The notes under the pieces are model-generated. The model was not told where the DNA came from and did no database searches. It saw only the letters and a program-made list of their open reading frames with translations. A DNA stretch of 64,000 nt from Miscanthus floridulus. Its lineage: Eukaryota > Streptophyta > Magnoliopsida > Poales > Poaceae. The position numbers and the translations under genes are program-made. The DNA is taken from positions 14,784,789 to 14,848,788 of the forward strand of contig NC_089593.1 in the NCBI RefSeq assembly GCF_019320115.1, in the 5' to 3' direction. Positions 1-64,000 of the stretch are shown here, piece after piece; position 1 is the stretch's first letter, and each line of letters opens with the position of its first letter.

Positions 1-2
1 TC

Positions 3-341
3 CTGCCCAACAGTCTGAAGCAGCATCAGAGGAGGATGAGCTTGCAGCAGCAGCAGCCACCTGCTGTCCCGGCACTACCAGCACCACCAGCACCTGTGGC
101 TCCCCCTCCTGTGCTCACTGCCGCTATGCCAATCTCCCAGGCAGGTCCCGGCAACGGCTTCCACGCACCGCCACCCTCCACCGCCCCGCCTCCACAACCC
201 CATGGCAGCACAGAGCACGGCACCATGAACCTGAACACGACGACGGGGGGCTTCACCATGGTTGGCTGGTCTGCGAACTCCCCGCCCATGCTGCACAGGG
301 CCTCTCCTGACATCAACGTCAGCTTGACTCCCCAGGAGTAG
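3..341 (+). CDS. 3' end of a proline/glutamine-rich protein gene (partial)
   Basis: The reading frame is open from the left window edge to a TAG stop at 339-341, so only the last 112 residues are present. It starts with a short basic/glutamine stretch (KQHQRR then QQQQ), continues as a long Pro/Ala-rich low-complexity segment, and ends in a more distinctive tail containing TTTGGFTMVGW and DINVSLTPQE. Such tails are common in plant transcriptional regulators, but I see no folded domain and do not recognise the family. About 420 bases of AT-richer sequence without a good ORF follow, as expected for a 3'UTR. The ATG at 36 is internal; the true start lies outside the window. I am fairly confident that it is coding and have no confidence about function. 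Confidence 0.6.
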   Translation: MPNSLKQHQRRMSLQQQQPPAVPALPAPPAPVAPPPVLTAAMPISQAGPGNGFHAPPPSTAPPPQPHGSTEHGTMNLNTTTGGFTMVGWSANSPPMLHRASPDINVSLTPQE

Positions 342-762
342 AAAAGAGGAGCCGGTTATGGCGGTTGACTGGTTGCCGTTTTCTTTTGTCGCCTCATCCC
401 TGACACATTTTGTTATGTAGGGCATGGCTGTTAAAGTAGATGCTAGATTAAGGACGGTTTAGCCAAGATTAGTAGGATGTGGTAGATGCTCTAATCTGTT
501 TTAAGAGGAGATGCCAGTTTCTCAAACAGTCGGACAGACTATTGTCCCGTTACTGACAGTTATCTTAATTCTGCTTCGTCCATCATTGTGCCTTTGCAGC
601 TGTCCAGTTTGTTTTCCTGAATTCCTGATGTTTATGCATATGTACATCCCTTATTTGTGTCCGTGTTTGTGCTCTGCTTACTGAAGGTTCTTGGCACGAT
701 TCACAGCTCGAATGCGGTAAGTAGTTAGTAGCAAATCTCCAGCAGTCTTCCACTATGGCTGT
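342..762 (+). other. Probable 3'UTR and downstream flank
   Basis: No coding frame is visible. The T-rich sequence directly downstream of the stop codon is probably the 3'UTR of the preceding gene. I cannot place the polyadenylation site. Confidence 0.35.
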
Positions 763-998
763 GTTTAGTTTGTGAATTTTAGAAATTTGACTACTGTAGC
801 ACTCTCGTTTTTATTTGGTAATTAGTGTTCAATCATGGACTAATTAGGCTTAAAACATTCGTCTCGCAATTTCCAATCAAACTGTGCAATTAGTTTTTTT
901 TCGTCTACATTTAATGCTCTATGCACGTATCGCAAGATTCGATGTGATGGCTACTGTAGCACTTTTTGGGAATTTGGTTGGGACTAAACAAGCACTAT
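763..998. mobile_element. MITE of the grass 'TGTTTAGT' type
   Basis: The left end has TGTGTTTAGTT and the right end ACTAAACAAGC, which are imperfect inverted repeats. The interior holds the typical grass MITE wording (CTACTGTAGCAC occurs twice, GACTAATTAGGCTTAA, GTCTCGCAATTT). At about 236 bp without an ORF it fits a non-autonomous DNA transposon. The superfamily cannot be settled by eye. Confidence 0.55.
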
Positions 999-1069
999 GA
1001 CTCTCTGTCCCTAGTAAAACTGTCATCTTGGAGGGAATGCAATTTTTTTCTTGCTTCAGCATACCTCCA

Positions 1070-1891
1070 TTTTTGTTTTGAGAAACGGGTTGGATTTTAT
1101 TAAGCATGGAGAGATATTGCATCTAGCCCCTTACAAAGGAGCTCCCACAGCAAAATAAAATTACATTGAAGTCCTTTATAGAAGCTCCTAGAGGCCGCGT
1201 TTCAGTCGACTGGAATTGCCGCTGCTCGCCTCTCCTCCATCGCCAGCAATAGAGAAGAAAGCCGAGGAGGAAGCTCAAGGCCCACACCCCAACAGACGAC
1301 GCGACATCATCTTTGAAGATAGCCAAAAGTAGCACGGCCACGAATGAACCGTACCATACAACGATGAACGCACTAACAACATCGTCACGAAGACTGGGAT
1401 CAGACTCCAATCGCCTCCATGACCGATCCCTATCGATGGAAGACGAAGAACCCAACACTGGGACTGGGAACTCCAACCCAAAGCTAGCGGGAAGGAGGAG
1501 CACATACCTCACAAGAACAACTCCAGGATCACCAGCGGTTTCTTGGAGGGGCAAAATACCGGCGTTATCGACGAAGTCAATAGCTCGGAAAGAAATCTTC
1601 GACTTCACCCCGGAGTCACCTCCTCCAATGATGAAATCGAAGAACCAAACTCCTCCAATCGGAAGCAACGAAGAAACTAAAAAAACTACCTAGATCTACT
1701 AGAGTAGAAGGAAATATGTACACTGGCCACCTCACTCCCCGATCCCCATGCCCACCGGAGCCAAAGCAGGCGCCGGGGAGGATGGGAACCTCAGGAGATC
1801 TGCGCCGGGATTGAATCGCCTCCCGGTCGCCTGCTATCACCTGTTGTAGCAGGGAAGAGTCGAGAAAGACTGCGATGCCCGAGCCTTATCC
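1070..1891 (-). mobile_element. Non-LTR retroposon (LINE-derived or similar) with 13-bp target duplication
   Basis: CAGCATACCTCCA occurs at 1057-1069 and again at 1892-1904, directly flanking this 822-bp segment. The left end is T-rich (TTTTTGTTTTG), which on the minus strand is an A-rich tail preceded by AATAAAA-like sequence. An A-tail with a long target duplication is the signature of target-primed reverse transcription. The minus strand carries an open frame of about 180 codons (1123-1668) with no domain I recognise. The GC-rich 5' part on the minus strand looks like a LINE 5'UTR, so an internally deleted LINE is the likeliest explanation. A retroposed host transcript is the alternative. 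Confidence 0.65.
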
Positions 1892-2313
1892 CAGCATACC
1901 TCCAATTAGACTTGCGCAAATTGAGATGGGTGAAAGCTCTAGTTTGGTTTTGGTGAATTGATGAAACCCTAAGTGCTAACCTAGTTTATCAAAATGATTA
2001 TAAGATAGGTAGCACTACTCTAAGCGGTGAAGCAAATGAAGATCATGACATGACAATGGTGTTGCCATGGTGATGATCAAGTGCTTGGACTTGAAAAGAA
2101 AAAAGAGAAAAAACAAAAGGTTCAAGGCAAAGGTATAAGTGGTAGGAGTCATTTTTGTTTTGGTGATCGAGAACTTAGTGAGTGTGATCATATTTAGGAT
2201 CGATAGCTGTACTATTAAGAGGGATGAAACTCGTATTAAAATACGGTTATCAAAGTGCCACTAGATGCTTTAACTCATTGCATATGCATTTAGGATCTAG
2301 TGGAGTACTAACA

Positions 2314-5300
2314 TGTCGCAGAACCGCCTAATCTAATACCTCCCAGGAGTGTTTGTCTTTCATTAGACACTAAGCACTCAGGGGAGAACACTAAATTACT
2401 CGGTTCCATCGGGCACACCCCAGGGAAGAACCCAAAAATCCATATTTTTGCCATCAGGATCACAAATGAGAGAATAAAGCTTATATCATTCATAACCATT
2501 TCTTACATCACTTTTAATACAACATCAAAGTATAACATCTATCATTATAACAGCGGAATGTAATCAGATTATCAGAGTTATGAACAATTTAATGTAACAG
2601 AGAAATATAAACATGTGATCATAATTACAGTGGAAATAAATATCTATTCATGACATGATGAAGTATTGAGATATAAACTACGACATCAGATTATAAAACT
2701 TTCCTTTATAAAAACATTTAGTAAGAGTTACAAATAAAAACTACGATCGCAGCGTAAAGGAAATCCTCTCTGATCCCACCAGGAGGAATCCACACACAAA
2801 GGTTAGCTCTAGCCTCCACCTGTCACCTGCAACAGGGGGAATAAAACCCTGAGTACTCAATTATATTCAGCAAGACTTATCCGACAGGAGGAAAGAAAAA
2901 CTCCAAGGATATGCAAGGCTATCTGGCTTGTGGGTTTATTGCATGTGTAGGAAGCATTACTAAGCGTGGGTCCTTATATTCGATTTTTATTAATAGCCGC
3001 ATTGGTTCATTAACTAACCATTCTATGTAAGCACCTGTGCTACTTTCAAGCAGGTGATAAGCAATCAGAGTTCCTTTTTCTATTCCATCTTTCATCTTTC
3101 AGTTCTTACTACGATGCTAAACATGAGACAAGCCGTACCGGATTGCCTAGCGATTCGCGAATCAATGCCTCCAGCTGGGTACCCCAAAAACACACGCCCC
3201 GCTTATACCCCAGGCACAAGCAGGACCAACCCATCACCCTCCTATCCTGGGGTCCTAGGTCTCCATCCAAACTGGGACTTCAAGCCCCCGCCCCTAGGTC
3301 CCACACTCAGTGCGATGCAAGGACCTACTCCACCAAAAAGAAACCCTGACAGTCGGTCCGGAAAGAGCCGAAACCCACAACAAGAGAGCAACAAGTCTTC
3401 CAAGTGCCCATATATAAGTATGTGCTCGGGATAATAAATCTGTGACTTGCCCACGATGCCTTATGCAACGACCGGTCCTTAACCGACATGGACAGGGAAA
3501 GCAGTGTAACCAAGCCATGCCTCGCGTCCACGACGACACAACCTCTTACACCCACCCATACCCAAACCATATCCCTGCCCGGTCACCATTTTCCTTTCCA
3601 CCATTTATATATTTCAAGTGATAATAATCCAATAATATATTTCCTATCTCTCACGAGTGACAGACATCACTCGACTTCTATCGAAGTCCTGTAGCATAGC
3701 ATTCTACACGATCCTGTCATACTAGTAAGACTCATAGGATAAAGATATATATGCAAGTGGGTTTCATTCAACTCCTTAAAACTTAATGCACAAATATAAT
3801 TTAAACTGTAGAAAAGTAGGGGTTATGCACCGGGGCTTGCCTGGGTAAGATATATATTAAAAAGTTAGTATCTGCATCTTCAGATCATCCACCATCAACT
3901 GAATAGGAAGCCCATTGCATCATCTCCTGGAGAGAATACCATTACACCATCTTCGGATTCCCAATCATCCTTCACTTGATCCGTTGATCCATTATCGTAC
4001 CTATATGATATGCATTGATGCAAATGCATAGATGTAAATAACCAACGATAGCCAAAACGCTTAGAAGTCTGATCATGCCTCACAAACTAACAAGATAGCT
4101 CTAACGCTGGTCTACGTATCTATGTTGTCGAATAAGGCGTTACTTCCCAACAATTGTTCTAGTTATACAAACCCAAGTTGTTTCTTTATCCCATTCTATC
4201 AATTTAATCTTTATTCAGAATATGCCATCATTATCTATTTAGCAACTAATTATTCTGGAGCTACAAAAATTATAGTGAGTACCTAATATTGCTAGGAATC
4301 TACTGTAGAAATATCAGATTCAACAATATTACCAATTTATCATGGAAATTCCTACAAGTTTATATTTTACAATATTAAGTACCTTAAATTAATTATATAG
4401 CTTCCAAAAATATTATCAAACTATGTGAACAAAATATACTAACAGGTATATCATGATTTTAGAGACTCAACAAAACTAGTTTCACCATTTTTATATTGAT
4501 TTTACAAGTTTACTTTATAAGCTAAATCATAAATTGCCCTAGAAATCGAAACGGGCCGGCGTCAACGATCTTGGCCCAACGCGAAGCGTGGTCCAGTTGA
4601 GGACGGCGGCCCAAGCGGGGGCGCGGGCGCGAACGATGGCCCAGGCGCGGTAGGCGGTAGATCGGCCCAACGATGTGCCCGGCCAGCGGCCCACCATCGC
4701 GCACGCGGTAGCGGCCCAAGGCTGGCTACGACCCAAGCGGCCAAGCGGCGTGGCCCAACTGAAGCAGGCCGGCGCATGCGGAACGCGCGACACCCGGCCC
4801 AGGCGGGGAAGCCCAGCAGCGGTGACCCAAATTACGCCTGGGCCCCTGCACTTTTATCTAATCCACCCCCAGGACATAAATACTATTCAAGTAAGTCACG
4901 TTTATCGCACCTAGAACCTTACTGTTACCTCTATTCACATACTTACATCCTCACCTCCTCCACCGAAGCAGAGCACGGATAGGGAGTATCGGCCGATGGT
5001 CAATCCCGACCGGGGAAGGCACAGCGGCGGCGAGAACTCACCGGTGAGGGGCACGGAAGCCCGTACGACCACGGCTGGCCACGGCGAGACCCGAATCGGG
5101 CCCCGATAGCCTGCCTGTGCAAACTGTGGCAGCGGTACACCAGCTGCGGCTGCGTCGGCTAGACAGACGGCGGCAACAGCGCAGCGGCCCAGGTAGGGCG
5201 GTTGCACAGCACCGGCGGCATGGCGCACGGGAGGGGCGGTGCTCGCGAGTCAACGCGGCTTGAGCATGGATGAGCAGCGCACTCTCGCGGGGCACCAGCG

Positions 5301-6434
5301 TGAGGCAAGCCGAGGAGGGAGCGTGCCACGGAGCAGCAGGAACGGCGTGACAGGGAAGGCGAGACCGGCGATGGTGGCTCAGGCGCGCTGTGGACCGGCC
5401 ATGGCAGAGCGCTGTGGGAAGCAGATGACAGAGACGCGGGCTGGGCACGGCAGCCAGCAGGGCGTGACGCGGGGAGGAAAAGGAGGGCCGACACTACGGC
5501 CACGGCAGGCCCAGGCACTCTCGCGCGAGGGGAAGAACCGATGATGGGCGTCGGTGATCTCGGCCCTGGGCGGATGCTCGCACGAGGCAAGGAGCAGGGA
5601 GCACCGACGCAAGAGGCAAGCAGAGAGACCGCGAGAGAGCTAGCAAACAGGGAGGGCGCTCAGAGACAGGGAAAGCAGGCATGCGAGAAAAAGGCGAGGA
5701 AATGTGAGCGAGTTCGCCCGAGCACGTGGTTCGGTCGGTGAATCCAAAAAGGACTTGACAATGCAGCAATGATGTTGGCTTCATGGCAAGAACAGAGAAA
5801 CTCGATTTGAGAGCAGCAAGTGAGCAGCGGAGCTGGACGACTTGGCGTAGTTGAGACGACAAGGACAAGCAAAGGCAGACCACAGAGGCAGACAAGACAA
5901 GCAAGGCATTTATGGTGCTGCAGGGTGAAGCGACAGAACTGGCAGTCGGACGGTGGCGCTTAGCAGGAACGGCAACATCTGAGGCTTGCAACGCCGAGCC
6001 ACGACGAAAGACAAGACAGTGCATAAATGCAATGCCAGGCTAGTACGCTGTACGTCGGAAAAATAAACGAAGCTGCTGCGCTCTCTTTCTCGTCAGTTCG
6101 TGCTTAACAAAATAAAGCCATGAGTAAGTATATATATCGTTCAATTTATTAATGGATTTTATTTTATTTGTAAAAGTTGATTTTTATGCTTAATCAATTA
6201 AACAAGCCATTCACTATTTATTTACTAGAATCGTTATCAGACACTCCTAAATATTTCTACGCACTACGTAATTTAACTTGACCTTTGATTTGAGTCCACG
6301 AAACTAAGTCGCACAGGATTCGCTTATCGCCTCAAGTATGTTTTAAATCCAAAATTCGAGAAAACTTGCTTCGAAAATTTTTCTTAGGCCTAAATCGCGG
6401 TGCTAAACAAGCTCGTAACACCAGGAGTGTTACA
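2314..6434. mobile_element. Nested 4.1-kb LTR-type element, probably a giant solo LTR
   Basis: It starts TGTCGCAGAACCG, ends AGGAGTGTTACA (TG...CA), and is flanked by TAACA at 2309-2313 and 6435-6439. Removing it restores a continuous copia LTR. I see no second copy of either end inside and no gag, protease, integrase or RT frame, so a very long solo LTR of a gypsy family is the best fit. The wording suggests the family's sense strand may be the minus strand (start TGTAACACTCC). The interval 4550-5550 is GC-rich with overlapping shadow ORFs and no recognisable protein. Confidence 0.65.
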
Positions 6435-6549
6435 TAACACCCTTGAACACATTTGTGAAAATATGCTAACACATGTGCACAAGGTGATATACTTGGTGGT
6501 TGACACATTTGAGCAAGGGTGAAGAAGATAGAGTTGAAAAGGGATTAGT

Positions 6550-6930
6550 CACGCTGGTCACGCAGTGATCGGACGCTGGGGTCCTATGTCCGGTCAATGG
6601 AAGCAGCGAAGACGCTGGCGTCGGTCTTCGACCGGATGCTGGGTCACTGAGTGACCGGACGCTGGGTGAGTCCGGTCAAGGGTGACCGGACGCGTCCGAT
6701 CGTGAAAAATCGTCTCTGGATGCTTACTGGAAACGACCGGACGCTGAGGTCCTACGTCCGGTCACTTTGAAGCAGCGCGTCCGGTCACAACTTAAATGTA
6801 CTGATGACCATTGAGATCGGACGATCAGCGTTTGAAGCAGGGGACACGTTGCACACATCGCACGACCGGACGCTAGGGTCCAGCTTCCGGTCGATCTGAC
6901 CTGCGCGTCCGGTCGTCCCGTTTTTCAGTG
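6550..6930 (+). repeat. CCGGACGC motif array upstream of LTR TATA
   Basis: About a dozen copies and variants of GACCGGACGCTG and its complement CAGCGTCCGGTC lie in both orientations over roughly 380 bp. The array ends about 40 bp before a TATA-like element at about 6969, so it occupies the position of a U3 enhancer region. Similar arrays occur at 30380-30740, 37560-37890 and 42100-42470. Confidence 0.7.
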
Positions 6931-7899
6931 GACTAAGGAGCCAACGACTCTATTTCGTGGGGGCTTCTATTTAAGCCTCATGGCTGGCTCAAGCTCACTC
7001 TCTTGGCCATTTACATTGATATATCAATTTTGTGAGCTTAGCCAAAGTCCTCCCACTCATCTCCATCATTGATTCATCATTTTTGTGAGATTGGGAGAGA
7101 ATCCAAGTGCATTGCTTGAGTGATTGCATCTAGAGGCACTTGGTGTTCGTATTTTGCTGTGGAATTCGCTTGTTGCTCTTGGTGATTGCCACCATCTAGA
7201 TGGCTTGGAGCAGCAGAGGAGGATTGGCATGAGTTGGTGATTGTTCGTGGCCATCTCCGGTGATTGTGAGGGGATTTGTGCTTTTCTCGGCGGAGCGCCG
7301 AAAGGTAACTCTAGTGGATTGCTCGTGTCATTGAGTTACCTCACTTATGGGTAGGTTCTTGCGGTGTCTAATTGTGTGGACGAGGTTCGTGCAACACCTC
7401 TTAGCCACCGAACCACCAAGTGTTGGTCGACACAACGAGGACTAGCGTGCCAGCAAGCACATGAACATCGGGAGAAAAATTGGTTCTCTTACCCTTTGGT
7501 ATTCTCCCGATGATCGATTTAGTATTCATCTTGTAATTGGTTCACTCCTCTGCACGGCGGTATAATCACCCTACTCACTCATTTATATTCTTGCAAACTA
7601 GTTGTAGGAAGCTCTTTAGTGTAATTAGAATTGAGAGCTTGCTTTGTTGTTTTAAGTTCATCTAGTGGAGCTCTTTAGTGTAGCAAGTGTGAGAGCTCTT
7701 AGTGAGTAGTGACATAGCAAATTATGTGTTTAGAGATCATAGCAACTAGAATTGTTGGATATGTGGCTTGCAACCCTTGTAGAGCTAGAGCAAATTTGCA
7801 TTTCGCTATTTGTTATACTAATCAAATTGTTCTAGTTGATTTGTAGATTTTTAAATAGGCTATTCACCCCCTTTAGCCATATTAGGACCTTTCAATGGG

Positions 7900-8933
7900 C
7901 CTGACTCAACTCGCAAGCCTGCCCTAAGCCCATTGAGTTTTGGCCCGTCCATGAACCTTAGTGGACATGGCTTAAGGCACATATCTCGTAGCTTAGAAAA
8001 AAATTCTCGATCTGAGCCCAGCCTCTGTAAAATGCACGACTCGCATAGTAGGATGGTCGTGGACAGGATTATATCAGTTCAAAATAGCTAGGCTCTTTTT
8101 CGACCCAACCCGGACCCTACCTGGTCCGCGAAATGCTCGGGTCTACCTCCAATAACTCTTCCTTTCTTCTCGACTATATCTCTCCCATAATCCCATCTCC
8201 CTTCAAATAGAAATTTGCATCTTCCCTAATAGCATGGGTTCCATAGTAACTGCGCCTTCTTCCCTTTTTGAGCTATGGCCCTCGTGACCTTACCTTCGTC
8301 CAGTCATCGGCCACCAGCATTTTTCTGCGGCTAGACGTGAGCCATGGCCATGCCCTCTATCCAAGTCGTTGGCCTAGAGCTCTAGAAAACGGAAGCCCAC
8401 TGATGTGTCTCTTTCTATGCCGTCGACCGCCGTTCGCCGATGTCTTGGTGCGCCTGGGCATGAGCCATGGGCGCTGCCTCCGTGTTGAATCTCATGGTGA
8501 TCTTGTCGTGACTGGACAACGAGGTGCGAGGAGGCGGGCGGCAGGGCAAGATTATTGGAAGAAATTATTGTGGTTTGTTTCAACATCTTTCCTAATAATC
8601 CAAAAAATGACATTAGGTTACCCCTATTATTAATCTATTGGGAAAGTTGTATTAGGGACAAGAATTTTCAAAACCCACTCCTAATCTTGATTTTTAGCAA
8701 GATTATAAAAAAAAACACTATCCAACAATTGCCTCTCTCTATTCCCAATCTTTCCAACACTTGGGGAAATCGATCCAATCGCCTGAAAATATACGTGTGC
8801 ATATCAATCGGCCAATTTGAAGGTAGAAGGATGTGTGCAAGAATAAAAGTAAGAACAGGGTTTCTAATACAAATATATAAGCGAGAAAGAAAATACAAAA
8901 GTAATTAGGGTGATTGAGGAATAATCCAAAATT
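7900..8933. other. Intergenic spacer, no gene seen
   Basis: This is the flanking DNA into which the solo LTR inserted; 7900-8160 has the wording of an old repeat (CGACCCAACCCGGACC). The frames of about 120 codons at 8268-8908 have no recognisable domain and I do not call them genes. Confidence 0.3.
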
Positions 8934-9032
8934 CCTGTTCGTTTGAACTTATCAGCCATAGTATAGTATTTTTCTCTCACAATAAATCAACGAACAATAC
9001 TTTTCAGCCTGTCTTTTCACGAAGCGAACATG
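8934..9032. mobile_element. Short hAT-type MITE (CCTGTTCG family)
   Basis: The left end CCTGTTCGTTTGAAC and the right end CACGAAGCGAACATG form imperfect inverted repeats. The interior has AGTATTTTTCTCTCAC, typical of the common grass MITE with CCTGTTCG termini. Length is 99 bp with no coding sequence. Confidence 0.5.
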
Positions 9033-9190
9033 TAACATTGTCTTTTAATCTTTTAACAGCTAGAATTTAGAAACGGTTAAAGAAACCTAACAAATATATT
9101 TTGTAAAAAAATATTATTATATTAATTACTTTTAACTAGTCCCTACGTTGTAAAAAGATCGTTGTTTAGCAACGAATCTGAATAACCATT

Positions 9191-9319
9191 GGCTCCGTTC
9201 GCGTGCCTTTAAATCCGACTTGATCCGCTTCTTTTTTCATTCGGAACAGTGTTTCCCTTCTCACAAATTCCTCTAGATTTATCCAGATTCTTCCAGAATT
9301 CCTTCAAACGAACGGGGCC
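9191..9319. mobile_element. MITE with GGCTCCGTTCG / CGAACGGGGCC ends
   Basis: The outer ends are inverted repeats with one mismatch (GGCTCCGTTCG against GGCCCCGTTCG on the other strand), and the arms remain complementary further inward (AAATCC...GGAATT-type). ATT flanks both sides and may be a 3-bp target duplication. The length of 129 bp is consistent with a small non-autonomous DNA transposon. Confidence 0.5.
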
Positions 9320-9452
9320 ATTGTCTAGATTCATTCTAAAATAATCGTTCTTTTGGGACGAAGGAAGTATCAGACATGCTCTAACTGCATCTGCACTGTG
9401 TTTGTGGGGGAGCCCTTTGATGAACAGTAAAAAGGTTTGCGACACCCGATGG

Positions 9453-9997
9453 TCACCTTGGGCATTCGGTCAGACCGAACCGATCGGTTCGGTTCCTCGG
9501 TCATTCGGTCAGTTCGGTCATCAGAAACCTAGGACCGATCGGTCTTTGCAAAAAATGAAGACCGAGGAAGTTTGGTCTCGGTTAGTTCGGTTCGGTCTCG
9601 GTCACGACCGAACTAACCGGACCTGAGTAGCAGCCACAAACAATAGCAGAATCTATAGCAATTTTCAACAGCATGCTTGCTATTTGAAGGCAAAAAAATA
9701 ACAACACAATATATAAAACAAACCACACATTATTATGACAAGTTCTAGCACACAACTTTCTTAGTTCTCATAAATCACAATCACACATAATGACATAATA
9801 GAAGTACAGAACAAGAACTACGGTCAGTTCGGTCACTTCGGTTAACCGACACATATGACCGAACTTCTATCGGTTACTTCGGTTAGTTGGGAGCCAGGAC
9901 CGAACTCATGACCGAACTTTTCGGTCTCGGTCTTTTCGGTCTCGGTCTCGGTCTTTTTGGTTCGGTCTTCAGTCTTCGGTTAATTATGCCCAGGGTG
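9453..9997. mobile_element. MULE-like non-autonomous element rich in CGGTTCGGT
   Basis: ACCCGATGG at 9444-9452 and 9998-10006 is a perfect 9-bp target duplication, the length typical of Mutator-like elements. The ends are short inverted repeats (CACCTTGGGCAT and ATGCCCAGGGTG). Both subterminal 150-bp parts are packed with CGGTTCGGT/ACCGAACCG-type words; the middle (about 9630-9810) is AT-rich and plain. No transposase frame is present. Confidence 0.6.
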
Positions 9998-10000
9998 ACC

Positions 10001-10135
10001 CGATGGCACCAATCAGCTGTCGCCACGCGAGCATGTGTGCTTATCCACCGCGTCATGGGCAAATGGATATTTCCATTCCAGGCTTCTAGGTTCCAGCGGT
10101 GGCGTCGTGACTCATGACGTGTGCTCTAGATGTCA
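10001..10135 (+). repeat. Duplicate of the small gene's promoter segment
   Basis: This stretch aligns almost base for base with 11463-11598, directly upstream of the small gene at 11785. Shared blocks include GTCGCCACGCGAGCAT, GGCAAATGGATATTTCCATT and GACGTGTGCTCTAGATGTC. The copy stops before the coding region. A MULE-like element inserted at its left edge later. Confidence 0.75.
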
Positions 10136-10834
10136 CCGGGTCCCAAAAGAAAAGTCTTCATGTCTTGATACCAGTGAAGTTGCTGATGTCGTAGTTATCG
10201 TCCTCATCTTCAATAGAGCCACCATAGAGAAAACGATTCCACCCTGCCCCTCGTCGTCGCTGGAAAGGAGGAGGAGGAGATAAATCTCTAGTATCATAAA
10301 ATTTGGCATGTAGAGACTCTAACCCTAAAGACTCGATCTACTAGAAAACTTATTAAAAACGATGGATCCCACTCTATCAGATCTTCGGCGAGATGCCGGA
10401 GGGGAAGGGAGGGGGGCCAGTGATGGTGGACGGCGAGGGGGCGGCGGCGGCGGTGGTGCTTAGGGTTAGTCTCGCGAGAGGGAGACGATAAGACAATAAC
10501 GGCCGCTGATTCAACTAATGTTGTGGAAATAAAAAACTAGACTACCCCTGTTATCGAGTTGTACTAGGAAGCGCTGAAGATGCTCTATAGCATCTCCAGG
10601 AGTTTTCAAAATCCACCCGCAATCTTAATCCTTTTAGCATAATTGGAAAAACCCGCTCTCCAACAACTCTCGATTTTATTGTTAAAAACGACTCTCGATT
10701 TCAACAGATTCAACTCTTAGTCCGAGATTCCTAATGCAAAATTATCATGTATCTTTTAGGTGTGAGACTTTAAAAATAGTTGGAAAACCTAATAAATATA
10801 TTTTCAACTTTTTTTAGCCACTTGAAAACTCCTT
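10136..10834. other. Intergenic spacer, no gene seen
   Basis: The sequence has no convincing ORF. A GC-rich patch near 10390-10470 (GGCGGCGGCGGCGG) resembles 5' gene sequence, but no start codon with an open frame follows it. Confidence 0.3.
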
Positions 10835-11120
10835 AGGGGGTGTTTGGTTCCATTTCCTAAACTTTAGTCACTGTGCAATCGGATGTTTGAACACATGCAT
10901 GGTGTATTAAATATAGACTAATTACGAAACTAAATATATAGATTGAGATTAATTTGCGAGACGAATTTTTTAAGCCTAATTAGTCCATGATTTGACAATA
11001 TGGTGGTACATTAAACATGTGCTAATGATGTATTAATTAGGCTTAATAAATTTGTCTCGTGGAGTACGGATTCTATAATTTATTTTTTTATTAGTATCCG
11101 AATACCCCATACAACACCCT
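10835..11120. mobile_element. MITE of the 'GGGTGTTTGG' grass family
   Basis: The left end AGGGGGTGTTTGG pairs with the right end ACAACACCCT. The interior contains GACTAATTACGAAACTAAAT and two oppositely oriented GCCTAATTAG/TTAATTAGGC words, as in the abundant grass MITE family. It is 286 bp and non-coding. Confidence 0.6.
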
Positions 11121-11259
11121 ATGTGATATCCGATGAGCATCTCTTAAACAAATGGGAGGATGCTCTACCTGCATTTGCACTTATGCTGTTGTGCAAGAAC
11201 CCTTCCAATCAACAGTTATTATAAAAAAGAAACAACAAATAAGTTTATGACACTTACAC

Positions 11260-11416
11260 CATGTTCGCTTGATTGTTTCTGTGGCTTATAAGCTGGCTGA
11301 TACTGTTTTATTATGAGAGAAAAACACTAGTATACCCTGTTCGGCTGATCGGGTTGAATCAATAGTATTTGTGAGAGAGAATAAGCTACAACATGAAAGT
11401 TATTCAGCCGAACAGG
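11260..11416. mobile_element. hAT-type MITE, probably two nested copies
   Basis: The inner 81 bp (11336-11416) has perfect 13-bp inverted ends, CCTGTTCGGCTGA and TCAGCCGAACAGG. The preceding 75 bp begin CATGTTCGCTTG and carry TTATGAGAGAAAAACAC, typical of a second copy of the same kind. No clear target duplication is visible. Confidence 0.55.
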
Positions 11417-11462
11417 CTTGTCCTGATAAGCCTGGCTCATACGCTCGAGCTAGCAGGGTGCT

Positions 11463-11598
11463 GATGGAGCCAATCAACGGTCGCCACGCGAGCATATGTG
11501 CGTACGCGCCGCGTCACGCGGGCAAATGGATATTTCCATTCCTTTGCAGCCCAGCGGTGGCTTTGTGACTCGTGACGTGTGCTCTAGATGTCGCCGTC
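11463..11598 (+). promoter_or_regulatory. Upstream region of the small gene
   Basis: The region lies 190-320 bp upstream of the ATG. It contains CCAATCAA, a TGACGTGTG ACGT-core site and CAAATGGATATTTCCATTCC. Conservation with the duplicate at 10001-10135 suggests functional or recently duplicated promoter DNA. The transcription start is not determined. Confidence 0.4.
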
Positions 11599-11784
11599 TC
11601 CTTCCGCCACCTTCGTTCACGTTCTAGACTCCTCTCGCCGCCCACACCGTCCTGTCACCAGGCAGAGAACAAGAACAAGCAGCGCAGCAGTTCAGTCCAG
11701 CCAGCACACACCATCTCATCCCATCGAATCGATCCTCATCTCTTCTTCCACGGAACCGCGCGCGATCTCTCAGCAGCACCGATA

Positions 11785-12222
11785 ATGGCGGCGTACATGC
11801 GCGTGACGCACCGGGACGATGTGACGGAGAAGATGCCAATCCCAGAGACGCGGAGCCCGGATACGGTGAAGTACTTCGAGCGCAAGCTGGAGAAGCAAGG
11901 GTTCCACCGCTTCGAGCGCCACCCGGCGAACGCGCCCCGCGGCGTGGGCATCGGCGCGCCGCCGCCCAAGTCCGGGCGCGGCGGCAAGTTCACCTGGGAG
12001 GGCCCCGGCGGCGTCGTCGAGGGCCAGCTCGACCCCGCGCCGCCCGCCATCGACCCCAACGACCCCAACTACGAGGAGGGGGAAGAGGGAGGAGGAGCGG
12101 ACGAGGAGGTGGCTAGGGAGGTGATCGTCGGGGAGGTGGAGGTGGCTAAGGTCGCCGAGAGCAGGGATGGCGTCGCTAGGGTCGACGTCGCGCCGCCCCT
12201 GCTCCAGGATCAGAAGCAGTAG
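11785..12222 (+). CDS. Small plant protein of unknown function (145 aa)
   Basis: The intronless frame runs from the ATG at 11785 (context GATAATGGCG) to TAG at 12220-12222. The upstream in-frame extension to 11572 is GT/CT-rich leader-like sequence without a good start. The N-terminal half is well structured: MAAYMRVTHRDDVTEKMP, a predicted helix SPDTVKYFERKLEKQGF, then a basic Arg/Pro/Gly stretch. The C-terminal half is acidic (EEGEEGG then Val/Glu-rich) and probably disordered. No signal peptide or membrane segment is visible. Codon use is strongly GC-ending, as in many grass genes. The N-terminal block looks like a conserved plant-specific protein, but I cannot assign a function. Confidence 0.75.
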   Translation: MAAYMRVTHRDDVTEKMPIPETRSPDTVKYFERKLEKQGFHRFERHPANAPRGVGIGAPPPKSGRGGKFTWEGPGGVVEGQLDPAPPAIDPNDPNYEEGEEGGGADEEVAREVIVGEVEVAKVAESRDGVARVDVAPPLLQDQKQ

Positions 12223-12670
12223 ACGCTTTTTTATTTCTTCTGTTGTTTTCTGGATGCGTCTCGACTCTCGACTCGGTGTGTGTTTTGAGTTTGTTCGGTG
12301 CAGAGAGTGCCCGTCAAGTCTTCTGCTTTAATTAATGTACTAATAAGTAATAAATTAACCAGTGTGAAAGCAAGTGTGGATTATCTTTGCACTAAGTTTC
12401 CAGATATGCCATCGTAGGATTAGTTGCCATCTTCATCGTGTTGCAGTGATATACGGTTCAGTTTTCCCTGTTTGAAACCGGGCTAAAAAATCAGCCGACT
12501 ACTAGGATACAAGGACCCAACAACTCAAAGCACGAAGACCGACTGCTGAAACTTTTAGCGCACAAGCATTTAGTTGAAAACAACAAACAATCACTGACTA
12601 TTAACAACTTGAACAATAGCAAGTGTTTGATTTGTCAAGCAAATGATCGCTCGAACTTACATTTCACACG
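12223..12670 (+). other. 3'UTR and spacer downstream of the small gene
   Basis: A T-rich 3' flank carries AATAAATTAACC near 12348, a plausible polyadenylation region for the small gene. The rest is AT-rich spacer without ORFs. Confidence 0.4.
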
Positions 12671-12760
12671 AATTGTTGCGAAATAAGAATCTTAAAACTA
12701 AGCCCAAGTAACAGGAATTGTTGCGAAAAAATAATCTTAAAGCTAAGCCCAAGTATCAGG
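12671..12760. repeat. Two tandem 45-bp repeats
   Basis: Two 45-bp units (12671-12715 and 12716-12760) share AATTGTTGCGAA, AATCTTAAA and CTAAGCCCAAGTA with a few substitutions. They are non-coding. Confidence 0.7.
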
Positions 12761-12911
12761 AAGGTTAGAGATCCAGTTTTTTTTTTGGGGTAAGCTTCTT
12801 GATAGGCCTTATGGGTGTCAAAGACAGCCCATTCTTGAACTTGGAAGATTTGATGTAAAACGATGGGAGTTCATATCATATTTTTCTGAAGTTGCATCGT
12901 CGTCTGTTCAT

Positions 12912-13266
12912 AGCGGATGTTCTGCCGCTATCATACTTCGTCGTTGTTGTCGTTGGTCTTCTCTCTGATAGATGCTTTGCTGTCGAGAGTGTGATAGCCA
13001 CTTCTCTCTGTGGATATTTTGTCGTAGGGGGCGTCTTTGTCTCTTCCCCGGTGATGACTTGGCCGCCGGTGGAATCCTTGGCGGACACTTTATCGTCGTT
13101 GGCTCTTTGGTCCCCTCTCTGGTAGATGCTCTGCTGCCGAGAGTGTGCGGGCTCACTTTTTGGAAGATAATTGGCCGTCGTGGTTGCTTGGTCTTCGTTG
13201 GCGGATGCTTTGCCGCCGTTGCTGCTGGATGCTCCTGTGCTTTCTCTAGGTGGATGCTTTGCCACC
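12912..13266. repeat. Degenerate array of small hairpins with compensatory changes
   Basis: At least five units share the core GATGCTTTGC or GATGYTCTGC flanked by self-complementary arms: AGCGG/CCGCT (12912), GATAG/CTGTC (12967), GGTAG/CTGCC (13121), GGCGG/CCGCC (13200) and GGTGG/CCACC (13249). At 12961 and 13115 the arms extend outward with CTCTC...GAGAG. Arm bases change in pairs between units, with G-T wobble in two. There is no credible ORF. It may be part of an old transposon. Confidence 0.5.
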
Positions 13267-13319
13267 ACGGCTTTGTCTATCTTTGAGGCAACCTTTGTGT
13301 TGATTCTTTTATTGCAGGC

Positions 13320-13776
13320 TTAGTTATAGGTCTTAGGTGTCGAGGGCAGTGTAGTGGGGTCGGAACTGCGGCACGCATTATTGTTCGAGTCGGTGTCAGA
13401 GTACGTGTGTCCGGTGGCTCGGGTGGACTCAAGAACATGAGAATCACAGAGGACGCAACAATTTATCCTGGTTCGGGCCGATCGGTGCCCTACGTCCAGC
13501 AACTGATGATCCTTATACTCAAGAGCACAAAAAATCAAAGGTTACAACAGAGTGTACAGGAGGAAGAGAGATTTGGTAGGGGGTTAGCTCGGTGCTAATC
13601 CTGAGGTTGCCTCGCCGCCGGTGGAACCATCCCCTCGTCGGAGAGGAGGAAGACGACGGGTGTGGTGGAGGAGTTCTCGATGCCCCTATGGAGGTTGCCC
13701 TGCTCTCGGTGCTGAGCAGGAGCGGATCGATGAGGAATGGAATGATCTATCTGGGATCGTCCTCCCCCCTCTAGGA
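13320..13776. mobile_element. Gypsy LTR-like fragment
   Basis: The block around 13445-13500 (ATTTATCCTGGTTCGGGCCG, then CCCTACGTCCAG) has the same wording as the reverse complement of 46865-46965 inside a Tat-like LTR. No boundary is clear, so this is a decayed LTR fragment. Confidence 0.35.
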
Positions 13777-15726
13777 TGTAACACCCTAAAATTTGCTATT
13801 TTGGAAATGTAGTTAAATCGATTTAATTACGAATTTTTTTGTGCACATGAAATATAGGAAAAAGAATATTTTTCATTAAATTAAAATTCTTCATAAGGAG
13901 TAGCAACATGGATGTGCATACATGCCAGTGAATTTGATTTATTGCAATGAGTGGTTGAATCCAAAATTCAAATTGAATTCAAAATGTTTTTGTAAATTTG
14001 AAAATGGTTTGAATTTCTTTTGGAAATAAATTAAAAATGGCTTTGAAAAAGGGAATTGGAAAATAAAAGAGTTTAAAAAGGGTTGTAAAATTTATTTTTG
14101 GAAGCTTACTAAAATTTGCTCATTTTTATTGGAATTGAAAAGTATATTTGAAACTATATTTGAATTTCATTTGGGTCATATTTGAAATTTGGATTGAAAA
14201 TGGGAAAATGGAAAAGCACTGCTTGCCCTCTCTGCGGCCCAGTTCAGCCCAGCCTGCTCCTCCCCGCCTCTTCCCTCTCTCGCGCATGGGCCCAGCCGGC
14301 CTCTCCCGCTTCCCCTCTTGTGCTTTCACGCAGCCCAACAAGCAGGCTGGCCCAGGCTGAAGCCGTGCAAGCACCATCCCTCTCTCCCTCGGCCCACTTC
14401 TTCGCGCTCGGCCCTGCAGAGCCCGCGTCGCCGCGCCTCCTCTCTCCACTTGGTCACGCTGACAGGTGGGCCCTCCTTGCCAGTCGTGTCTCCAACCTCT
14501 CATCCTCGCCTCGGACTCCTTCACCGCCGCCGCTGAGTGTCCACAGCTGCCCCGTCTTCGCCTTGGCGTGTGCCCCACGCTTAACCGTGCCCTTAAATAG
14601 TAGGCCGCACCCTGCTGCCTCCCATCTAGTCGCCAAAGCCGCCTTGCCTCGTCCAGAGCTTGCAAGCGCCGCCGCAACCCTAGCACCCGCCGCCGCATGC
14701 GATTCCGCCACGGCCGTGCTGCACCATCGATCTAAGCTGCTCTCCGGTCTTCGCATCTCGGTAAGGAAGCCTCTAGGGACCGTGTTTTACCCCCTCATGC
14801 TCTAATTTTGTCCGCGCACTGTCACTGGAGCTTGCCGTCCACTCCGCCGCGCTGCCCGATGTCGCGGTCCTGTCTTCGACCTCGAAAAAGCCCTTGGTGA
14901 GTTCACCGTGTCTTTCTCTTTTTCCCCGTGCTTTCTTTTTGACCGATGATGTCCAGAACGTCGAGAACGACGAACTCCGGCGAGGTCCTTTGCTCCCTGG
15001 CCATGGCGCCGCCGCGCACAGCGCCGCTCCGGCGACCCTCATGCCCGATTTGATCTACACCATCCGATCTGAGATCAACGGCCTAGATTAGAACATATTG
15101 GTTCGCTGGCCTTTTTGCTAAAGAGACCCTGGGTTTTTATGAAATCAACCCGTAGTCCACCCTCTATTGAAAATAATTCAACATATGCCCCTAGATTTTT
15201 TGTTTCAACCCCTGCAGTTTTTCAAAAATGACGCCCGGTCCACAGGACTGTTTTAATTCGGTTTTTCATTATTTTTAATATGAAATTAATTTCAAAATAT
15301 TTATAAAATTGCCACTATCTTCTATAGGCTATATCTTCTCCGTTTTAACTTCAATTTGACCCGTTCAAGTTGCGTTAGGTTCGTAATTCCACAATCTACA
15401 TGTTCATCCTATTGTTAAATATATATTTCAACTTTTGAAATTCGAGGTTAGATTTAATCTATTATTTTCTTAAAGAAAATCTTGTTTAATTCATAACTTT
15501 TTCGTTATAGGTTTGATTAGAGTGCTTTTCGTGTCCGTGTGTTCGTAGTGAGATGTAGATTCGTTTTATAAACTTTTCATCTTGATTTTATGTTCGGTGT
15601 ACTATTGTAATTTAGATCTATTGTTTGCTTCATGTATGATTGCATGGATGCTTGTGTGGTGCTTTATGATCATGTCTAGTCGGTGAGCTATACGTGGTGA
15701 ATCAAGAAGCAGATCTTTGAAGGTTG
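13777..15726 (+). repeat. Truncated gypsy LTR (TGTAACACCC type)
   Basis: It begins TGTAACACCCTAAAATTTGC, a start typical of long gypsy LTRs. An AT-rich U3-like part is followed by a GC-rich leader (14215-15060) with CTTAAATAG near 14594. The sequence stays LTR-like to about 15726 (GTGAATCAAGAAG) and then changes abruptly into minus-strand coiled-coil coding remnants. I find no matching right end or target duplication, so it is probably truncated. Confidence 0.5.
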
Positions 15727-15729
15727 GGA

Positions 15730-16864
15730 TGGCTCTGGGGCCAGCTTGAGCTCGTTGTAGACCAGCTAGACGACGAGCGCAGGTTGTCATGTTCATCGCT
15801 CTCCTTCTAGAGGGTGTCCTTTACCTCGCCGAGCTCCTTCTCTAGGCCGTGGCTCTTCACCACCTCCGCCCTAAGCTTGTCGTCGAGACCTGCCCAAGTC
15901 ACGTACTGACCGTGTCAAAAGGCTTACCATGGATTCTTGGGAGAAAGACAACAAGGGAAACCGAAGACTTACCATCCACCTCCACCTAAAGCTTGCGCAC
16001 CTCATCGCGCTGCCGGGTCACCTTGGCCTCCAAGCGCTAGACCTCTTCTTGGCGCTGACCGACCTCCGTTGCGAGGCCGATGGACACGCCCTCGATGGCA
16101 ACCTTTAGGTCCCTCTCCCCTTGAAGCTCATCCTTGAGATGGCCGATCCGCTGCTGAGCGTCGGTGCACTCCTGACGAGCCAGGTCAATCCCCATGCGGA
16201 GCTCCTCTATGGCCTAGAGCAAATTGTCCCGCTCCTTCCATAGCCGCCCTACCTCTACGGCGTTCGTGCACACCCTCTCGATCAGTGTCATGAGCTTCTC
16301 CTCAGCCACCTCCTGAAGGGCATCCTCTATGGCATCGTCGCGAGCGTCCTTCTCCCTGACTCAGAAGTCGGCCACCTCTCGGGCAGTAGGGGCAAGCTTA
16401 GCCACCTCCTGAAGGGCGACAGCGAGCTGCACGGCTAGCCCCTCACTCCGCCATGTCTCCTCAGCAAGGAACTAGGATTTCTCCCGGCTACGGGCCATAA
16501 GGATCTACGAAGAAGACAAGACTTAGAGGTGCAGGAAGAGAATATGAGGGTTGGAAGCATGGTCATATCATACCTGGCCAACCGAGGCAACAATGTTGCG
16601 CATTGAGCTCAGCATGGTGGTCAGGGCGCGAACCGCGTCCCCAACCTCCATGTGGATGCTCCCCCATTCCCTCTCCTCTGCTGCTTCATCGAGGGCAGCC
16701 ACCCAGATCAGAGACTGGGACGTCCCCGCGCCGACCTCAAGCGGCGTCGACCTCTCTTGCGGCGATAGCTCCTCCAGAGTGGCTCCTCTAGCTATAGAGG
16801 GGGCAGGTGACGTAGACACGAAGGCCTGCCCTATCGCTACATCCACAAAGGATGCCTTGGGTGT
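15730..16864 (-). pseudogene. C-terminal coiled-coil part of the old Tat-like element's antisense ORF
   Basis: Read on the minus strand this is a heptad-rich segment (ALQEVAKLAP, KLMTLIERV, GHLKDELQGERDL, RLEAKVTRQRDEV) interrupted by several stops, mostly TAG where Gln would fit. Such coiled-coil tails follow PF04195-like domains in antisense ORFs of Tat-like gypsy elements. The N-terminal pieces are at 29413-29944 and 43225-44594. The three pieces are separated by a gypsy and a copia insertion, each with clean target duplications. A TACCTGGCC/AG-type boundary near 16500-16575 may be an intron. Confidence 0.55.
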
Positions 16865-16869
16865 GCCCC

Positions 16870-17779
16870 TGTTGATGCAAAAGTGATCTGCAAACACAAA
16901 GGGCTAATACCCGAATCGATATCCAAAGCGTGCCAGTCGATTTGACCTACTAATCGACAAGGATGAAGACACGAACACTTTGATCCTGACAACAGCGATA
17001 CGCCCGGAAGTCACGGCCAAGAGGTGCTCACACGGAACTCGAGAATCGCCGAAGGTCGCACTGAAGCGATGCAGCTCGCCGAATCAATGAGAACTCGTAA
17101 AGAGGAAAAATATGCAAATTGACGAAGTCGCCGAAAAGTAAGTAGATGCAAATAGGAGTAAAAAGTTGGTTTTGATATTGATTGATATTATATTACATTG
17201 CCCTTTACTCCATATTTATACCCTGATCTAAAGAGACACAACCAAACACAACTAGGACACCAATCCCGTATCTAAGGAAACACGTGACTCTTACACGAAT
17301 CATAACCTAACAAATACAGAAAAGGAAACCAACTCCTATCTATTTCCCTGTCCGCCTTAATTACGATGGAAATCTCACTGTCCTCCTTCCCATCGGCATA
17401 CTCCCTATTTCATCGGCAGCAGGCTTCAAGTCTTCCTTCATCGGCATACTCCCTGCTTCATCGGCAGTAGTCTTCAAGTCTTCCTTCATCGGCATACTCC
17501 CTGCTTCATCGGCAGTAGTCTTCAAGTCTTCCTTCATCGGCATACTCCCTGTTTCATCGGCAGTAGTCTTTAAGTCTTCCTTCATCGGCATCGACAACAA
17601 CTCCTCCAACCTCATCGGCAACGCCCGAGTCCAAATCAACCTTTCCATCAATCATCACCAACTATCGGCAACCATTTTTACAAACTGGCTTTCATTGGCT
17701 ATCAAAGTATTCAATAACTTTCCCCTTGCCGATTGGTCCACTCCGATTATTTTGACATGTGCAAAAAACGGTGTCAACA
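16870..17779 (-). repeat. 3' LTR of the gypsy element
   Basis: This 910-bp LTR is TG...CA-bounded, reading TGTTGACACCG...TTTGCATCAACA on the minus strand. It contains four copies of a 48-bp repeat (17391-17582). Compared with the other LTR I see one substitution (C at 17123, T at 28804) plus one extra repeat unit. Confidence 0.9.
17391..17582. repeat. Four 48-bp tandem repeats in the left LTR
   Basis: Each unit carries two TCGGCA words (CATCGGCATACTCCC and CATCGGCAGYAG) and ends TCTTCCTT. The other LTR has three units at 29072-29215. The period is divisible by three, so an open frame runs through it in some readings; I regard that as a by-product. Confidence 0.85.
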
Positions 17780-17797
17780 CATGCCCCCCAATTTCGG
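17780..17797 (-). promoter_or_regulatory. Polypurine tract of the gypsy element
   Basis: On the minus strand AAATTGGGGGGCATG lies immediately upstream of the 3' LTR, the position where plus-strand DNA synthesis is primed. Confidence 0.65.
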
Positions 17798-18203
17798 AGT
17801 ATAAAACCATTAATGCTCCGAAATTTACTCCAGATAACGCTTGCCTTTGCCCAATTACCGTAACTCATTCTCCAAGCCAAAACTTGATTTGTTATCAAAT
17901 CCAATCAAATCTAATCTTGATCCACGCACCTCAGTAAATATCGCACAATCGCCAACCACTCTTGCCTTGATTGAGATACCAAAATAATAACCCATCGGCA
18001 AGATCCTAACATGATAATGCTGCCATTTTAAGAATTAAAATATCATGTATCAATATCCCTTCCAAGTCATGATTGCTTGTTATTAACTCATCTGTACAAT
18101 CCCCTGATTATCGCGCGAATAGTTACCATATCCCCCTGCACCGCCTTGACCTATATGCGCGCGTCATAGAGATAAGTCCAAAATACCCTTATCCTGGCCG
18201 GCT

Positions 18204-18212
18204 TATAAATAG
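18204..18212 (+). promoter_or_regulatory. TATA box of the antisense PMD gene
   Basis: TATAAATAG lies about 165 bp upstream of the first ATG (18375) and precedes a pyrimidine-rich leader (TTCTCTCTCTCC). Position and sequence fit a plant core promoter reading opposite to the element's gag-pol. Confidence 0.5.
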
Positions 18213-18374
18213 ATTTCTCCAGAACCCTCATTTTCTATCTTCAGCCCCCAATCCTTGGCATTCTCTCTCTCCGGCGGCGACTCCGACGAACAACCGCGCG
18301 ACCTCAACCAACCAGAACCCTTCTCCGGCGCTAACTTCAAGTCCCCGGCTCGTATCTCCACCTTCCTCAAGACA

Positions 18375-21300
18375 ATGGCCATCAACTTCGACGTCCCCGC
18401 GGTTCGCTCCACTTCCATTACCTTTTACTTTGATCTTTTTGCAAATTTATTCAGTTGGTGATTTTTCTTTTCTTCTGTCTTCCGGATTCCATAACCTTAG
18501 GAACTGCGCAACAAATTAGTTATCCCAACCGATCAGCCACACGTCCAATGCCTCGGACCAATGGGCAACCCAGATCCAACCGATCTGATCAACGCAGAGG
18601 TTAACAGAATCCCCTTTAGAGCCCAAAATTTCTCTCTGAACTTGTGGAAAGACACATTCCGATCTTGGCCCAAAACCACCAAAGGGTGGAAAGATTGGTA
18701 TTTGAGGGTCAATAGATCGATGCAAGTATACTGGGCAGAGCGAAAGTTAGACCAATGTATCAGGCTCTCTATTGCCGATATGCAGAAAAATGAATCAATG
18801 ATAATTGCAGCTGCTTATTTCTGGTCAGATACGACCAATACTTTTATGTTTGGACATGGCCCAGCTACCCCTACCCTTGCCGATGTCCACATGCTTACTG
18901 GCTTGGACATCTCAACTGCCGATGAAGGCTCCATCTATGGTAGAAAGCCTGAATATAGAGTGAATACCCGTAACATCGGCGGTTGGACAGGATATATTCA
19001 AGAATACCAGAAAACCGGGACACCTAGCCAGAGGGAACATGCCACATTCCTGAATATGTGGTTAGAAAAATTTATCTTCTGTGGTCGATCAGTAGGACCA
19101 ACCAACGCCTTCCTCCCTGCAGCTGAACTTCTGGCTAATGGCGTAAGGTTTCCTCTTGGCCGATACCTTCTGAGCTCTACTTATCATCTTCTTCACCAAG
19201 TGTCTCAGAAACTCCTGCTTGGCGAACCCATCGGCAACCTGGGAGGCCCGTGGTGGTTCATCAACATGTGGCTGAATGCCCATATGCACAAACGTTTGCA
19301 ATGGGACTTTTTTGCTCAACAATTCCCACGAGAAATTGCTGAAGATTATGTGTTCGGGGATGATGAATCGGCAACACGCTCACCCCTCAATTTTGGTGAA
19401 GCCATAATTGTCCTTCCTGGAACAGAAGCCAACGAAGACCAAATCGGCAGATTCTTTCAAAGCTTCTATAATGGCCTTTCTCGTGATCATAGGGCCTGGG
19501 TGCCTTACATCGACGAAGAAAACAGATTCCCCCTTCTTTTCAACTTTGCCGATGACACTCTGAATCAAGATAATGAGCTCATGATGGCTATCATCACTCC
19601 CAGGGCAATTCCAGTAAACACATTCGGCAGCGGGAAAAACACCAACATTACATATGAATTTTACAACCCATCGGCAGTATCCCGCCAATTGGCTTTTGGG
19701 CAACTGCCAATCAAACTCTGCTTTGCCGATGTGATCAAACCCAGGGAAACAATCACCTGCGGAACAGACTGGAACAAGGTAGTACAACTTTCTCCTGATG
19801 CCGATACCACAGATGTTGATATATCCACCTGGACACCAATATCTTTCATCACCGAGTCATACAAGCAATGGTGGCGAGAGTGGAAAGAGCAACTGTTCGC
19901 GACTTCTGCTCACACCTATCGGCACATGATCGATTCTGAATATGCCATCCCTGACGACGCGGTAAGTTTCCTTGAACTCCCTTCTGCTTTTCTTTTCATT
20001 TATTAGTAACTGATTCCCTTGTAACAGGTTAACAACCCAGCACCATCGGTGAGCAAAAGTGGGAAACCCTTCAACCTCCGGCCTATTTCCCCAACATCGC
20101 CGATCGGCTACAACGCTCCCACCTTAGCCGCTTTGACCCACCAGAAGATTCGTACTAAGACCATCACTTCTAAGTCCAAATTGGCTACATCCAGGGCTAC
20201 CCCATCGGCCGCTGCTACAACCTTGGTCAAAGCCTTTAAGGTAACAACCTTGTCTATTTTATTTTATTTTCACTTATGCCGATCACAAACTACATTAACC
20301 TTAATCATTAGGGGGTAAGAGCTGCTACGGGATCGTCATCGGCAATTCCGCCGATATCAAGCACCACTCCTTCAGAGGTAGCTTCTTGACTTTACATTTT
20401 ATCTGTTAAATATCATATCTCACACTTGTTTTGCAGCAACAACTGGGCACATCGGCAAACGTACCAGATGCCCAAGCTTCACAACCAACAAGTGTTGATG
20501 CCCCCCAGCCAATCATTGCCGATGTCCAAGCAAAGCGCAAAGCTTCAACAGATACTGAAGCACAGCCAAAACGACAAAGGTCTATGCCGATCCCTGCATC
20601 TGCCCCAATATCATCGGTCATCATACCTCAAGAGCCCACCACCGATGAAGTCACAGAAGATATCCCATCGGCAAGCTCAGCCGATCCACACGACATACTC
20701 CAGGTTGCTTCCTCCAGTCAAGCACAGGAAATTGCCTTGAAACAGGTAGACCGATCAACCTATCTGATTTTACAATACTCATACTTACCCCTGATTGATT
20801 TCCTTGTCTTTCTCTCAGGAACAAGATTCCCCGAACAGCCTGTTTTCCTTTGCTATTGACATTTCTGACGACGATGGAGAGGAAACAAGTTCTTCCCTTG
20901 CACTGGGAACAATATCGGCAGAGACTAAATCTAAGTTGGAAACCCTCCTGAATTTGCTACAGCAAGGTACCGCCCAACTGGTAGATGATTCGGACCCCGC
21001 AAAGGCAATTTTCAAAACAATTCGCGGCCAGGTCCCTGCCGATGTTGAAGAAATACTCTTCCCAGCAGCTCACTTAGAAAGTCGTCAACTGCAATATCAA
21101 CGGGCTGCTCAGCGCATTGCCGATAGAGCAGCTCAAGCTCAACTTAAAGAGGAGATGCTACAACTGAAACAAATCGCTGATGAGAAGCACAAGGGCATCG
21201 TCAACTTGCAGACTTCGGGTGCTGCACTTAAGCAGAAAATCTTGGATCTATCGGCAAGGAAGGCAGCTCTATTGGCCGAATTGAAAGAAATCGATGCAGC

Positions 21301-21514
21301 CTTAACTCATGCTCAACAAGAAGAAAGCCAGCTACCCAATGCCGTCAAAGCCCTTCAGCAAGAAAGAGATATCCATGCTCGCAAAGCTTTAGCCATGAAG
21401 AAGAAACTCAAGCCTGTGGAAGGTGCTGCCGATGACGATATCAAAGAAATGGAAGAAGCTGACCAGATTCGCCTGCGTGCGATATTAGCTATCCAATCCT
21501 TGCTGAACGTGTAA
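18375..21514 (+). CDS. Six-exon plant-mobile-domain (PMD) protein with NLS and coiled coil, antisense in the gypsy element
   Basis: Exons inferred from GT-AG junctions and frame: 18375-18401, 18501-19961, 20028-20240, 20312-20377, 20437-20745 and 20819-21514. All five introns are phase 0, giving about 923 residues; the first donor (GTTCGC) is weak and the ATG at 18561 is an alternative start. Residues of about 50-480 match the plant mobile domain (PF10536, 'aminotransferase-like'), with cues LADVHMLTGLDI, FLNMWLEKFIF, FPLGRYLLSSTYHLLHQ and GPWWFINMWL. A Ser/Pro-rich linker follows, with a bipartite nuclear signal (KRK at about 622-624, PKRQR at about 633-637). Residues of about 720-915 form a coiled coil. 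PMD proteins occur in transposons and in host factors such as Arabidopsis MAIN/MAIL1, which affect transposon silencing. An analogous role here is inference. The stop is 85 bp from the convergent pol stop. Confidence 0.8.
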
Positions 21515-21599
21515 TCTTATTTATTGTATCGGCACTTTATGAGACATTGATACCCTTGCATAATTCTAGCCGATAGTACTGTTATCGGCACTTATACTT

Positions 21600-24500
21600 T
21601 TATGCATCTGTCCATATACTAGGGTAATATTTCTTTAAATATTTTCCATTTAACGCTCTGGGAAACACAACCCCTTCGAGGGTTTCTAAAATATAGGCAT
21701 TACCAGGAATAGACTGATTTATCCGATATGGACCTTCCCAATTAGGAGACCACTTTCCAAACTTTGAACTTTTAGTCCCAATCGGTAAAACCAATTTCCA
21801 GACCAGATCTCCATCGGCAAACTCTTTTACTTTCACCTTCTTGTCATACCATCTAGCTACTCTTTTCTTATTTTCTTCAATACTAACTAAAGCCCTTAAC
21901 CGATGACCTGCCACATCTTCCAACTCATCTTTCATAAGAGTATTATACTCATCGGCTGTTAGCTGATTTTGAGAACGTATTCGTCTAGAGCCAACCTTAA
22001 TTTCCCAAGGCAACACTGCATCGTGTCCATATACTAACTGATAAGGCGTTACTTTGGTTGCACCATGGCATGACATCTGATATGACCACAAGGCTTCATT
22101 TAATACTGTATGCCACCTCCTAGGATTTTCTTCAATTTTGCGCTTAATAAGTTTGATGATCCCTTTGTTAGAAGCCTCAGCTTGACCATTAGCTTGAGCA
22201 TAATATGGAGAAGAATTTAAAATTTTAATTCCCATACCTACAGCAAACTCATCAAATTCTCCCGATGTAAACATAGTACCCTGATCGGTAGTGATAGTCT
22301 GAGGAATACCAAATCGGTAAACAATATGCTCTTTCACAAAATCAATCATATTGACCGATGTAACCTTTTTTAGAGGAATTGCCTCAACCCACTTTGTGAA
22401 ATAATCGGTAGCAACCAGAATAAATTTATGTCCTTTACTCGATGGCGGATAGATCTGACCAATGAGATCAATAGCCCATCCCCGGAACGGCCATGGTTTG
22501 ATTATAGGATTCATAGCCGATGCAGGCGCTCTTTGAATATTACCAAACTTTTGACACCCCTGGCATCCCTTAAAATATTTAAAACAATCTTCAAGAATGG
22601 TCGGCCAATAGTACCCATTCCTTCTGATCATCCATTTCATCTTGAAAGCCGATTGATGTGCCCCACATACTCCTTCATGAATTTCACCCATCAAGCTTTT
22701 CGATTCATCATTGCTAACACATCTGAGTAAAACTCCATCTATAGTTCGATAATATAATTCATCATCGAGGAGCACATATTTGGTAGCTTGGAACCTTATA
22801 CGTCTCTCGACCTTTCTACATGGATCCTTTAAATAATCGACAATCTCTTTCCTCCAGTCATCGGTATCAACTGCCGATGTTAGCACTTCCTGAATAGGCT
22901 GATACCCTGAAGCATGCTGAGCTAGTCGATTAGCTTCCTCATTATGCAATCGAGAGATATGTTCAAGACGAAAATCTCTAAATCCTTTCAACAATCGCAA
23001 ACACCTTTCATAATATGGAATCAAAGCTTCACTTCGGCATTCATAAATTCCATCTAATTGATTTATAACTAGCATAGAATCGCCAAAGATTTCAACAACA
23101 TCGGCACGTATCTCCTTCAGCAATTCTAACCCTTTTATCAAGGCTTGGTATTCAGCTTGATTATTTGTCGCTGTAGCAACAATCGGCAATGAAAACTCAT
23201 ACTTCTTTCCTTGAGGTGAAATTAACACAATGCCGATACCTGCTCCTTCACCACATGTGGATCCATCGAAGAAAAGTGTCCAGGGAGCAATCCCCAAAGA
23301 ATCCACCGTATTACAATGCTGAGTGACAAAATCAGCCATCACTTGCCCTTTAACTGCCTTAGTTGATTTGTAGCGTAACTCAAATTCTGATAATGCTAAA
23401 ATCCATTTGCCGATTCTACCACTTAATATCGGCATCGACAGCATATACTTGACCACATCGTCTTTGCATATGACCATACACTCGGCAGATAACAAATAAT
23501 GCCTTAATTTGACACAAGAAAAGTATAAGCACAGACACAATTTCTCGATAGCCGAATACCTCGTCTCAGCATCCACTAATCTTCTGCTCAAATAATAAAC
23601 AACACGTTCTTTCCCTTCAAATTCTTGAATAAGAGCTGAACCGATAACTGCATCATCAGCTGACAAATATAACCTAAAAGGCTTCCCATGTTGAGGTGGA
23701 ACTAGCACTGGAGGATTTGATAAATATTTCTTAATTTCATCAAGGGCTAATTGCTGTTCAACTCCCCATACAAATTCCTGATCAGCTTTCAATCTAAGTA
23801 GTGGGCTGAACGCCTTGATCTTACCCGACAGATTAGATATGAATCTTCTAATGAAATTAATCTTACCGACCAAAGATTGTAATTCAGTCTTATTGGCAGG
23901 AGCAATTACCTTGTTAATTGCATCAATAGACTTCCTACTGATTTCAATGCCCCGCTGATGCACCATAAAACCCAAGAATTGTCCTGCCGATACACCGAAT
24001 GCACATTTATTAGGATTCATCTTCAATCCATGCTTCCTTGTGCACTCCAATATCTTTCGCAGATCGGCTAAATGTGCTGTGATATCTCCAGACTTAATTA
24101 CTACATCATCAATGTAGATCTCCACTAATGTGCCGATGTACTCATGAAAAATAAAGTTCATAGCCCGTTGATAAGTAGCACCGGCATTTTTCAAACCAAA
24201 CGTCATGACTATCCACTCGAACAACCCCACATGTCCTGGACATCTAAAAGCAGTCTTGGGAATATCTTCCTCAGCCATGAATATTTGATTGTAACCTGCA
24301 TTACCATCCATGAAGCTGATAATTTGATGTCCAGCCGCAACATCAATCAACAAATCAGCAATCGGCATTGGATAGCCATCCATCGGTGTGGCTTTGTTGA
24401 GATTCCTGAAATCAATACAAACACGAAGTTTTCCATTTTTCTTATAAACAGGAACCACATTAGAGATCCACTCTGCGTATCGACATTGCCGAATAAACTT

Positions 24501-24836
24501 TGCTTCAATTAATTTAGTTATTTCGGCCTTAATGTCAGGAAGTACATTAGGGTTGCATCGGCGCGCTGGCTGCTGATGTGGCCGAAATCCAGATTTGATA
24601 GGTAACCGATGTTCAACTATCGATCGGTCTAACCCGGGCATCTCAGTATAATCCCAAGCAAAACAATCTTTATATTCTTTTAACAAATCTGTTATTCGCT
24701 GCTTACACTTAGAATCTAACTTAGCACTAATAAAAGTAGGCCTCGACCTATCACCATCACCGATATCTACTTCTACTAAATCATCTACCGATGTGAACCC
24801 TTGACCTAATTTTCCATCATCGGCAAACCTATCCAT
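21600..24836 (-). CDS. Gypsy pol: reverse transcriptase, RNase H, archaeal-type RNase H, integrase (1078 aa)
   Basis: Domains in order: RT with EWISNVVPVYKKNGKLRVCID, DFRNLNKATP and the catalytic YIDDVVIKS; an RNase H beginning YLSADDAVIGSAL; a second, archaeal-type RNase H (WTLFFDGSTCGEGAGIGIV, NNQAEYQAL, FGDSMLV) that marks the Tat lineage; integrase with the HHCC zinc region (ending CQGCQKFG), the catalytic core (AIDLIGQ, TTDQGTMFTSGEF, NGQAEASNKGII), and a C-terminal region ending at the UGA at 21600. Catalytic motifs appear intact and there is no frameshift or premature stop. The ATG overlaps the gag-pro stop by one base (TAATG), so expression needs reinitiation, a frameshift, or a spliced or second mRNA. 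Confidence 0.9.
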   Translation of the reverse strand: MDRFADDGKLGQGFTSVDDLVEVDIGDGDRSRPTFISAKLDSKCKQRITDLLKEYKDCFAWDYTEMPGLDRSIVEHRLPIKSGFRPHQQPARRCNPNVLPDIKAEITKLIEAKFIRQCRYAEWISNVVPVYKKNGKLRVCIDFRNLNKATPMDGYPMPIADLLIDVAAGHQIISFMDGNAGYNQIFMAEEDIPKTAFRCPGHVGLFEWIVMTFGLKNAGATYQRAMNFIFHEYIGTLVEIYIDDVVIKSGDITAHLADLRKILECTRKHGLKMNPNKCAFGVSAGQFLGFMVHQRGIEISRKSIDAINKVIAPANKTELQSLVGKINFIRRFISNLSGKIKAFSPLLRLKADQEFVWGVEQQLALDEIKKYLSNPPVLVPPQHGKPFRLYLSADDAVIGSALIQEFEGKERVVYYLSRRLVDAETRYSAIEKLCLCLYFSCVKLRHYLLSAECMVICKDDVVKYMLSMPILSGRIGKWILALSEFELRYKSTKAVKGQVMADFVTQHCNTVDSLGIAPWTLFFDGSTCGEGAGIGIVLISPQGKKYEFSLPIVATATNNQAEYQALIKGLELLKEIRADVVEIFGDSMLVINQLDGIYECRSEALIPYYERCLRLLKGFRDFRLEHISRLHNEEANRLAQHASGYQPIQEVLTSAVDTDDWRKEIVDYLKDPCRKVERRIRFQATKYVLLDDELYYRTIDGVLLRCVSNDESKSLMGEIHEGVCGAHQSAFKMKWMIRRNGYYWPTILEDCFKYFKGCQGCQKFGNIQRAPASAMNPIIKPWPFRGWAIDLIGQIYPPSSKGHKFILVATDYFTKWVEAIPLKKVTSVNMIDFVKEHIVYRFGIPQTITTDQGTMFTSGEFDEFAVGMGIKILNSSPYYAQANGQAEASNKGIIKLIKRKIEENPRRWHTVLNEALWSYQMSCHGATKVTPYQLVYGHDAVLPWEIKVGSRRIRSQNQLTADEYNTLMKDELEDVAGHRLRALVSIEENKKRVARWYDKKVKVKEFADGDLVWKLVLPIGTKSSKFGKWSPNWEGPYRINQSIPGNAYILETLEGVVFPRALNGKYLKKYYPSIWTDA

Positions 24837-27800
24837 TAAAACTCCTCTTCAGAACCGACTGCTTGGATCGGTGGAATTTCATAATCAGCAACTCTAAGGA
24901 ACTCTTTTTCCCAAGCTTCTCCTGATATGCATTTAGTTCGCTCATAAGTATCTGATTCTGCCGATGCGATGATATAAGAAGAATCACCAGGGACGACTTC
25001 AATCTTATCCCCAATCCATTGTACGAGGCATTGATGCATTGTAGAAGGAACACAACAATTAGCATGAATCCAATCCCTCCCTAGAAGCAGATTATATGCA
25101 CCCTTGCCGTTGATAACAAAGAACGTCGTTGGCAAGGTTTTGCTGCCGATGGTCAATTCAACGCATACTGCCCCTTTAGCCGGTGACACATTGCCTTCAA
25201 AATCTTTCAACATCATATCGGTTTTGGTCAAGTCTTGCTCTCCCTTACCAAGTTTCCGATACATCACGTAAGGCATAATATTAATCGCAGCCCCTCCATC
25301 AATAAGTACCTTAGACACAGGCTGCCCATCAACTCTGCCCTTCACAAATAAAGCCTTAAGATGCTGTCTCTCGTCATCGGTAGGTTTCTCAAAAACAGCC
25401 ATCATTGGATCTAGCGTTAGCTGAGCTACTTGATCAGAGAAAACAACTTCTTCCTCATTATCAGATAGTGCCAGAAACTCCATCGGCAACATGAATACCA
25501 TATTAACATCTGCCGATGGACCCTTATTTTTGTGTTTTACCTGCCACTGCTGATGACCAGGCCTTTCATTGGAGGAATTTTCCTCCTGGTATAAATCCTC
25601 CTGACGCTCACGTTGCATCCTCCTCCTCTGCGTCTTTGTCAGACCCTCTGGGCACCATCGAGGAAACTTGGTTTTCCAAACCGGCTGATAACAAGTCCTA
25701 GTTAGTTCCACGCGACGTATATTAGGGTCCCTGTAGAATATCTCCTCATCGGGAACTCTTGCGTTTGCCATCTCCTCAAGCTCCTCTTGATTTCTTGGAA
25801 AATATCCAGCGCGTTTACCAAGCCTCTCATGTACACTAAGTCTGCCCCCCAGCCGATCATGCACTGATGCTCTGCCTCTGATCGGCTCGTTGATAGACAA
25901 ACCCTGATTTACACGTTGAAACCTCCTTTTTGAACGATTGACTCCGTAATAACCATTACACTCAGGGCAATTTTCAACAGTTGGCAATTTAATACCTTCT
26001 TCCCAGCAATGGATGAAGAACGGACATCTCCAATGATCTTTATGTCGATTCCACTCTTCCTGACGTCTCATTTCTTGCTGTTGCCGATATCGGTCATTAC
26101 GTTGATGCCAACCCTCCTGCTGCCTTCGATGAGTAATCACAATGCCAGGTCGAGGAGGTTTTTTGGAACTACTGCTTTCTCCTAGCAAACCCTTACTTTT
26201 TGCATCATCGGTAGTTATCCGATGTTGGGGGTCTACTGACGCGTTTTTCTCAGCAGCCTCTGACGTCAACACCTTGGTCTTTCCTTTGGCATCCAACGTA
26301 TTTGCTGGAAAAGGGTGTTGATCAATTTTCATCGGCTTCTGGGTCTTGGAAATACCAAACTTAATTCTCCCAGATTCAATAGCCGATTGTAACTGTTGCC
26401 TGAATACCTTGCACTCATTTGTACTGTGTGAAGTTGCATTGTGCCATTTGCAGTACAAAATCTTCTTCAACTCTTCTGCCGATGGGATCACGTGATTAGG
26501 TGACAGCTTAATTTGGCCCTCTTGAAGCAGAAGATCAAATATTTTATCGGCCTTGGTGATATCAAAGGTAAACTTTTCTGGCTCTTTTTGACCAAAGGGA
26601 CATGATATCGGCTTTTTATTCTTAACCCACTCAGCTAAGCCGACAACTGGTTCTTCATCAGAGTCAGAATCTCCTACTTCTTCAACAAATGATACCTTTT
26701 TACTCCAGTTCTTTTTAGGTTCAAAAACCCTAGTATCTTGATCAGAGATCCTTTGCACAAGATGACTGAGGCTTTCAAATTCCTGAGAAGCATATCTGTC
26801 CTTAAGATGTGGCAATAACCCTTGGAAAGCCAAATCGGCAAGCTGCCGATCATCCAGCACCAGGCTGTAGCACTTATTTTTTACATCTCGTAGCCTTTGT
26901 ACAAAGCTCTCTACCGATTCATCATTACGCTGTCTCAATTTTACTAAATCGGTAAGCTTCTTTTCATGGATTCCAGCAAAGAAATACTTATGGAATTGTT
27001 TTTCTAGATCAACCCAAGTAATAATAGAATTTGGTGGCAATGAAATGAACCATGTAAATGCTGATCCAGACAAAGATGACGAAAATAAACGAACTCTTAA
27101 TTCATCTCTGTTAGCTGCCTCTCCACATTGAATAATGAAGCGATTGACATGTTCCATTGTTGATGTATCATCTTGCCCAGAGAATTTAGTGAAATCTGGT
27201 ACCTTGTACCGATTTGGGAGAGGAATTAAATCGTATGCAGGAGGGTATGGAGTCCGATAAGAATAAGTATTGACCTTGGGTTTTATCCCAAACTGATCCT
27301 TCATAATCTCTGCTATCTTATTGGCCCAAAAAGCATCAGCCTCCTGCTGACGAACTGGTTGAATTTCTACAGGAGGTGCCTGCTGACATCCCTCCACATA
27401 TCTTTGTGGCCCACGATCTCCAGCAATCGGCATATTTGCCGTTACTTGTGGTCCGTTGACCTGTTGGAAAGGATTCATCGGCTGGGCTGCCGATGCTTGA
27501 TTCTGGAGACCAGCTTGTATATGACCTTGTTGAATCCCTGCAACCTGCTGGTTTCGCTGAACTGTATGTTGAACAGGTAACTGTCCTGACCAATCATTAT
27601 TAGAAATCATCGGTACAAAACCTACCGATGGCTGGTAATTTGCTGATATTGTTGGATAATTATAACTGGTTTGAGGCATGAACTGAACCCCAGTTTGACT
27701 CAAAGCAGGGGCTTTCTGCTGCATCGGCAGTACGCTCGCCGATGGACTTGAATTGAATGTTTGAATCATAGGCATCTGGAAACCTCCTGGAGTTGGTTGT

Positions 27801-28513
27801 ACAGAAGTAGCCGCAGCATATTGAGGCACTTGAGCCATCGGCGAAACGGCCGATGATATAGGCGCTCTTCCTGCTGCATCAAATACTTGAGGTAATCTAG
27901 GATTGAAAGCAGATGACTCTGGAGGCATGCCATATCCCCACCAATTAGTAGGAATCTGGTTATTCTGAGACACAGGGCCTGACATAGTTGATGCCGATAG
28001 ATCTGTATTAAGCTGAATTCGCCCTCCTGGTAGTACCTGATCTGACTGTATCGGTGTAGATTGAATATTAGGTGAACCTGCCAATACTGGAGGGGAAGTA
28101 GCTTCTGTACCCACAACGGCCGAAGGAGCCGATGGAGTTTTGACAGATGCCGGCTCTGGTTGATGATAGGCAGGCCCAACGTAATGTGGTGCCGCTTGTC
28201 CTTCTTTGAGAGTTTGAACCACAGCATTATGAACAGTATTGGACAGCACATTGGAATGATTAATCAAAGCATGATTTACTGCAGAATTAACCATCTCTTG
28301 AAGTTTACCAGGATTGGAGTCAAAGGTAACCTGCCGAGGCAACGGCAAATCTTGCTTCTGGATGACTTGTCCACTCTTGTTCAAGCTAAACGATCTCAGA
28401 CAAAGCTGCTTGTATTCTTCTACAGCCTTTTCCATAGCCTGCCTCTGTTCTTCCTTGAGATCTTCTTCTGATACTGCGATAATGTTCCCTGGATCGATCT
28501 CGGAGTTGAACAT
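24836..28513 (-). CDS. Gypsy gag-protease polyprotein
   Basis: The likely start is the ATG at 28511-28513 (MFNSEIDPGN); the frame stays open upstream into the LTR but that part spans the primer-binding site. The N-terminal half is Pro/Gln-rich. The retrotransposon-gag core lies around 27240-26700 (KYFFAGIHEKKLTDL, RQRNDESVESFVQRL). A cysteine/histidine segment (CKWHNATSHSTNEC) replaces a classical CCHC knuckle. The aspartic protease site VLIDGGAAINIMP lies near 25290; Tat-type elements usually have this DGG-like form. The C-terminus ends EEEF then UAA, overlapping the pol start. The frame is uninterrupted for over 1200 codons. Confidence 0.85.
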   Translation of the reverse strand: MFNSEIDPGNIIAVSEEDLKEEQRQAMEKAVEEYKQLCLRSFSLNKSGQVIQKQDLPLPRQVTFDSNPGKLQEMVNSAVNHALINHSNVLSNTVHNAVVQTLKEGQAAPHYVGPAYHQPEPASVKTPSAPSAVVGTEATSPPVLAGSPNIQSTPIQSDQVLPGGRIQLNTDLSASTMSGPVSQNNQIPTNWWGYGMPPESSAFNPRLPQVFDAAGRAPISSAVSPMAQVPQYAAATSVQPTPGGFQMPMIQTFNSSPSASVLPMQQKAPALSQTGVQFMPQTSYNYPTISANYQPSVGFVPMISNNDWSGQLPVQHTVQRNQQVAGIQQGHIQAGLQNQASAAQPMNPFQQVNGPQVTANMPIAGDRGPQRYVEGCQQAPPVEIQPVRQQEADAFWANKIAEIMKDQFGIKPKVNTYSYRTPYPPAYDLIPLPNRYKVPDFTKFSGQDDTSTMEHVNRFIIQCGEAANRDELRVRLFSSSLSGSAFTWFISLPPNSIITWVDLEKQFHKYFFAGIHEKKLTDLVKLRQRNDESVESFVQRLRDVKNKCYSLVLDDRQLADLAFQGLLPHLKDRYASQEFESLSHLVQRISDQDTRVFEPKKNWSKKVSFVEEVGDSDSDEEPVVGLAEWVKNKKPISCPFGQKEPEKFTFDITKADKIFDLLLQEGQIKLSPNHVIPSAEELKKILYCKWHNATSHSTNECKVFRQQLQSAIESGRIKFGISKTQKPMKIDQHPFPANTLDAKGKTKVLTSEAAEKNASVDPQHRITTDDAKSKGLLGESSSSKKPPRPGIVITHRRQQEGWHQRNDRYRQQQEMRRQEEWNRHKDHWRCPFFIHCWEEGIKLPTVENCPECNGYYGVNRSKRRFQRVNQGLSINEPIRGRASVHDRLGGRLSVHERLGKRAGYFPRNQEELEEMANARVPDEEIFYRDPNIRRVELTRTCYQPVWKTKFPRWCPEGLTKTQRRRMQRERQEDLYQEENSSNERPGHQQWQVKHKNKGPSADVNMVFMLPMEFLALSDNEEEVVFSDQVAQLTLDPMMAVFEKPTDDERQHLKALFVKGRVDGQPVSKVLIDGGAAINIMPYVMYRKLGKGEQDLTKTDMMLKDFEGNVSPAKGAVCVELTIGSKTLPTTFFVINGKGAYNLLLGRDWIHANCCVPSTMHQCLVQWIGDKIEVVPGDSSYIIASAESDTYERTKCISGEAWEKEFLRVADYEIPPIQAVGSEEEF

Positions 28514-28526
28514 ATTGGTTGAAGTG

Positions 28527-28550
28527 TCCCACCAGGCGTGCCAAAAGATG
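28527..28550 (-). promoter_or_regulatory. Primer-binding region of the gypsy element
   Basis: On the minus strand, directly after the 5' LTR end (GCATCAACA), the sequence TTGGCACGCCTGGTGGGAC begins within a few bases. This is the position and wording of tRNA primer sites in grass gypsy elements. I cannot name the tRNA with certainty. Confidence 0.55.
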
Positions 28551-29412
28551 TGTTGATGCAAAAGTGATCTGCAAACACAAAGGGCTAATACCCGAATCGA
28601 TATCCAAAGCGTGCCAGTCGATTTGACCTACTAATCGACAAGGATGAAGACACGAACACTTTGATCCTGACAACAGCGATACGCCCGGAAGTCACGGCCA
28701 AGAGGTGCTCACACGGAACTCGAGAATCGCCGAAGGTCGCACTGAAGCGATGCAGCTCGCCGAATCAATGAGAACTCGTAAAGAGGAAAAATATGCAAAT
28801 TGATGAAGTCGCCGAAAAGTAAGTAGATGCAAATAGGAGTAAAAAGTTGGTTTTGATATTGATTGATATTATATTACATTGCCCTTTACTCCATATTTAT
28901 ACCCTGATCTAAAGAGACACAACCAAACACAACTAGGACACCAATCCCGTATCTAAGGAAACACGTGACTCTTACACGAATCATAACCTAACAAATACAG
29001 AAAAGGAAACCAACTCCTATCTATTTCCCTGTCCGCCTTAATTACGATGGAAATCTCACTGTCCTCCTTCCCATCGGCATACTCCCTATTTCATCGGCAG
29101 CAGGCTTCAAGTCTTCCTTCATCGGCATACTCCCTGCTTCATCGGCAGTAGTCTTCAAGTCTTCCTTCATCGGCATACTCCCTGTTTCATCGGCAGTAGT
29201 CTTTAAGTCTTCCTTCATCGGCATCGACAACAACTCCTCCAACCTCATCGGCAACGCCCGAGTCCAAATCAACCTTTCCATCAATCATCACCAACTATCG
29301 GCAACCATTTTTACAAACTGGCTTTCATTGGCTATCAAAGTATTCAATAACTTTCCCCTTGCCGATTGGTCCACTCCGATTATTTTGACATGTGCAAAAA
29401 ACGGTGTCAACA
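28551..29412 (-). repeat. 5' LTR of the gypsy element
   Basis: This 862-bp copy of the LTR has three 48-bp units (29072-29215) in place of four, and otherwise looks identical to the left LTR apart from T at 28804. The target duplication GCCCC follows at 29413. Confidence 0.9.
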
Positions 29413-29944
29413 GCCCCCTTCCATCCGCCCCGCCACGAACACGGCCACCTACATGGACGATGGCTCTAGCCATGCCACCTTCGCCTACGACATCGAGGAC
29501 ATGACCGGCCGCGCCGTGCCCGCCACGAGCGCACTAGATGCGCCCTCCTCTACCTACTCTCCCACAGATGCAGCCATCGGCTGCGCCTCCCCGGTCGATG
29601 CCATGGCCGCCCAAACGCCACTCACACTCACCACCGGCATGGTGCCCACCGGCTCCTAGAGCGTTTGCCAAAGGAGGATCTTTTTCGGAGCGAGCCGTAG
29701 GAGAGTCCCACGTCCTCTGACACTGCAAGGGACATGGCGGTCAGTTTACGGCAAAAATTCGTTAAGACAAAAGGATGAAAAAACTCTTGACTCACCCTAA
29801 TGCCATCATACGAGGATGTTTTAGGGCTGGCTTGCTTGACCCCAGCTGCTCCTTGTCAGCACGTTGCCGCTTCGAGCCCTCCCTCGGCTTGGAAGGCTCA
29901 AACGAATCAAAACAACCGTCTTTCGCTGACTCCGGATGTGCCAC
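29413..29944 (-). pseudogene. Middle segment of the old Tat-like antisense ORF
   Basis: This GC-rich host segment lies between the gypsy insertion (left) and the copia insertion (right). It belongs with 15730-16864 and 43225-44594. Minus-strand frames encode low-complexity Ala/Gly/Arg-rich sequence with stops. No domain can be named here; assignment rests on position and base composition. Confidence 0.45.
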
Positions 29945-31505
29945 TGAAAGCATCTAGGCCCCTAGTTGGGTTTCAGTGATTAATGATAATACAAGATTAC
30001 TATGACTCACGTGTGTTTTGCAGAGCCAATTAAGTTAGGTCATGGCAATGGGGATCGATTGGGTAATCGAGGTGGTCATGCCCCTACGATGGAAATCGTT
30101 TTGGTTTTCAAAGGATGGATGACAAGGTTAAGAATGACTAGTTCTAAGTGTCGATTAGAGTTGGAGTGACACTTAGAGTAGTTTAGGACTTTGTTTTTCC
30201 TTTGGCCATACTATTAAGGGGGGTATAGATGGGTAGCTTGACCTAGATGAGTCTAGTGAGTTAGGCGTGGTGCACACTTGTTAAAACTAGCACTAGGTAG
30301 CTCCTACTTATGCCTAAGATCCAATGGAGCAAACTTCATTCACATATGATCGAGAGTTGAAGGTGAATGGAGGGTCAAATACTGATCGGACGCTGGCTCC
30401 GGTGCGACCGGACGCTGGCCGCAGGGTCTAGTCAGTTCATTTGATCAAGAGACTACGTTCGGTGCGACCGGACACTGAGAGGCAGCGTTCGGTCGATTCC
30501 AGTAAGGTTCTAGAGAAAGGAATTCATGACCAGACATGTCCGGTCAGTACTGACCGGACCCTGAGGGTTCAGCGTTCGGTCGAGTACAGTAAGGTTCTAG
30601 TGTGGGTTTAATGCGACTGGACACGTCCGGTCAGTGGTGATCGGACACTGCCAGCGTCCGATCAACACTTAAACACTGGTGTGTGGGTTGAACTGACCGG
30701 AGCATCCGGTCATCATGACCGGAGCGTCTGGTGATCCCGCAGAGGCTCATAACGGTTCATTTTTTAGACTGTCTTATAAATAGAAGCTCCACTCGTGTGT
30801 GGAGTAACTTTTGCTCATTCCAACAGCTGAGAAACATGTTTGTGAGTGCCAAGAAGAGCAAGGTCCTAGTGAGGTGATTGAGATTTGAGAATCCAAGAGA
30901 GTAGCCTCATTAGTGAATCAAGAGTAGCAAAGTGTGCATGCACCATTCTCATTAGGCTTCGCGTGGTCAAGTGAGAGTTCATGCATGTTACTCTTGGTGA
31001 TCGCCATCACCTAGACGGCTTGGTGGTTATTGGGAGCTTGGTGATCACCCGGCGGAGCTTGTGGGTGACCCAACTCAAGTTATGAGCGGTTTTGGGTGAT
31101 TCGCCGCGACGGAGTGTCGAAGAATCAACCCGTAGAGAGCACTTGATCCTTGCGTGGATCAAGGGGGAGCTACACCCTTGCGCGGGTGCTCCAACGAGAA
31201 CTAGTGGGGAGTGACAACTCTCCGATACCTCGGCAAAACATCGCCGCGTTCCTCTCTCTCTATTTACTTTGAGCATTTACTTTGAGTATTTACTTTGAGC
31301 AATTCAATACTTGTTCTTACATTCATAGAATTACCATGCTAGAGTAAGTTTGGAACATAGGTTGCAAGTTCTTTGTGCATTAGATTATTAGAAACACTTT
31401 TATAGGCACAAGGGGTTAATTGGGCTAACCGTAGGATTTAATTATTGCAAGAAAATTTAGAATTAGCCCAATTCACCCCCCCTCTTGGACATCTTGATCC
31501 TTTCA
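29945..31505 (+). repeat. 5' LTR of the copia element
   Basis: This 1561-bp LTR runs from TGAAAGCATC to GATCCTTTCA. It contains the CCGGACGC-type motif array (30380-30740) and a TATA box, CTTATAAATAG near 30773, placing the transcription start around 30800. Confidence 0.9.
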
Positions 31506-31521
31506 ATTGGTATCAGAGACT
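31506..31521 (+). promoter_or_regulatory. Primer binding site
   Basis: ATTGGTATCAGAGAC lies directly behind the LTR and nearly matches the initiator-methionine tRNA complement TGGTATCAGAGC used by most plant copia elements. Confidence 0.8.
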
Positions 31522-31558
31522 CATGCTCACGTTTTTAAGCTTAATCACTTAGAGCAAG

Positions 31559-33952
31559 ATGTCTCACGGGGATGGACCTCCTCCTATCTTTGAGTGAGAT
31601 GACTTTCCATATTGGAAAATCCACATGGAGGCGTACTTAGAAGCTCTAGACATTGGTATTCTTAGAGCCGCCTCACAAGACTTTCCAAAACCTCAAGATG
31701 GTACACACTTACAAGGCGATGAGGTTAATTATGAAAAGTGGAATGCAAAGGCTCGAAACACCATCTTTAGAGGCCTTTGCAAAGATGTGTTCAACCACGT
31801 AAGGAACCACAAAGACGCCCATGCACTATGGTCGGACATTTGTGCGCTCCATGAGGGAACCAAGAGTGAGCGTGAGGAATGCTATCATCTTGTGATTAAA
31901 AAGCTAAATTCATTTGAGATGCTTCCCAAAGAATGTGCTAATGCGATGTATTCACGTTTGAATGTTCTTGTAGAGGAAGTCAATGGGCTTGGACTTACTC
32001 AAATGTCACCATCCGACGTTGTGAGAAAGATCTTGCGTGTCCTCCCCATTGACAAATATGGGCATATTGTGATCGTGCTACATCAAGGTGATCTTTCCGT
32101 CGCTACACCGACACAAATCTTGGGAAAGATCAATGCTCATGAGATGTACATGCATATCACACCACAAGATGGCTCATCCTCTACCAAGAAGAAAGAGAAG
32201 GACTTAGCATTCAAAGCTAGCCAAGATAGGGGCAAAGCAAGACTTGAGTATGAGAGCTCAAGTGATGAAGAAGATGAAGATGAAAATCTTGCTCTCATGG
32301 TGAAGAAAGCCGCCAAGATGCTAAAGAAGTTAAACAAGAGTGGCATCAAGTTTGACAGCAAGAAGAAGAAGTTCTTCACAAGCTCTAGAAGGAAGCCAAT
32401 CTCCAAAATGGATTGCTTCAATTGTGGTGAACTTGGTCATCTAGCACATCAATGCACCAAGCCCAAGAAAGACAAGTTCAAGAACAAGAACAAGGGCAAG
32501 AAAGATGACTCAAGTAACGAAGATGAAGATGAGAAGAGGAAGAACAAGCCATACAAGAAGAGAGATGGCAAGAAGAGAGACTTTTACAAGAAGAAGAAGA
32601 GTGGAAAGGCCTACATTGTTGGTGATTGGCTCACAGACATTGATTCATCTAGTGGATCATCCGATGATGATAGTGACAATGAGAAGGTGGCCACCATTGC
32701 TATTGATTTTTCATCTTCATCGCCATCATCCTCTACACACCTATGTCTTATGGCCAAGGGTGAACGCAAGGTAACTAATAATGATAATAGTAGTGATGAT
32801 GAGCAAGCTAGTGATGATGATAGCGATAGCAATGATGATGATTCACCTTCATATGATGATTTTGTTAAAATACTAAGAAAATACACTAAGATCATTAGAA
32901 AGAGTAGAGCTAAAAATGAAAAGCTTGATGCTAAAAATGATTCACTCTTAGCTAAATGCGATACATTGGAAAAGGCTAATGTTGAGCTCAAAGACACAAA
33001 TGACGCTATATTATCTAAACTCAAGGAGCTCAAATCTTCTAAGAAAGAGCTTAAAGATAAACATGATAAACTTGAGTGGGTGCACAATGAGCTCATCACT
33101 AGCCACAACAAGCTAAAAGATGAATACACTACTCTTAAGATCAATCATGATACTCTTGTTATTGCTCAAGAATTTTTACCAAATGAGCCACATGATGCTA
33201 CTAACCATGTTGTTAAGATTGATATAGCTACATCATGTGATGATTTAATTGACGAGAGCATTGAGCAAGGTTCTAGTAGCAAGGGCAAGCAAGTGGTTGA
33301 GGCCGATGACTATGATGAGTTTGTCAAGCTAAAGAATGACAATGCAAAGCTCAAGAAAGATCTTGAAGAAATCAAAAGCCACAACACCATTGTGCTTGAA
33401 ACCCTTGATCATGATGGTGACTTGATCCTTGAGAATGAGAAGCTCAAAGAGGAAAACAAGAAGCTCAAGGAAGAGAAGAACAATGATGCTCTTAAGGAAG
33501 AGAACAAGAAGCTCAAGATGGAGAAAGAGCATCTCAAGGTTGGTTTGAGCAAGTTCACAAGAGGCAAATATCTTCAAAGTGAGCCACTTATGAACACTGT
33601 CATGAAGATGGATAGAAGTGGCATTGGATATGTGGCAAATGTAGAGAAGAAGAAGGCTCAAGTCCAACAACAACAATCAAAGCCAAAGCCAAAGCCAAAT
33701 AGATATTTTGAATGTGGACAAGAAGGCCACTTTGCTCATGAGTGCCAAACTCCATCACCACAACCCTTGCCCAAGCATGCTAGACCCTTTACCTTCAATG
33801 CTCACTACATGCTTAGAAAGGATTCTAGTGGAAAGATGAAAGTCATGTTTTTAGGACCCCCTAACAAGAATAGGCCTAAGAAAATTTGGGTGGCTAAGTC
33901 ACTTGTTGAGAAGGTGAAGGGCCCTCAACAAGTTTGGGTTCCTAAAGCTTGA
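31559..33952 (+). pseudogene. Copia gag with an early stop and one damaged zinc knuckle
   Basis: The ancestral start is the ATG at 31559. Codon 13 is UGA (31595-31597) in a spot where a tryptophan codon one base away would fit, and an in-frame ATG at 31625 opens 775 further codons. The gag core runs from MEAYLEALDI through the region near 32150. A CCHC knuckle CFNCGELGHLAHQC lies near 32418. A long Lys/Asp/Glu-rich coiled-coil part follows. A second knuckle near 33700 (YFECGQEGHFAHEC) has Tyr in place of the first Cys. The frame ends at UGA (33950), with a second in-frame UAG at 33965 before the protease region. Confidence 0.85.
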
Positions 33953-33967
33953 ATCTCTTGTGTGTAG

Positions 33968-35434
33968 GTGAACTACAAGACCGGTGGAAGTCATTGGATT
34001 ATTGATAGTGGTTGCACTCAACATATGACTGGTGATCCTCGTATGTTCACCTCACTAGATGAAGAGGTAGATGGACAAGAGAAAATAACATTTGGAGATA
34101 ACTCAAAGGGCAAGGTTAAAGGATTGGGCAAAGTGGCAATATTAAATGATCATTCCATCTCCAATGTGCTATATATTGCTTCATTGAGCTTCAACTTGCT
34201 ATCCATTGGACAATTGTGTGATCTTGGCTTCCAATGCTTGTTCACCGAGAAGGAGGTTGTTGTATCCAAGGTAGATGACAATCAAGAGATATTCAATGAA
34301 TTTAGATACAATAACTTATACCTAGTGGACTTCACCTCCAAAGATGCAAACTTGAAGACTTGTCTATTCACCAAAACAACACTCGGATGGCTATGGCATA
34401 GAAGACTTGCTCATGTTGGTATGAGTTCACTCAAGAAGCTAATGAAGAATGATTTGGTGAGAGGGTTGAAGGATGTGAAATTTAAGAAGGACAAGCTTTG
34501 TAGTGCATGTTAAGCCAGCAAGCAAGTTGCAAATACTCATCCAACCAAAGCTTTCATGTCAACCACAAGAGTGCTAGAACTCCTATACATGGATTTGTTT
34601 GGACCAACAACATACAAGAGTTTGGAAGGAAATCTCTATTGTCTTATGATTGTTGATGACTATTCAAGGTATACATGGGTATTCTTCCTTCATGACAAAT
34701 CCGAAGTTGCATCTTGCTTCAAGAAGTTTGCCAAGAGAGCTCAAAATGAATTTGAAGTGAAGCTCAAGAAGATAAGAAGTGGCAATGGAAAAGAATTTGA
34801 CAACACAAACATTGAAGCTTATTGTGATGAAGTTGGGATCAAGCATGAAGTCTCCACAACTTATACTCCTCAACAAAATGGTGTAGTTGAGAGGAAGAAC
34901 CAGACTTTGATTACTCTTGCAAGGATAATGCTAGATGAGTACAACACTCCTAAAGCTCTATGGGCAGAAGCAATCAACACCGCATGTTATGCATCAAACC
35001 GCCTATTCCTTCAAAAGTTCCTTGGCAAGATACCTTATGAGTTGCTCAATGGGAAGAAGCCGGACGTCTCCTTCTTTAGGGTGTTTGGTTGCAAATGCTA
35101 CATCTACAAGAAGCAGCAACACCTAGGGAAGTTCCAAAGACGTTGTGATATTGGTTTTCTTGTTGGTTACTCATTAAAGTCCAAATCATATAAAGTATTT
35201 AATCATGCCACCGGCTTGGTTGAAGAAACATATGATGTAGAATTTGATGAATCTAACGGCTCTCAAGGAGCACATGAGAATCTTGATGATGTAGGTGATG
35301 AACCATTGAGGGAGGCTATGAAGAATATTCCAGTGGGAGACATCAAGCCAAAAGATGATGAAGATAATGTACAAGTCATTAATCAACATTCTTCATCAAG
35401 TGTGCCACAAGATGGTAAAAAGATAGGAGAGTAA
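33968..35434 (+). pseudogene. Copia protease and integrase
   Basis: The aspartic protease site WIIDSGCTQHMTGD is near 33998. The GAG-pre-integrase HHCC zinc region (LWHRRLAHVGM...LCSAC) is followed by a UAA at 34511 where the family normally continues. The integrase core shows the D,D,E pattern (YMDLFGPT; IVDDYSRYTWVFFL; TPQQNGVVERKNQTL). The frame ends at 35434. The downstream RT lies in another frame, so a one-base indel between about 35400 and 35440 separates them. Integrase residues look intact but the ORF as a whole is broken twice. Confidence 0.85.
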
Positions 35435-35466
35435 AAAATGAAGATACTCATGTCTCCCATGAGCAA

Positions 35467-37194
35467 ATGGTGGTACAAGCACAAGATGTTGATGCTCCAC
35501 AACCTCCTCCTCAAGTGGTCAATAGAAGAAATACACCTCTCCTACAAGATCATCCACAAGATCTCATCATAGGGAGTCCATCAAAGGGTGTAATGACTCG
35601 ATATCAAAAACTTGCTTCATTTATTCCTCATCACTCTTTTATCTCTTGCTATGAGCCTACCAAGATAGAAGAAGCTCTTAAAGATTCGGATTGGATCAAT
35701 GCCACGCATGAAGAGATGAACAACTTCACTCGCAATGAAGTTTGGACTCTTGAAGAGCGACCAAAAGGTGCAAGAGTCATTGGAACTAAGTGGGTGTTCC
35801 GCAACAAGCAAGATGATCAAGGTGTTGTTATGAGGAACAAGGCAAGACTAGTTGCAAAGGGGTTCTCCCAAGTTGAAGGTTTGGATTTTGGAGAGACTTT
35901 TGCACCGGTTGCAAGATTAGAAGCCATCCGTTTCCTACTTGCATATGCATCATATCATAAAATGAAACTATATCAAATGGATGTGAAAAGTGCATTTTTA
36001 AATGGCTTTATTAATGAACTAGTCTATGTTGATCAACCTCCCGGGTTTGAAGACCCTAGATATCCTAATCATGTTTATAGGTTGTCCAAGGCACTATATG
36101 GGCTTAAGCAAGCCCCAAGAGCTCGGTATGAACGCCTTCGGGACTTCCTCATTGAGAAGGGCTTCACCATTGGGAAGGTCGACACCACACTATTTACCAA
36201 GAAGCTTGATGGGCATATCTTCATTTGTCAAGTATATGTTGATGATATCATCTTTGGATCATCAAATGAAGACTCATGCAAAGAATTTGGTGAATTGATG
36301 TCAAAGGAGTTCGAGATATCAATGATTGGTGAGCTTACATTCTTTCTTGGTTTTCAAGTCAAGCAAATGAAAGAAGGCATCTTCATCTCTCAAGAGAAAT
36401 ACACAAAAGATCTTCTCAAGAGATTCAAGATGGATGAATGTAAGCCAATCAAGACACCATTGCCTACCAATGGACATCTGTACCTAGATGAGGGAGGTAA
36501 CCCGGTTAATCAAACTCTCTACCATTCCATGATTGGTAGCTTGTTATATTTGACCGTATCTAGGCCCAACATCATGTTTAGTGTGTGTATGTGTGCTAGA
36601 TTTCAAGCTAATCATAAGGAAACACATTTAATTGCTGCAAAAAGAATCCTTAGGTATCTTAAGCACACACCAAGCATTGGCCTTTGGTATCCCAAAGGAG
36701 CTATATTTGAATTAGTTGGCTATTTTGATTTGGATTGTGCCGGTTGCAAAGTTGATAGAAAAAGCAAATCCAGAGGGTGCCATTTGCTTGGTAGATCACT
36801 TATGTCTTGGTCCTTCAAGAAACAAAATAGTGTGGCTTTGTCCACTGCTGAAGAGGAATACATTGCCGTGGGTGCTTATTGTGCACAAATATTATACATG
36901 AAACAAACTTTGCTAGACTATGGAGTAGTTCTAGAAAAGGTACCTCTTTTGTGCAATAATGAAAGTGCGGTAAAACTTGCAAATAATCTGGTTCAATACT
37001 CTCGCACCAAGCACATAGATATCCGCCATCACTTTCTAAGAGGTCATGTTGCTAAAAATGATATATCACTAGAAGGTGTAAGAACCGAATATCAATTAGC
37101 GGATATCTTCACTAAACTGCTAGATGAGGCTACATTTTGTAGATTGCGGAATGAGCTCAATGTACTTGATTTTAGTAACTTCACAAAAAATTGA
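35467..37194 (+). CDS. Copia reverse transcriptase-RNase H
   Basis: The RT core runs through WTLEERPKGARVIGTKWVF, LVAKGFSQVEGLDF, MDVKSAFLNGFINE, ALYGLKQAPRA and the catalytic YVDDIIFGS. RNase H follows with GYFDLDCAG, MSWSFKKQNSVALSTAEEEY and the terminal HIDIRHHFLRGHV. It ends at UGA after LDFSNFTKN. The 575 codons are uninterrupted. It is separated by frameshift from the integrase upstream. Confidence 0.9.
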   Translation: MVVQAQDVDAPQPPPQVVNRRNTPLLQDHPQDLIIGSPSKGVMTRYQKLASFIPHHSFISCYEPTKIEEALKDSDWINATHEEMNNFTRNEVWTLEERPKGARVIGTKWVFRNKQDDQGVVMRNKARLVAKGFSQVEGLDFGETFAPVARLEAIRFLLAYASYHKMKLYQMDVKSAFLNGFINELVYVDQPPGFEDPRYPNHVYRLSKALYGLKQAPRARYERLRDFLIEKGFTIGKVDTTLFTKKLDGHIFICQVYVDDIIFGSSNEDSCKEFGELMSKEFEISMIGELTFFLGFQVKQMKEGIFISQEKYTKDLLKRFKMDECKPIKTPLPTNGHLYLDEGGNPVNQTLYHSMIGSLLYLTVSRPNIMFSVCMCARFQANHKETHLIAAKRILRYLKHTPSIGLWYPKGAIFELVGYFDLDCAGCKVDRKSKSRGCHLLGRSLMSWSFKKQNSVALSTAEEEYIAVGAYCAQILYMKQTLLDYGVVLEKVPLLCNNESAVKLANNLVQYSRTKHIDIRHHFLRGHVAKNDISLEGVRTEYQLADIFTKLLDEATFCRLRNELNVLDFSNFTKN

Positions 37195-38656
37195 GCTTGT
37201 ATTGTCCCTTGCATTCATTATAATATACAACATGTTTAATGTTTGGTAATGCATATAGGGCTTGTCTAACATGGTTAAGATAACCGCCGAAAAGCGTGTG
37301 AAGAAGCTTAACCTTAGATCAAACTTGACAAGCAACTAGATTTACTTACAAGTATTGCATATGCATGAATGTTGTTTGTCGTTTGTCTTCAATTTGCCCT
37401 CTTATTTGCCTATTTTCTTAAAAAGAATTATAGCCTAAGGCAAAATATTTTGAAAAACTTGAGGGTTTGAGAGAGGTCACTCACATTAGTCCCAATTGGT
37501 GTTTATTTGGATCTTATTTAAGTTGGGACCGGATTGGGAATAGGTAGCATGGAGGAACATTAAAGATTCGCTGGAAAAGGGTGACCGGACGCTGCACCGG
37601 ACTCTGCAGTCCAGCGTCTGGTCAGTTCACAGGAGGTGAACGCGCTGCAAAGGAGTGACTAGACTCTGTCTTTCAGCGTCTAGTCAGAAGACGTCTCAGC
37701 GTCCGGTTGTGTGATGAAGATGAAGGCTAGGTTGACTGGACACTGGCTGCGTCCGGTTAGTGTCCACCGGACGCGTTCAGTCATGATTCTAGAGGAATTG
37801 GACCTCTCTGGAATTAATCGGACACTAGGTGGTAGCATCCGGTCGCTACCACTGGAGCGTCCGGTCAGTAGATCTCGTGTGGCTTTAGGACTCTTTATCC
37901 GTTTCCTTTCTTGTCATGTTGGGGGGCCCTATTTAACCAAATTGGCCATACCTAGCATCACATCCGCCTATGCCCTAGCCTTCCCTGCGCCGATGCCGCC
38001 ACAGCTCATTCGTGCCACCACCATCACGCCAGCTCCATGCCCACACAGCTCTTCCGCATGCTAGCTCACCGTGCCAACACTAGCCCACGCGCCCGCCGCT
38101 GCCAGCCCATGTCCACATGCCGCCATCAGCTCGTGAGCCTCTGCAGCCGCCGTGCCACTGTGTAGAGCTCCACCACCATCCACTCCTCGGGTGCCTACCA
38201 TGCTCCCTTATCGCCGTGTCACTACAAAGCTCTCACAGTGCCGGTAAGGCCTTCTCCAACATCGTCGTGCCCTAATCCGCATTGCTATTACATGCTTTAA
38301 CTTCAAATTGCAACCAGGGCAATCGATTCATCGCGAACCCTAACCCTAGCGGTCTCGGTGTTCCCCCCGCGTGTCACTTCTCTTTTCTTCAGATCATCGG
38401 TTCGTCAGGTAGCAAGCCAGTCATTTCTATTTCACATCTAAATTGCTTGCTCTCATAGGGTTTCACATCTTTTAGATATATCGTATTTACTTGTATATCC
38501 ATCTATTCCATCGTGCAGCGAGTCAGTGCCATTGAGGTGTTTGTGACAGTTGACAGTCAACTTGGAGCCAAGCTCGCGAGTACGGATCGAGGCCAAGCCT
38601 CAAAAGTGTCAGTGGACAGTTGATCTTGTTAGTGGCAGTTTTTCTTGTCAGATCAG
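37195..38656 (+). promoter_or_regulatory. Region between pol and ORF3 with LTR-like motif array and TATA-like element
   Basis: The array of CCGGACGC-type words at about 37580-37870 (GTGACCGGACGCTG, CAGCGTCCGGTTG, GAGCGTCCGGTCAG) is followed at about 37930 by CCCTATTTAACC, the same order as in the LTRs. A C-rich leader then runs to the ORF3 ATG at 38657, with a possible intron (GGTAAGGCC near 38243 to a CAG near 38395). I infer an internal promoter for ORF3. Confidence 0.45.
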
Positions 38657-41220
38657 ATGGCTCGCACCAAGAATGTTGTAGGTGGTCCAGGAGATGATGA
38701 TTGGAGGCCCCCGCCTCGCCTGCCTATAGATCCTAAAGGCAAGGCGATGAAGAAGGTTGCATCAAAGAAGCGCAAGTACCCTGATGCAGAGACAGCTCAT
38801 GCAGCAGCAGTTGCAGAGGCCACAGAGCGTGCCGAGAGAGGAGGTGCCCACAATAGAGTTGTCATTGCAGATCAGCAGCTTACACCAGCACAGAGGGCAG
38901 TAGTTGAGGAGGCTGAGCGTCTTCATGGTAGTCCACCTAGGACTGTCATGATGGCAGGACGACGTCTTCCCATTGTGGATCCTTAGTCTCAGGGGGAGTC
39001 ACAATAGGAGTCACAGCAGCAGCCCCCACTAGTAGAGCCTTAGCCAGCTCAAGAGACATAGGAGGGACAGCAGTCACAACAGCCTTAGGAGGGTGAGGAG
39101 GGCTAGCAGGCTGAGGAGACCAAGTAGGCACCCCAGCCACAGCTACGCCGCTCTGGTCATACCCGTGTTCTAGTCTCACCGAGGCCACCGACACAGCAGA
39201 GGGGATCACATCCACCGCTTAGACCATAGGGTCCGCCTCCAGTGGTACATCTTGACTTGAGGGCTGCTACGGCCAAGCAGGTTCGGCAGCTGAGGTTTGT
39301 AGAGTTTAAGGTGTGGTTTCCTCCGAGGAGGGATGAGAGAGCAACAGAGGGTTTCTACACGCCACTGCAGGAGGATTTCTACAATGCTTATCTCAATAGT
39401 GGGGTAGTGTTCAGATCTCAGCGGGTATGCAGTATAGAGTCTATTGTGGTAGTAGCCGGAGAGCATATCTGCCCCTACTTATCATATTTGCTAGGGCTGA
39501 TAGATTTGATTGGATGGATAGGATTATATGTTCTATCTTGGGTCTGTCAGTTCTATGCTTCGCTCTATGTTGACCCGCACCATAACTTCATACACTTTGT
39601 ATTCAGAGGCAGAGACTACAGGGTGATGAGTTTTAGGGCTAGGGAGATACTGAGGCTATAGGAGCAACCTGTCAGGTTACATGAGGTATGTTATGGACAG
39701 TAAGAGCCTCCCAGGCATCCTCATGGAGGTTTGGTGCCCCCTACAGATCTTGTGCGCCATTGCTTCAAGGAGCCCTTTGGTGAGGGGTCGAGGAGGAACC
39801 CCAGTGACCTTACTCCTATAGCTAGAGTTCTAGAGGCTATCATCAGGAGGACACTACTTCCTAGGTTGAGATACAGAGAGGGCTTGACTCACCTCCAGCT
39901 TTGGCTTCTTAATGCCCTGATGCAGCAGACAATGTTCTATATTTGGGATCTTCTTCTATTTGAGATGGAGGACATAATAGTTGAGGGCTTCAAGGGTCAC
40001 AGGTAGCTTCCATATGCACATTGGATCACTTTCCTGATGCTCAAGGCTGTGTAGGTTAGGACCCTAGAGATGGTTGCCGAGTACAGAGGTGCCACCACAG
40101 AGTTTCTAGCTTATAACATGGCACAGAGGATCAGACATAACATACCATAGGCTCCCACTCAGCCTCACCGTCGTCTAGATGTACCAGAGTCCACAGCTCA
40201 ATAGGACAAGATTATTAGAGGCATAGCAGCTACTGAGGAGGAGCAGCTTGAGGCTCAGCAGGAGAGGAGCGAGTCTAGTGATAGTTCTGATGATGACTAC
40301 CTGCCTATTCCTCATATGCCTCCACGCAGACACGATGTAGAGGCCGGCAGTTCTAGCTTAGCTCTACCTACACCATAGATGGACCCCGCTTTGATTGCTA
40401 TTCTTGAGCGGATGCAGCAGGATCAGGCTAGACAGGCTCAGGAGACCGCTGCCAACTTTGCACAGTTTTAGGCTTGTCAGGACGAGTTTCAGTGACAATA
40501 GTAGGTCCTCCAGTAGCAGCAGCAATAGATGCATCAACAGCAGTTACTCATGTAGCAGCAGCTTATGGGATTCATGCAGCATGTAGTCACAGCACTTGGG
40601 GCTCCATAGCCACAGCCTTCGCCCCAGCTTGCTCAGCCTACCACCACTACGATGACTCTAGCAGTACAGTCCAATGGGCTTTAGAGTTAGGGATAGCCTC
40701 TAGCTCCGTTTGCTTCTCCCACAGTACAGGTGTCTTAGTGGTTATCCTCACCAGTGGTAGCCCCACAGTTCACACCATATCATATGGGCTTCACACCAGA
40801 TCAGTCATCCTCGCTATTTATGCCTAACACGTCAGTCTCCAGGAGTCTTGGAGCATCTTTTAGTGAGTTGACAGGCATGCCTACACCGCCACATATGCAT
40901 GCTGCCGGTCCTTCTACAGCAGCTCCTGTCGTTGTGACTACTCAGAGGCTCCCTTCCTTTGTCGCATCTTTAGATCCTACGATAGATATTCTAGCAGCAT
41001 CACAGGCAGCACCTACCCTAGCTCAGACCTAGACCGCTTCAGCGACGCTTCTAGCCACAAAGGGTCAGTCGTTCCAGAGCTCAGGGTTAGATGATGATGG
41101 TGCCCAGTTTCAGCTTGCTCCGCGTACCTTAGCGCCTAGCTCGTCCGCTGTAGCCCCGCCGACTGACCCTTAGGTTTTGGTGTTTGATGCCAAAGGGGGA
41201 GAGGGTTTGAGTATGTAGAC
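38657..41220 (+). pseudogene. Decayed third ORF of the copia element, about 30 in-frame stops
   Basis: ATG at 38657 opens MARTKNVVGGPGDDDW with a basic stretch (KKVASKKRKYP). The same frame can be followed past stop after stop to about 41170: no indel breaks it. A globular middle part (about 39240-40010; VRQLRFVEFKVWFPP, FYASLYVDPHHNFIHFVF) is followed by a Gln-rich tail. I count about 30 in-frame stops, of which all but one UAA (about 39704) and one UGA (about 40492) are UAG, mostly among CAG glutamine codons. The position after pol matches the extra (env-like) ORF of SIRE elements, but I see no signal peptide or membrane segment. Confidence 0.65.
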
Positions 41221-41654
41221 TCAGGGGAAGCAACTTTTAGGGGGAGCTAGTTATCTATTATTAGCTTATTATATACATTTGGAGTTTTATTTATGTGATA
41301 CACTATTACTATTATGCATTCGTGTGTTTACTTTCATGCATACTATTATATCTATGTGATAGTGATATCTACGTGATTGTGATATATGACATGTGTGCTC
41401 TCTACTTTGTATTCATTGATGTCATATCACTTGTGTTATGCTCATTTGCTTTTGCTTCCGCATTTATACTCTGATGCAAATGAGCTTTATTACTTGTACT
41501 CATACTTATTTCATATCTTTTGAGTACATTATGTTGGCTTGGGTCATATAAGCTTGCCTAATTCTTTTGTTCTTATTGACAAAAGCTTATATGATCCAAG
41601 CATGATAAAAACCTCACTCTTTCACATACTCGAGGTGGTATTGTCATCAATCAC

Positions 41655-41668
41655 CAAAAAGGGGGAGA
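41655..41668 (+). promoter_or_regulatory. Polypurine tract of the copia element
   Basis: AAAAAGGGGGAGA ends one base before the TG start of the 3' LTR at 41670. Confidence 0.85.
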
Positions 41669-41669
41669 T

Positions 41670-43219
41670 TGAAAGCATCCAGGCCCCTAGTTGGGTTTCG
41701 GTGATTAATGATAATACAAGATTACTATGACTAACGTGTGTTTTGTAGAGCCAATTAAGTTAGGTCATGGTAATGGGGATCGATTGGGCAATCGAGGTGG
41801 TCATGCCCCTACGATGGAAATCATTTTGGTTTTCAAATGATGGATGACAAGGTTAAGGATGACTAGTTCTAAGTGTTGATTGGAGTTGGAGTGACACTTA
41901 GAGTAGTTTAGGACTTTATTTTTTCCTTTGGTCGTACTATTAAGGGGGGTATGGATGGGTAGCTTGACCTAGATAAGTCTAGTGAGTTAGGTGTGGTGCA
42001 CACTTATTAAAACTAGCACTAGGTAGCTCCTACTTATGCCTAAGATTCAATGGAGCAAACTTCATTCACATATGATCGAGAGTTGAAGGTGAATGGAGGG
42101 TCAAATACTGACCGGACGCTGGCTCCGGTGCGACCGAACGCTGGCCGTAGGGTCCGGTCAATTCATTTAATCAGGAGACTACGTTCGGTGTGATCGGACA
42201 CTGGAGTGGTCAAGTGACCGAACACTGAGAGGCAGCGTCCGGTCAACTCCAGTAAGGTTCCAGAGAAAGGTTCCAGTGACCGGACCCTGAGGGTTCAGCA
42301 TCTGGTCGAGTACAGTAAGGTTCCAGTGAGGGTTTAATGCGACTAGATGCGTCCGGTCAGTGGTAATCGAACACTGCCAGCGTCCGGTCAACACTTAAAC
42401 ACTGGTGTGCGGGTTGAACTGACTGGAGCATCCGGTCATCATGACCGGAGCATCCAGTGATCCCGCAGAGGCTCATAATGGTTCGTTTTTCAGGCTGTCT
42501 TATAAATAGAAGCTCCACTCATGTGTGGAGTAACTTTTGCTCATTCCAACAGCTGAGAAACATGTTTGTGAGTGCCAAGAAGAGCAAGGTCCTAGTGAGG
42601 TGATTGAGATTTGAGAATCTAAGAGAGTAGCCTCATTAGTGAATCAAGAGTAGCAAAGTGTGCATCCACCGTTCTCATTAGGCTTCGCGTGGTCAAGTGA
42701 GAGTTCGTGCTTGTTACTCTTGGTGATCGCCATCACCTAGATGGCTTGGTGTTGATTGGGAGCTTGGTGATCACCCGACGGAGCTTGTGGGTGACCCAAC
42801 TCAAGTTGTGAGCGGTTTTGGGTGATTCGCCGCGACGGAGTGTCGAAGAATCAACCCGTAGAGAGCACTTGATCCTTACGCAGATCAAGGGGGAGCTACA
42901 CCCTTGCGCAGGTGCTCCAATGAGGACTAGTGGGGAGTGGTGACTCTTCGATACCTCGGCAAAATATCGCCGCGTTCCTCTCTCTCTCTATTTACTTTGA
43001 GCATTTACTTTGAGTAATTCAATACTTGTTCTTACATTCATAGAATTGCCATGCTAGAGTAAGTTTAGAACATAGGTTGCAAGTCCTTTGTGCGTTAGAT
43101 TGTTAGAAATACTTTTATAGGAACAAGGGGTTAATTGGGTTAACCGTATGATTTAATTACTGCAAGAAAATTTAGAATTAGCCCAATTCACCCCCCTCTT
43201 GGGCATCTTGATCCTTTCA
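41670..43219 (+). repeat. 3' LTR of the copia element
   Basis: This 1550-bp copy of the LTR has the motif array at about 42100-42470 and the same TATA region (CTTATAAATAG near 42500). It ends CTTGATCCTTTCA. Confidence 0.9.
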
Positions 43220-43224
43220 GCCAC

Positions 43225-44594
43225 CGAGGGCTCGGATGGAGTGGGGTGACCTATTTCTATCAGCTCTGGGGCTGCCATCGAAGGCCCAGACGAGGCGAGG
43301 TGGCCTGATTCCACCGGTTCCAAGGCCACCGTCGAAGCTCCAGACGGGGCAGGGCATTTTGATTCTACCGGCTCTAGGGGCGCGTCCTTCCCCTCCTGCC
43401 CCGTGGAATGCCACGGGAAGGGCCCCGCCTATGGTGAAGGTGGGTCCTCGTCCCCGATGGCCAGATCATCCCACAGGATGGGCGACATGGAGCTGTCATC
43501 CTCCTTTTCTTCTTCTTCTTTCTCCTCTTCTTCTGACGAACCTTGACACCACTTCCCGCACTGCAGCTTCGCTCGCTGCTTCGACTATCGTTTCTTCTCC
43601 TCAACATCCTTCTTCTTCTTTCTTTGTTCATCTGTGGCATGGTTCACTGTCCTCACGGCCACGTGCTTTGGTAGCGGCACGACAAAGTCCTAGAAGACTA
43701 ACCCCACCGGTAGCTCGATGAAGCCCGCGTCCGACCGCATCATGGGATGCCCCAAGATTGGGAACACAGCATCGGCCTCCCCCATGGCCTTCTTGATGCG
43801 ATGCATGACCTCGCTGTCATGGAGTAGCCCCTAGGAGAGCATTGCCCCGACGAGCTGTGCGTCGGGTGTCATCCCGTACAACGGGAAGGGCGTGGACCAT
43901 CAACGGTGCCACCCTCCTTGTGTGATACCCCTGATGACGCCAGCCCCACGGAGGCCATGGGTCTTTAGGAACACGATGGCCTTGAGGAGGTTGCATATCC
44001 TCTTATTCTCCTTGACGGGTGGCCCCCACGGCCATGACGGCGGTACCTCTTCGACTAGGCGCCCAGAGAAGATCGGCAAGGGAGCGGTAGGGTCGTTCTT
44101 TAGGTAGAACCAATGTGAGTGCCACCCCTTGTTGGATCTGGAGAGCTGGTAGGGTGTGTACTCAGCCACCCACTACCCCTGGAGGTGGATGCCCACACAT
44201 CCCATCGGCACCGGGGTCTCCCGGCCTCTCTCCTTCTTCTTGATCAAAGAGATGGAGAAGAAATATCTCCATAGCTCGAAGTGGGGCTCGATCCCTAGGT
44301 ACCCCTAGCACATCACGATGAAGGCCATGATGTGCTAGATCCTATTGGGGTTCAAGTGCCGTAGCTCGATTTGATAGTGGTGTAGTAGACCCTGAAGAAC
44401 GGGTGGGGAGGAACCGCGAGTCCACACTCATGGAAGGGCACGAAGGAGACAACATAGCCATCGGGCGGCGCCGGCGCATCGTCACAGCCGAGCACGAGCC
44501 ACTCTGCCGCATCGGTCCTCACATGGAGAAGACCATGCTTGACAAGGCCCTCCATGTGTGCATGGGTAACATCAGAGCGGTACCACGAATCCAT
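43225..44594 (-). pseudogene. N-terminal PF04195-like part of the old Tat-like antisense ORF
   Basis: ATG at 44594 (minus) opens MDSWYRSDVTHAHMEGL. The frame is lost by a one-base indel near 44400; homologous coding continues in another frame through about 43900 (LSRSNKGWHSHWFYLKND, SWPWGPPVKENKRI, AIVFLKTHGLRGAGV) with a few stops, mostly UAG. This wording matches the 'putative gypsy type transposon' family (PF04195). From 43900 to 43225 the coding becomes Lys/Arg- and Glu-rich. The copia insertion at 43224 cuts the ORF; it resumes at 29944. Confidence 0.65.
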
Positions 44595-45726
44595 GGAGGA
44601 TGGAGATGGCTGCGGAGAAGCAAAGGCGGCGGTGGAGAAGCCGAAGCTATAGATCTAGGGCTTCGGCAGTGGATTAGCAAGCACGGCAATCCAAATGGCA
44701 GTGGCGGAGAAACGGAGAAGGTAAGGCTGTGGTTTTGGTGTGCAGAAATATGAAGGGGGAGGCTGCTATTTATAGAATGGAGCGCGGCGAGAAGGCGAAC
44801 CATCTACCTAGATTCACACGCCTGCGGCGCCACGTCATGTCACCTCCCTCCAAAGATCGTGCACACACTATCTCTAGCTGCGCCCTCAAAGGACACACTA
44901 GATGACGGTTCGCCCAGTTGATGGGCCAAGAACCGTCATAGGTAAGGAGGGATACAGAGCTAAAAACGCTCCTACAGCCCAATCAGGACCAGGAGTTCGA
45001 AGGCTTGCCCACCGACGGGGTCACAACCACTCCGGGGCACCCTTAGAGCAAGGGGTGGAAAGGGATGGGGCCCACTAGCATCAGTACATGGGCACACAAG
45101 CACCATAGGCATCTTGGCCCATGTTCGAGTGTTAGTCGGTTCCTAGTCCATGATTTTTCCTTGAAGAAAGGCAATGAGCCCTTGGGATCGGCCGAACGGA
45201 CCTGAGAACTATATGGATTGGATGCCAAAAGTCTAGAGTCGGTCACCAGCTGACCCATGCTAGACTCCCACGAACGGAAACCTAGGGCCCCACTTGGACT
45301 AGCCCGTTAACAGCTCACCGAGCACCGTGTTTCGTCCATCAAGGAAAAACATGGCATGGCTCAGCCTCTCCATTTTATCGAAAAAACGTTTGAGGGATGA
45401 CGATCACAAAGATGAGCTGACCCTCGACCGGACCCCCGCTACGTGCAGGGGCTCAAGGGAAGTTGGACTCATAAGGAGACCGAATGTGCGGTCACAGTAC
45501 GACGGTGGACCGATCGGATCCTAGGGGACTGGAATCAAGAACAATCTTTTTGACCTCCCGAATCCTACGGCTACATGCCCCTAAAAGACTGATCACGACA
45601 AAAGGGAATCGCCATCCTACCAAGATACACTGTGGGCTACAAAAAGAAGGCCAAGGCCCTCAGAGTCCTCTCGTCTGGAAAAACCTCCAAAGGAGTATTC
45701 TACTCCTCCGTAGGCTCGGGGGCTAC
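44595..45726 (-). other. Leader and upstream part of the old antisense ORF, up to the element's LTR
   Basis: The minus-strand leader (44595-44765) is C/T-rich without ATG. Beyond the TATA box the sequence to 45726 has no coding frame. The last bases before 45727 (GGCTCGGGGGCTAC) resemble the polypurine tract of the element, which would place gag-pol on the plus strand and this ORF in antisense. Confidence 0.4.
44766..44775 (-). promoter_or_regulatory. TATA box of the old antisense ORF
   Basis: CTATAAATAG on the minus strand lies 172 bp upstream of the ATG at 44594, almost the same spacing as in the antisense gene of the younger gypsy element. Confidence 0.5.
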
Positions 45727-46977
45727 TATTGGGTATCAATATTAGGGATACCCAAAGCAAGGAAGTTAGTGCCCACGCTGACTTCCCTGGATGGCTCGAG
45801 ACATTTTAAAAGGTCTTGCCTGACCCCAAGGACGCGGGCGCTATCTCGCCCGACCCCTTGAGTGCGGGCTCTATCTCACCCGACCCCTTAGGTGCGGGCT
45901 CCATCTCGCCTAACCCCAAGGACGCGGCTTCCATCTCACTCGACCCCTTGGGTGCGGGCTACGTCTAGCCCAACCCCTTGGGTGTGGGCTCCGTCTCGCC
46001 CAACCCCAAGGACGTGGCTTCCGTCTCGCCCGACCTTGAGGACGCGGGCTCTGTCTCGCCCGACCTTGAGGCTGCAGGCTCTGTCTCGCCCGACCCCTTA
46101 GGTGTGGGCTCCATCTCACCTGACCCTAAGGACATGGGTTCCATCTTGCCCAACCTCAAGGACATAGGCTCCGTCTCACCCAAGGTCGCGGGCTCTGTCT
46201 CGCTTGACCTCGAGGACATGGGTTCTGTCTCGTCCGACGGGGACCCATACCGCCGCCAACCACTCTAGGTCCAAACATATGGGCCTAGGTCAAAACTCTG
46301 ACACCAGGGAAGAGGCTGGCAGGCCTCGATGTAACATGTGGCTATGACAGGCCATATCTGGGGATTTACATCAAGAACAGTGTCGGACGTGCCGGTGCTA
46401 TTCTGCCTAATCCTCGTACGGACACTAACAGGCGCGTCAGTTCACCATGACGTCCATCAGGATGGAGTGGAACACCATGACTAGTAGATGATGCCTGCGT
46501 ATGACGCTAGTGATGAACAGGGCCGTGACATGGAGCCATCTCTGTTGACATCTACAGGATTAGCGGGACTCGCATGAAGAAGAAGAAGGACCCGACGACC
46601 TTGGAAGCCTTCTTCTCTCTCTCGTTCTTCTACTTTTTGTCCTCTATAACCCACGCTTTCCCTTCGCCTATAAAAGGGGAAGCAGGGCGCCCCTACCGAG
46701 GAATCAAAACACAAGATCATGACACGAGCACATGGCTGAGCGGTAAGCGAGCTCTCAGTAGCCGTTCACTCCTTCCACCAGAGACTTAGGATCCTCTCCC
46801 TCTCTTACCTGTTTGTAACCCCTACTGCAAACTAAGTGTCGGTAACACGAGCAGCAGCGAACTAGACGTAGGGACGTTCCGCCCGAACCAGTATAAACCC
46901 TTGTGTCCTCCGAGCACATTATCCGAGTTAGATGCACAAATACAAATTTACTCATCGGTGGTCCGAAAACACCGACA
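45727..46977 (+). repeat. 3' LTR of the old Tat-like element
   Basis: The right end GTCCGAAAACACCGACA and the region before it (ACGTTCCGCCCGAACCAG, CTCATCGGTGGTCCG) are typical of grass Tat-like LTR ends. The left end TATTGGGTATC follows a purine tract and differs from the expected TGTCGG by two transitions. It contains a 30-bp minisatellite. The TATA-like CTATAAAAGG lies near 46667. No target duplication is identified. Confidence 0.55.
45834..46240. repeat. 30-bp minisatellite inside the LTR
   Basis: About 13-14 units share GCGGGCTCYRTCTCGCCCGACC followed by CCTTGGGT, CCAAGGAC or TTGAGGAC. The 30-bp period keeps several frames open on both strands as decapeptide repeats, which I treat as non-coding. 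Confidence 0.8.
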
Positions 46978-47939
46978 GGTTGTGTGGCATTGCTCAGTGA
47001 CTGAGATTATGAAGGACAAAAACATTTTTTTGTCAACCGAGTCAAAGGTAGGAACATCTTGTACTTAAGTGTCCTCCCTCACCATAGCGCCAGGTAATAA
47101 GCTCAAGCTAGTAGCCAAGGACTTGGTCATACTCGTCAATACTTAGGTGGCCACTTATATATTGGTTTCATTCTGATGTGCATCCACTAATATGTCATTA
47201 TAAGAATATGCACACCATGTCATCTGCTACAAATTTGTCATGATGTCCAGCTCTTCTTTAGGAGGATATTGCTTGGCACCGACCTCTGCATAGTTCATTA
47301 AATATAAACTTCAACATCAGACTCAATTTTTGTGAATAACATATGGCTTTTTTTAAATTAAGGAATACAAATATTCCAGCATCCAACATTCACAAATGAA
47401 TGAGTATAACAGTTTGAGACAACAAATCCATATCACTTAGACAATTCTCCACTGGATGGTACTACATAAAAAGAAATGTAACCCCATGAAAAGAAAGACT
47501 TAGGCTATAATCCTTAACTAGTTCCGCCAACTAGAGTACCAGACTCTCCAAAGACTTCAAGTACCCTTTCCTCCATCATATGACAACCCTCTTTCAGCAA
47601 CAAATCCTCTTCCTTTTAAGATAGCTGTGGCTGGTGCCTGATCTAACTCCCCTACATCATGTATGCTATAGGTCTTCAGCTTGGATTCCATCTCTCCCCT
47701 ACATAAATGATGTAGTATCATAAGTATTAATTGGTTAGCAACATCTCTCAGTTTTTTTTCTTTTCCTATCCCCACTGAAGACTTCGATGCATCGTTGACT
47801 ATTTGTCTGCTCGAGTCTATTGTTGGTGATGCCAATTGACTTGACTACAAAGTGTGTCGTCGGCTCGCTGCCCGATTCGTCGAATGCATCACCAATTGTT
47901 GGCAACTATCATGAGTGAATTAGCACAAGGACATCCCTC

Positions 47940-48140
47940 CAACCCATAAATGCATTTGGCCATTCAAGCTCAGTGACTATGCTTTTAGCCAACCAAACCG
48001 AGTGAACAAATGAACTCGGCCTACTAAGCCGATTCCAAGTGAAATGCATCTGGCCAACAAAAACAAGTAAGTCTATGTGCTTGGACAATCAACCTGAGTA
48101 AATTTATGCACTAGACCAACCAATCTAAGTGAACCAAGGT
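47940..48140. repeat. Degenerate tandem repeat, about 45-bp period
   Basis: Four or five diverged units share a 'GGCCAACCAANCNNAGTGAA...ATGCNCT' pattern. The period is irregular and the array is non-coding. Confidence 0.4.
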
Positions 48141-48389
48141 GAGAACATATAACTCTTGTTTTTAGTGAAGTTTGGAAATTTAAAAACACATTACATCTAT
48201 AGGCCTTCTAAGAGTGATGATAGCACAAACATTGATCGGCTAAAATTTGATCTAAAGGCTATATTCACATGTATCGACCATCTTCACCTTTGTACACTTC
48301 TTGCCACACACTTGGGTAGTGCTCTTTTCTTTGAATATCTTCAGTTAACCACTTCAGGTAGATGACCTCCTTGTAGCCTCTCTATCATT

Positions 48390-48600
48390 TATGAATTCCT
48401 AAAGATAACCTTAGTCACCTTGTATAGTCCTTCCCAACTTAGAGACTACTTGCAAAACTTGTTACTTTTTTTGTCCTAAGAGGTTAAATAGTCTTCTGAA
48501 CTAGATCATCAACCTGAAATGATTTGCTTTGCACATTCTTATTATAAGCCTTACCAACACGAACATTGTCTTTCTCAATCTCCTTCAAAGCCTTCATCAC
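48390..48600 (-). pseudogene. Remnant of gypsy integrase C-terminus
   Basis: TATAGTCCTTCCCAACTTAG and the following segment parallel the pol 3' region of the complete gypsy element near 21720-21830 (TATGGACCTTCCCAATTAGG, the codons for WEGPYRI-type sequence), with stops and indels. It is an old, broken Tat-like pol fragment on the minus strand. Confidence 0.5.
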
Positions 48601-51344
48601 CGTGATGTCTCCTGAAGAAGACAATGTTGCTACAAAGTTAAACCACATGATACATGTTATTAATATGCAATCATAGAATGAATTATATTTTTTATTCGGA
48701 ATCCCCCGCGCATGTTTTGATGGTTAAGCAAGACATTGCTGTTGAGGAAACATTTTTTTAGTTTGCGTGGTAGGTTGCCTGGAGATTCACGCTGTGGTTT
48801 GCAATGATTTGTCTTGGTTTGCACCCTACATCTCATTTTGGTCCAGTTTAAAATTTTAGGAGACCATATAAGATTCAAAAAATTCTAAACAAGGAACAAA
48901 AAGGTAGAGCATGATTTTAGAAAAAATGAAAGTAGTTTCTCTATGAGTTTCTTTAATATTAAATCAGATTTTAGTATATTAAATGCATATTTATACTAGA
49001 AAAATGTTTGCATAATTTTTTGAAAAATTATTTCTATATTTTTTATAAAGTCTAATTGACCTTGCCTCATTGCTGACGTTTAGGGATGGCAACGTGGGTG
49101 GATCGGGTCGGGTCCCCACAGGTTTCAAACCCGACAGGGACGAGGGCAGGTAAGGGTTTACACCCGAAAGGTAGTTCATTTATAACCTATCCCATAGACA
49201 CAAACAAATCAAATTTTTGCAACAATCTTTTAGTGAGCATGTGAGATGTAGTTCGTTTATGACTTTATGGGTTTGCAACAATTTTTTAGCACGTGAGATT
49301 TTTTAGTTTAATTTCTTTAGTTGGCAATTTATGTAGTATGGCTAGCGTATGACCATGTCAGCCGATTCGTTTTCAAAAAATCATTTAGGGAGGTAAATTA
49401 GATGGCTTTAAGAGTTACAGGAGTCTAAAAAAATCCGGTTCTACAACTGAGGGAGGCAAATCATGCTCACAAATATGTCAAAGGGCCTATGAGTCCATAT
49501 GTGAAAGTATTGGGTTGTATATACGGCCCATGAGTCCATATGTCATGGATATTTGAGTCTCTAGTCAATATCATAGCAGAACCATCTTCACAAGTCCCTT
49601 TGCCTTGAGAAGTTCAACCCGACATGCGTTGCTAGCAAACACACCCATGCGTTGCAACGGGAGAATAATTTATTGCATTGTCGGTGGCATGAGCATGGTT
49701 GCACGGTGGAGCTGTGTGTCGGCACAGGAGCCACGGTAGCACGCGTGCCTTGTGTCACCGCGCACGGCTAGTCAACCTATGATAGTGGTGCACCGGCCAT
49801 CGAGAAGACATGGGCTAGCATTGCTAACCACACGAGGGTGGTTTTGTGGGCACGGCTTTGGTGGTGGTTAAGCGGACGCGGGGCGGCACAAGCATGGCCT
49901 AACGGTCGCGATTGAGCGAGCACACAATCCTTACAGTGCCCTTAACGACCGAGAGGAGCAACGTGCATGAGAGACCTAATTGTGCCATCGGTGCACCCGA
50001 CAACACAATAGTTGGTGGAGGTCAGCATTAGCTAGCAGTAGTTGGCTGGTCAGTCGACAACTCCACTATTGGTCTTCCCAACAACAGGTCCTCATAATTT
50101 CAATATGTGTCATTTGCCTTGACTCGTCGCTATCGTTCTCTTGCACCCTCTTAGGGGCTCCAATTCTTATAGGGCCATAGTTCTACGATAATCCATTGCG
50201 CACGTGCTAATGAGATTCTAGCGGTGCAATGGGTTAGGACCTAGGAGAGGGAGTAGAACAAAGCTACCTCTGCGACTGACACGAAGACGAAACTAGTGAC
50301 AAACACATGGATTAGGAAGCGGACACATGAATAGCAAAGGAGAGCAAAGGATATAATGGATGCAACAAATTAGTGGGGAAAATTCTTATTTGAAAAAAGA
50401 GAGAATCGTTAAAAACAATAAATATGGCCTGGTGGTTTAGTTTTAGATATAGAAGCATAAGTAAGAAATCAAAATGAGAGGCACTTAGAAAGAAAACACA
50501 AAAACCATGGAAAAACTTGGAGCGGGCGAAAACTTTGGGAGAGAAAAAAAGGAAATAAAAAGCACAAAAAGACAGTTGACGGGACAAAAAAATGAACACA
50601 AAAAATAGAAAAACAAAAAAGATGGATGAAAATAAAAACAGAACCACGTGAAAAACAGAAACACAAAAGCATAGATATATAGATATGATAAAAATTTTTA
50701 TACTAAAACATATGATATTATATGTATACTGTGTATCCTAGTCAATAGGAGTGTAACAAAACTGGTTTGTTATTTTTGTGAGTTTTTTGTGATTTTAACT
50801 GGAGTGTAACATATGATTTTTAGAATTATCATCTGGTTTAATAAAAGAAAAGAAAACAAAAAAAAGAAAAAGGGCTACTGTGCAGCTGGGCCATGGGCTT
50901 CAGCCCAGCCCATAGCGTAGCGTAGCACAACCAGAAAAAAAGAAACAGAACAAAACACGGACACCTTGCCGCCCGTCGGACACCGAACGAATACGAATAC
51001 GGAGCGGACAGAAAAATACGGATAGAAAAAAAATATATTGCAGAAATTTTGCCTTTTTATTATTAGAGATAGATTTATATCATGACAACTATAAATAGTT
51101 CATTGCTCCCATTAACAAAACATCCCTTTTTTATTGACTTTTTTACCTTTTCTAATCCTAAAATGCATTATTACAAGTTGGAAAACTTTTGATAGGGACA
51201 TCTATATAATATTTTTTTAGTATCATTGATCTCCTCCCCAAATCCTTGTGCACTTATTTTGGGCTTGAGTTACATGATGTTTGACTTCTCTCTCACATTT
51301 TGTTTTAGAGAAACACTTCTTTCTCTTGAACTGCTTATCAAATA

Positions 51345-51583
51345 CTCCCTCCGTTCCAAATTATAGTTCGTTTGACTTTTTTTTTTGACCCCAAGTTTGA
51401 CTACTTGTTTTATTCAAAAAATTTGTGTCAACATAGTCAAATTTAAGTCATTCTTGAAGTACTTTTGTTAATAAAGCAAGTAGCAACAAAAGAAGTGATA
51501 TTTTGCATAAATTTTTGAATAGAACGAGTGGTCAAACTTAAGGTCAAAAAAGTCAAACGAACTATAATTTAAAACGGATTTAG
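51345..51583. mobile_element. Stowaway-type MITE
   Basis: The left end is CTCCCTCCGTTCCAAATTATAG, flanked by TA at 51343-51344; the right end CTATAATTTAAAACGGATTTAG is its decayed complement, followed by TA. Inner arms (GTTCGTTTGACTTTTTT and AAAAAAGTCAAACGAAC) are long inverted repeats. CTCCCTCCGT with TA duplication is diagnostic of Stowaway (Tc1/mariner) MITEs. Confidence 0.85.
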
Positions 51584-51653
51584 TAAGTGTTTTTCTTTAC
51601 CAACAAAATAATATCAGCCGCAGAAACCATGGCCATCGGCATTTCTCTGTCAC

Positions 51654-51739
51654 TGGGCCTTTGTAACATGTCTCGTCAACGCTCAATTTAACCGGCCCGG
51701 CCCATAATCCCTTGTAAGAGAGGCTTTTGCTAGGTTTTT
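51654..51739 (+). promoter_or_regulatory. Proximal promoter of the helicase-like gene
   Basis: Two site-II-type words (TGGGCC at 51654, GGCCCAT at 51699) and a telo-box-like CTAGGTTTTT (51730) lie 100-190 bp before the ATG. This pairing is common upstream of plant genes for translation and ribosome biogenesis. No TATA box is evident. Confidence 0.4.
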
Positions 51740-51840
51740 GCCCCAACCGCCCAAGTGCGTGCTCCTGCCCACCTTCCACCCCTCCACTCCCCGGCGGGCG
51801 GCGGCTGCCTCGCCGAAGCGGTCCAACCGGCGCAGCCGAG

Positions 51841-54800
51841 ATGGCGAAGGGTGACGACGCGCTGGCGCGGAAGCGCAACCGGGTGCGCCGCAAGCGCCTC
51901 CGCAGCAGCGAGAACGCTGTCTCCGCGCGGGTCGCGGCAATCATCGCCTCCAAGCGCCGCCGCAAGTCGGGGAAGCGCCGCGGCTGCGAGGGCATGTGCT
52001 TCTCGCTCCCCACGCCCGACGACCCATTCAACGAGCGCCACAGGAAGAAGCGCAAGGTCGATGACGAGCCGACCGAGGACACAGCCGCCGCCAAGGACGG
52101 CGACGACCCCAAGAAGAAGGTCGAGGACACAGCCGCCGCCGCCGGTAAGGACGGCGACAACCCCAAGAAGAAGGGCGCGAACACCAAAAAGCAGCAGCAG
52201 CCGGTGGCAAAGGCCGGGGCCGGGGCCAAGTCGAAGGCGGTTCGCGAGAGGGCTACGGGCGCGGAGGAGGGCCGCGTGGACTTCGACCGACCGTCCAAGT
52301 TCCTGGTGGTCTGCCTCAATGCCATCCGGGACGCGGTGGCGCCCGAGGACGGCGGCGGCAGCATCCACGGCGCAGGCGACTGGGGCGTGGAGCTCTGGCG
52401 GTGCTGCTCCGCTCAGGCACCGTCCGACGTGCTCGACGCTAGCGGCGCGTGCGCCACAGTGGACCAGACAGCGTGGCTCGTCTCCACCGCCTGCGACATC
52501 GTCGCTAGGAAGGAGAGGCTTGGGATGGTCGTGTCCTGCCCCTTCCTGCTGTACCTCGTCCCATCGCAGGAGAAGGCCGCTCAGGTTTGTACTCATATTT
52601 TTATGCTCATATTACCTATTTCTTTGTGTAGGTTTAATGACCAAACTGTGAATGATTTATTGATTCTCTTGGTGTTGTTTTGGCAGGTGCGATCGATATG
52701 CAAACCCCTGAAGCCTCTTGGGATTCATTCAGTGAGCTTGCATCCTGGCGCATTCATTGAACACCAGATCTCTGGGTATGCTTTGTTCCACTATTTGCGT
52801 CATCCGCTGTTGATTGTAAATGTGAAACATGCTATCTGCTAGCGTAGTCGTGTACTGTTTATAATAATAAATACTAAACGACAGCTGATATATTAGTGTT
52901 AATTCATTTTGTTTGGACTGCTCTATCAGACTGAAAACTTGTGAGCCGGAGTTTCTTATAGCCACACCTGAGAGGCTTCTTGAACTTGTTTCGTTAAAGG
53001 CGATTGACATATCAAGTGTATCAATGCTGGTGAGTAAATGTGGCAATTGGAGTGAAAGCCTTGATGAACTATATCAATGTGATTGTAACTGTAATTGCAT
53101 GTTGCCAACCATGAATCCTGCAACAAGTTATTCATCATGGCTCTTAGCATGCTTAGTCGTTCTGTTTTCTGTATTGCTTTTCTCCATATAGTTACCAAAC
53201 CTACTACCGGGCTTCAGCTAAAGATGACAACTTCAATTGACAGGTCATTGACGGACTGAAATGTTTCGTGGATCACAATGTCAGTGACAAAATATTTTCT
53301 ATTAGAGACACCATATCAAACAATCCTCAGATTACTATCTTCACCGATCCATCTGACAAAAAGGTTGCAACAATGGCTAAAAGTCTACTCCGTGGAAGAA
53401 TCACAAAGCTTTCTATCAATGATTCTGTTTCTTCACGAAGTGCATTTATAGCCCAGCATGTACACTTCTGTCCATCAGAGGAGCTGAAAACATCAAAGGT
53501 AACTACTACTTATTTCTCTAGTGCTGTTGTTCCTGATGGTGCATTTCATGGTTTGGTTGTGTTTCAAGTGTTGTGCAACTTACTCAGGATAACAATTATG
53601 CATAGCTACTGAGCTACTGTAATTTCTACAGAACTTCCAGTCTTAGTTACACTTAAGGCGTTTCCTTCTTACTGGAGATCTAAAATACTTTATTGTTTTC
53701 CTCATTTCCTGCGTACTGGAAATCTTTATCTTTAGGATGTCGTACTCATACCTCAAACCGCATGATCCAGTGTTAAAAAAACGCAATTAAATGCTTAAAC
53801 GCGAAACTGAGTTCTGGCACCTCGCAATTAAATGCTTAAACGCGAAACGGAGTTCTGGCGCCTCGCCTAGGCCATAGGCATCCAATTAAATGTTGACTGA
53901 CGGGTAAGTGGCATGGAATCAGAGGAAATCAGGAGGAAGGCAAGCTAGCGCATGAAGAGGTGAGCAGCAGGAGCATGCATGAATCTCGAGCACCAACTCC
54001 TCAAGTAGCCGCCGGAGCAGCACAGCCCTGCCCCCTGCCCCCGGCGCACCTCCCTGGTGCTCCCAGACCTCATGGTTGTGCGGGCGGAGACCTTGTGGTT
54101 TGTGAAATGCGGCTAGCTGTGCGGGCGTGCAGCAGATGTGCCCCTGGGAGGAACAGAGGAGGGGAGTAGAATAGGCGTGGATAAGGGGTGGGTGTAGGGT
54201 TTTTTTAATGGGCCTGGGCCTCTTAATATCTTCTGGGCCATGGGAAATACTGCTGCTGCCTTGCTTGGCCTGTTGTTGTAACAAGGCTAGACTGAATCTG
54301 TGATGCAGTGATACACTTAAAACACATCTCAGCAACAAAAAAGAAAAAAAAGCACAAAAGCTTAATCACGTTTAACCTCTTAGGCGTCCTAGGCGCTAAT
54401 CAGTGGCCCGGCGCCTGCCTAGCGCCTAGTGCCTTTTGTAACCTTGCTATGATCCTAGTTCTGGCAAAGAATCTGAGTCGCAACAGGGGTCGTTTTTAAG
54501 TGAAGTCACCATGAGATCGTAGAATCAGGATTCAGATGTGATTCTATACTGTCCATACTGAGGTTGAGAGGGAGTCTGTTTGCTGCATTGCCGCTGAATA
54601 GCGTTCAGAATTTCGGTGAAATTCGGTTCTACCGGTCAGCCCATGTAAAAGGCTATACTGTCCTCTAAATTTCAGTCTGTTTTTTTTGGCCCAATAGAGT
54701 ACACATAGCCCATGTATCCATTCCTGATTACATATAGACCTACTTGAAACCCTAGCCGATGGGAATTATATTTCTCTCTTCTCCTTGGAACCTCAGCCAC

Positions 54801-57800
54801 CACTAGCCTTCTCTCTTCTTCTCTGCTCTCGGTCTGCTGCTTGCTTGCTCCATGGCGCCTGTGATTTCTCTCCTCCCGTTCCGCTGCCTCCACGGCGTGT
54901 CTCCACTCTCCAGCTGTGCAAGGTCAGCGTCTCATAGTGTAGCATCACGTTTGCCTTCTGAGTCTCTATCTGATTGGAGTCAGGCCATGAGACGAGCTGA
55001 TGTGCCGGCGCAACTGGAGACATCTCGCCGTGGATGGCGCTGCAGAAGGTTGATTTGTTTCGACAACTCTGTTTTTCTGGACTGTTAGACTGTATATCTG
55101 TATGCAACTATAGAGTATCATTTGCCATCTAGATTTGGAGTATATCAATGGTAGTTTCTACTTGATCTTGAGTTGAGGAGTGTCCGGTGTACTGGTTATT
55201 GAATACTTGATGTTGACTGTGATTTTGTAAACTAAAAGGTGTGCTTTGGTCTATTGATTCATTTAATTCTGGACGATTTTCGCTGATTTCTTCAAAAATT
55301 CCGTCATTTTCTTCAAATTTCGGACATATTTCGGTATTCCTTCAAAGTTAGTTTGGGCATTTTTTGAACCGAGAAAATCCGAAAATCTCCGAAATTCATG
55401 AAGTTCGTTTCTACCGCTGGGCACCGTTTTTTTCCCCAGCAAATGGTAGCCTGAACCCTGCTGAAGAGCTCACATGCTCCCTTCCTTCCCCTTCTCATTG
55501 ATCTGTCCCATACTCTTATCTCCTTTCTACTCCTAACAATCAGCAGCTTCTGCAGAATAAAAAAGCATTACTGAAATCGTGATAGAGCTCTGTAGCCTGG
55601 GTATCAGCAGTGACTCCACTGCACGCCTGCAGTGGCATAATGATTGGCCATATGGTTTTACTACTGTATATTTTAGCTTAGTCTTGAGGGATGCATTTTG
55701 TAATTGTGTTTGTTCATCTTGCACTTGGCGATAAGAGGAAAAAGTCAACTAATGGAAACAATAGAGTAATGCTTCTTATCGCTAGTGATGCCAGTGATTC
55801 TCTTTTTGGATTGCGAGTTTGCAACTTCAGTGAATGTTGAAATCCAGACAATACTTGGATTCAGAACCATGTACTTGCATAGTTGCATATGTAGGGCCTG
55901 TTTGGCACAGCTCACAACAGCTTCATGAGCTGTTGTGAGCTGTTTTTTTTTTTTGCCAAACACCTATTTCCAAAACAGCTTCATGGGTAAAGCTGTTTTT
56001 CTTCTCTCACAAAGGGTTGAGTTGAGATGAAGGTGAAAAAAGTAGCTTATCCCAGCTTTCCCTGCCATCAGTGGGCCCCAGCCTGTTCAATCTCCAATTT
56101 GGCCCCCCAACGAGATGAGCAGAGGCACGTGCGGAGGACCGAGCCAAGGCACGGCATCGCCGTCGAGCCAGGTGCGGGCGTCGTCACCGTCGTCGGGCCA
56201 GGGCGCGGGCACCACCGCCTGGCCTTAGCGCCGTCGCCGTCGGGCACGAGGCTGCCGCGTTCTGGGCTGCAAGCACGGCACCGCCAGGGCGCGAGCAACA
56301 GCGCGCCACCGCCTGGCCGGAGCACCGCCGCCGCCGGGCATGAGGTGCTGCGCTGCAGGTGCCTGGGGCTACCAGCGTGGCCAACGCTGGGCGCGCAAGT
56401 TGCCGCGGCCGCCAGAGCACGGGGCGAGCGCGGCCACCAGGGCACTGCAGGTGCGGCCGCGGGGAAGCCTTCCTTGCGCGGGCCGCGGGGCGCCGCCGCC
56501 GTGGTGGCTCGCGGGCGCTGGCCGCCGGGATAGGTCGGCGCGGGGGGCGCGAGCTGCCGGGAGGGGCGCCGCCGTGGGGGCGCGGGCCGCCGGGGGCACG
56601 GGCCGCCGCCGATAGGTCGGCGCGGGGGGCGCGAGCTGCCGGGAGGGGCGCCGCCGTGGGGGCGCGGGCCGCCGGGGGCACGGGCCGCCGCCGTGGTGGC
56701 TCGCGGGCACATGGTCGCGGCCGCCCTTTGTCGCGAAGAAAATACCGAGGAAGACGAAAAAAAAAGAAAAAGAAAACACTAAGGGTATTATAGTAATTTT
56801 TTCCTGGTGAAGCTGTTTTGGTCTAATGTGTGAAGTTGTTTTGCCAAACAGTTTTCTAAAAACAGCTTAGCTTCACCTAAAGAGCTGCTCATGAAGCCAT
56901 TTTGCAAAAAAAACAGCTTCAATGGTGAAGCTGAGCCGTGCCAAACAGGCTCGTAATTGTGCAAGTCTGGATGGAACTCTGCAGTTTGTATCTCCAGAAC
57001 CTATGTTTAATGACGTACAGTAATACTTCTCTATTTGCATCTTAATATTATAATTACCATATTATCTGATGGAAGTGCTATAAATAAATTGAAGTAGATG
57101 TATACTTTATCATATAAAAATAAATTAAACTTAAAAAACGAAAATCCCATAGGATCCTGATCCTACAATACGACCCTACTCGGCAAAAACGATCCTACCA
57201 CGAATCCTGATCCTAAGAACCTTTCTCATGTCTGTATTGAATTCATGGCTGAATGTTTATTTAGCAGGAGTTGTTCAAGCTTGTATGATTGGGGTGTGTT
57301 GTGGCTTTGATGAATTATTTCTACTTTCAGGTCAAGGAAATTCTTGAGCAGATATTGCAAAGTCATCCTAAAAAGACATCAAAGGTTCTTCTAGTAGTCG
57401 CAAGTGATCAAAAAGCGCGACACATGTCATCATCGCTTAAGCTGAAAAATTGCACAGTGATTGATGACTCACAGGGCAGCTCTTTTACCATATGCAGCAG
57501 GTACAGTGAATTAAACAACATTGTAGTTTTTCTGAAATTTCCAGTCTCTGCATGCAAACTGAACAAACTTGTCAATTTATTAGCAAAGCCTTTCAGTTTC
57601 CAATCTCTGCATGCAAACTGAACTGAACTTGTCAATTTAATAAAATACTGTGAGAAGAACTTTGGGTTTCAGTCACAGTCCTAAAGTTGTTTTAATCACC
57701 ACATTATTATCTTTTGACTGAAAGTACTGTGTAACTCATATCCTTAACTTTGACATTGTAAATGCATTTGTATTTGTGCAGTGTGGGGCTGATGAATGTC

Positions 57801-58052
57801 ATTGTGAAAGATCGGGAGAACATGGCAGTGACAGATGTAGAGGAATTTGAAACAGTGTTGGTGGTGGATCTGCCTCCTTCAGTCGACGAATATGTTGAGA
57901 TCCTCATGGGGGCTGCTCTTCATGTGATTGGAGGCGAAGTGCATAGTATATTCTGTGACACTGATGCTTCTATTGCGAAACCTCTGGCTGAGCTTCTTGC
58001 AGATTGCAGTCAGGTGGTGCCCGACTTTCTCAAAAACCTGGAGCCTTCATAG
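51841..58052 (+). CDS. DEAD-box-helicase-like protein with degenerate catalytic motifs (six exons, about 542 aa)
   Basis: Exons: 51841-52584, 52687-52775, 52930-53029, 53244-53498, 57331-57500, 57782-58052; all introns are GT-AG and the frame closes exactly. The N-terminus is Lys/Arg-rich (RKRNRVRRKRLR, KRRRKSGKRR), then a disordered Lys/Asp linker, so nuclear or nucleolar location is likely. The fold follows DEAD-box order: IATPERLLELV (motif Ib, about 288-297), VIDG where DEAD is expected (312-315), TDP where SAT is expected (345-347), KVLLVVASD (motif IV region), TDVEEFETVLVVDLPPSVDEYV (motif V to VI). No Walker A GxGKT and no HRIGR are visible, so ATPase activity is doubtful. It resembles the plant family annotated as P-loop/DEAD-box-like. 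Promoter boxes hint at ribosome biogenesis. Intron 4 is 3.8 kb and full of transposons. Confidence 0.85.
53769..54447. mobile_element. hAT-like element in intron 4
   Basis: CATGATCC (53761-53768) and TATGATCC (54448-54455) flank it, a 7-of-8 match at the hAT duplication length. The ends AGTGTTAAAAAAACGC and GCCTTTTGTAACCTTG are imperfect inverted repeats. Subterminal GGCGCCTAGG-type words are palindromic. A 41-bp direct duplication lies near 53783-53864. No transposase is present. Confidence 0.55.
54592..55460. other. Unresolved inserted sequence in intron 4
   Basis: The left part (GAAATTCGGTTCTACCGGTCAGCCCA, about 54617) is echoed in the same orientation near 55398 (GAAGTTCGTTTCTACCGCTGGGCA). 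The interior has a gene-like 5' portion (CCATGGCGCCTGTGATTTC at about 54851, 78 codons) and a run of AAATTTCGG-type words. A transposon that captured gene sequence is possible. I cannot set its ends. Confidence 0.3.
55894..56952. mobile_element. 1.06-kb inverted-repeat DNA transposon with GC-rich cargo, in intron 4
   Basis: The ends GGGCCTGTTTGGCACAGCTC and GAGCCGTGCCAAACAGGCTC are inverted repeats; GTA flanks both sides (55891-55893, 56953-56955) as a possible 3-bp duplication, as in PIF/Harbinger or CACTA types. Subterminal AGCTGTTTT words repeat in both arms. The central 56090-56740 is extremely GC-rich and contains a perfect-looking 82-bp tandem pair (units from 56529 and 56611). The long ORFs there exist on both strands and are composition artefacts. 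Confidence 0.6.
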
Positions 58053-61000
58053 CAGACTGTACACAATCAGAGTAGTCAGATCATATCTTGGTGATTCGGA
58101 TGAGGCACCGCGGTTCGTGGCACTTAATTGTCACCAAGCAATTTTGATATTTGTGTGTGTGCGTGTGCGCGCGCGTGCATGTTGGGTTCTACATGTTATT
58201 CTCATTTGTCAGCGCAACATTGGTATTCAGGCCTCGACCCTGATATGTACTAATGTACTATTATCTCATACATTGTGAAATGTGAATGCCTTGAAGCCCT
58301 TTTCTTGGGAGAACTCGAAGTGCTGCATGTTCATAGGACGGCGGTCTCTATTATTGTCAATTTTGTCAAAGGAACTGTGTCAGTCATCAGGGACCTCCCT
58401 TTGCCCCCAGCTTCCTTTGTCCAAAGGCAAGCTGAAAAGAGGCCTACGCTACACTGATAGATCTTGGGACCTTTAAAGTGCATCAATCAAAATGTCAAAG
58501 ACAGCTTCTTTTAATCAAGTTCTTTTCACATCTTTAAAGTACTCATCATCTTGCTGGCTCATCTCTTTGGATGTCAGCTCAACGGATTCTTGAGCTGACT
58601 GCTGCTGAGTTGGTGGCCGCAACTAAAGGGGCTGTGAGCTCTGAGCTGTGCACCGGCCAGCACCTTTGCCGGCCTGGTCCTGAAAGCTTGGTCGGAGAGC
58701 GGGATGGCTGGATGCTCATGGGTAGATCACCGGTGGCAGATCTTGCTGGTGACTCGGCTGGGACCATGCTGTGCCGCAGATGGCATGTCAGTCCAGCGAG
58801 GAAACAAAGTTCTGTTACACGTAACGTGACTATAGCTCGACAACGATGTCTCCTTTCTTGATTGATTCCTCTGGAATCATAGCAGTCAGTCACCTTTGTT
58901 TCATCGTGTTTCTGTGGTGTCCAATGCTGGAGCTGGAGTGAAATGTTCGTTCTGATCTTGAATTCTTGAGAGCAGTCGTGGACGCTTGAAGCTGAAGCTG
59001 AAGCTGAAGCTCGTCTTGTCGTGGCGACCTATAACGATGCTGAAGCGAAAAATGTTCGACCTGATCTGCAGTCACCAAACCAACAATTTCAGTGGACGGC
59101 TTCGCTCCATCAGTGAAGGCAAGGTATTCTTTCTTTCCTCTTCTTTTTCAGATCACAGGCATCTCGCGCCGTGCACGTCGACCTTCGCCGCCACCGATGG
59201 AACATTTGTCTAATGCGTCCACATCTTTGGACTTTGGGGTTATTAGAGTTCTGGCATGCCACATGCTTGAACGAGCTTATCTCCCTGTAAAGGCCTGTCC
59301 TACTCCTACACAAGTTTGCTTTTCAGCAGCAAGTTTATTTTACTAGTGTTCATCTTCATCTGCAAGCTAGCTTCATGATGACTTTTTCAGCAGGTACGGA
59401 AGGGAGAAGAGAGGAGCATATAGATAGAGCATATCTTGGCAAGGTTGCCATCATGCCCATCCAAGCTCCTCAGGTTCATGATGCTGAAAGCATAGAGGCT
59501 CCATGGAGAATCTGCCTAGTAATCATGGTTCAAACATGCTGAAGTTGTTATTTTAAATGAGGAGTTCTATGTCTACTCCTTTTCAATGCTATCTGGAGGC
59601 GAAGGCAACGTTAAAATTCACAGCGACGACAAAAAGTGGATGCATTGGTACGACATGCTCGACTTCTTGTAACATATATATACACACATATTCTCAACTT
59701 TTAAAAAGCTCGACTTGCGGGGTAAGACAACCCCAAGCATTGCATTAAGAAGAAGACATTCTTATGCAGATCGAGAAAACCTCCGAATCTTTGCCTCACT
59801 CATACACATCAGCACCATAGCCCATGTGAGAATGACCACGACCGAAGCCAGGGCTTAGACCTATGCTTCAGCGTGAGACACGACAAAGGGATTTTTTTTA
59901 ACCCCAACCTAAAATTCGCTTCCATGGCGAGTCAATACTTACACCACCTAACCAACTCAACTAGAAGCCTTTTCACCATTCTTAATTTTACAATAACATT
60001 CACTAACTTTAGCATAAACTTTAGGTCCTGTTTGGATCCACAAGTCTAATGATTGTTAACTAATTTTTAGTCCCTAAAGATCCAAACATGCAGACTAAAT
60101 GATGGTAACCAAATTAAGAATGTGAGAACTGCTCCAGGACTCCTCTTTCTAAAAATTGGGTGGATCTCAAAGCAATCAAGCAAATTAATTAAATAATTTT
60201 ATTAAGTATTTTCTCCTGGGTCCCACTTGGGCCTGGCTCGGCCAAACCCAGCCCGTGCTCAGCCCAAACTCTTCTCTCCCCCGATCCCCTTCGTTCCGTA
60301 CTTCCGTGCCCATTCGAAGCATTTCCGCGAGGTCCGAGTTCCGGCGGGAGCTCGCCGCCGGTTCCGCCCTCCTCGTTTCCGTGGCCGGCAAATCCAGTCC
60401 AGACTGGTTCTACCCCGATCCTCTTTGTATGGATCTTGCTTTTTCCCGTGCGTTGGTAGCCAAACGAGTGCACCTCCTGGACACCGCGACCACGGCGACA
60501 CCTCCAACTCCGTCGATGGTCATCCAAGGCCGCATCTCCAGGCCCCTTCTGGATCCCTTTGTTTAGCGTCTTCCCATTTCGCGTGAGGGGGGAACCGTTC
60601 CATTCCTGGAGAGGAGGACCGGCGGCGCCATTCCATTACGCATCACCCTTTTTTGTCTGATCGTTCTTGTAGCGATTCGTATAGATTTTTCTTAGTTCAG
60701 CACTTGTTTTTTCAAAGCAAAGATCTTGTAATTGTCAATGCGTCGTAGGTTCCATGCCCTTACTGTTACTGATATCTTGGATATCTCTGAACACGTCATG
60801 ACTCATGAGTAGCTAGGTTCCATGCTCCTACTGATATCTTGGATATCTCTCTGAACATGCCATGAGTAGGTTCCATGACTGTAAACATTTCGAGGATGAC
60901 AATTCCAAAGCTCTATATATCCCCAAATGCGGAAGCTTGACCACTTCCCCAATATTGTACAGTGCATAGATAACTTGAGTATGAAATTTCAGAAAATTGG

Positions 61001-61273
61001 AGATAACATGCAAAGGAAACCTTGTTATCAAAGTAAGGAGTGTCAGAAATCATTGAGTTAATTGAGGCAACGTATCCAATTGTTCCTCTTAATCCACCAG
61101 TGCTCTACCGCAGATGATTCAAAAACGATTGCTTCAGAGTTGAGCTTTCACATTTATCCAATGACACATGTTCTGTCAAGTTTGATTAATCATTAATCTT
61201 CTGCCCGGAAACGATGGGCACTCGCATTGCATGGATATATAGTTCCTTCAGAACTGGGAGGAAATCGAATGTA
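58053..61273. other. 3'UTR and intergenic spacer without a supported gene
   Basis: The first few hundred bases are probably 3'UTR (GT/GC microsatellite at about 58155-58180). A 96-codon frame at 58571-58861 and a possible GT-AG intron near 59123-59150 next to a (GAAGCT)4 run hint at an unannotated transcript, but I recognise no domain. A LINE-like 3' piece may lie at 59705-59900. A small MITE with GGTCCTGTTTGGATC / GATCCAAACATG ends is at about 60025-60092. A GC-rich 104-codon frame at 60255-60566 is gene-like in composition but has no recognised family. Confidence 0.35.
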
Positions 61274-61788
61274 TGTTAACTCTGTTGGCCAACAGGATCA
61301 CCGGTTCAGGTAAGTGAACCACTTACCAGTCTTGCCGAGCACCCACTAGGGTTGCCGAGTACCCACTAGCCGTGCTGACCACGAACAAGCGTTGTCCGTT
61401 CCCACGCACTATGGCTAGAGCTAGAAGAAGAAGGGAGAACAGAGCATACACAAACGGTATAAGACACCAGCGTTGACCGAAACTCTGTGTGTGAGATGGC
61501 AAATCTGAACTCTCTTTACTGAGTTATCGTGGTAGTCTATTTATACAACTCTATCTATCTAGTCCGAATACAGCTGCCCTACTGCAACAGTGACTAGATA
61601 ACATACAGTGCTGACTCTGCGCCGGCCACTACATGTGCCTATAGTGCTGTAGGTGAGCCGTGCGGCGCTTGCACCTGCAGCGGCTACAGTATCACAGCAG
61701 GGGGCTTTCAGCGCTGCCTTCCCTTGCTGTGTTCACACAAGGTAGCAATAGATTATATAACAATCTTTCTCTAATTCTACTGCTAACC
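61274..61788 (-). repeat. 3' LTR of a minus-strand copia element
   Basis: The sequence is bounded by TGTTAAC (61274) and CTGCTAACC (61788; the expected final CA is changed). On the minus strand it has the TATA box GTATAAATAG at 61537-61546. It is followed on the minus-strand upstream side by a purine stretch (AAGGGGTACAAGGG). The second LTR lies outside the window. Confidence 0.6.
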
Positions 61789-61809
61789 CTTGTACCCCTT
61801 TATACCGAT

Positions 61810-64000
61810 CATTTCCTTCAGCTCTGTGAGTCGAAGACGTCCGAGCGGCTTGGTGAGGACGTCCGCGAGTTACCGACCAGTTTCGACGAACTCGATGACG
61901 ATCTGCCCTCCTTCGACACAGTCCCTGAGGAAGTAGAACTTCACGTCGATGTGTTTACTCCGGTCGTGCAGAACCGGATTCTTCGTGAGGGCGATGGCAG
62001 GCTGGCTGTCCACCATCAGTGCTGGTGGGTGAGCTTCCACGTCGGTCAGCTCGCTTAGCAGTCAGCGTAGCCACACAACTTGGCACGCCGCTATGGCCGC
62101 CGCTACGTACTCTGCCTCACACGTAGATAGCGCCACCACCTTCTGTTTCAGCGACAGCCATGAAATTGGGGCCGACCCGAGGAAGACGAGCACGCCAGAG
62201 GTGCTCCGTCGTCCGTCGATGTCCCCCGCCATGTCTGCATCGCTGAACACAATGAGCTGCAGCCTACTCCCGTCGGTCTTGGGAAAGATAATCCCCTGAT
62301 CCACCGTCCCCTTGACGTAGCGTAGTAGCCGTTTCACCGTAGCCCAGTGATCCTCCATGAAGCGACTGATGTAGCCCACGGCGAACGTAATGTCCGGCCT
62401 TGTGTGGACTAGGTAGCGCAAACCGCCGATGATGCTCCGGTAGAGTGTTGCATCCACCTTCGCCACGGTGCTGGCCTTCATCAGCTTCAACCGCTCCTCC
62501 ATCGGAGTCACGCGTGGCTTATACTCAGCCATGCCGCTCCGCTCCAACAGCTTAGAGGCATACGCGCTCTGACCGAGCATGAGTTCCTCCTTTTCCTATC
62601 TCACCTCGATGCCAAGGTAGTAGGAGAGTGCGTCGAGATCGCTTATTCAAAAATGAGCCGCCATCTCGCGCTTGAAGCTGTTGATGTCCTCCGTGCGTGC
62701 GCCGGTGACGATTAAGTCAACCACATATACGTCGACGACAAGCTCCTCCTTCCCCCGTCGCCGCGTGTAGAGCGCGTGCTCGGTTGCACACTGTTGAAAC
62801 CCAAGCTCGCCCAACGTGGCGTCAAGCTTGGTGTTCCATGCTCGTGGGGGCCTGCCACAGCCCGTAGAGCGCCTTACGCAGCCGGAGCACCCTGTGCTCC
62901 TCTCCCTTGACGGCGAAACCTGGAGGTTGCTTGACGAAGACCGTCTCCGCCAGTTCGCCGTTGAGGAAGGCCGATTTAACGTCCAAGTGATGGACGCGCC
63001 AGTCCTTTGCTGCTGCCAAGGCTAGTAGCAAACGTACCGACTCCATGCACGCTACTGGCGCAAAGACCTCGTCGAAGTCTATGCCCTCGCGCTGAATAAA
63101 GCCTCGGGCGACGAGGCATGCCTTGTGCTTGACAATGGCACCGAGCTCGTCCCGCTTGACCTTGTACACCCACTTTAGGCTAATCGGACGACATCTTAGA
63201 GGTGGATCGACGAGCTGCCAAGTCTCATTTTCCTCGATCGCCTTCATCTCCTCCAGCATCATCTGTCGCCAGTTTTCGTCCCGCTCGGCCAGCGCGAACG
63301 TGGGTGGTTCCTCTGCACTGACTAGCAGCAGCTCTGCGTCATTGAGCAGCCGACCAGCCAGTCCTGTGGGTCCTATGCCGCTGATGATGTCGTCCAGCCT
63401 GCGGAACCGCACCTCCTCACCTTCGTGGAAGGCGTCCACGAACTCAGTGATGTCATTTGGAGGTGAGGCGAACTCGATCGGCGTCGATGGAGTTCCCTGT
63501 TCCGCTTGAGTGCTCGGCATAGCACCTTGAGTGCTTAGCACCCTGGTTGCAGTGCTCGGCACTACTTCTGGACAGCTCGTCATAACTCCTGCAGTGTTCG
63601 GGCACACTGTAGGAGTCCTCAGCCTCAGTCTTGGAGTGGTCAGCACCACTGCAAGACATCTTGGCTCTACCACGGGAGTGCTCGGCACCCGTCCTGTAGT
63701 GGTTTCCACCACTGTAGAACCTCCCGGCACCACTCCTGGCGTGCTCGGCATCCCTCCAGGAGTGCTCGACACTCCTCCAGGAGTGCTCGACATCCCTCCT
63801 AAAGTGCTCGGCACTACCCAGGAGTGCTTGGCTCTACCACCAGAGTGCTCGGCACTCCTCCCACAGTGCTCGGCACCTCTTCCCTAGTGTCTCCACCACC
63901 GTGGATGACCAGGTGCTCGACAATGAAGGTGCTGGTGAAGCTGCCAGCTTCCCTGTGCTCGGACTGCTCTAGTCCCAAGCTGCCTCCTCGTCGAACATGA
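61810..64000 (-). pseudogene. Copia pol remnant: reverse transcriptase and RNase H (continues past the window)
   Basis: RT at 62822-63250 shows WVYKVKRDELGAIVKHKA, DEVFAPVACMESV, LDVKSAFLNGELAET and ALYGLWQAP. A one-base shift near 62836 and stops near 62650 and 62600 follow. The catalytic YVDD reads YVVD (62716-62727), so the key Asp is lost. RNase H at 62062-62580 has YLVHTRPDITFAVG, FSDADMAGD and ALSTCEAEYVAA, then a UAG. Upstream of RT (63450-63900) is a Ser/Thr-Pro-rich repetitive hinge. It is inactive but clearly Ty1/copia, of another lineage from the SIRE-like element. Confidence 0.85.
63450..63900. repeat. Degenerate tandem repeat (GTGCTCGGCAC / CCTCCAGGAGT)
   Basis: Units of about 30 bp with the core GGAGTGCTCGGCAC-CACTCC repeat imperfectly 12 or more times. 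On the minus strand they encode MPSTPGG/VSSTPGG-type heptads to decads in the hinge between integrase and RT. The same word (GCCGAGCAC) also appears in the LTR near 61337. Confidence 0.6.

What the first reader, a model, noticed from the sequence alone, without database searches (positions are those of the whole stretch)
18375..21514. Intron-bearing PMD gene carried antisense inside a young gypsy element
An apparently intact six-exon gene (all introns phase 0, own TATA box, NLS, coiled coil) sits antisense between pol and the 3' LTR. Seen: exon frames join without loss. Known: genomic RNA of the element has the opposite polarity, so plus-strand introns are not spliced from it and survive reverse transcription. 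PMD proteins MAIN/MAIL1 affect transposon silencing in Arabidopsis. Inferred: the element carries a nuclear factor, possibly acting on its own silencing, and keeps its introns because of its antisense orientation.
Basis: partly seen in the sequence, partly recalled or inferred. Interest (0 to 1): 0.85.

Follow-up and report, generated by a model that had tools for sequence, protein, structure and literature searches.

The report
Retrotransposon gene resembling an anti-silencing factor
A jumping gene in a Miscanthus grass carries, on its opposite strand, a spliced and apparently functional gene whose protein is predicted to fold like a known plant transposon protein that undoes gene silencing, and the jumping gene is peppered with a short DNA word that could be this protein's landing site.

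The parts
16870..29412 (-). Tat-type Ty3/gypsy element, about 12.5 kb, with GCCCC on both flanks
   Evidence: LTR pair and flanks; gag, protease, RT, two RNase H-type domains, integrase
16870..17779 (-). 3' LTR, 910 bp, with 12 ATCGGC (11 in one orientation), many at 20/28 bp spacing
18204..18210 (+). TATA box of the antisense gene
   Evidence: TATAAAT in 30 of 30 copies
18375..18401 (+). exon 1 (MAINFDVPA); least supported exon
   Evidence: ATG in 30 of 30 copies
18501..19961 (+). exon 2, plant mobile domain PF10536
   Evidence: models
20028..20240 (+). exon 3
   Evidence: junctions in P0001 and P0002
20312..20377 (+). exon 4
20437..20745 (+). exon 5, with the basic stretch KRKASTDTEAQPKRQR
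20819..21514 (+). exon 6, C-terminus, weak DUF1409 similarity (below cut-off)
   Evidence: strongest purifying signal within exons 3-6
21600..24848 (-). pol: RT, RNase H, second RNase H-like domain, integrase
24836..28627 (-). gag-protease reading frame (stop to stop; runs 77 bp into the 5' LTR)
17780..28550 (.). internal region with 72 ATCGGC (35 plus, 37 minus), 48 of them ATCGGCA
28551..29412 (-). 5' LTR, 862 bp, with 10 ATCGGC (9 in one orientation)

Best explanation
The gene is a working accessory gene of the retrotransposon. It is transcribed from its own promoter opposite to the element's genomic RNA, so its introns are not splice signals in that RNA and pass unharmed through reverse transcription. 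The spliced product is a nuclear protein whose plant mobile domain has the fold of VANC21 and, I infer, binds the YATCGGCA motif scattered through the element and arrayed in its LTRs. Bound there it works like the VANC proteins of VANDAL transposons: it removes or blocks silent marks on its own family. Shown here: gene model, intron retention in copies, selection, fold match of predicted models, motif enrichment. Inferred: transcription and splicing in this plant, nuclear entry, binding to the motif, anti-silencing.
Confidence: 0.5

Rival explanations
1. The PMD protein is a selected accessory factor but acts by protein contacts, for example by interfering with the host MAIN/MAIL1/PP7L complex or by helping the pre-integration complex into the nucleus; the motif is unrelated to it.
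For: MAIN and MAIL1 share the PMD, interact with PP7L and act in TE silencing (PMC7156037, passages); a counter-silencing role of TE-encoded PMDs is suggested in print (PMC8616336, passage). Selection here does not tell what the protein does.
Against: Does not account for the motif or for the match to a DNA-bound structure.
Confidence: 0.27
2. The motif serves a host factor or a structural need of the element (DNA packing, a host transcription factor), or spread from the LTR repeat by template switching, and has no tie to the PMD.
For: LTR arrays carry the same word as the codons; internal positions look random in spacing (CV 1.00, random 0.97).
Against: Bases beyond one or two positions on each side are not conserved, unlike copied repeat units; the divergent family changes the seventh base in 7 of 8 and uses mostly other positions; two PMD loci without tblastn similarity to this gene lack the excess (2 ATCGGC each in 5.2 kb).
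Confidence: 0.15
3. A passenger: a host PMD gene caught antisense by one element and carried without function.
For: Capture of host genes by retrotransposons is known (PMC7264820, passages).
Against: dN/dS about 0.1, depletion of shared amino-acid changes as in pol, open frames in 36 of 50 copies; a similar PMD plus DUF1409 layout in annotated rice and Lolium proteins at 31-36% identity.
Confidence: 0.03

Closest known systems
PMD-A1/PMD-A2 proteins of plant Ty3/gypsy elements
   Same: PF10536 protein encoded in a gypsy element, a class spread over angiosperms (PMC5418596, PMC6317226, passages)
   Different: Introns, dN/dS, a VANC-like fold and a motif were not mentioned in the passages I read
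VANC21/VANC6 anti-silencing proteins of VANDAL MULEs
   Same: TE-encoded; predicted shared fold; family-specific short motif dense within the own element, arrayed in one orientation (PMC5735166, PMC10398659, passages)
   Different: DNA transposon; different motif; arrays mainly non-coding; no sequence similarity found; binding and loss of methylation shown there, not here
Antisense aORFs/eORF-3'R of Tat elements (Grande gene23, RIRE2, Retand TRP28)
   Same: Antisense gene between pol and 3' LTR; own promoter and nuclear protein in Grande (PMC7264820, PMC11963269, passages)
   Different: No Transposase_28 domain found here; the word intron does not occur in the main text of those two papers
HTLV-1 HBZ
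   Same: Antisense spliced regulatory gene of a retroelement (PMC12313066, passages)
   Different: Animal retrovirus, transcribed from its 3' LTR; no relation of the proteins known to me (recalled)
MAIN/MAIL1 of Arabidopsis
   Same: PMD proteins tied to TE silencing (PMC5418596, PMC7156037, passages)
   Different: Host genes of clade PMD-C that promote silencing

Membership tests
PMD protein family PF10536 | Match above the curated cut-off | tested here: met
   83 bits, cut-off 34.9
Gypsy-encoded PMD-A clade | Encoded inside a Ty3/gypsy element | tested here: met
   Between pol and 3' LTR; L055 has pol in the same antisense arrangement
Gypsy-encoded PMD-A clade | Position within PMD-A in a tree with A, B and C clades | not tested
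   The published reference set was not at hand; no tree was built
Tat lineage (Ogre/Retand) | Second, archaeal-type RNase H between RT-RNase H and integrase | tested here: met
   RT_RNaseH 388-489, RVT_3 527-646, rve 787-883; reading RVT_3 as aRH is recalled
Retand | Antisense ORF with Transposase_28 (PF04195) | tested here: inconclusive
   No PF04195 in P0001 (which spans the counterparts of exons 2-6), exon 6, P0003 or gag at E 0.05; no RT tree, so Ogre against Retand stays open
VANC anti-silencing proteins | DUF1985 (PF09331) by sequence | tested here: not met
   Not among the 3 families listed for the window, nor among the 25 shown of 38 for 45 members, at E up to 10. Hence not filed as a VANC; that DUF1985 is PF09331 is recalled
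VANC anti-silencing proteins | VANC21 DNA-binding core fold | tested here: met
VANC anti-silencing proteins | Short family-specific motif dense in the own element | tested here: met
   family-specificity rests on one other locus
VANC anti-silencing proteins | Binding to the motif and loss of DNA methylation | not testable with these tools
   Needs protein and plants

The most novel reading that the evidence does not exclude
The plant mobile domain and VANC proteins share one ancient transposon-born DNA-binding fold. Gypsy elements of grasses use it as a sequence-specific anti-silencing system whose target word is written into their LTRs and, without spoiling the proteins, into gag, pol and the PMD gene itself; word and protein coevolve family by family (ATCGGCA, ATCGGCT). 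Host silencing factors MAIN and MAIL1 would then be relatives of TE-encoded anti-silencers.
Probability: 0.38. Interest if true: 0.92.

Novelty: new variant of a known kind. Interest (0 to 1): 0.8.

Why it matters
PMD was the most frequent atypical domain in one survey of plant gypsy elements, and its function is called unknown (PMC9289625; PMC8616336; passages). A fold shared with a DNA-bound anti-silencing factor, and a candidate target word, turn that question into one binding assay. If right, LTR retrotransposons have a VANC-like way to escape silencing, a host silencing pathway shares its roots, and a DNA code is laid over protein code along a whole retrotransposon.

Tried and rejected
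Sequence routes from PMD to VANC: profile of A2 against PDB sequences (9 matches at E up to 10, best 1.1, none of them 9lnj) and Pfam scan of 45 members: nothing. Absence of other folds is not evidence. Viral contigs: 28 pattern matches, no relative. Dipeptide signature of the motif in 41 distant proteins (AD 1.94 times expected, but DA 1.78): inconclusive. L051 and L052, fetched as possible distant relatives, showed no tblastn match to this gene or pol; kept only as motif controls. L033 looked like a mosaic of families but is a copy with a duplicated pol part, so its motifs are no independent support. Rows dropped before counts: L013 (rearranged around intron 5); L007 also from 47 and 103; L033 from the pol set; L033, L042 and L050 from the pol test. 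L056 does not align beyond exon 4 and its ratio (0.74) was not used. Primer binding site: no tRNA assigned. Unanswered, so not tested: genome-wide arrays of ATCGGCT, DUF1985 loci (97), P0027 (113). Passenger gene: rejected on selection. The motif was looked for after the VANC21 match, by a scan of all 6-, 7- and 8-mers.

Full report
What is there. On the plus strand 18375-21514 six exons join without loss into a 923-aa protein; all introns are phase 0, 59-99 nt, 28-38% GC, GT..AG. Exon 2 holds the plant mobile domain (PF10536, E=2.9e-23). The gene sits antisense between pol (21600-24848, minus) and the 3' LTR (16870-17779) of a gypsy element whose LTR alignment has one mismatch in 868 aligned bases plus one 48-bp unit; at the recalled rate of 1.3e-8 this is about 44,000 years. 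RT, RNase H, a second RNase H-like domain and integrase follow the Tat order. The assembly has 2.68 Gb; P0001 and P0002, named Miscanthus floridulus by NCBI, list contigs of exactly the lengths of C13 and C10.

Is the gene model real? P0002 contains junctions 2 to 5 as modelled; P0001, called isoform X2, has 2 to 4 and another donor for intron 5. Whether NCBI had transcript evidence I cannot see. Neither covers exon 1. TATAAAT at 18204 and the ATG are present in 30 of 30 copies, and no ATG lies between them. Of 26 relatives whose frame runs past the homologous end of exon 2, the next residue is V (GTN, as a phase-0 donor would give) in 18, V lies one column earlier in 4, and 4 have R, I, F or I (counted by me from the listing; only proteins were seen, some of them close to this one). 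The V group includes both listed Panicum miliaceum proteins (P0062, P0079) and three at 31-33% identity (P0102, P0109, P0117). Eight annotated rice and Lolium proteins, not counted, continue with other sequence. Intron 2 is thus probably older than the split of Panicum and Miscanthus.

Do other copies keep introns and frame? The protein search scored 86 places of 6834 candidates, 70 of them without a stop in exon 2 (counted by me). I read 30 plus 20 of the 86: all five GT-AG pairs in 49, with L013 rearranged around intron 5; all six exons open in 23 of 30 (to 21503) and 13 of 20. These copies were chosen for exon-2 similarity.

Selection. Variants seen in one copy approximate decay after insertion; shared variants (three or more copies) passed through replication. 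In exons 3-6, not part of the query, with 48 copies: shared N/S 17/36 against single 62/56 (p=0.014; at five or more copies 11/31, p=0.0038); exon 6 5/23 against 30/24 (p=0.0011); exons 3-5 12/13 against 32/32 (no shift). pol, 20 sequences: 22/63 against 64/67 (p=0.001). Of five other frames of exons 3-6, four show no depletion in shared variants and antisense frame 2 a weak one (0.49, p=0.1). Exon 2 shows strong constraint in both classes, but it was the query. Pairwise dN/dS over exons 2-6: 0.10 (L055, dS 0.196), 0.13 (L053), 0.11 (L054); in L055 all five introns are less alike (0.85-0.92) than any exon (0.93-1.00). The PMD gene is kept about as strictly as pol.

Motif. That parallel led me to count words in this element. 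ATCGGC or its complement occurs 72 times in the 10.8-kb internal region (shuffle mean 3.9, max 12 of 300) and 94 times in the element; ATCGGCA 48 times internally against 1.2 expected, and 3 times in the other 51 kb of the window. Strands are balanced inside (35/37); in the LTRs 11 of 12 and 9 of 10 point one way, many at 20/28 bp spacing. Preferred context is C or T before (74 of 94) and A after (70 of 94). Reading frames are used unevenly, but several on both strands, and synonymous-codon shuffles of PMD, pol and gag stay far below the counts. Five other 10.8-kb stretches of the window give a best word of z 6.5 to 13.8 by the same measure where this element gives 35.6.

Is the motif kept? 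Within PMD and pol, 1 of 94 motif CpG positions carries a shared variant against 22 of 312 other CpG positions (p=0.023; with the LTR 1 of 118 against 23 of 362, p=0.014). Single-copy variants do not differ in the PMD gene (12 of 61 against 33 of 163) but do in pol (0 of 33 against 18 of 149). Hexamers are kept more than CpG controls in PMD (0.965 against 0.863, p=0.023) and pol (0.976 against 0.839, p=0.005), not in the LTR (0.857 against 0.911, p=0.69). Against L055: gene 26/29 against 53/79 (p=0.026), gene plus part of pol 32/37 against 78/108 (p=0.12), LTR plus leader 10/13 against 21/34 (p=0.49). Support is moderate and mixed.

A second family. L057, 1.49 kb of a PMD copy with 39% protein identity and three stops, carries 8 ATCGGC (synonymous-shuffle mean 2.5, max 7 of 2000), 7 continuing with T; here 14 of 94 do (p=4e-5). 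Three of the 8 sit at homologous positions. So most were not inherited in place, and the seventh base differs by family, as expected of a protein and target that change together.

Against what is known. Gypsy-encoded PMD clades and PMD in 57% of Ogre elements are in print, and TE-encoded PMD as counter-silencing strategy has been suggested (PMC5418596, PMC6317226, PMC8616336; passages). [quoted passage not shown] PMC7264820, passages). My ten searches listed no paper that, in its title, abstract start or the passages I opened, ties PMD to VANC structurally, reports an element-wide motif in PMD gypsy elements, or describes introns of the antisense gene. Steinbauerova 2011, cited as the first report of PMD in gypsy, is known to me only through citations. 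Kakutani presented unpublished results on VANC structure and target DNA in 2025 (PMC12859917, passage); the paper behind 9lnj was not found and may discuss PMD.

Verdict. Observation confirmed; gene known in kind; the fold and the motif raise it to a candidate VANC-like anti-silencing system in an LTR retrotransposon, testable by one binding experiment.

Noticed in passing
window 29945-43219: Adjacent older LTR element (LTRs 90.5% identical), copia-like by recalled motifs in its frames; it has clusters of GACCGGA around 30.4-30.7, 37.5-37.9 and 42.1-42.4 kb, outside its long reading frames, and no ATCGGCA.
   Followed up: partly
window 5700-10000: Other word clusters, ACCGGAC around 6.6-6.9 kb and ACCGAAC around 9.5-9.9 kb; cause unknown.
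   Followed up: no
LTRs 16870-17779 and 28551-29412: The two LTRs of one young element differ by a whole 48-bp motif-bearing unit although only one base differs otherwise; the array seems to change length quickly.
   Followed up: partly
L033: Copy with a duplicated inner part of pol.
   Followed up: yes
P0002 (contig of the length of C10): NCBI protein that joins this PMD protein to an integrase core (PF00665), perhaps a nested insertion annotated as one gene.
   Followed up: no
L051, L052: PMD loci with no tblastn similarity to this gene or pol and no ATCGGC excess; their class (MULE-type or host gene) is not determined.
   Followed up: partly
G000, whole genome: The PF10536 search lists 134 matches of this genome (10675 candidates, 117 scored), several with frames over 1000 aa that are not of this family.
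   Followed up: no
window 45813-46238: Diverged tandem repeats with steps of about 90 to 210 bp.
   Followed up: no
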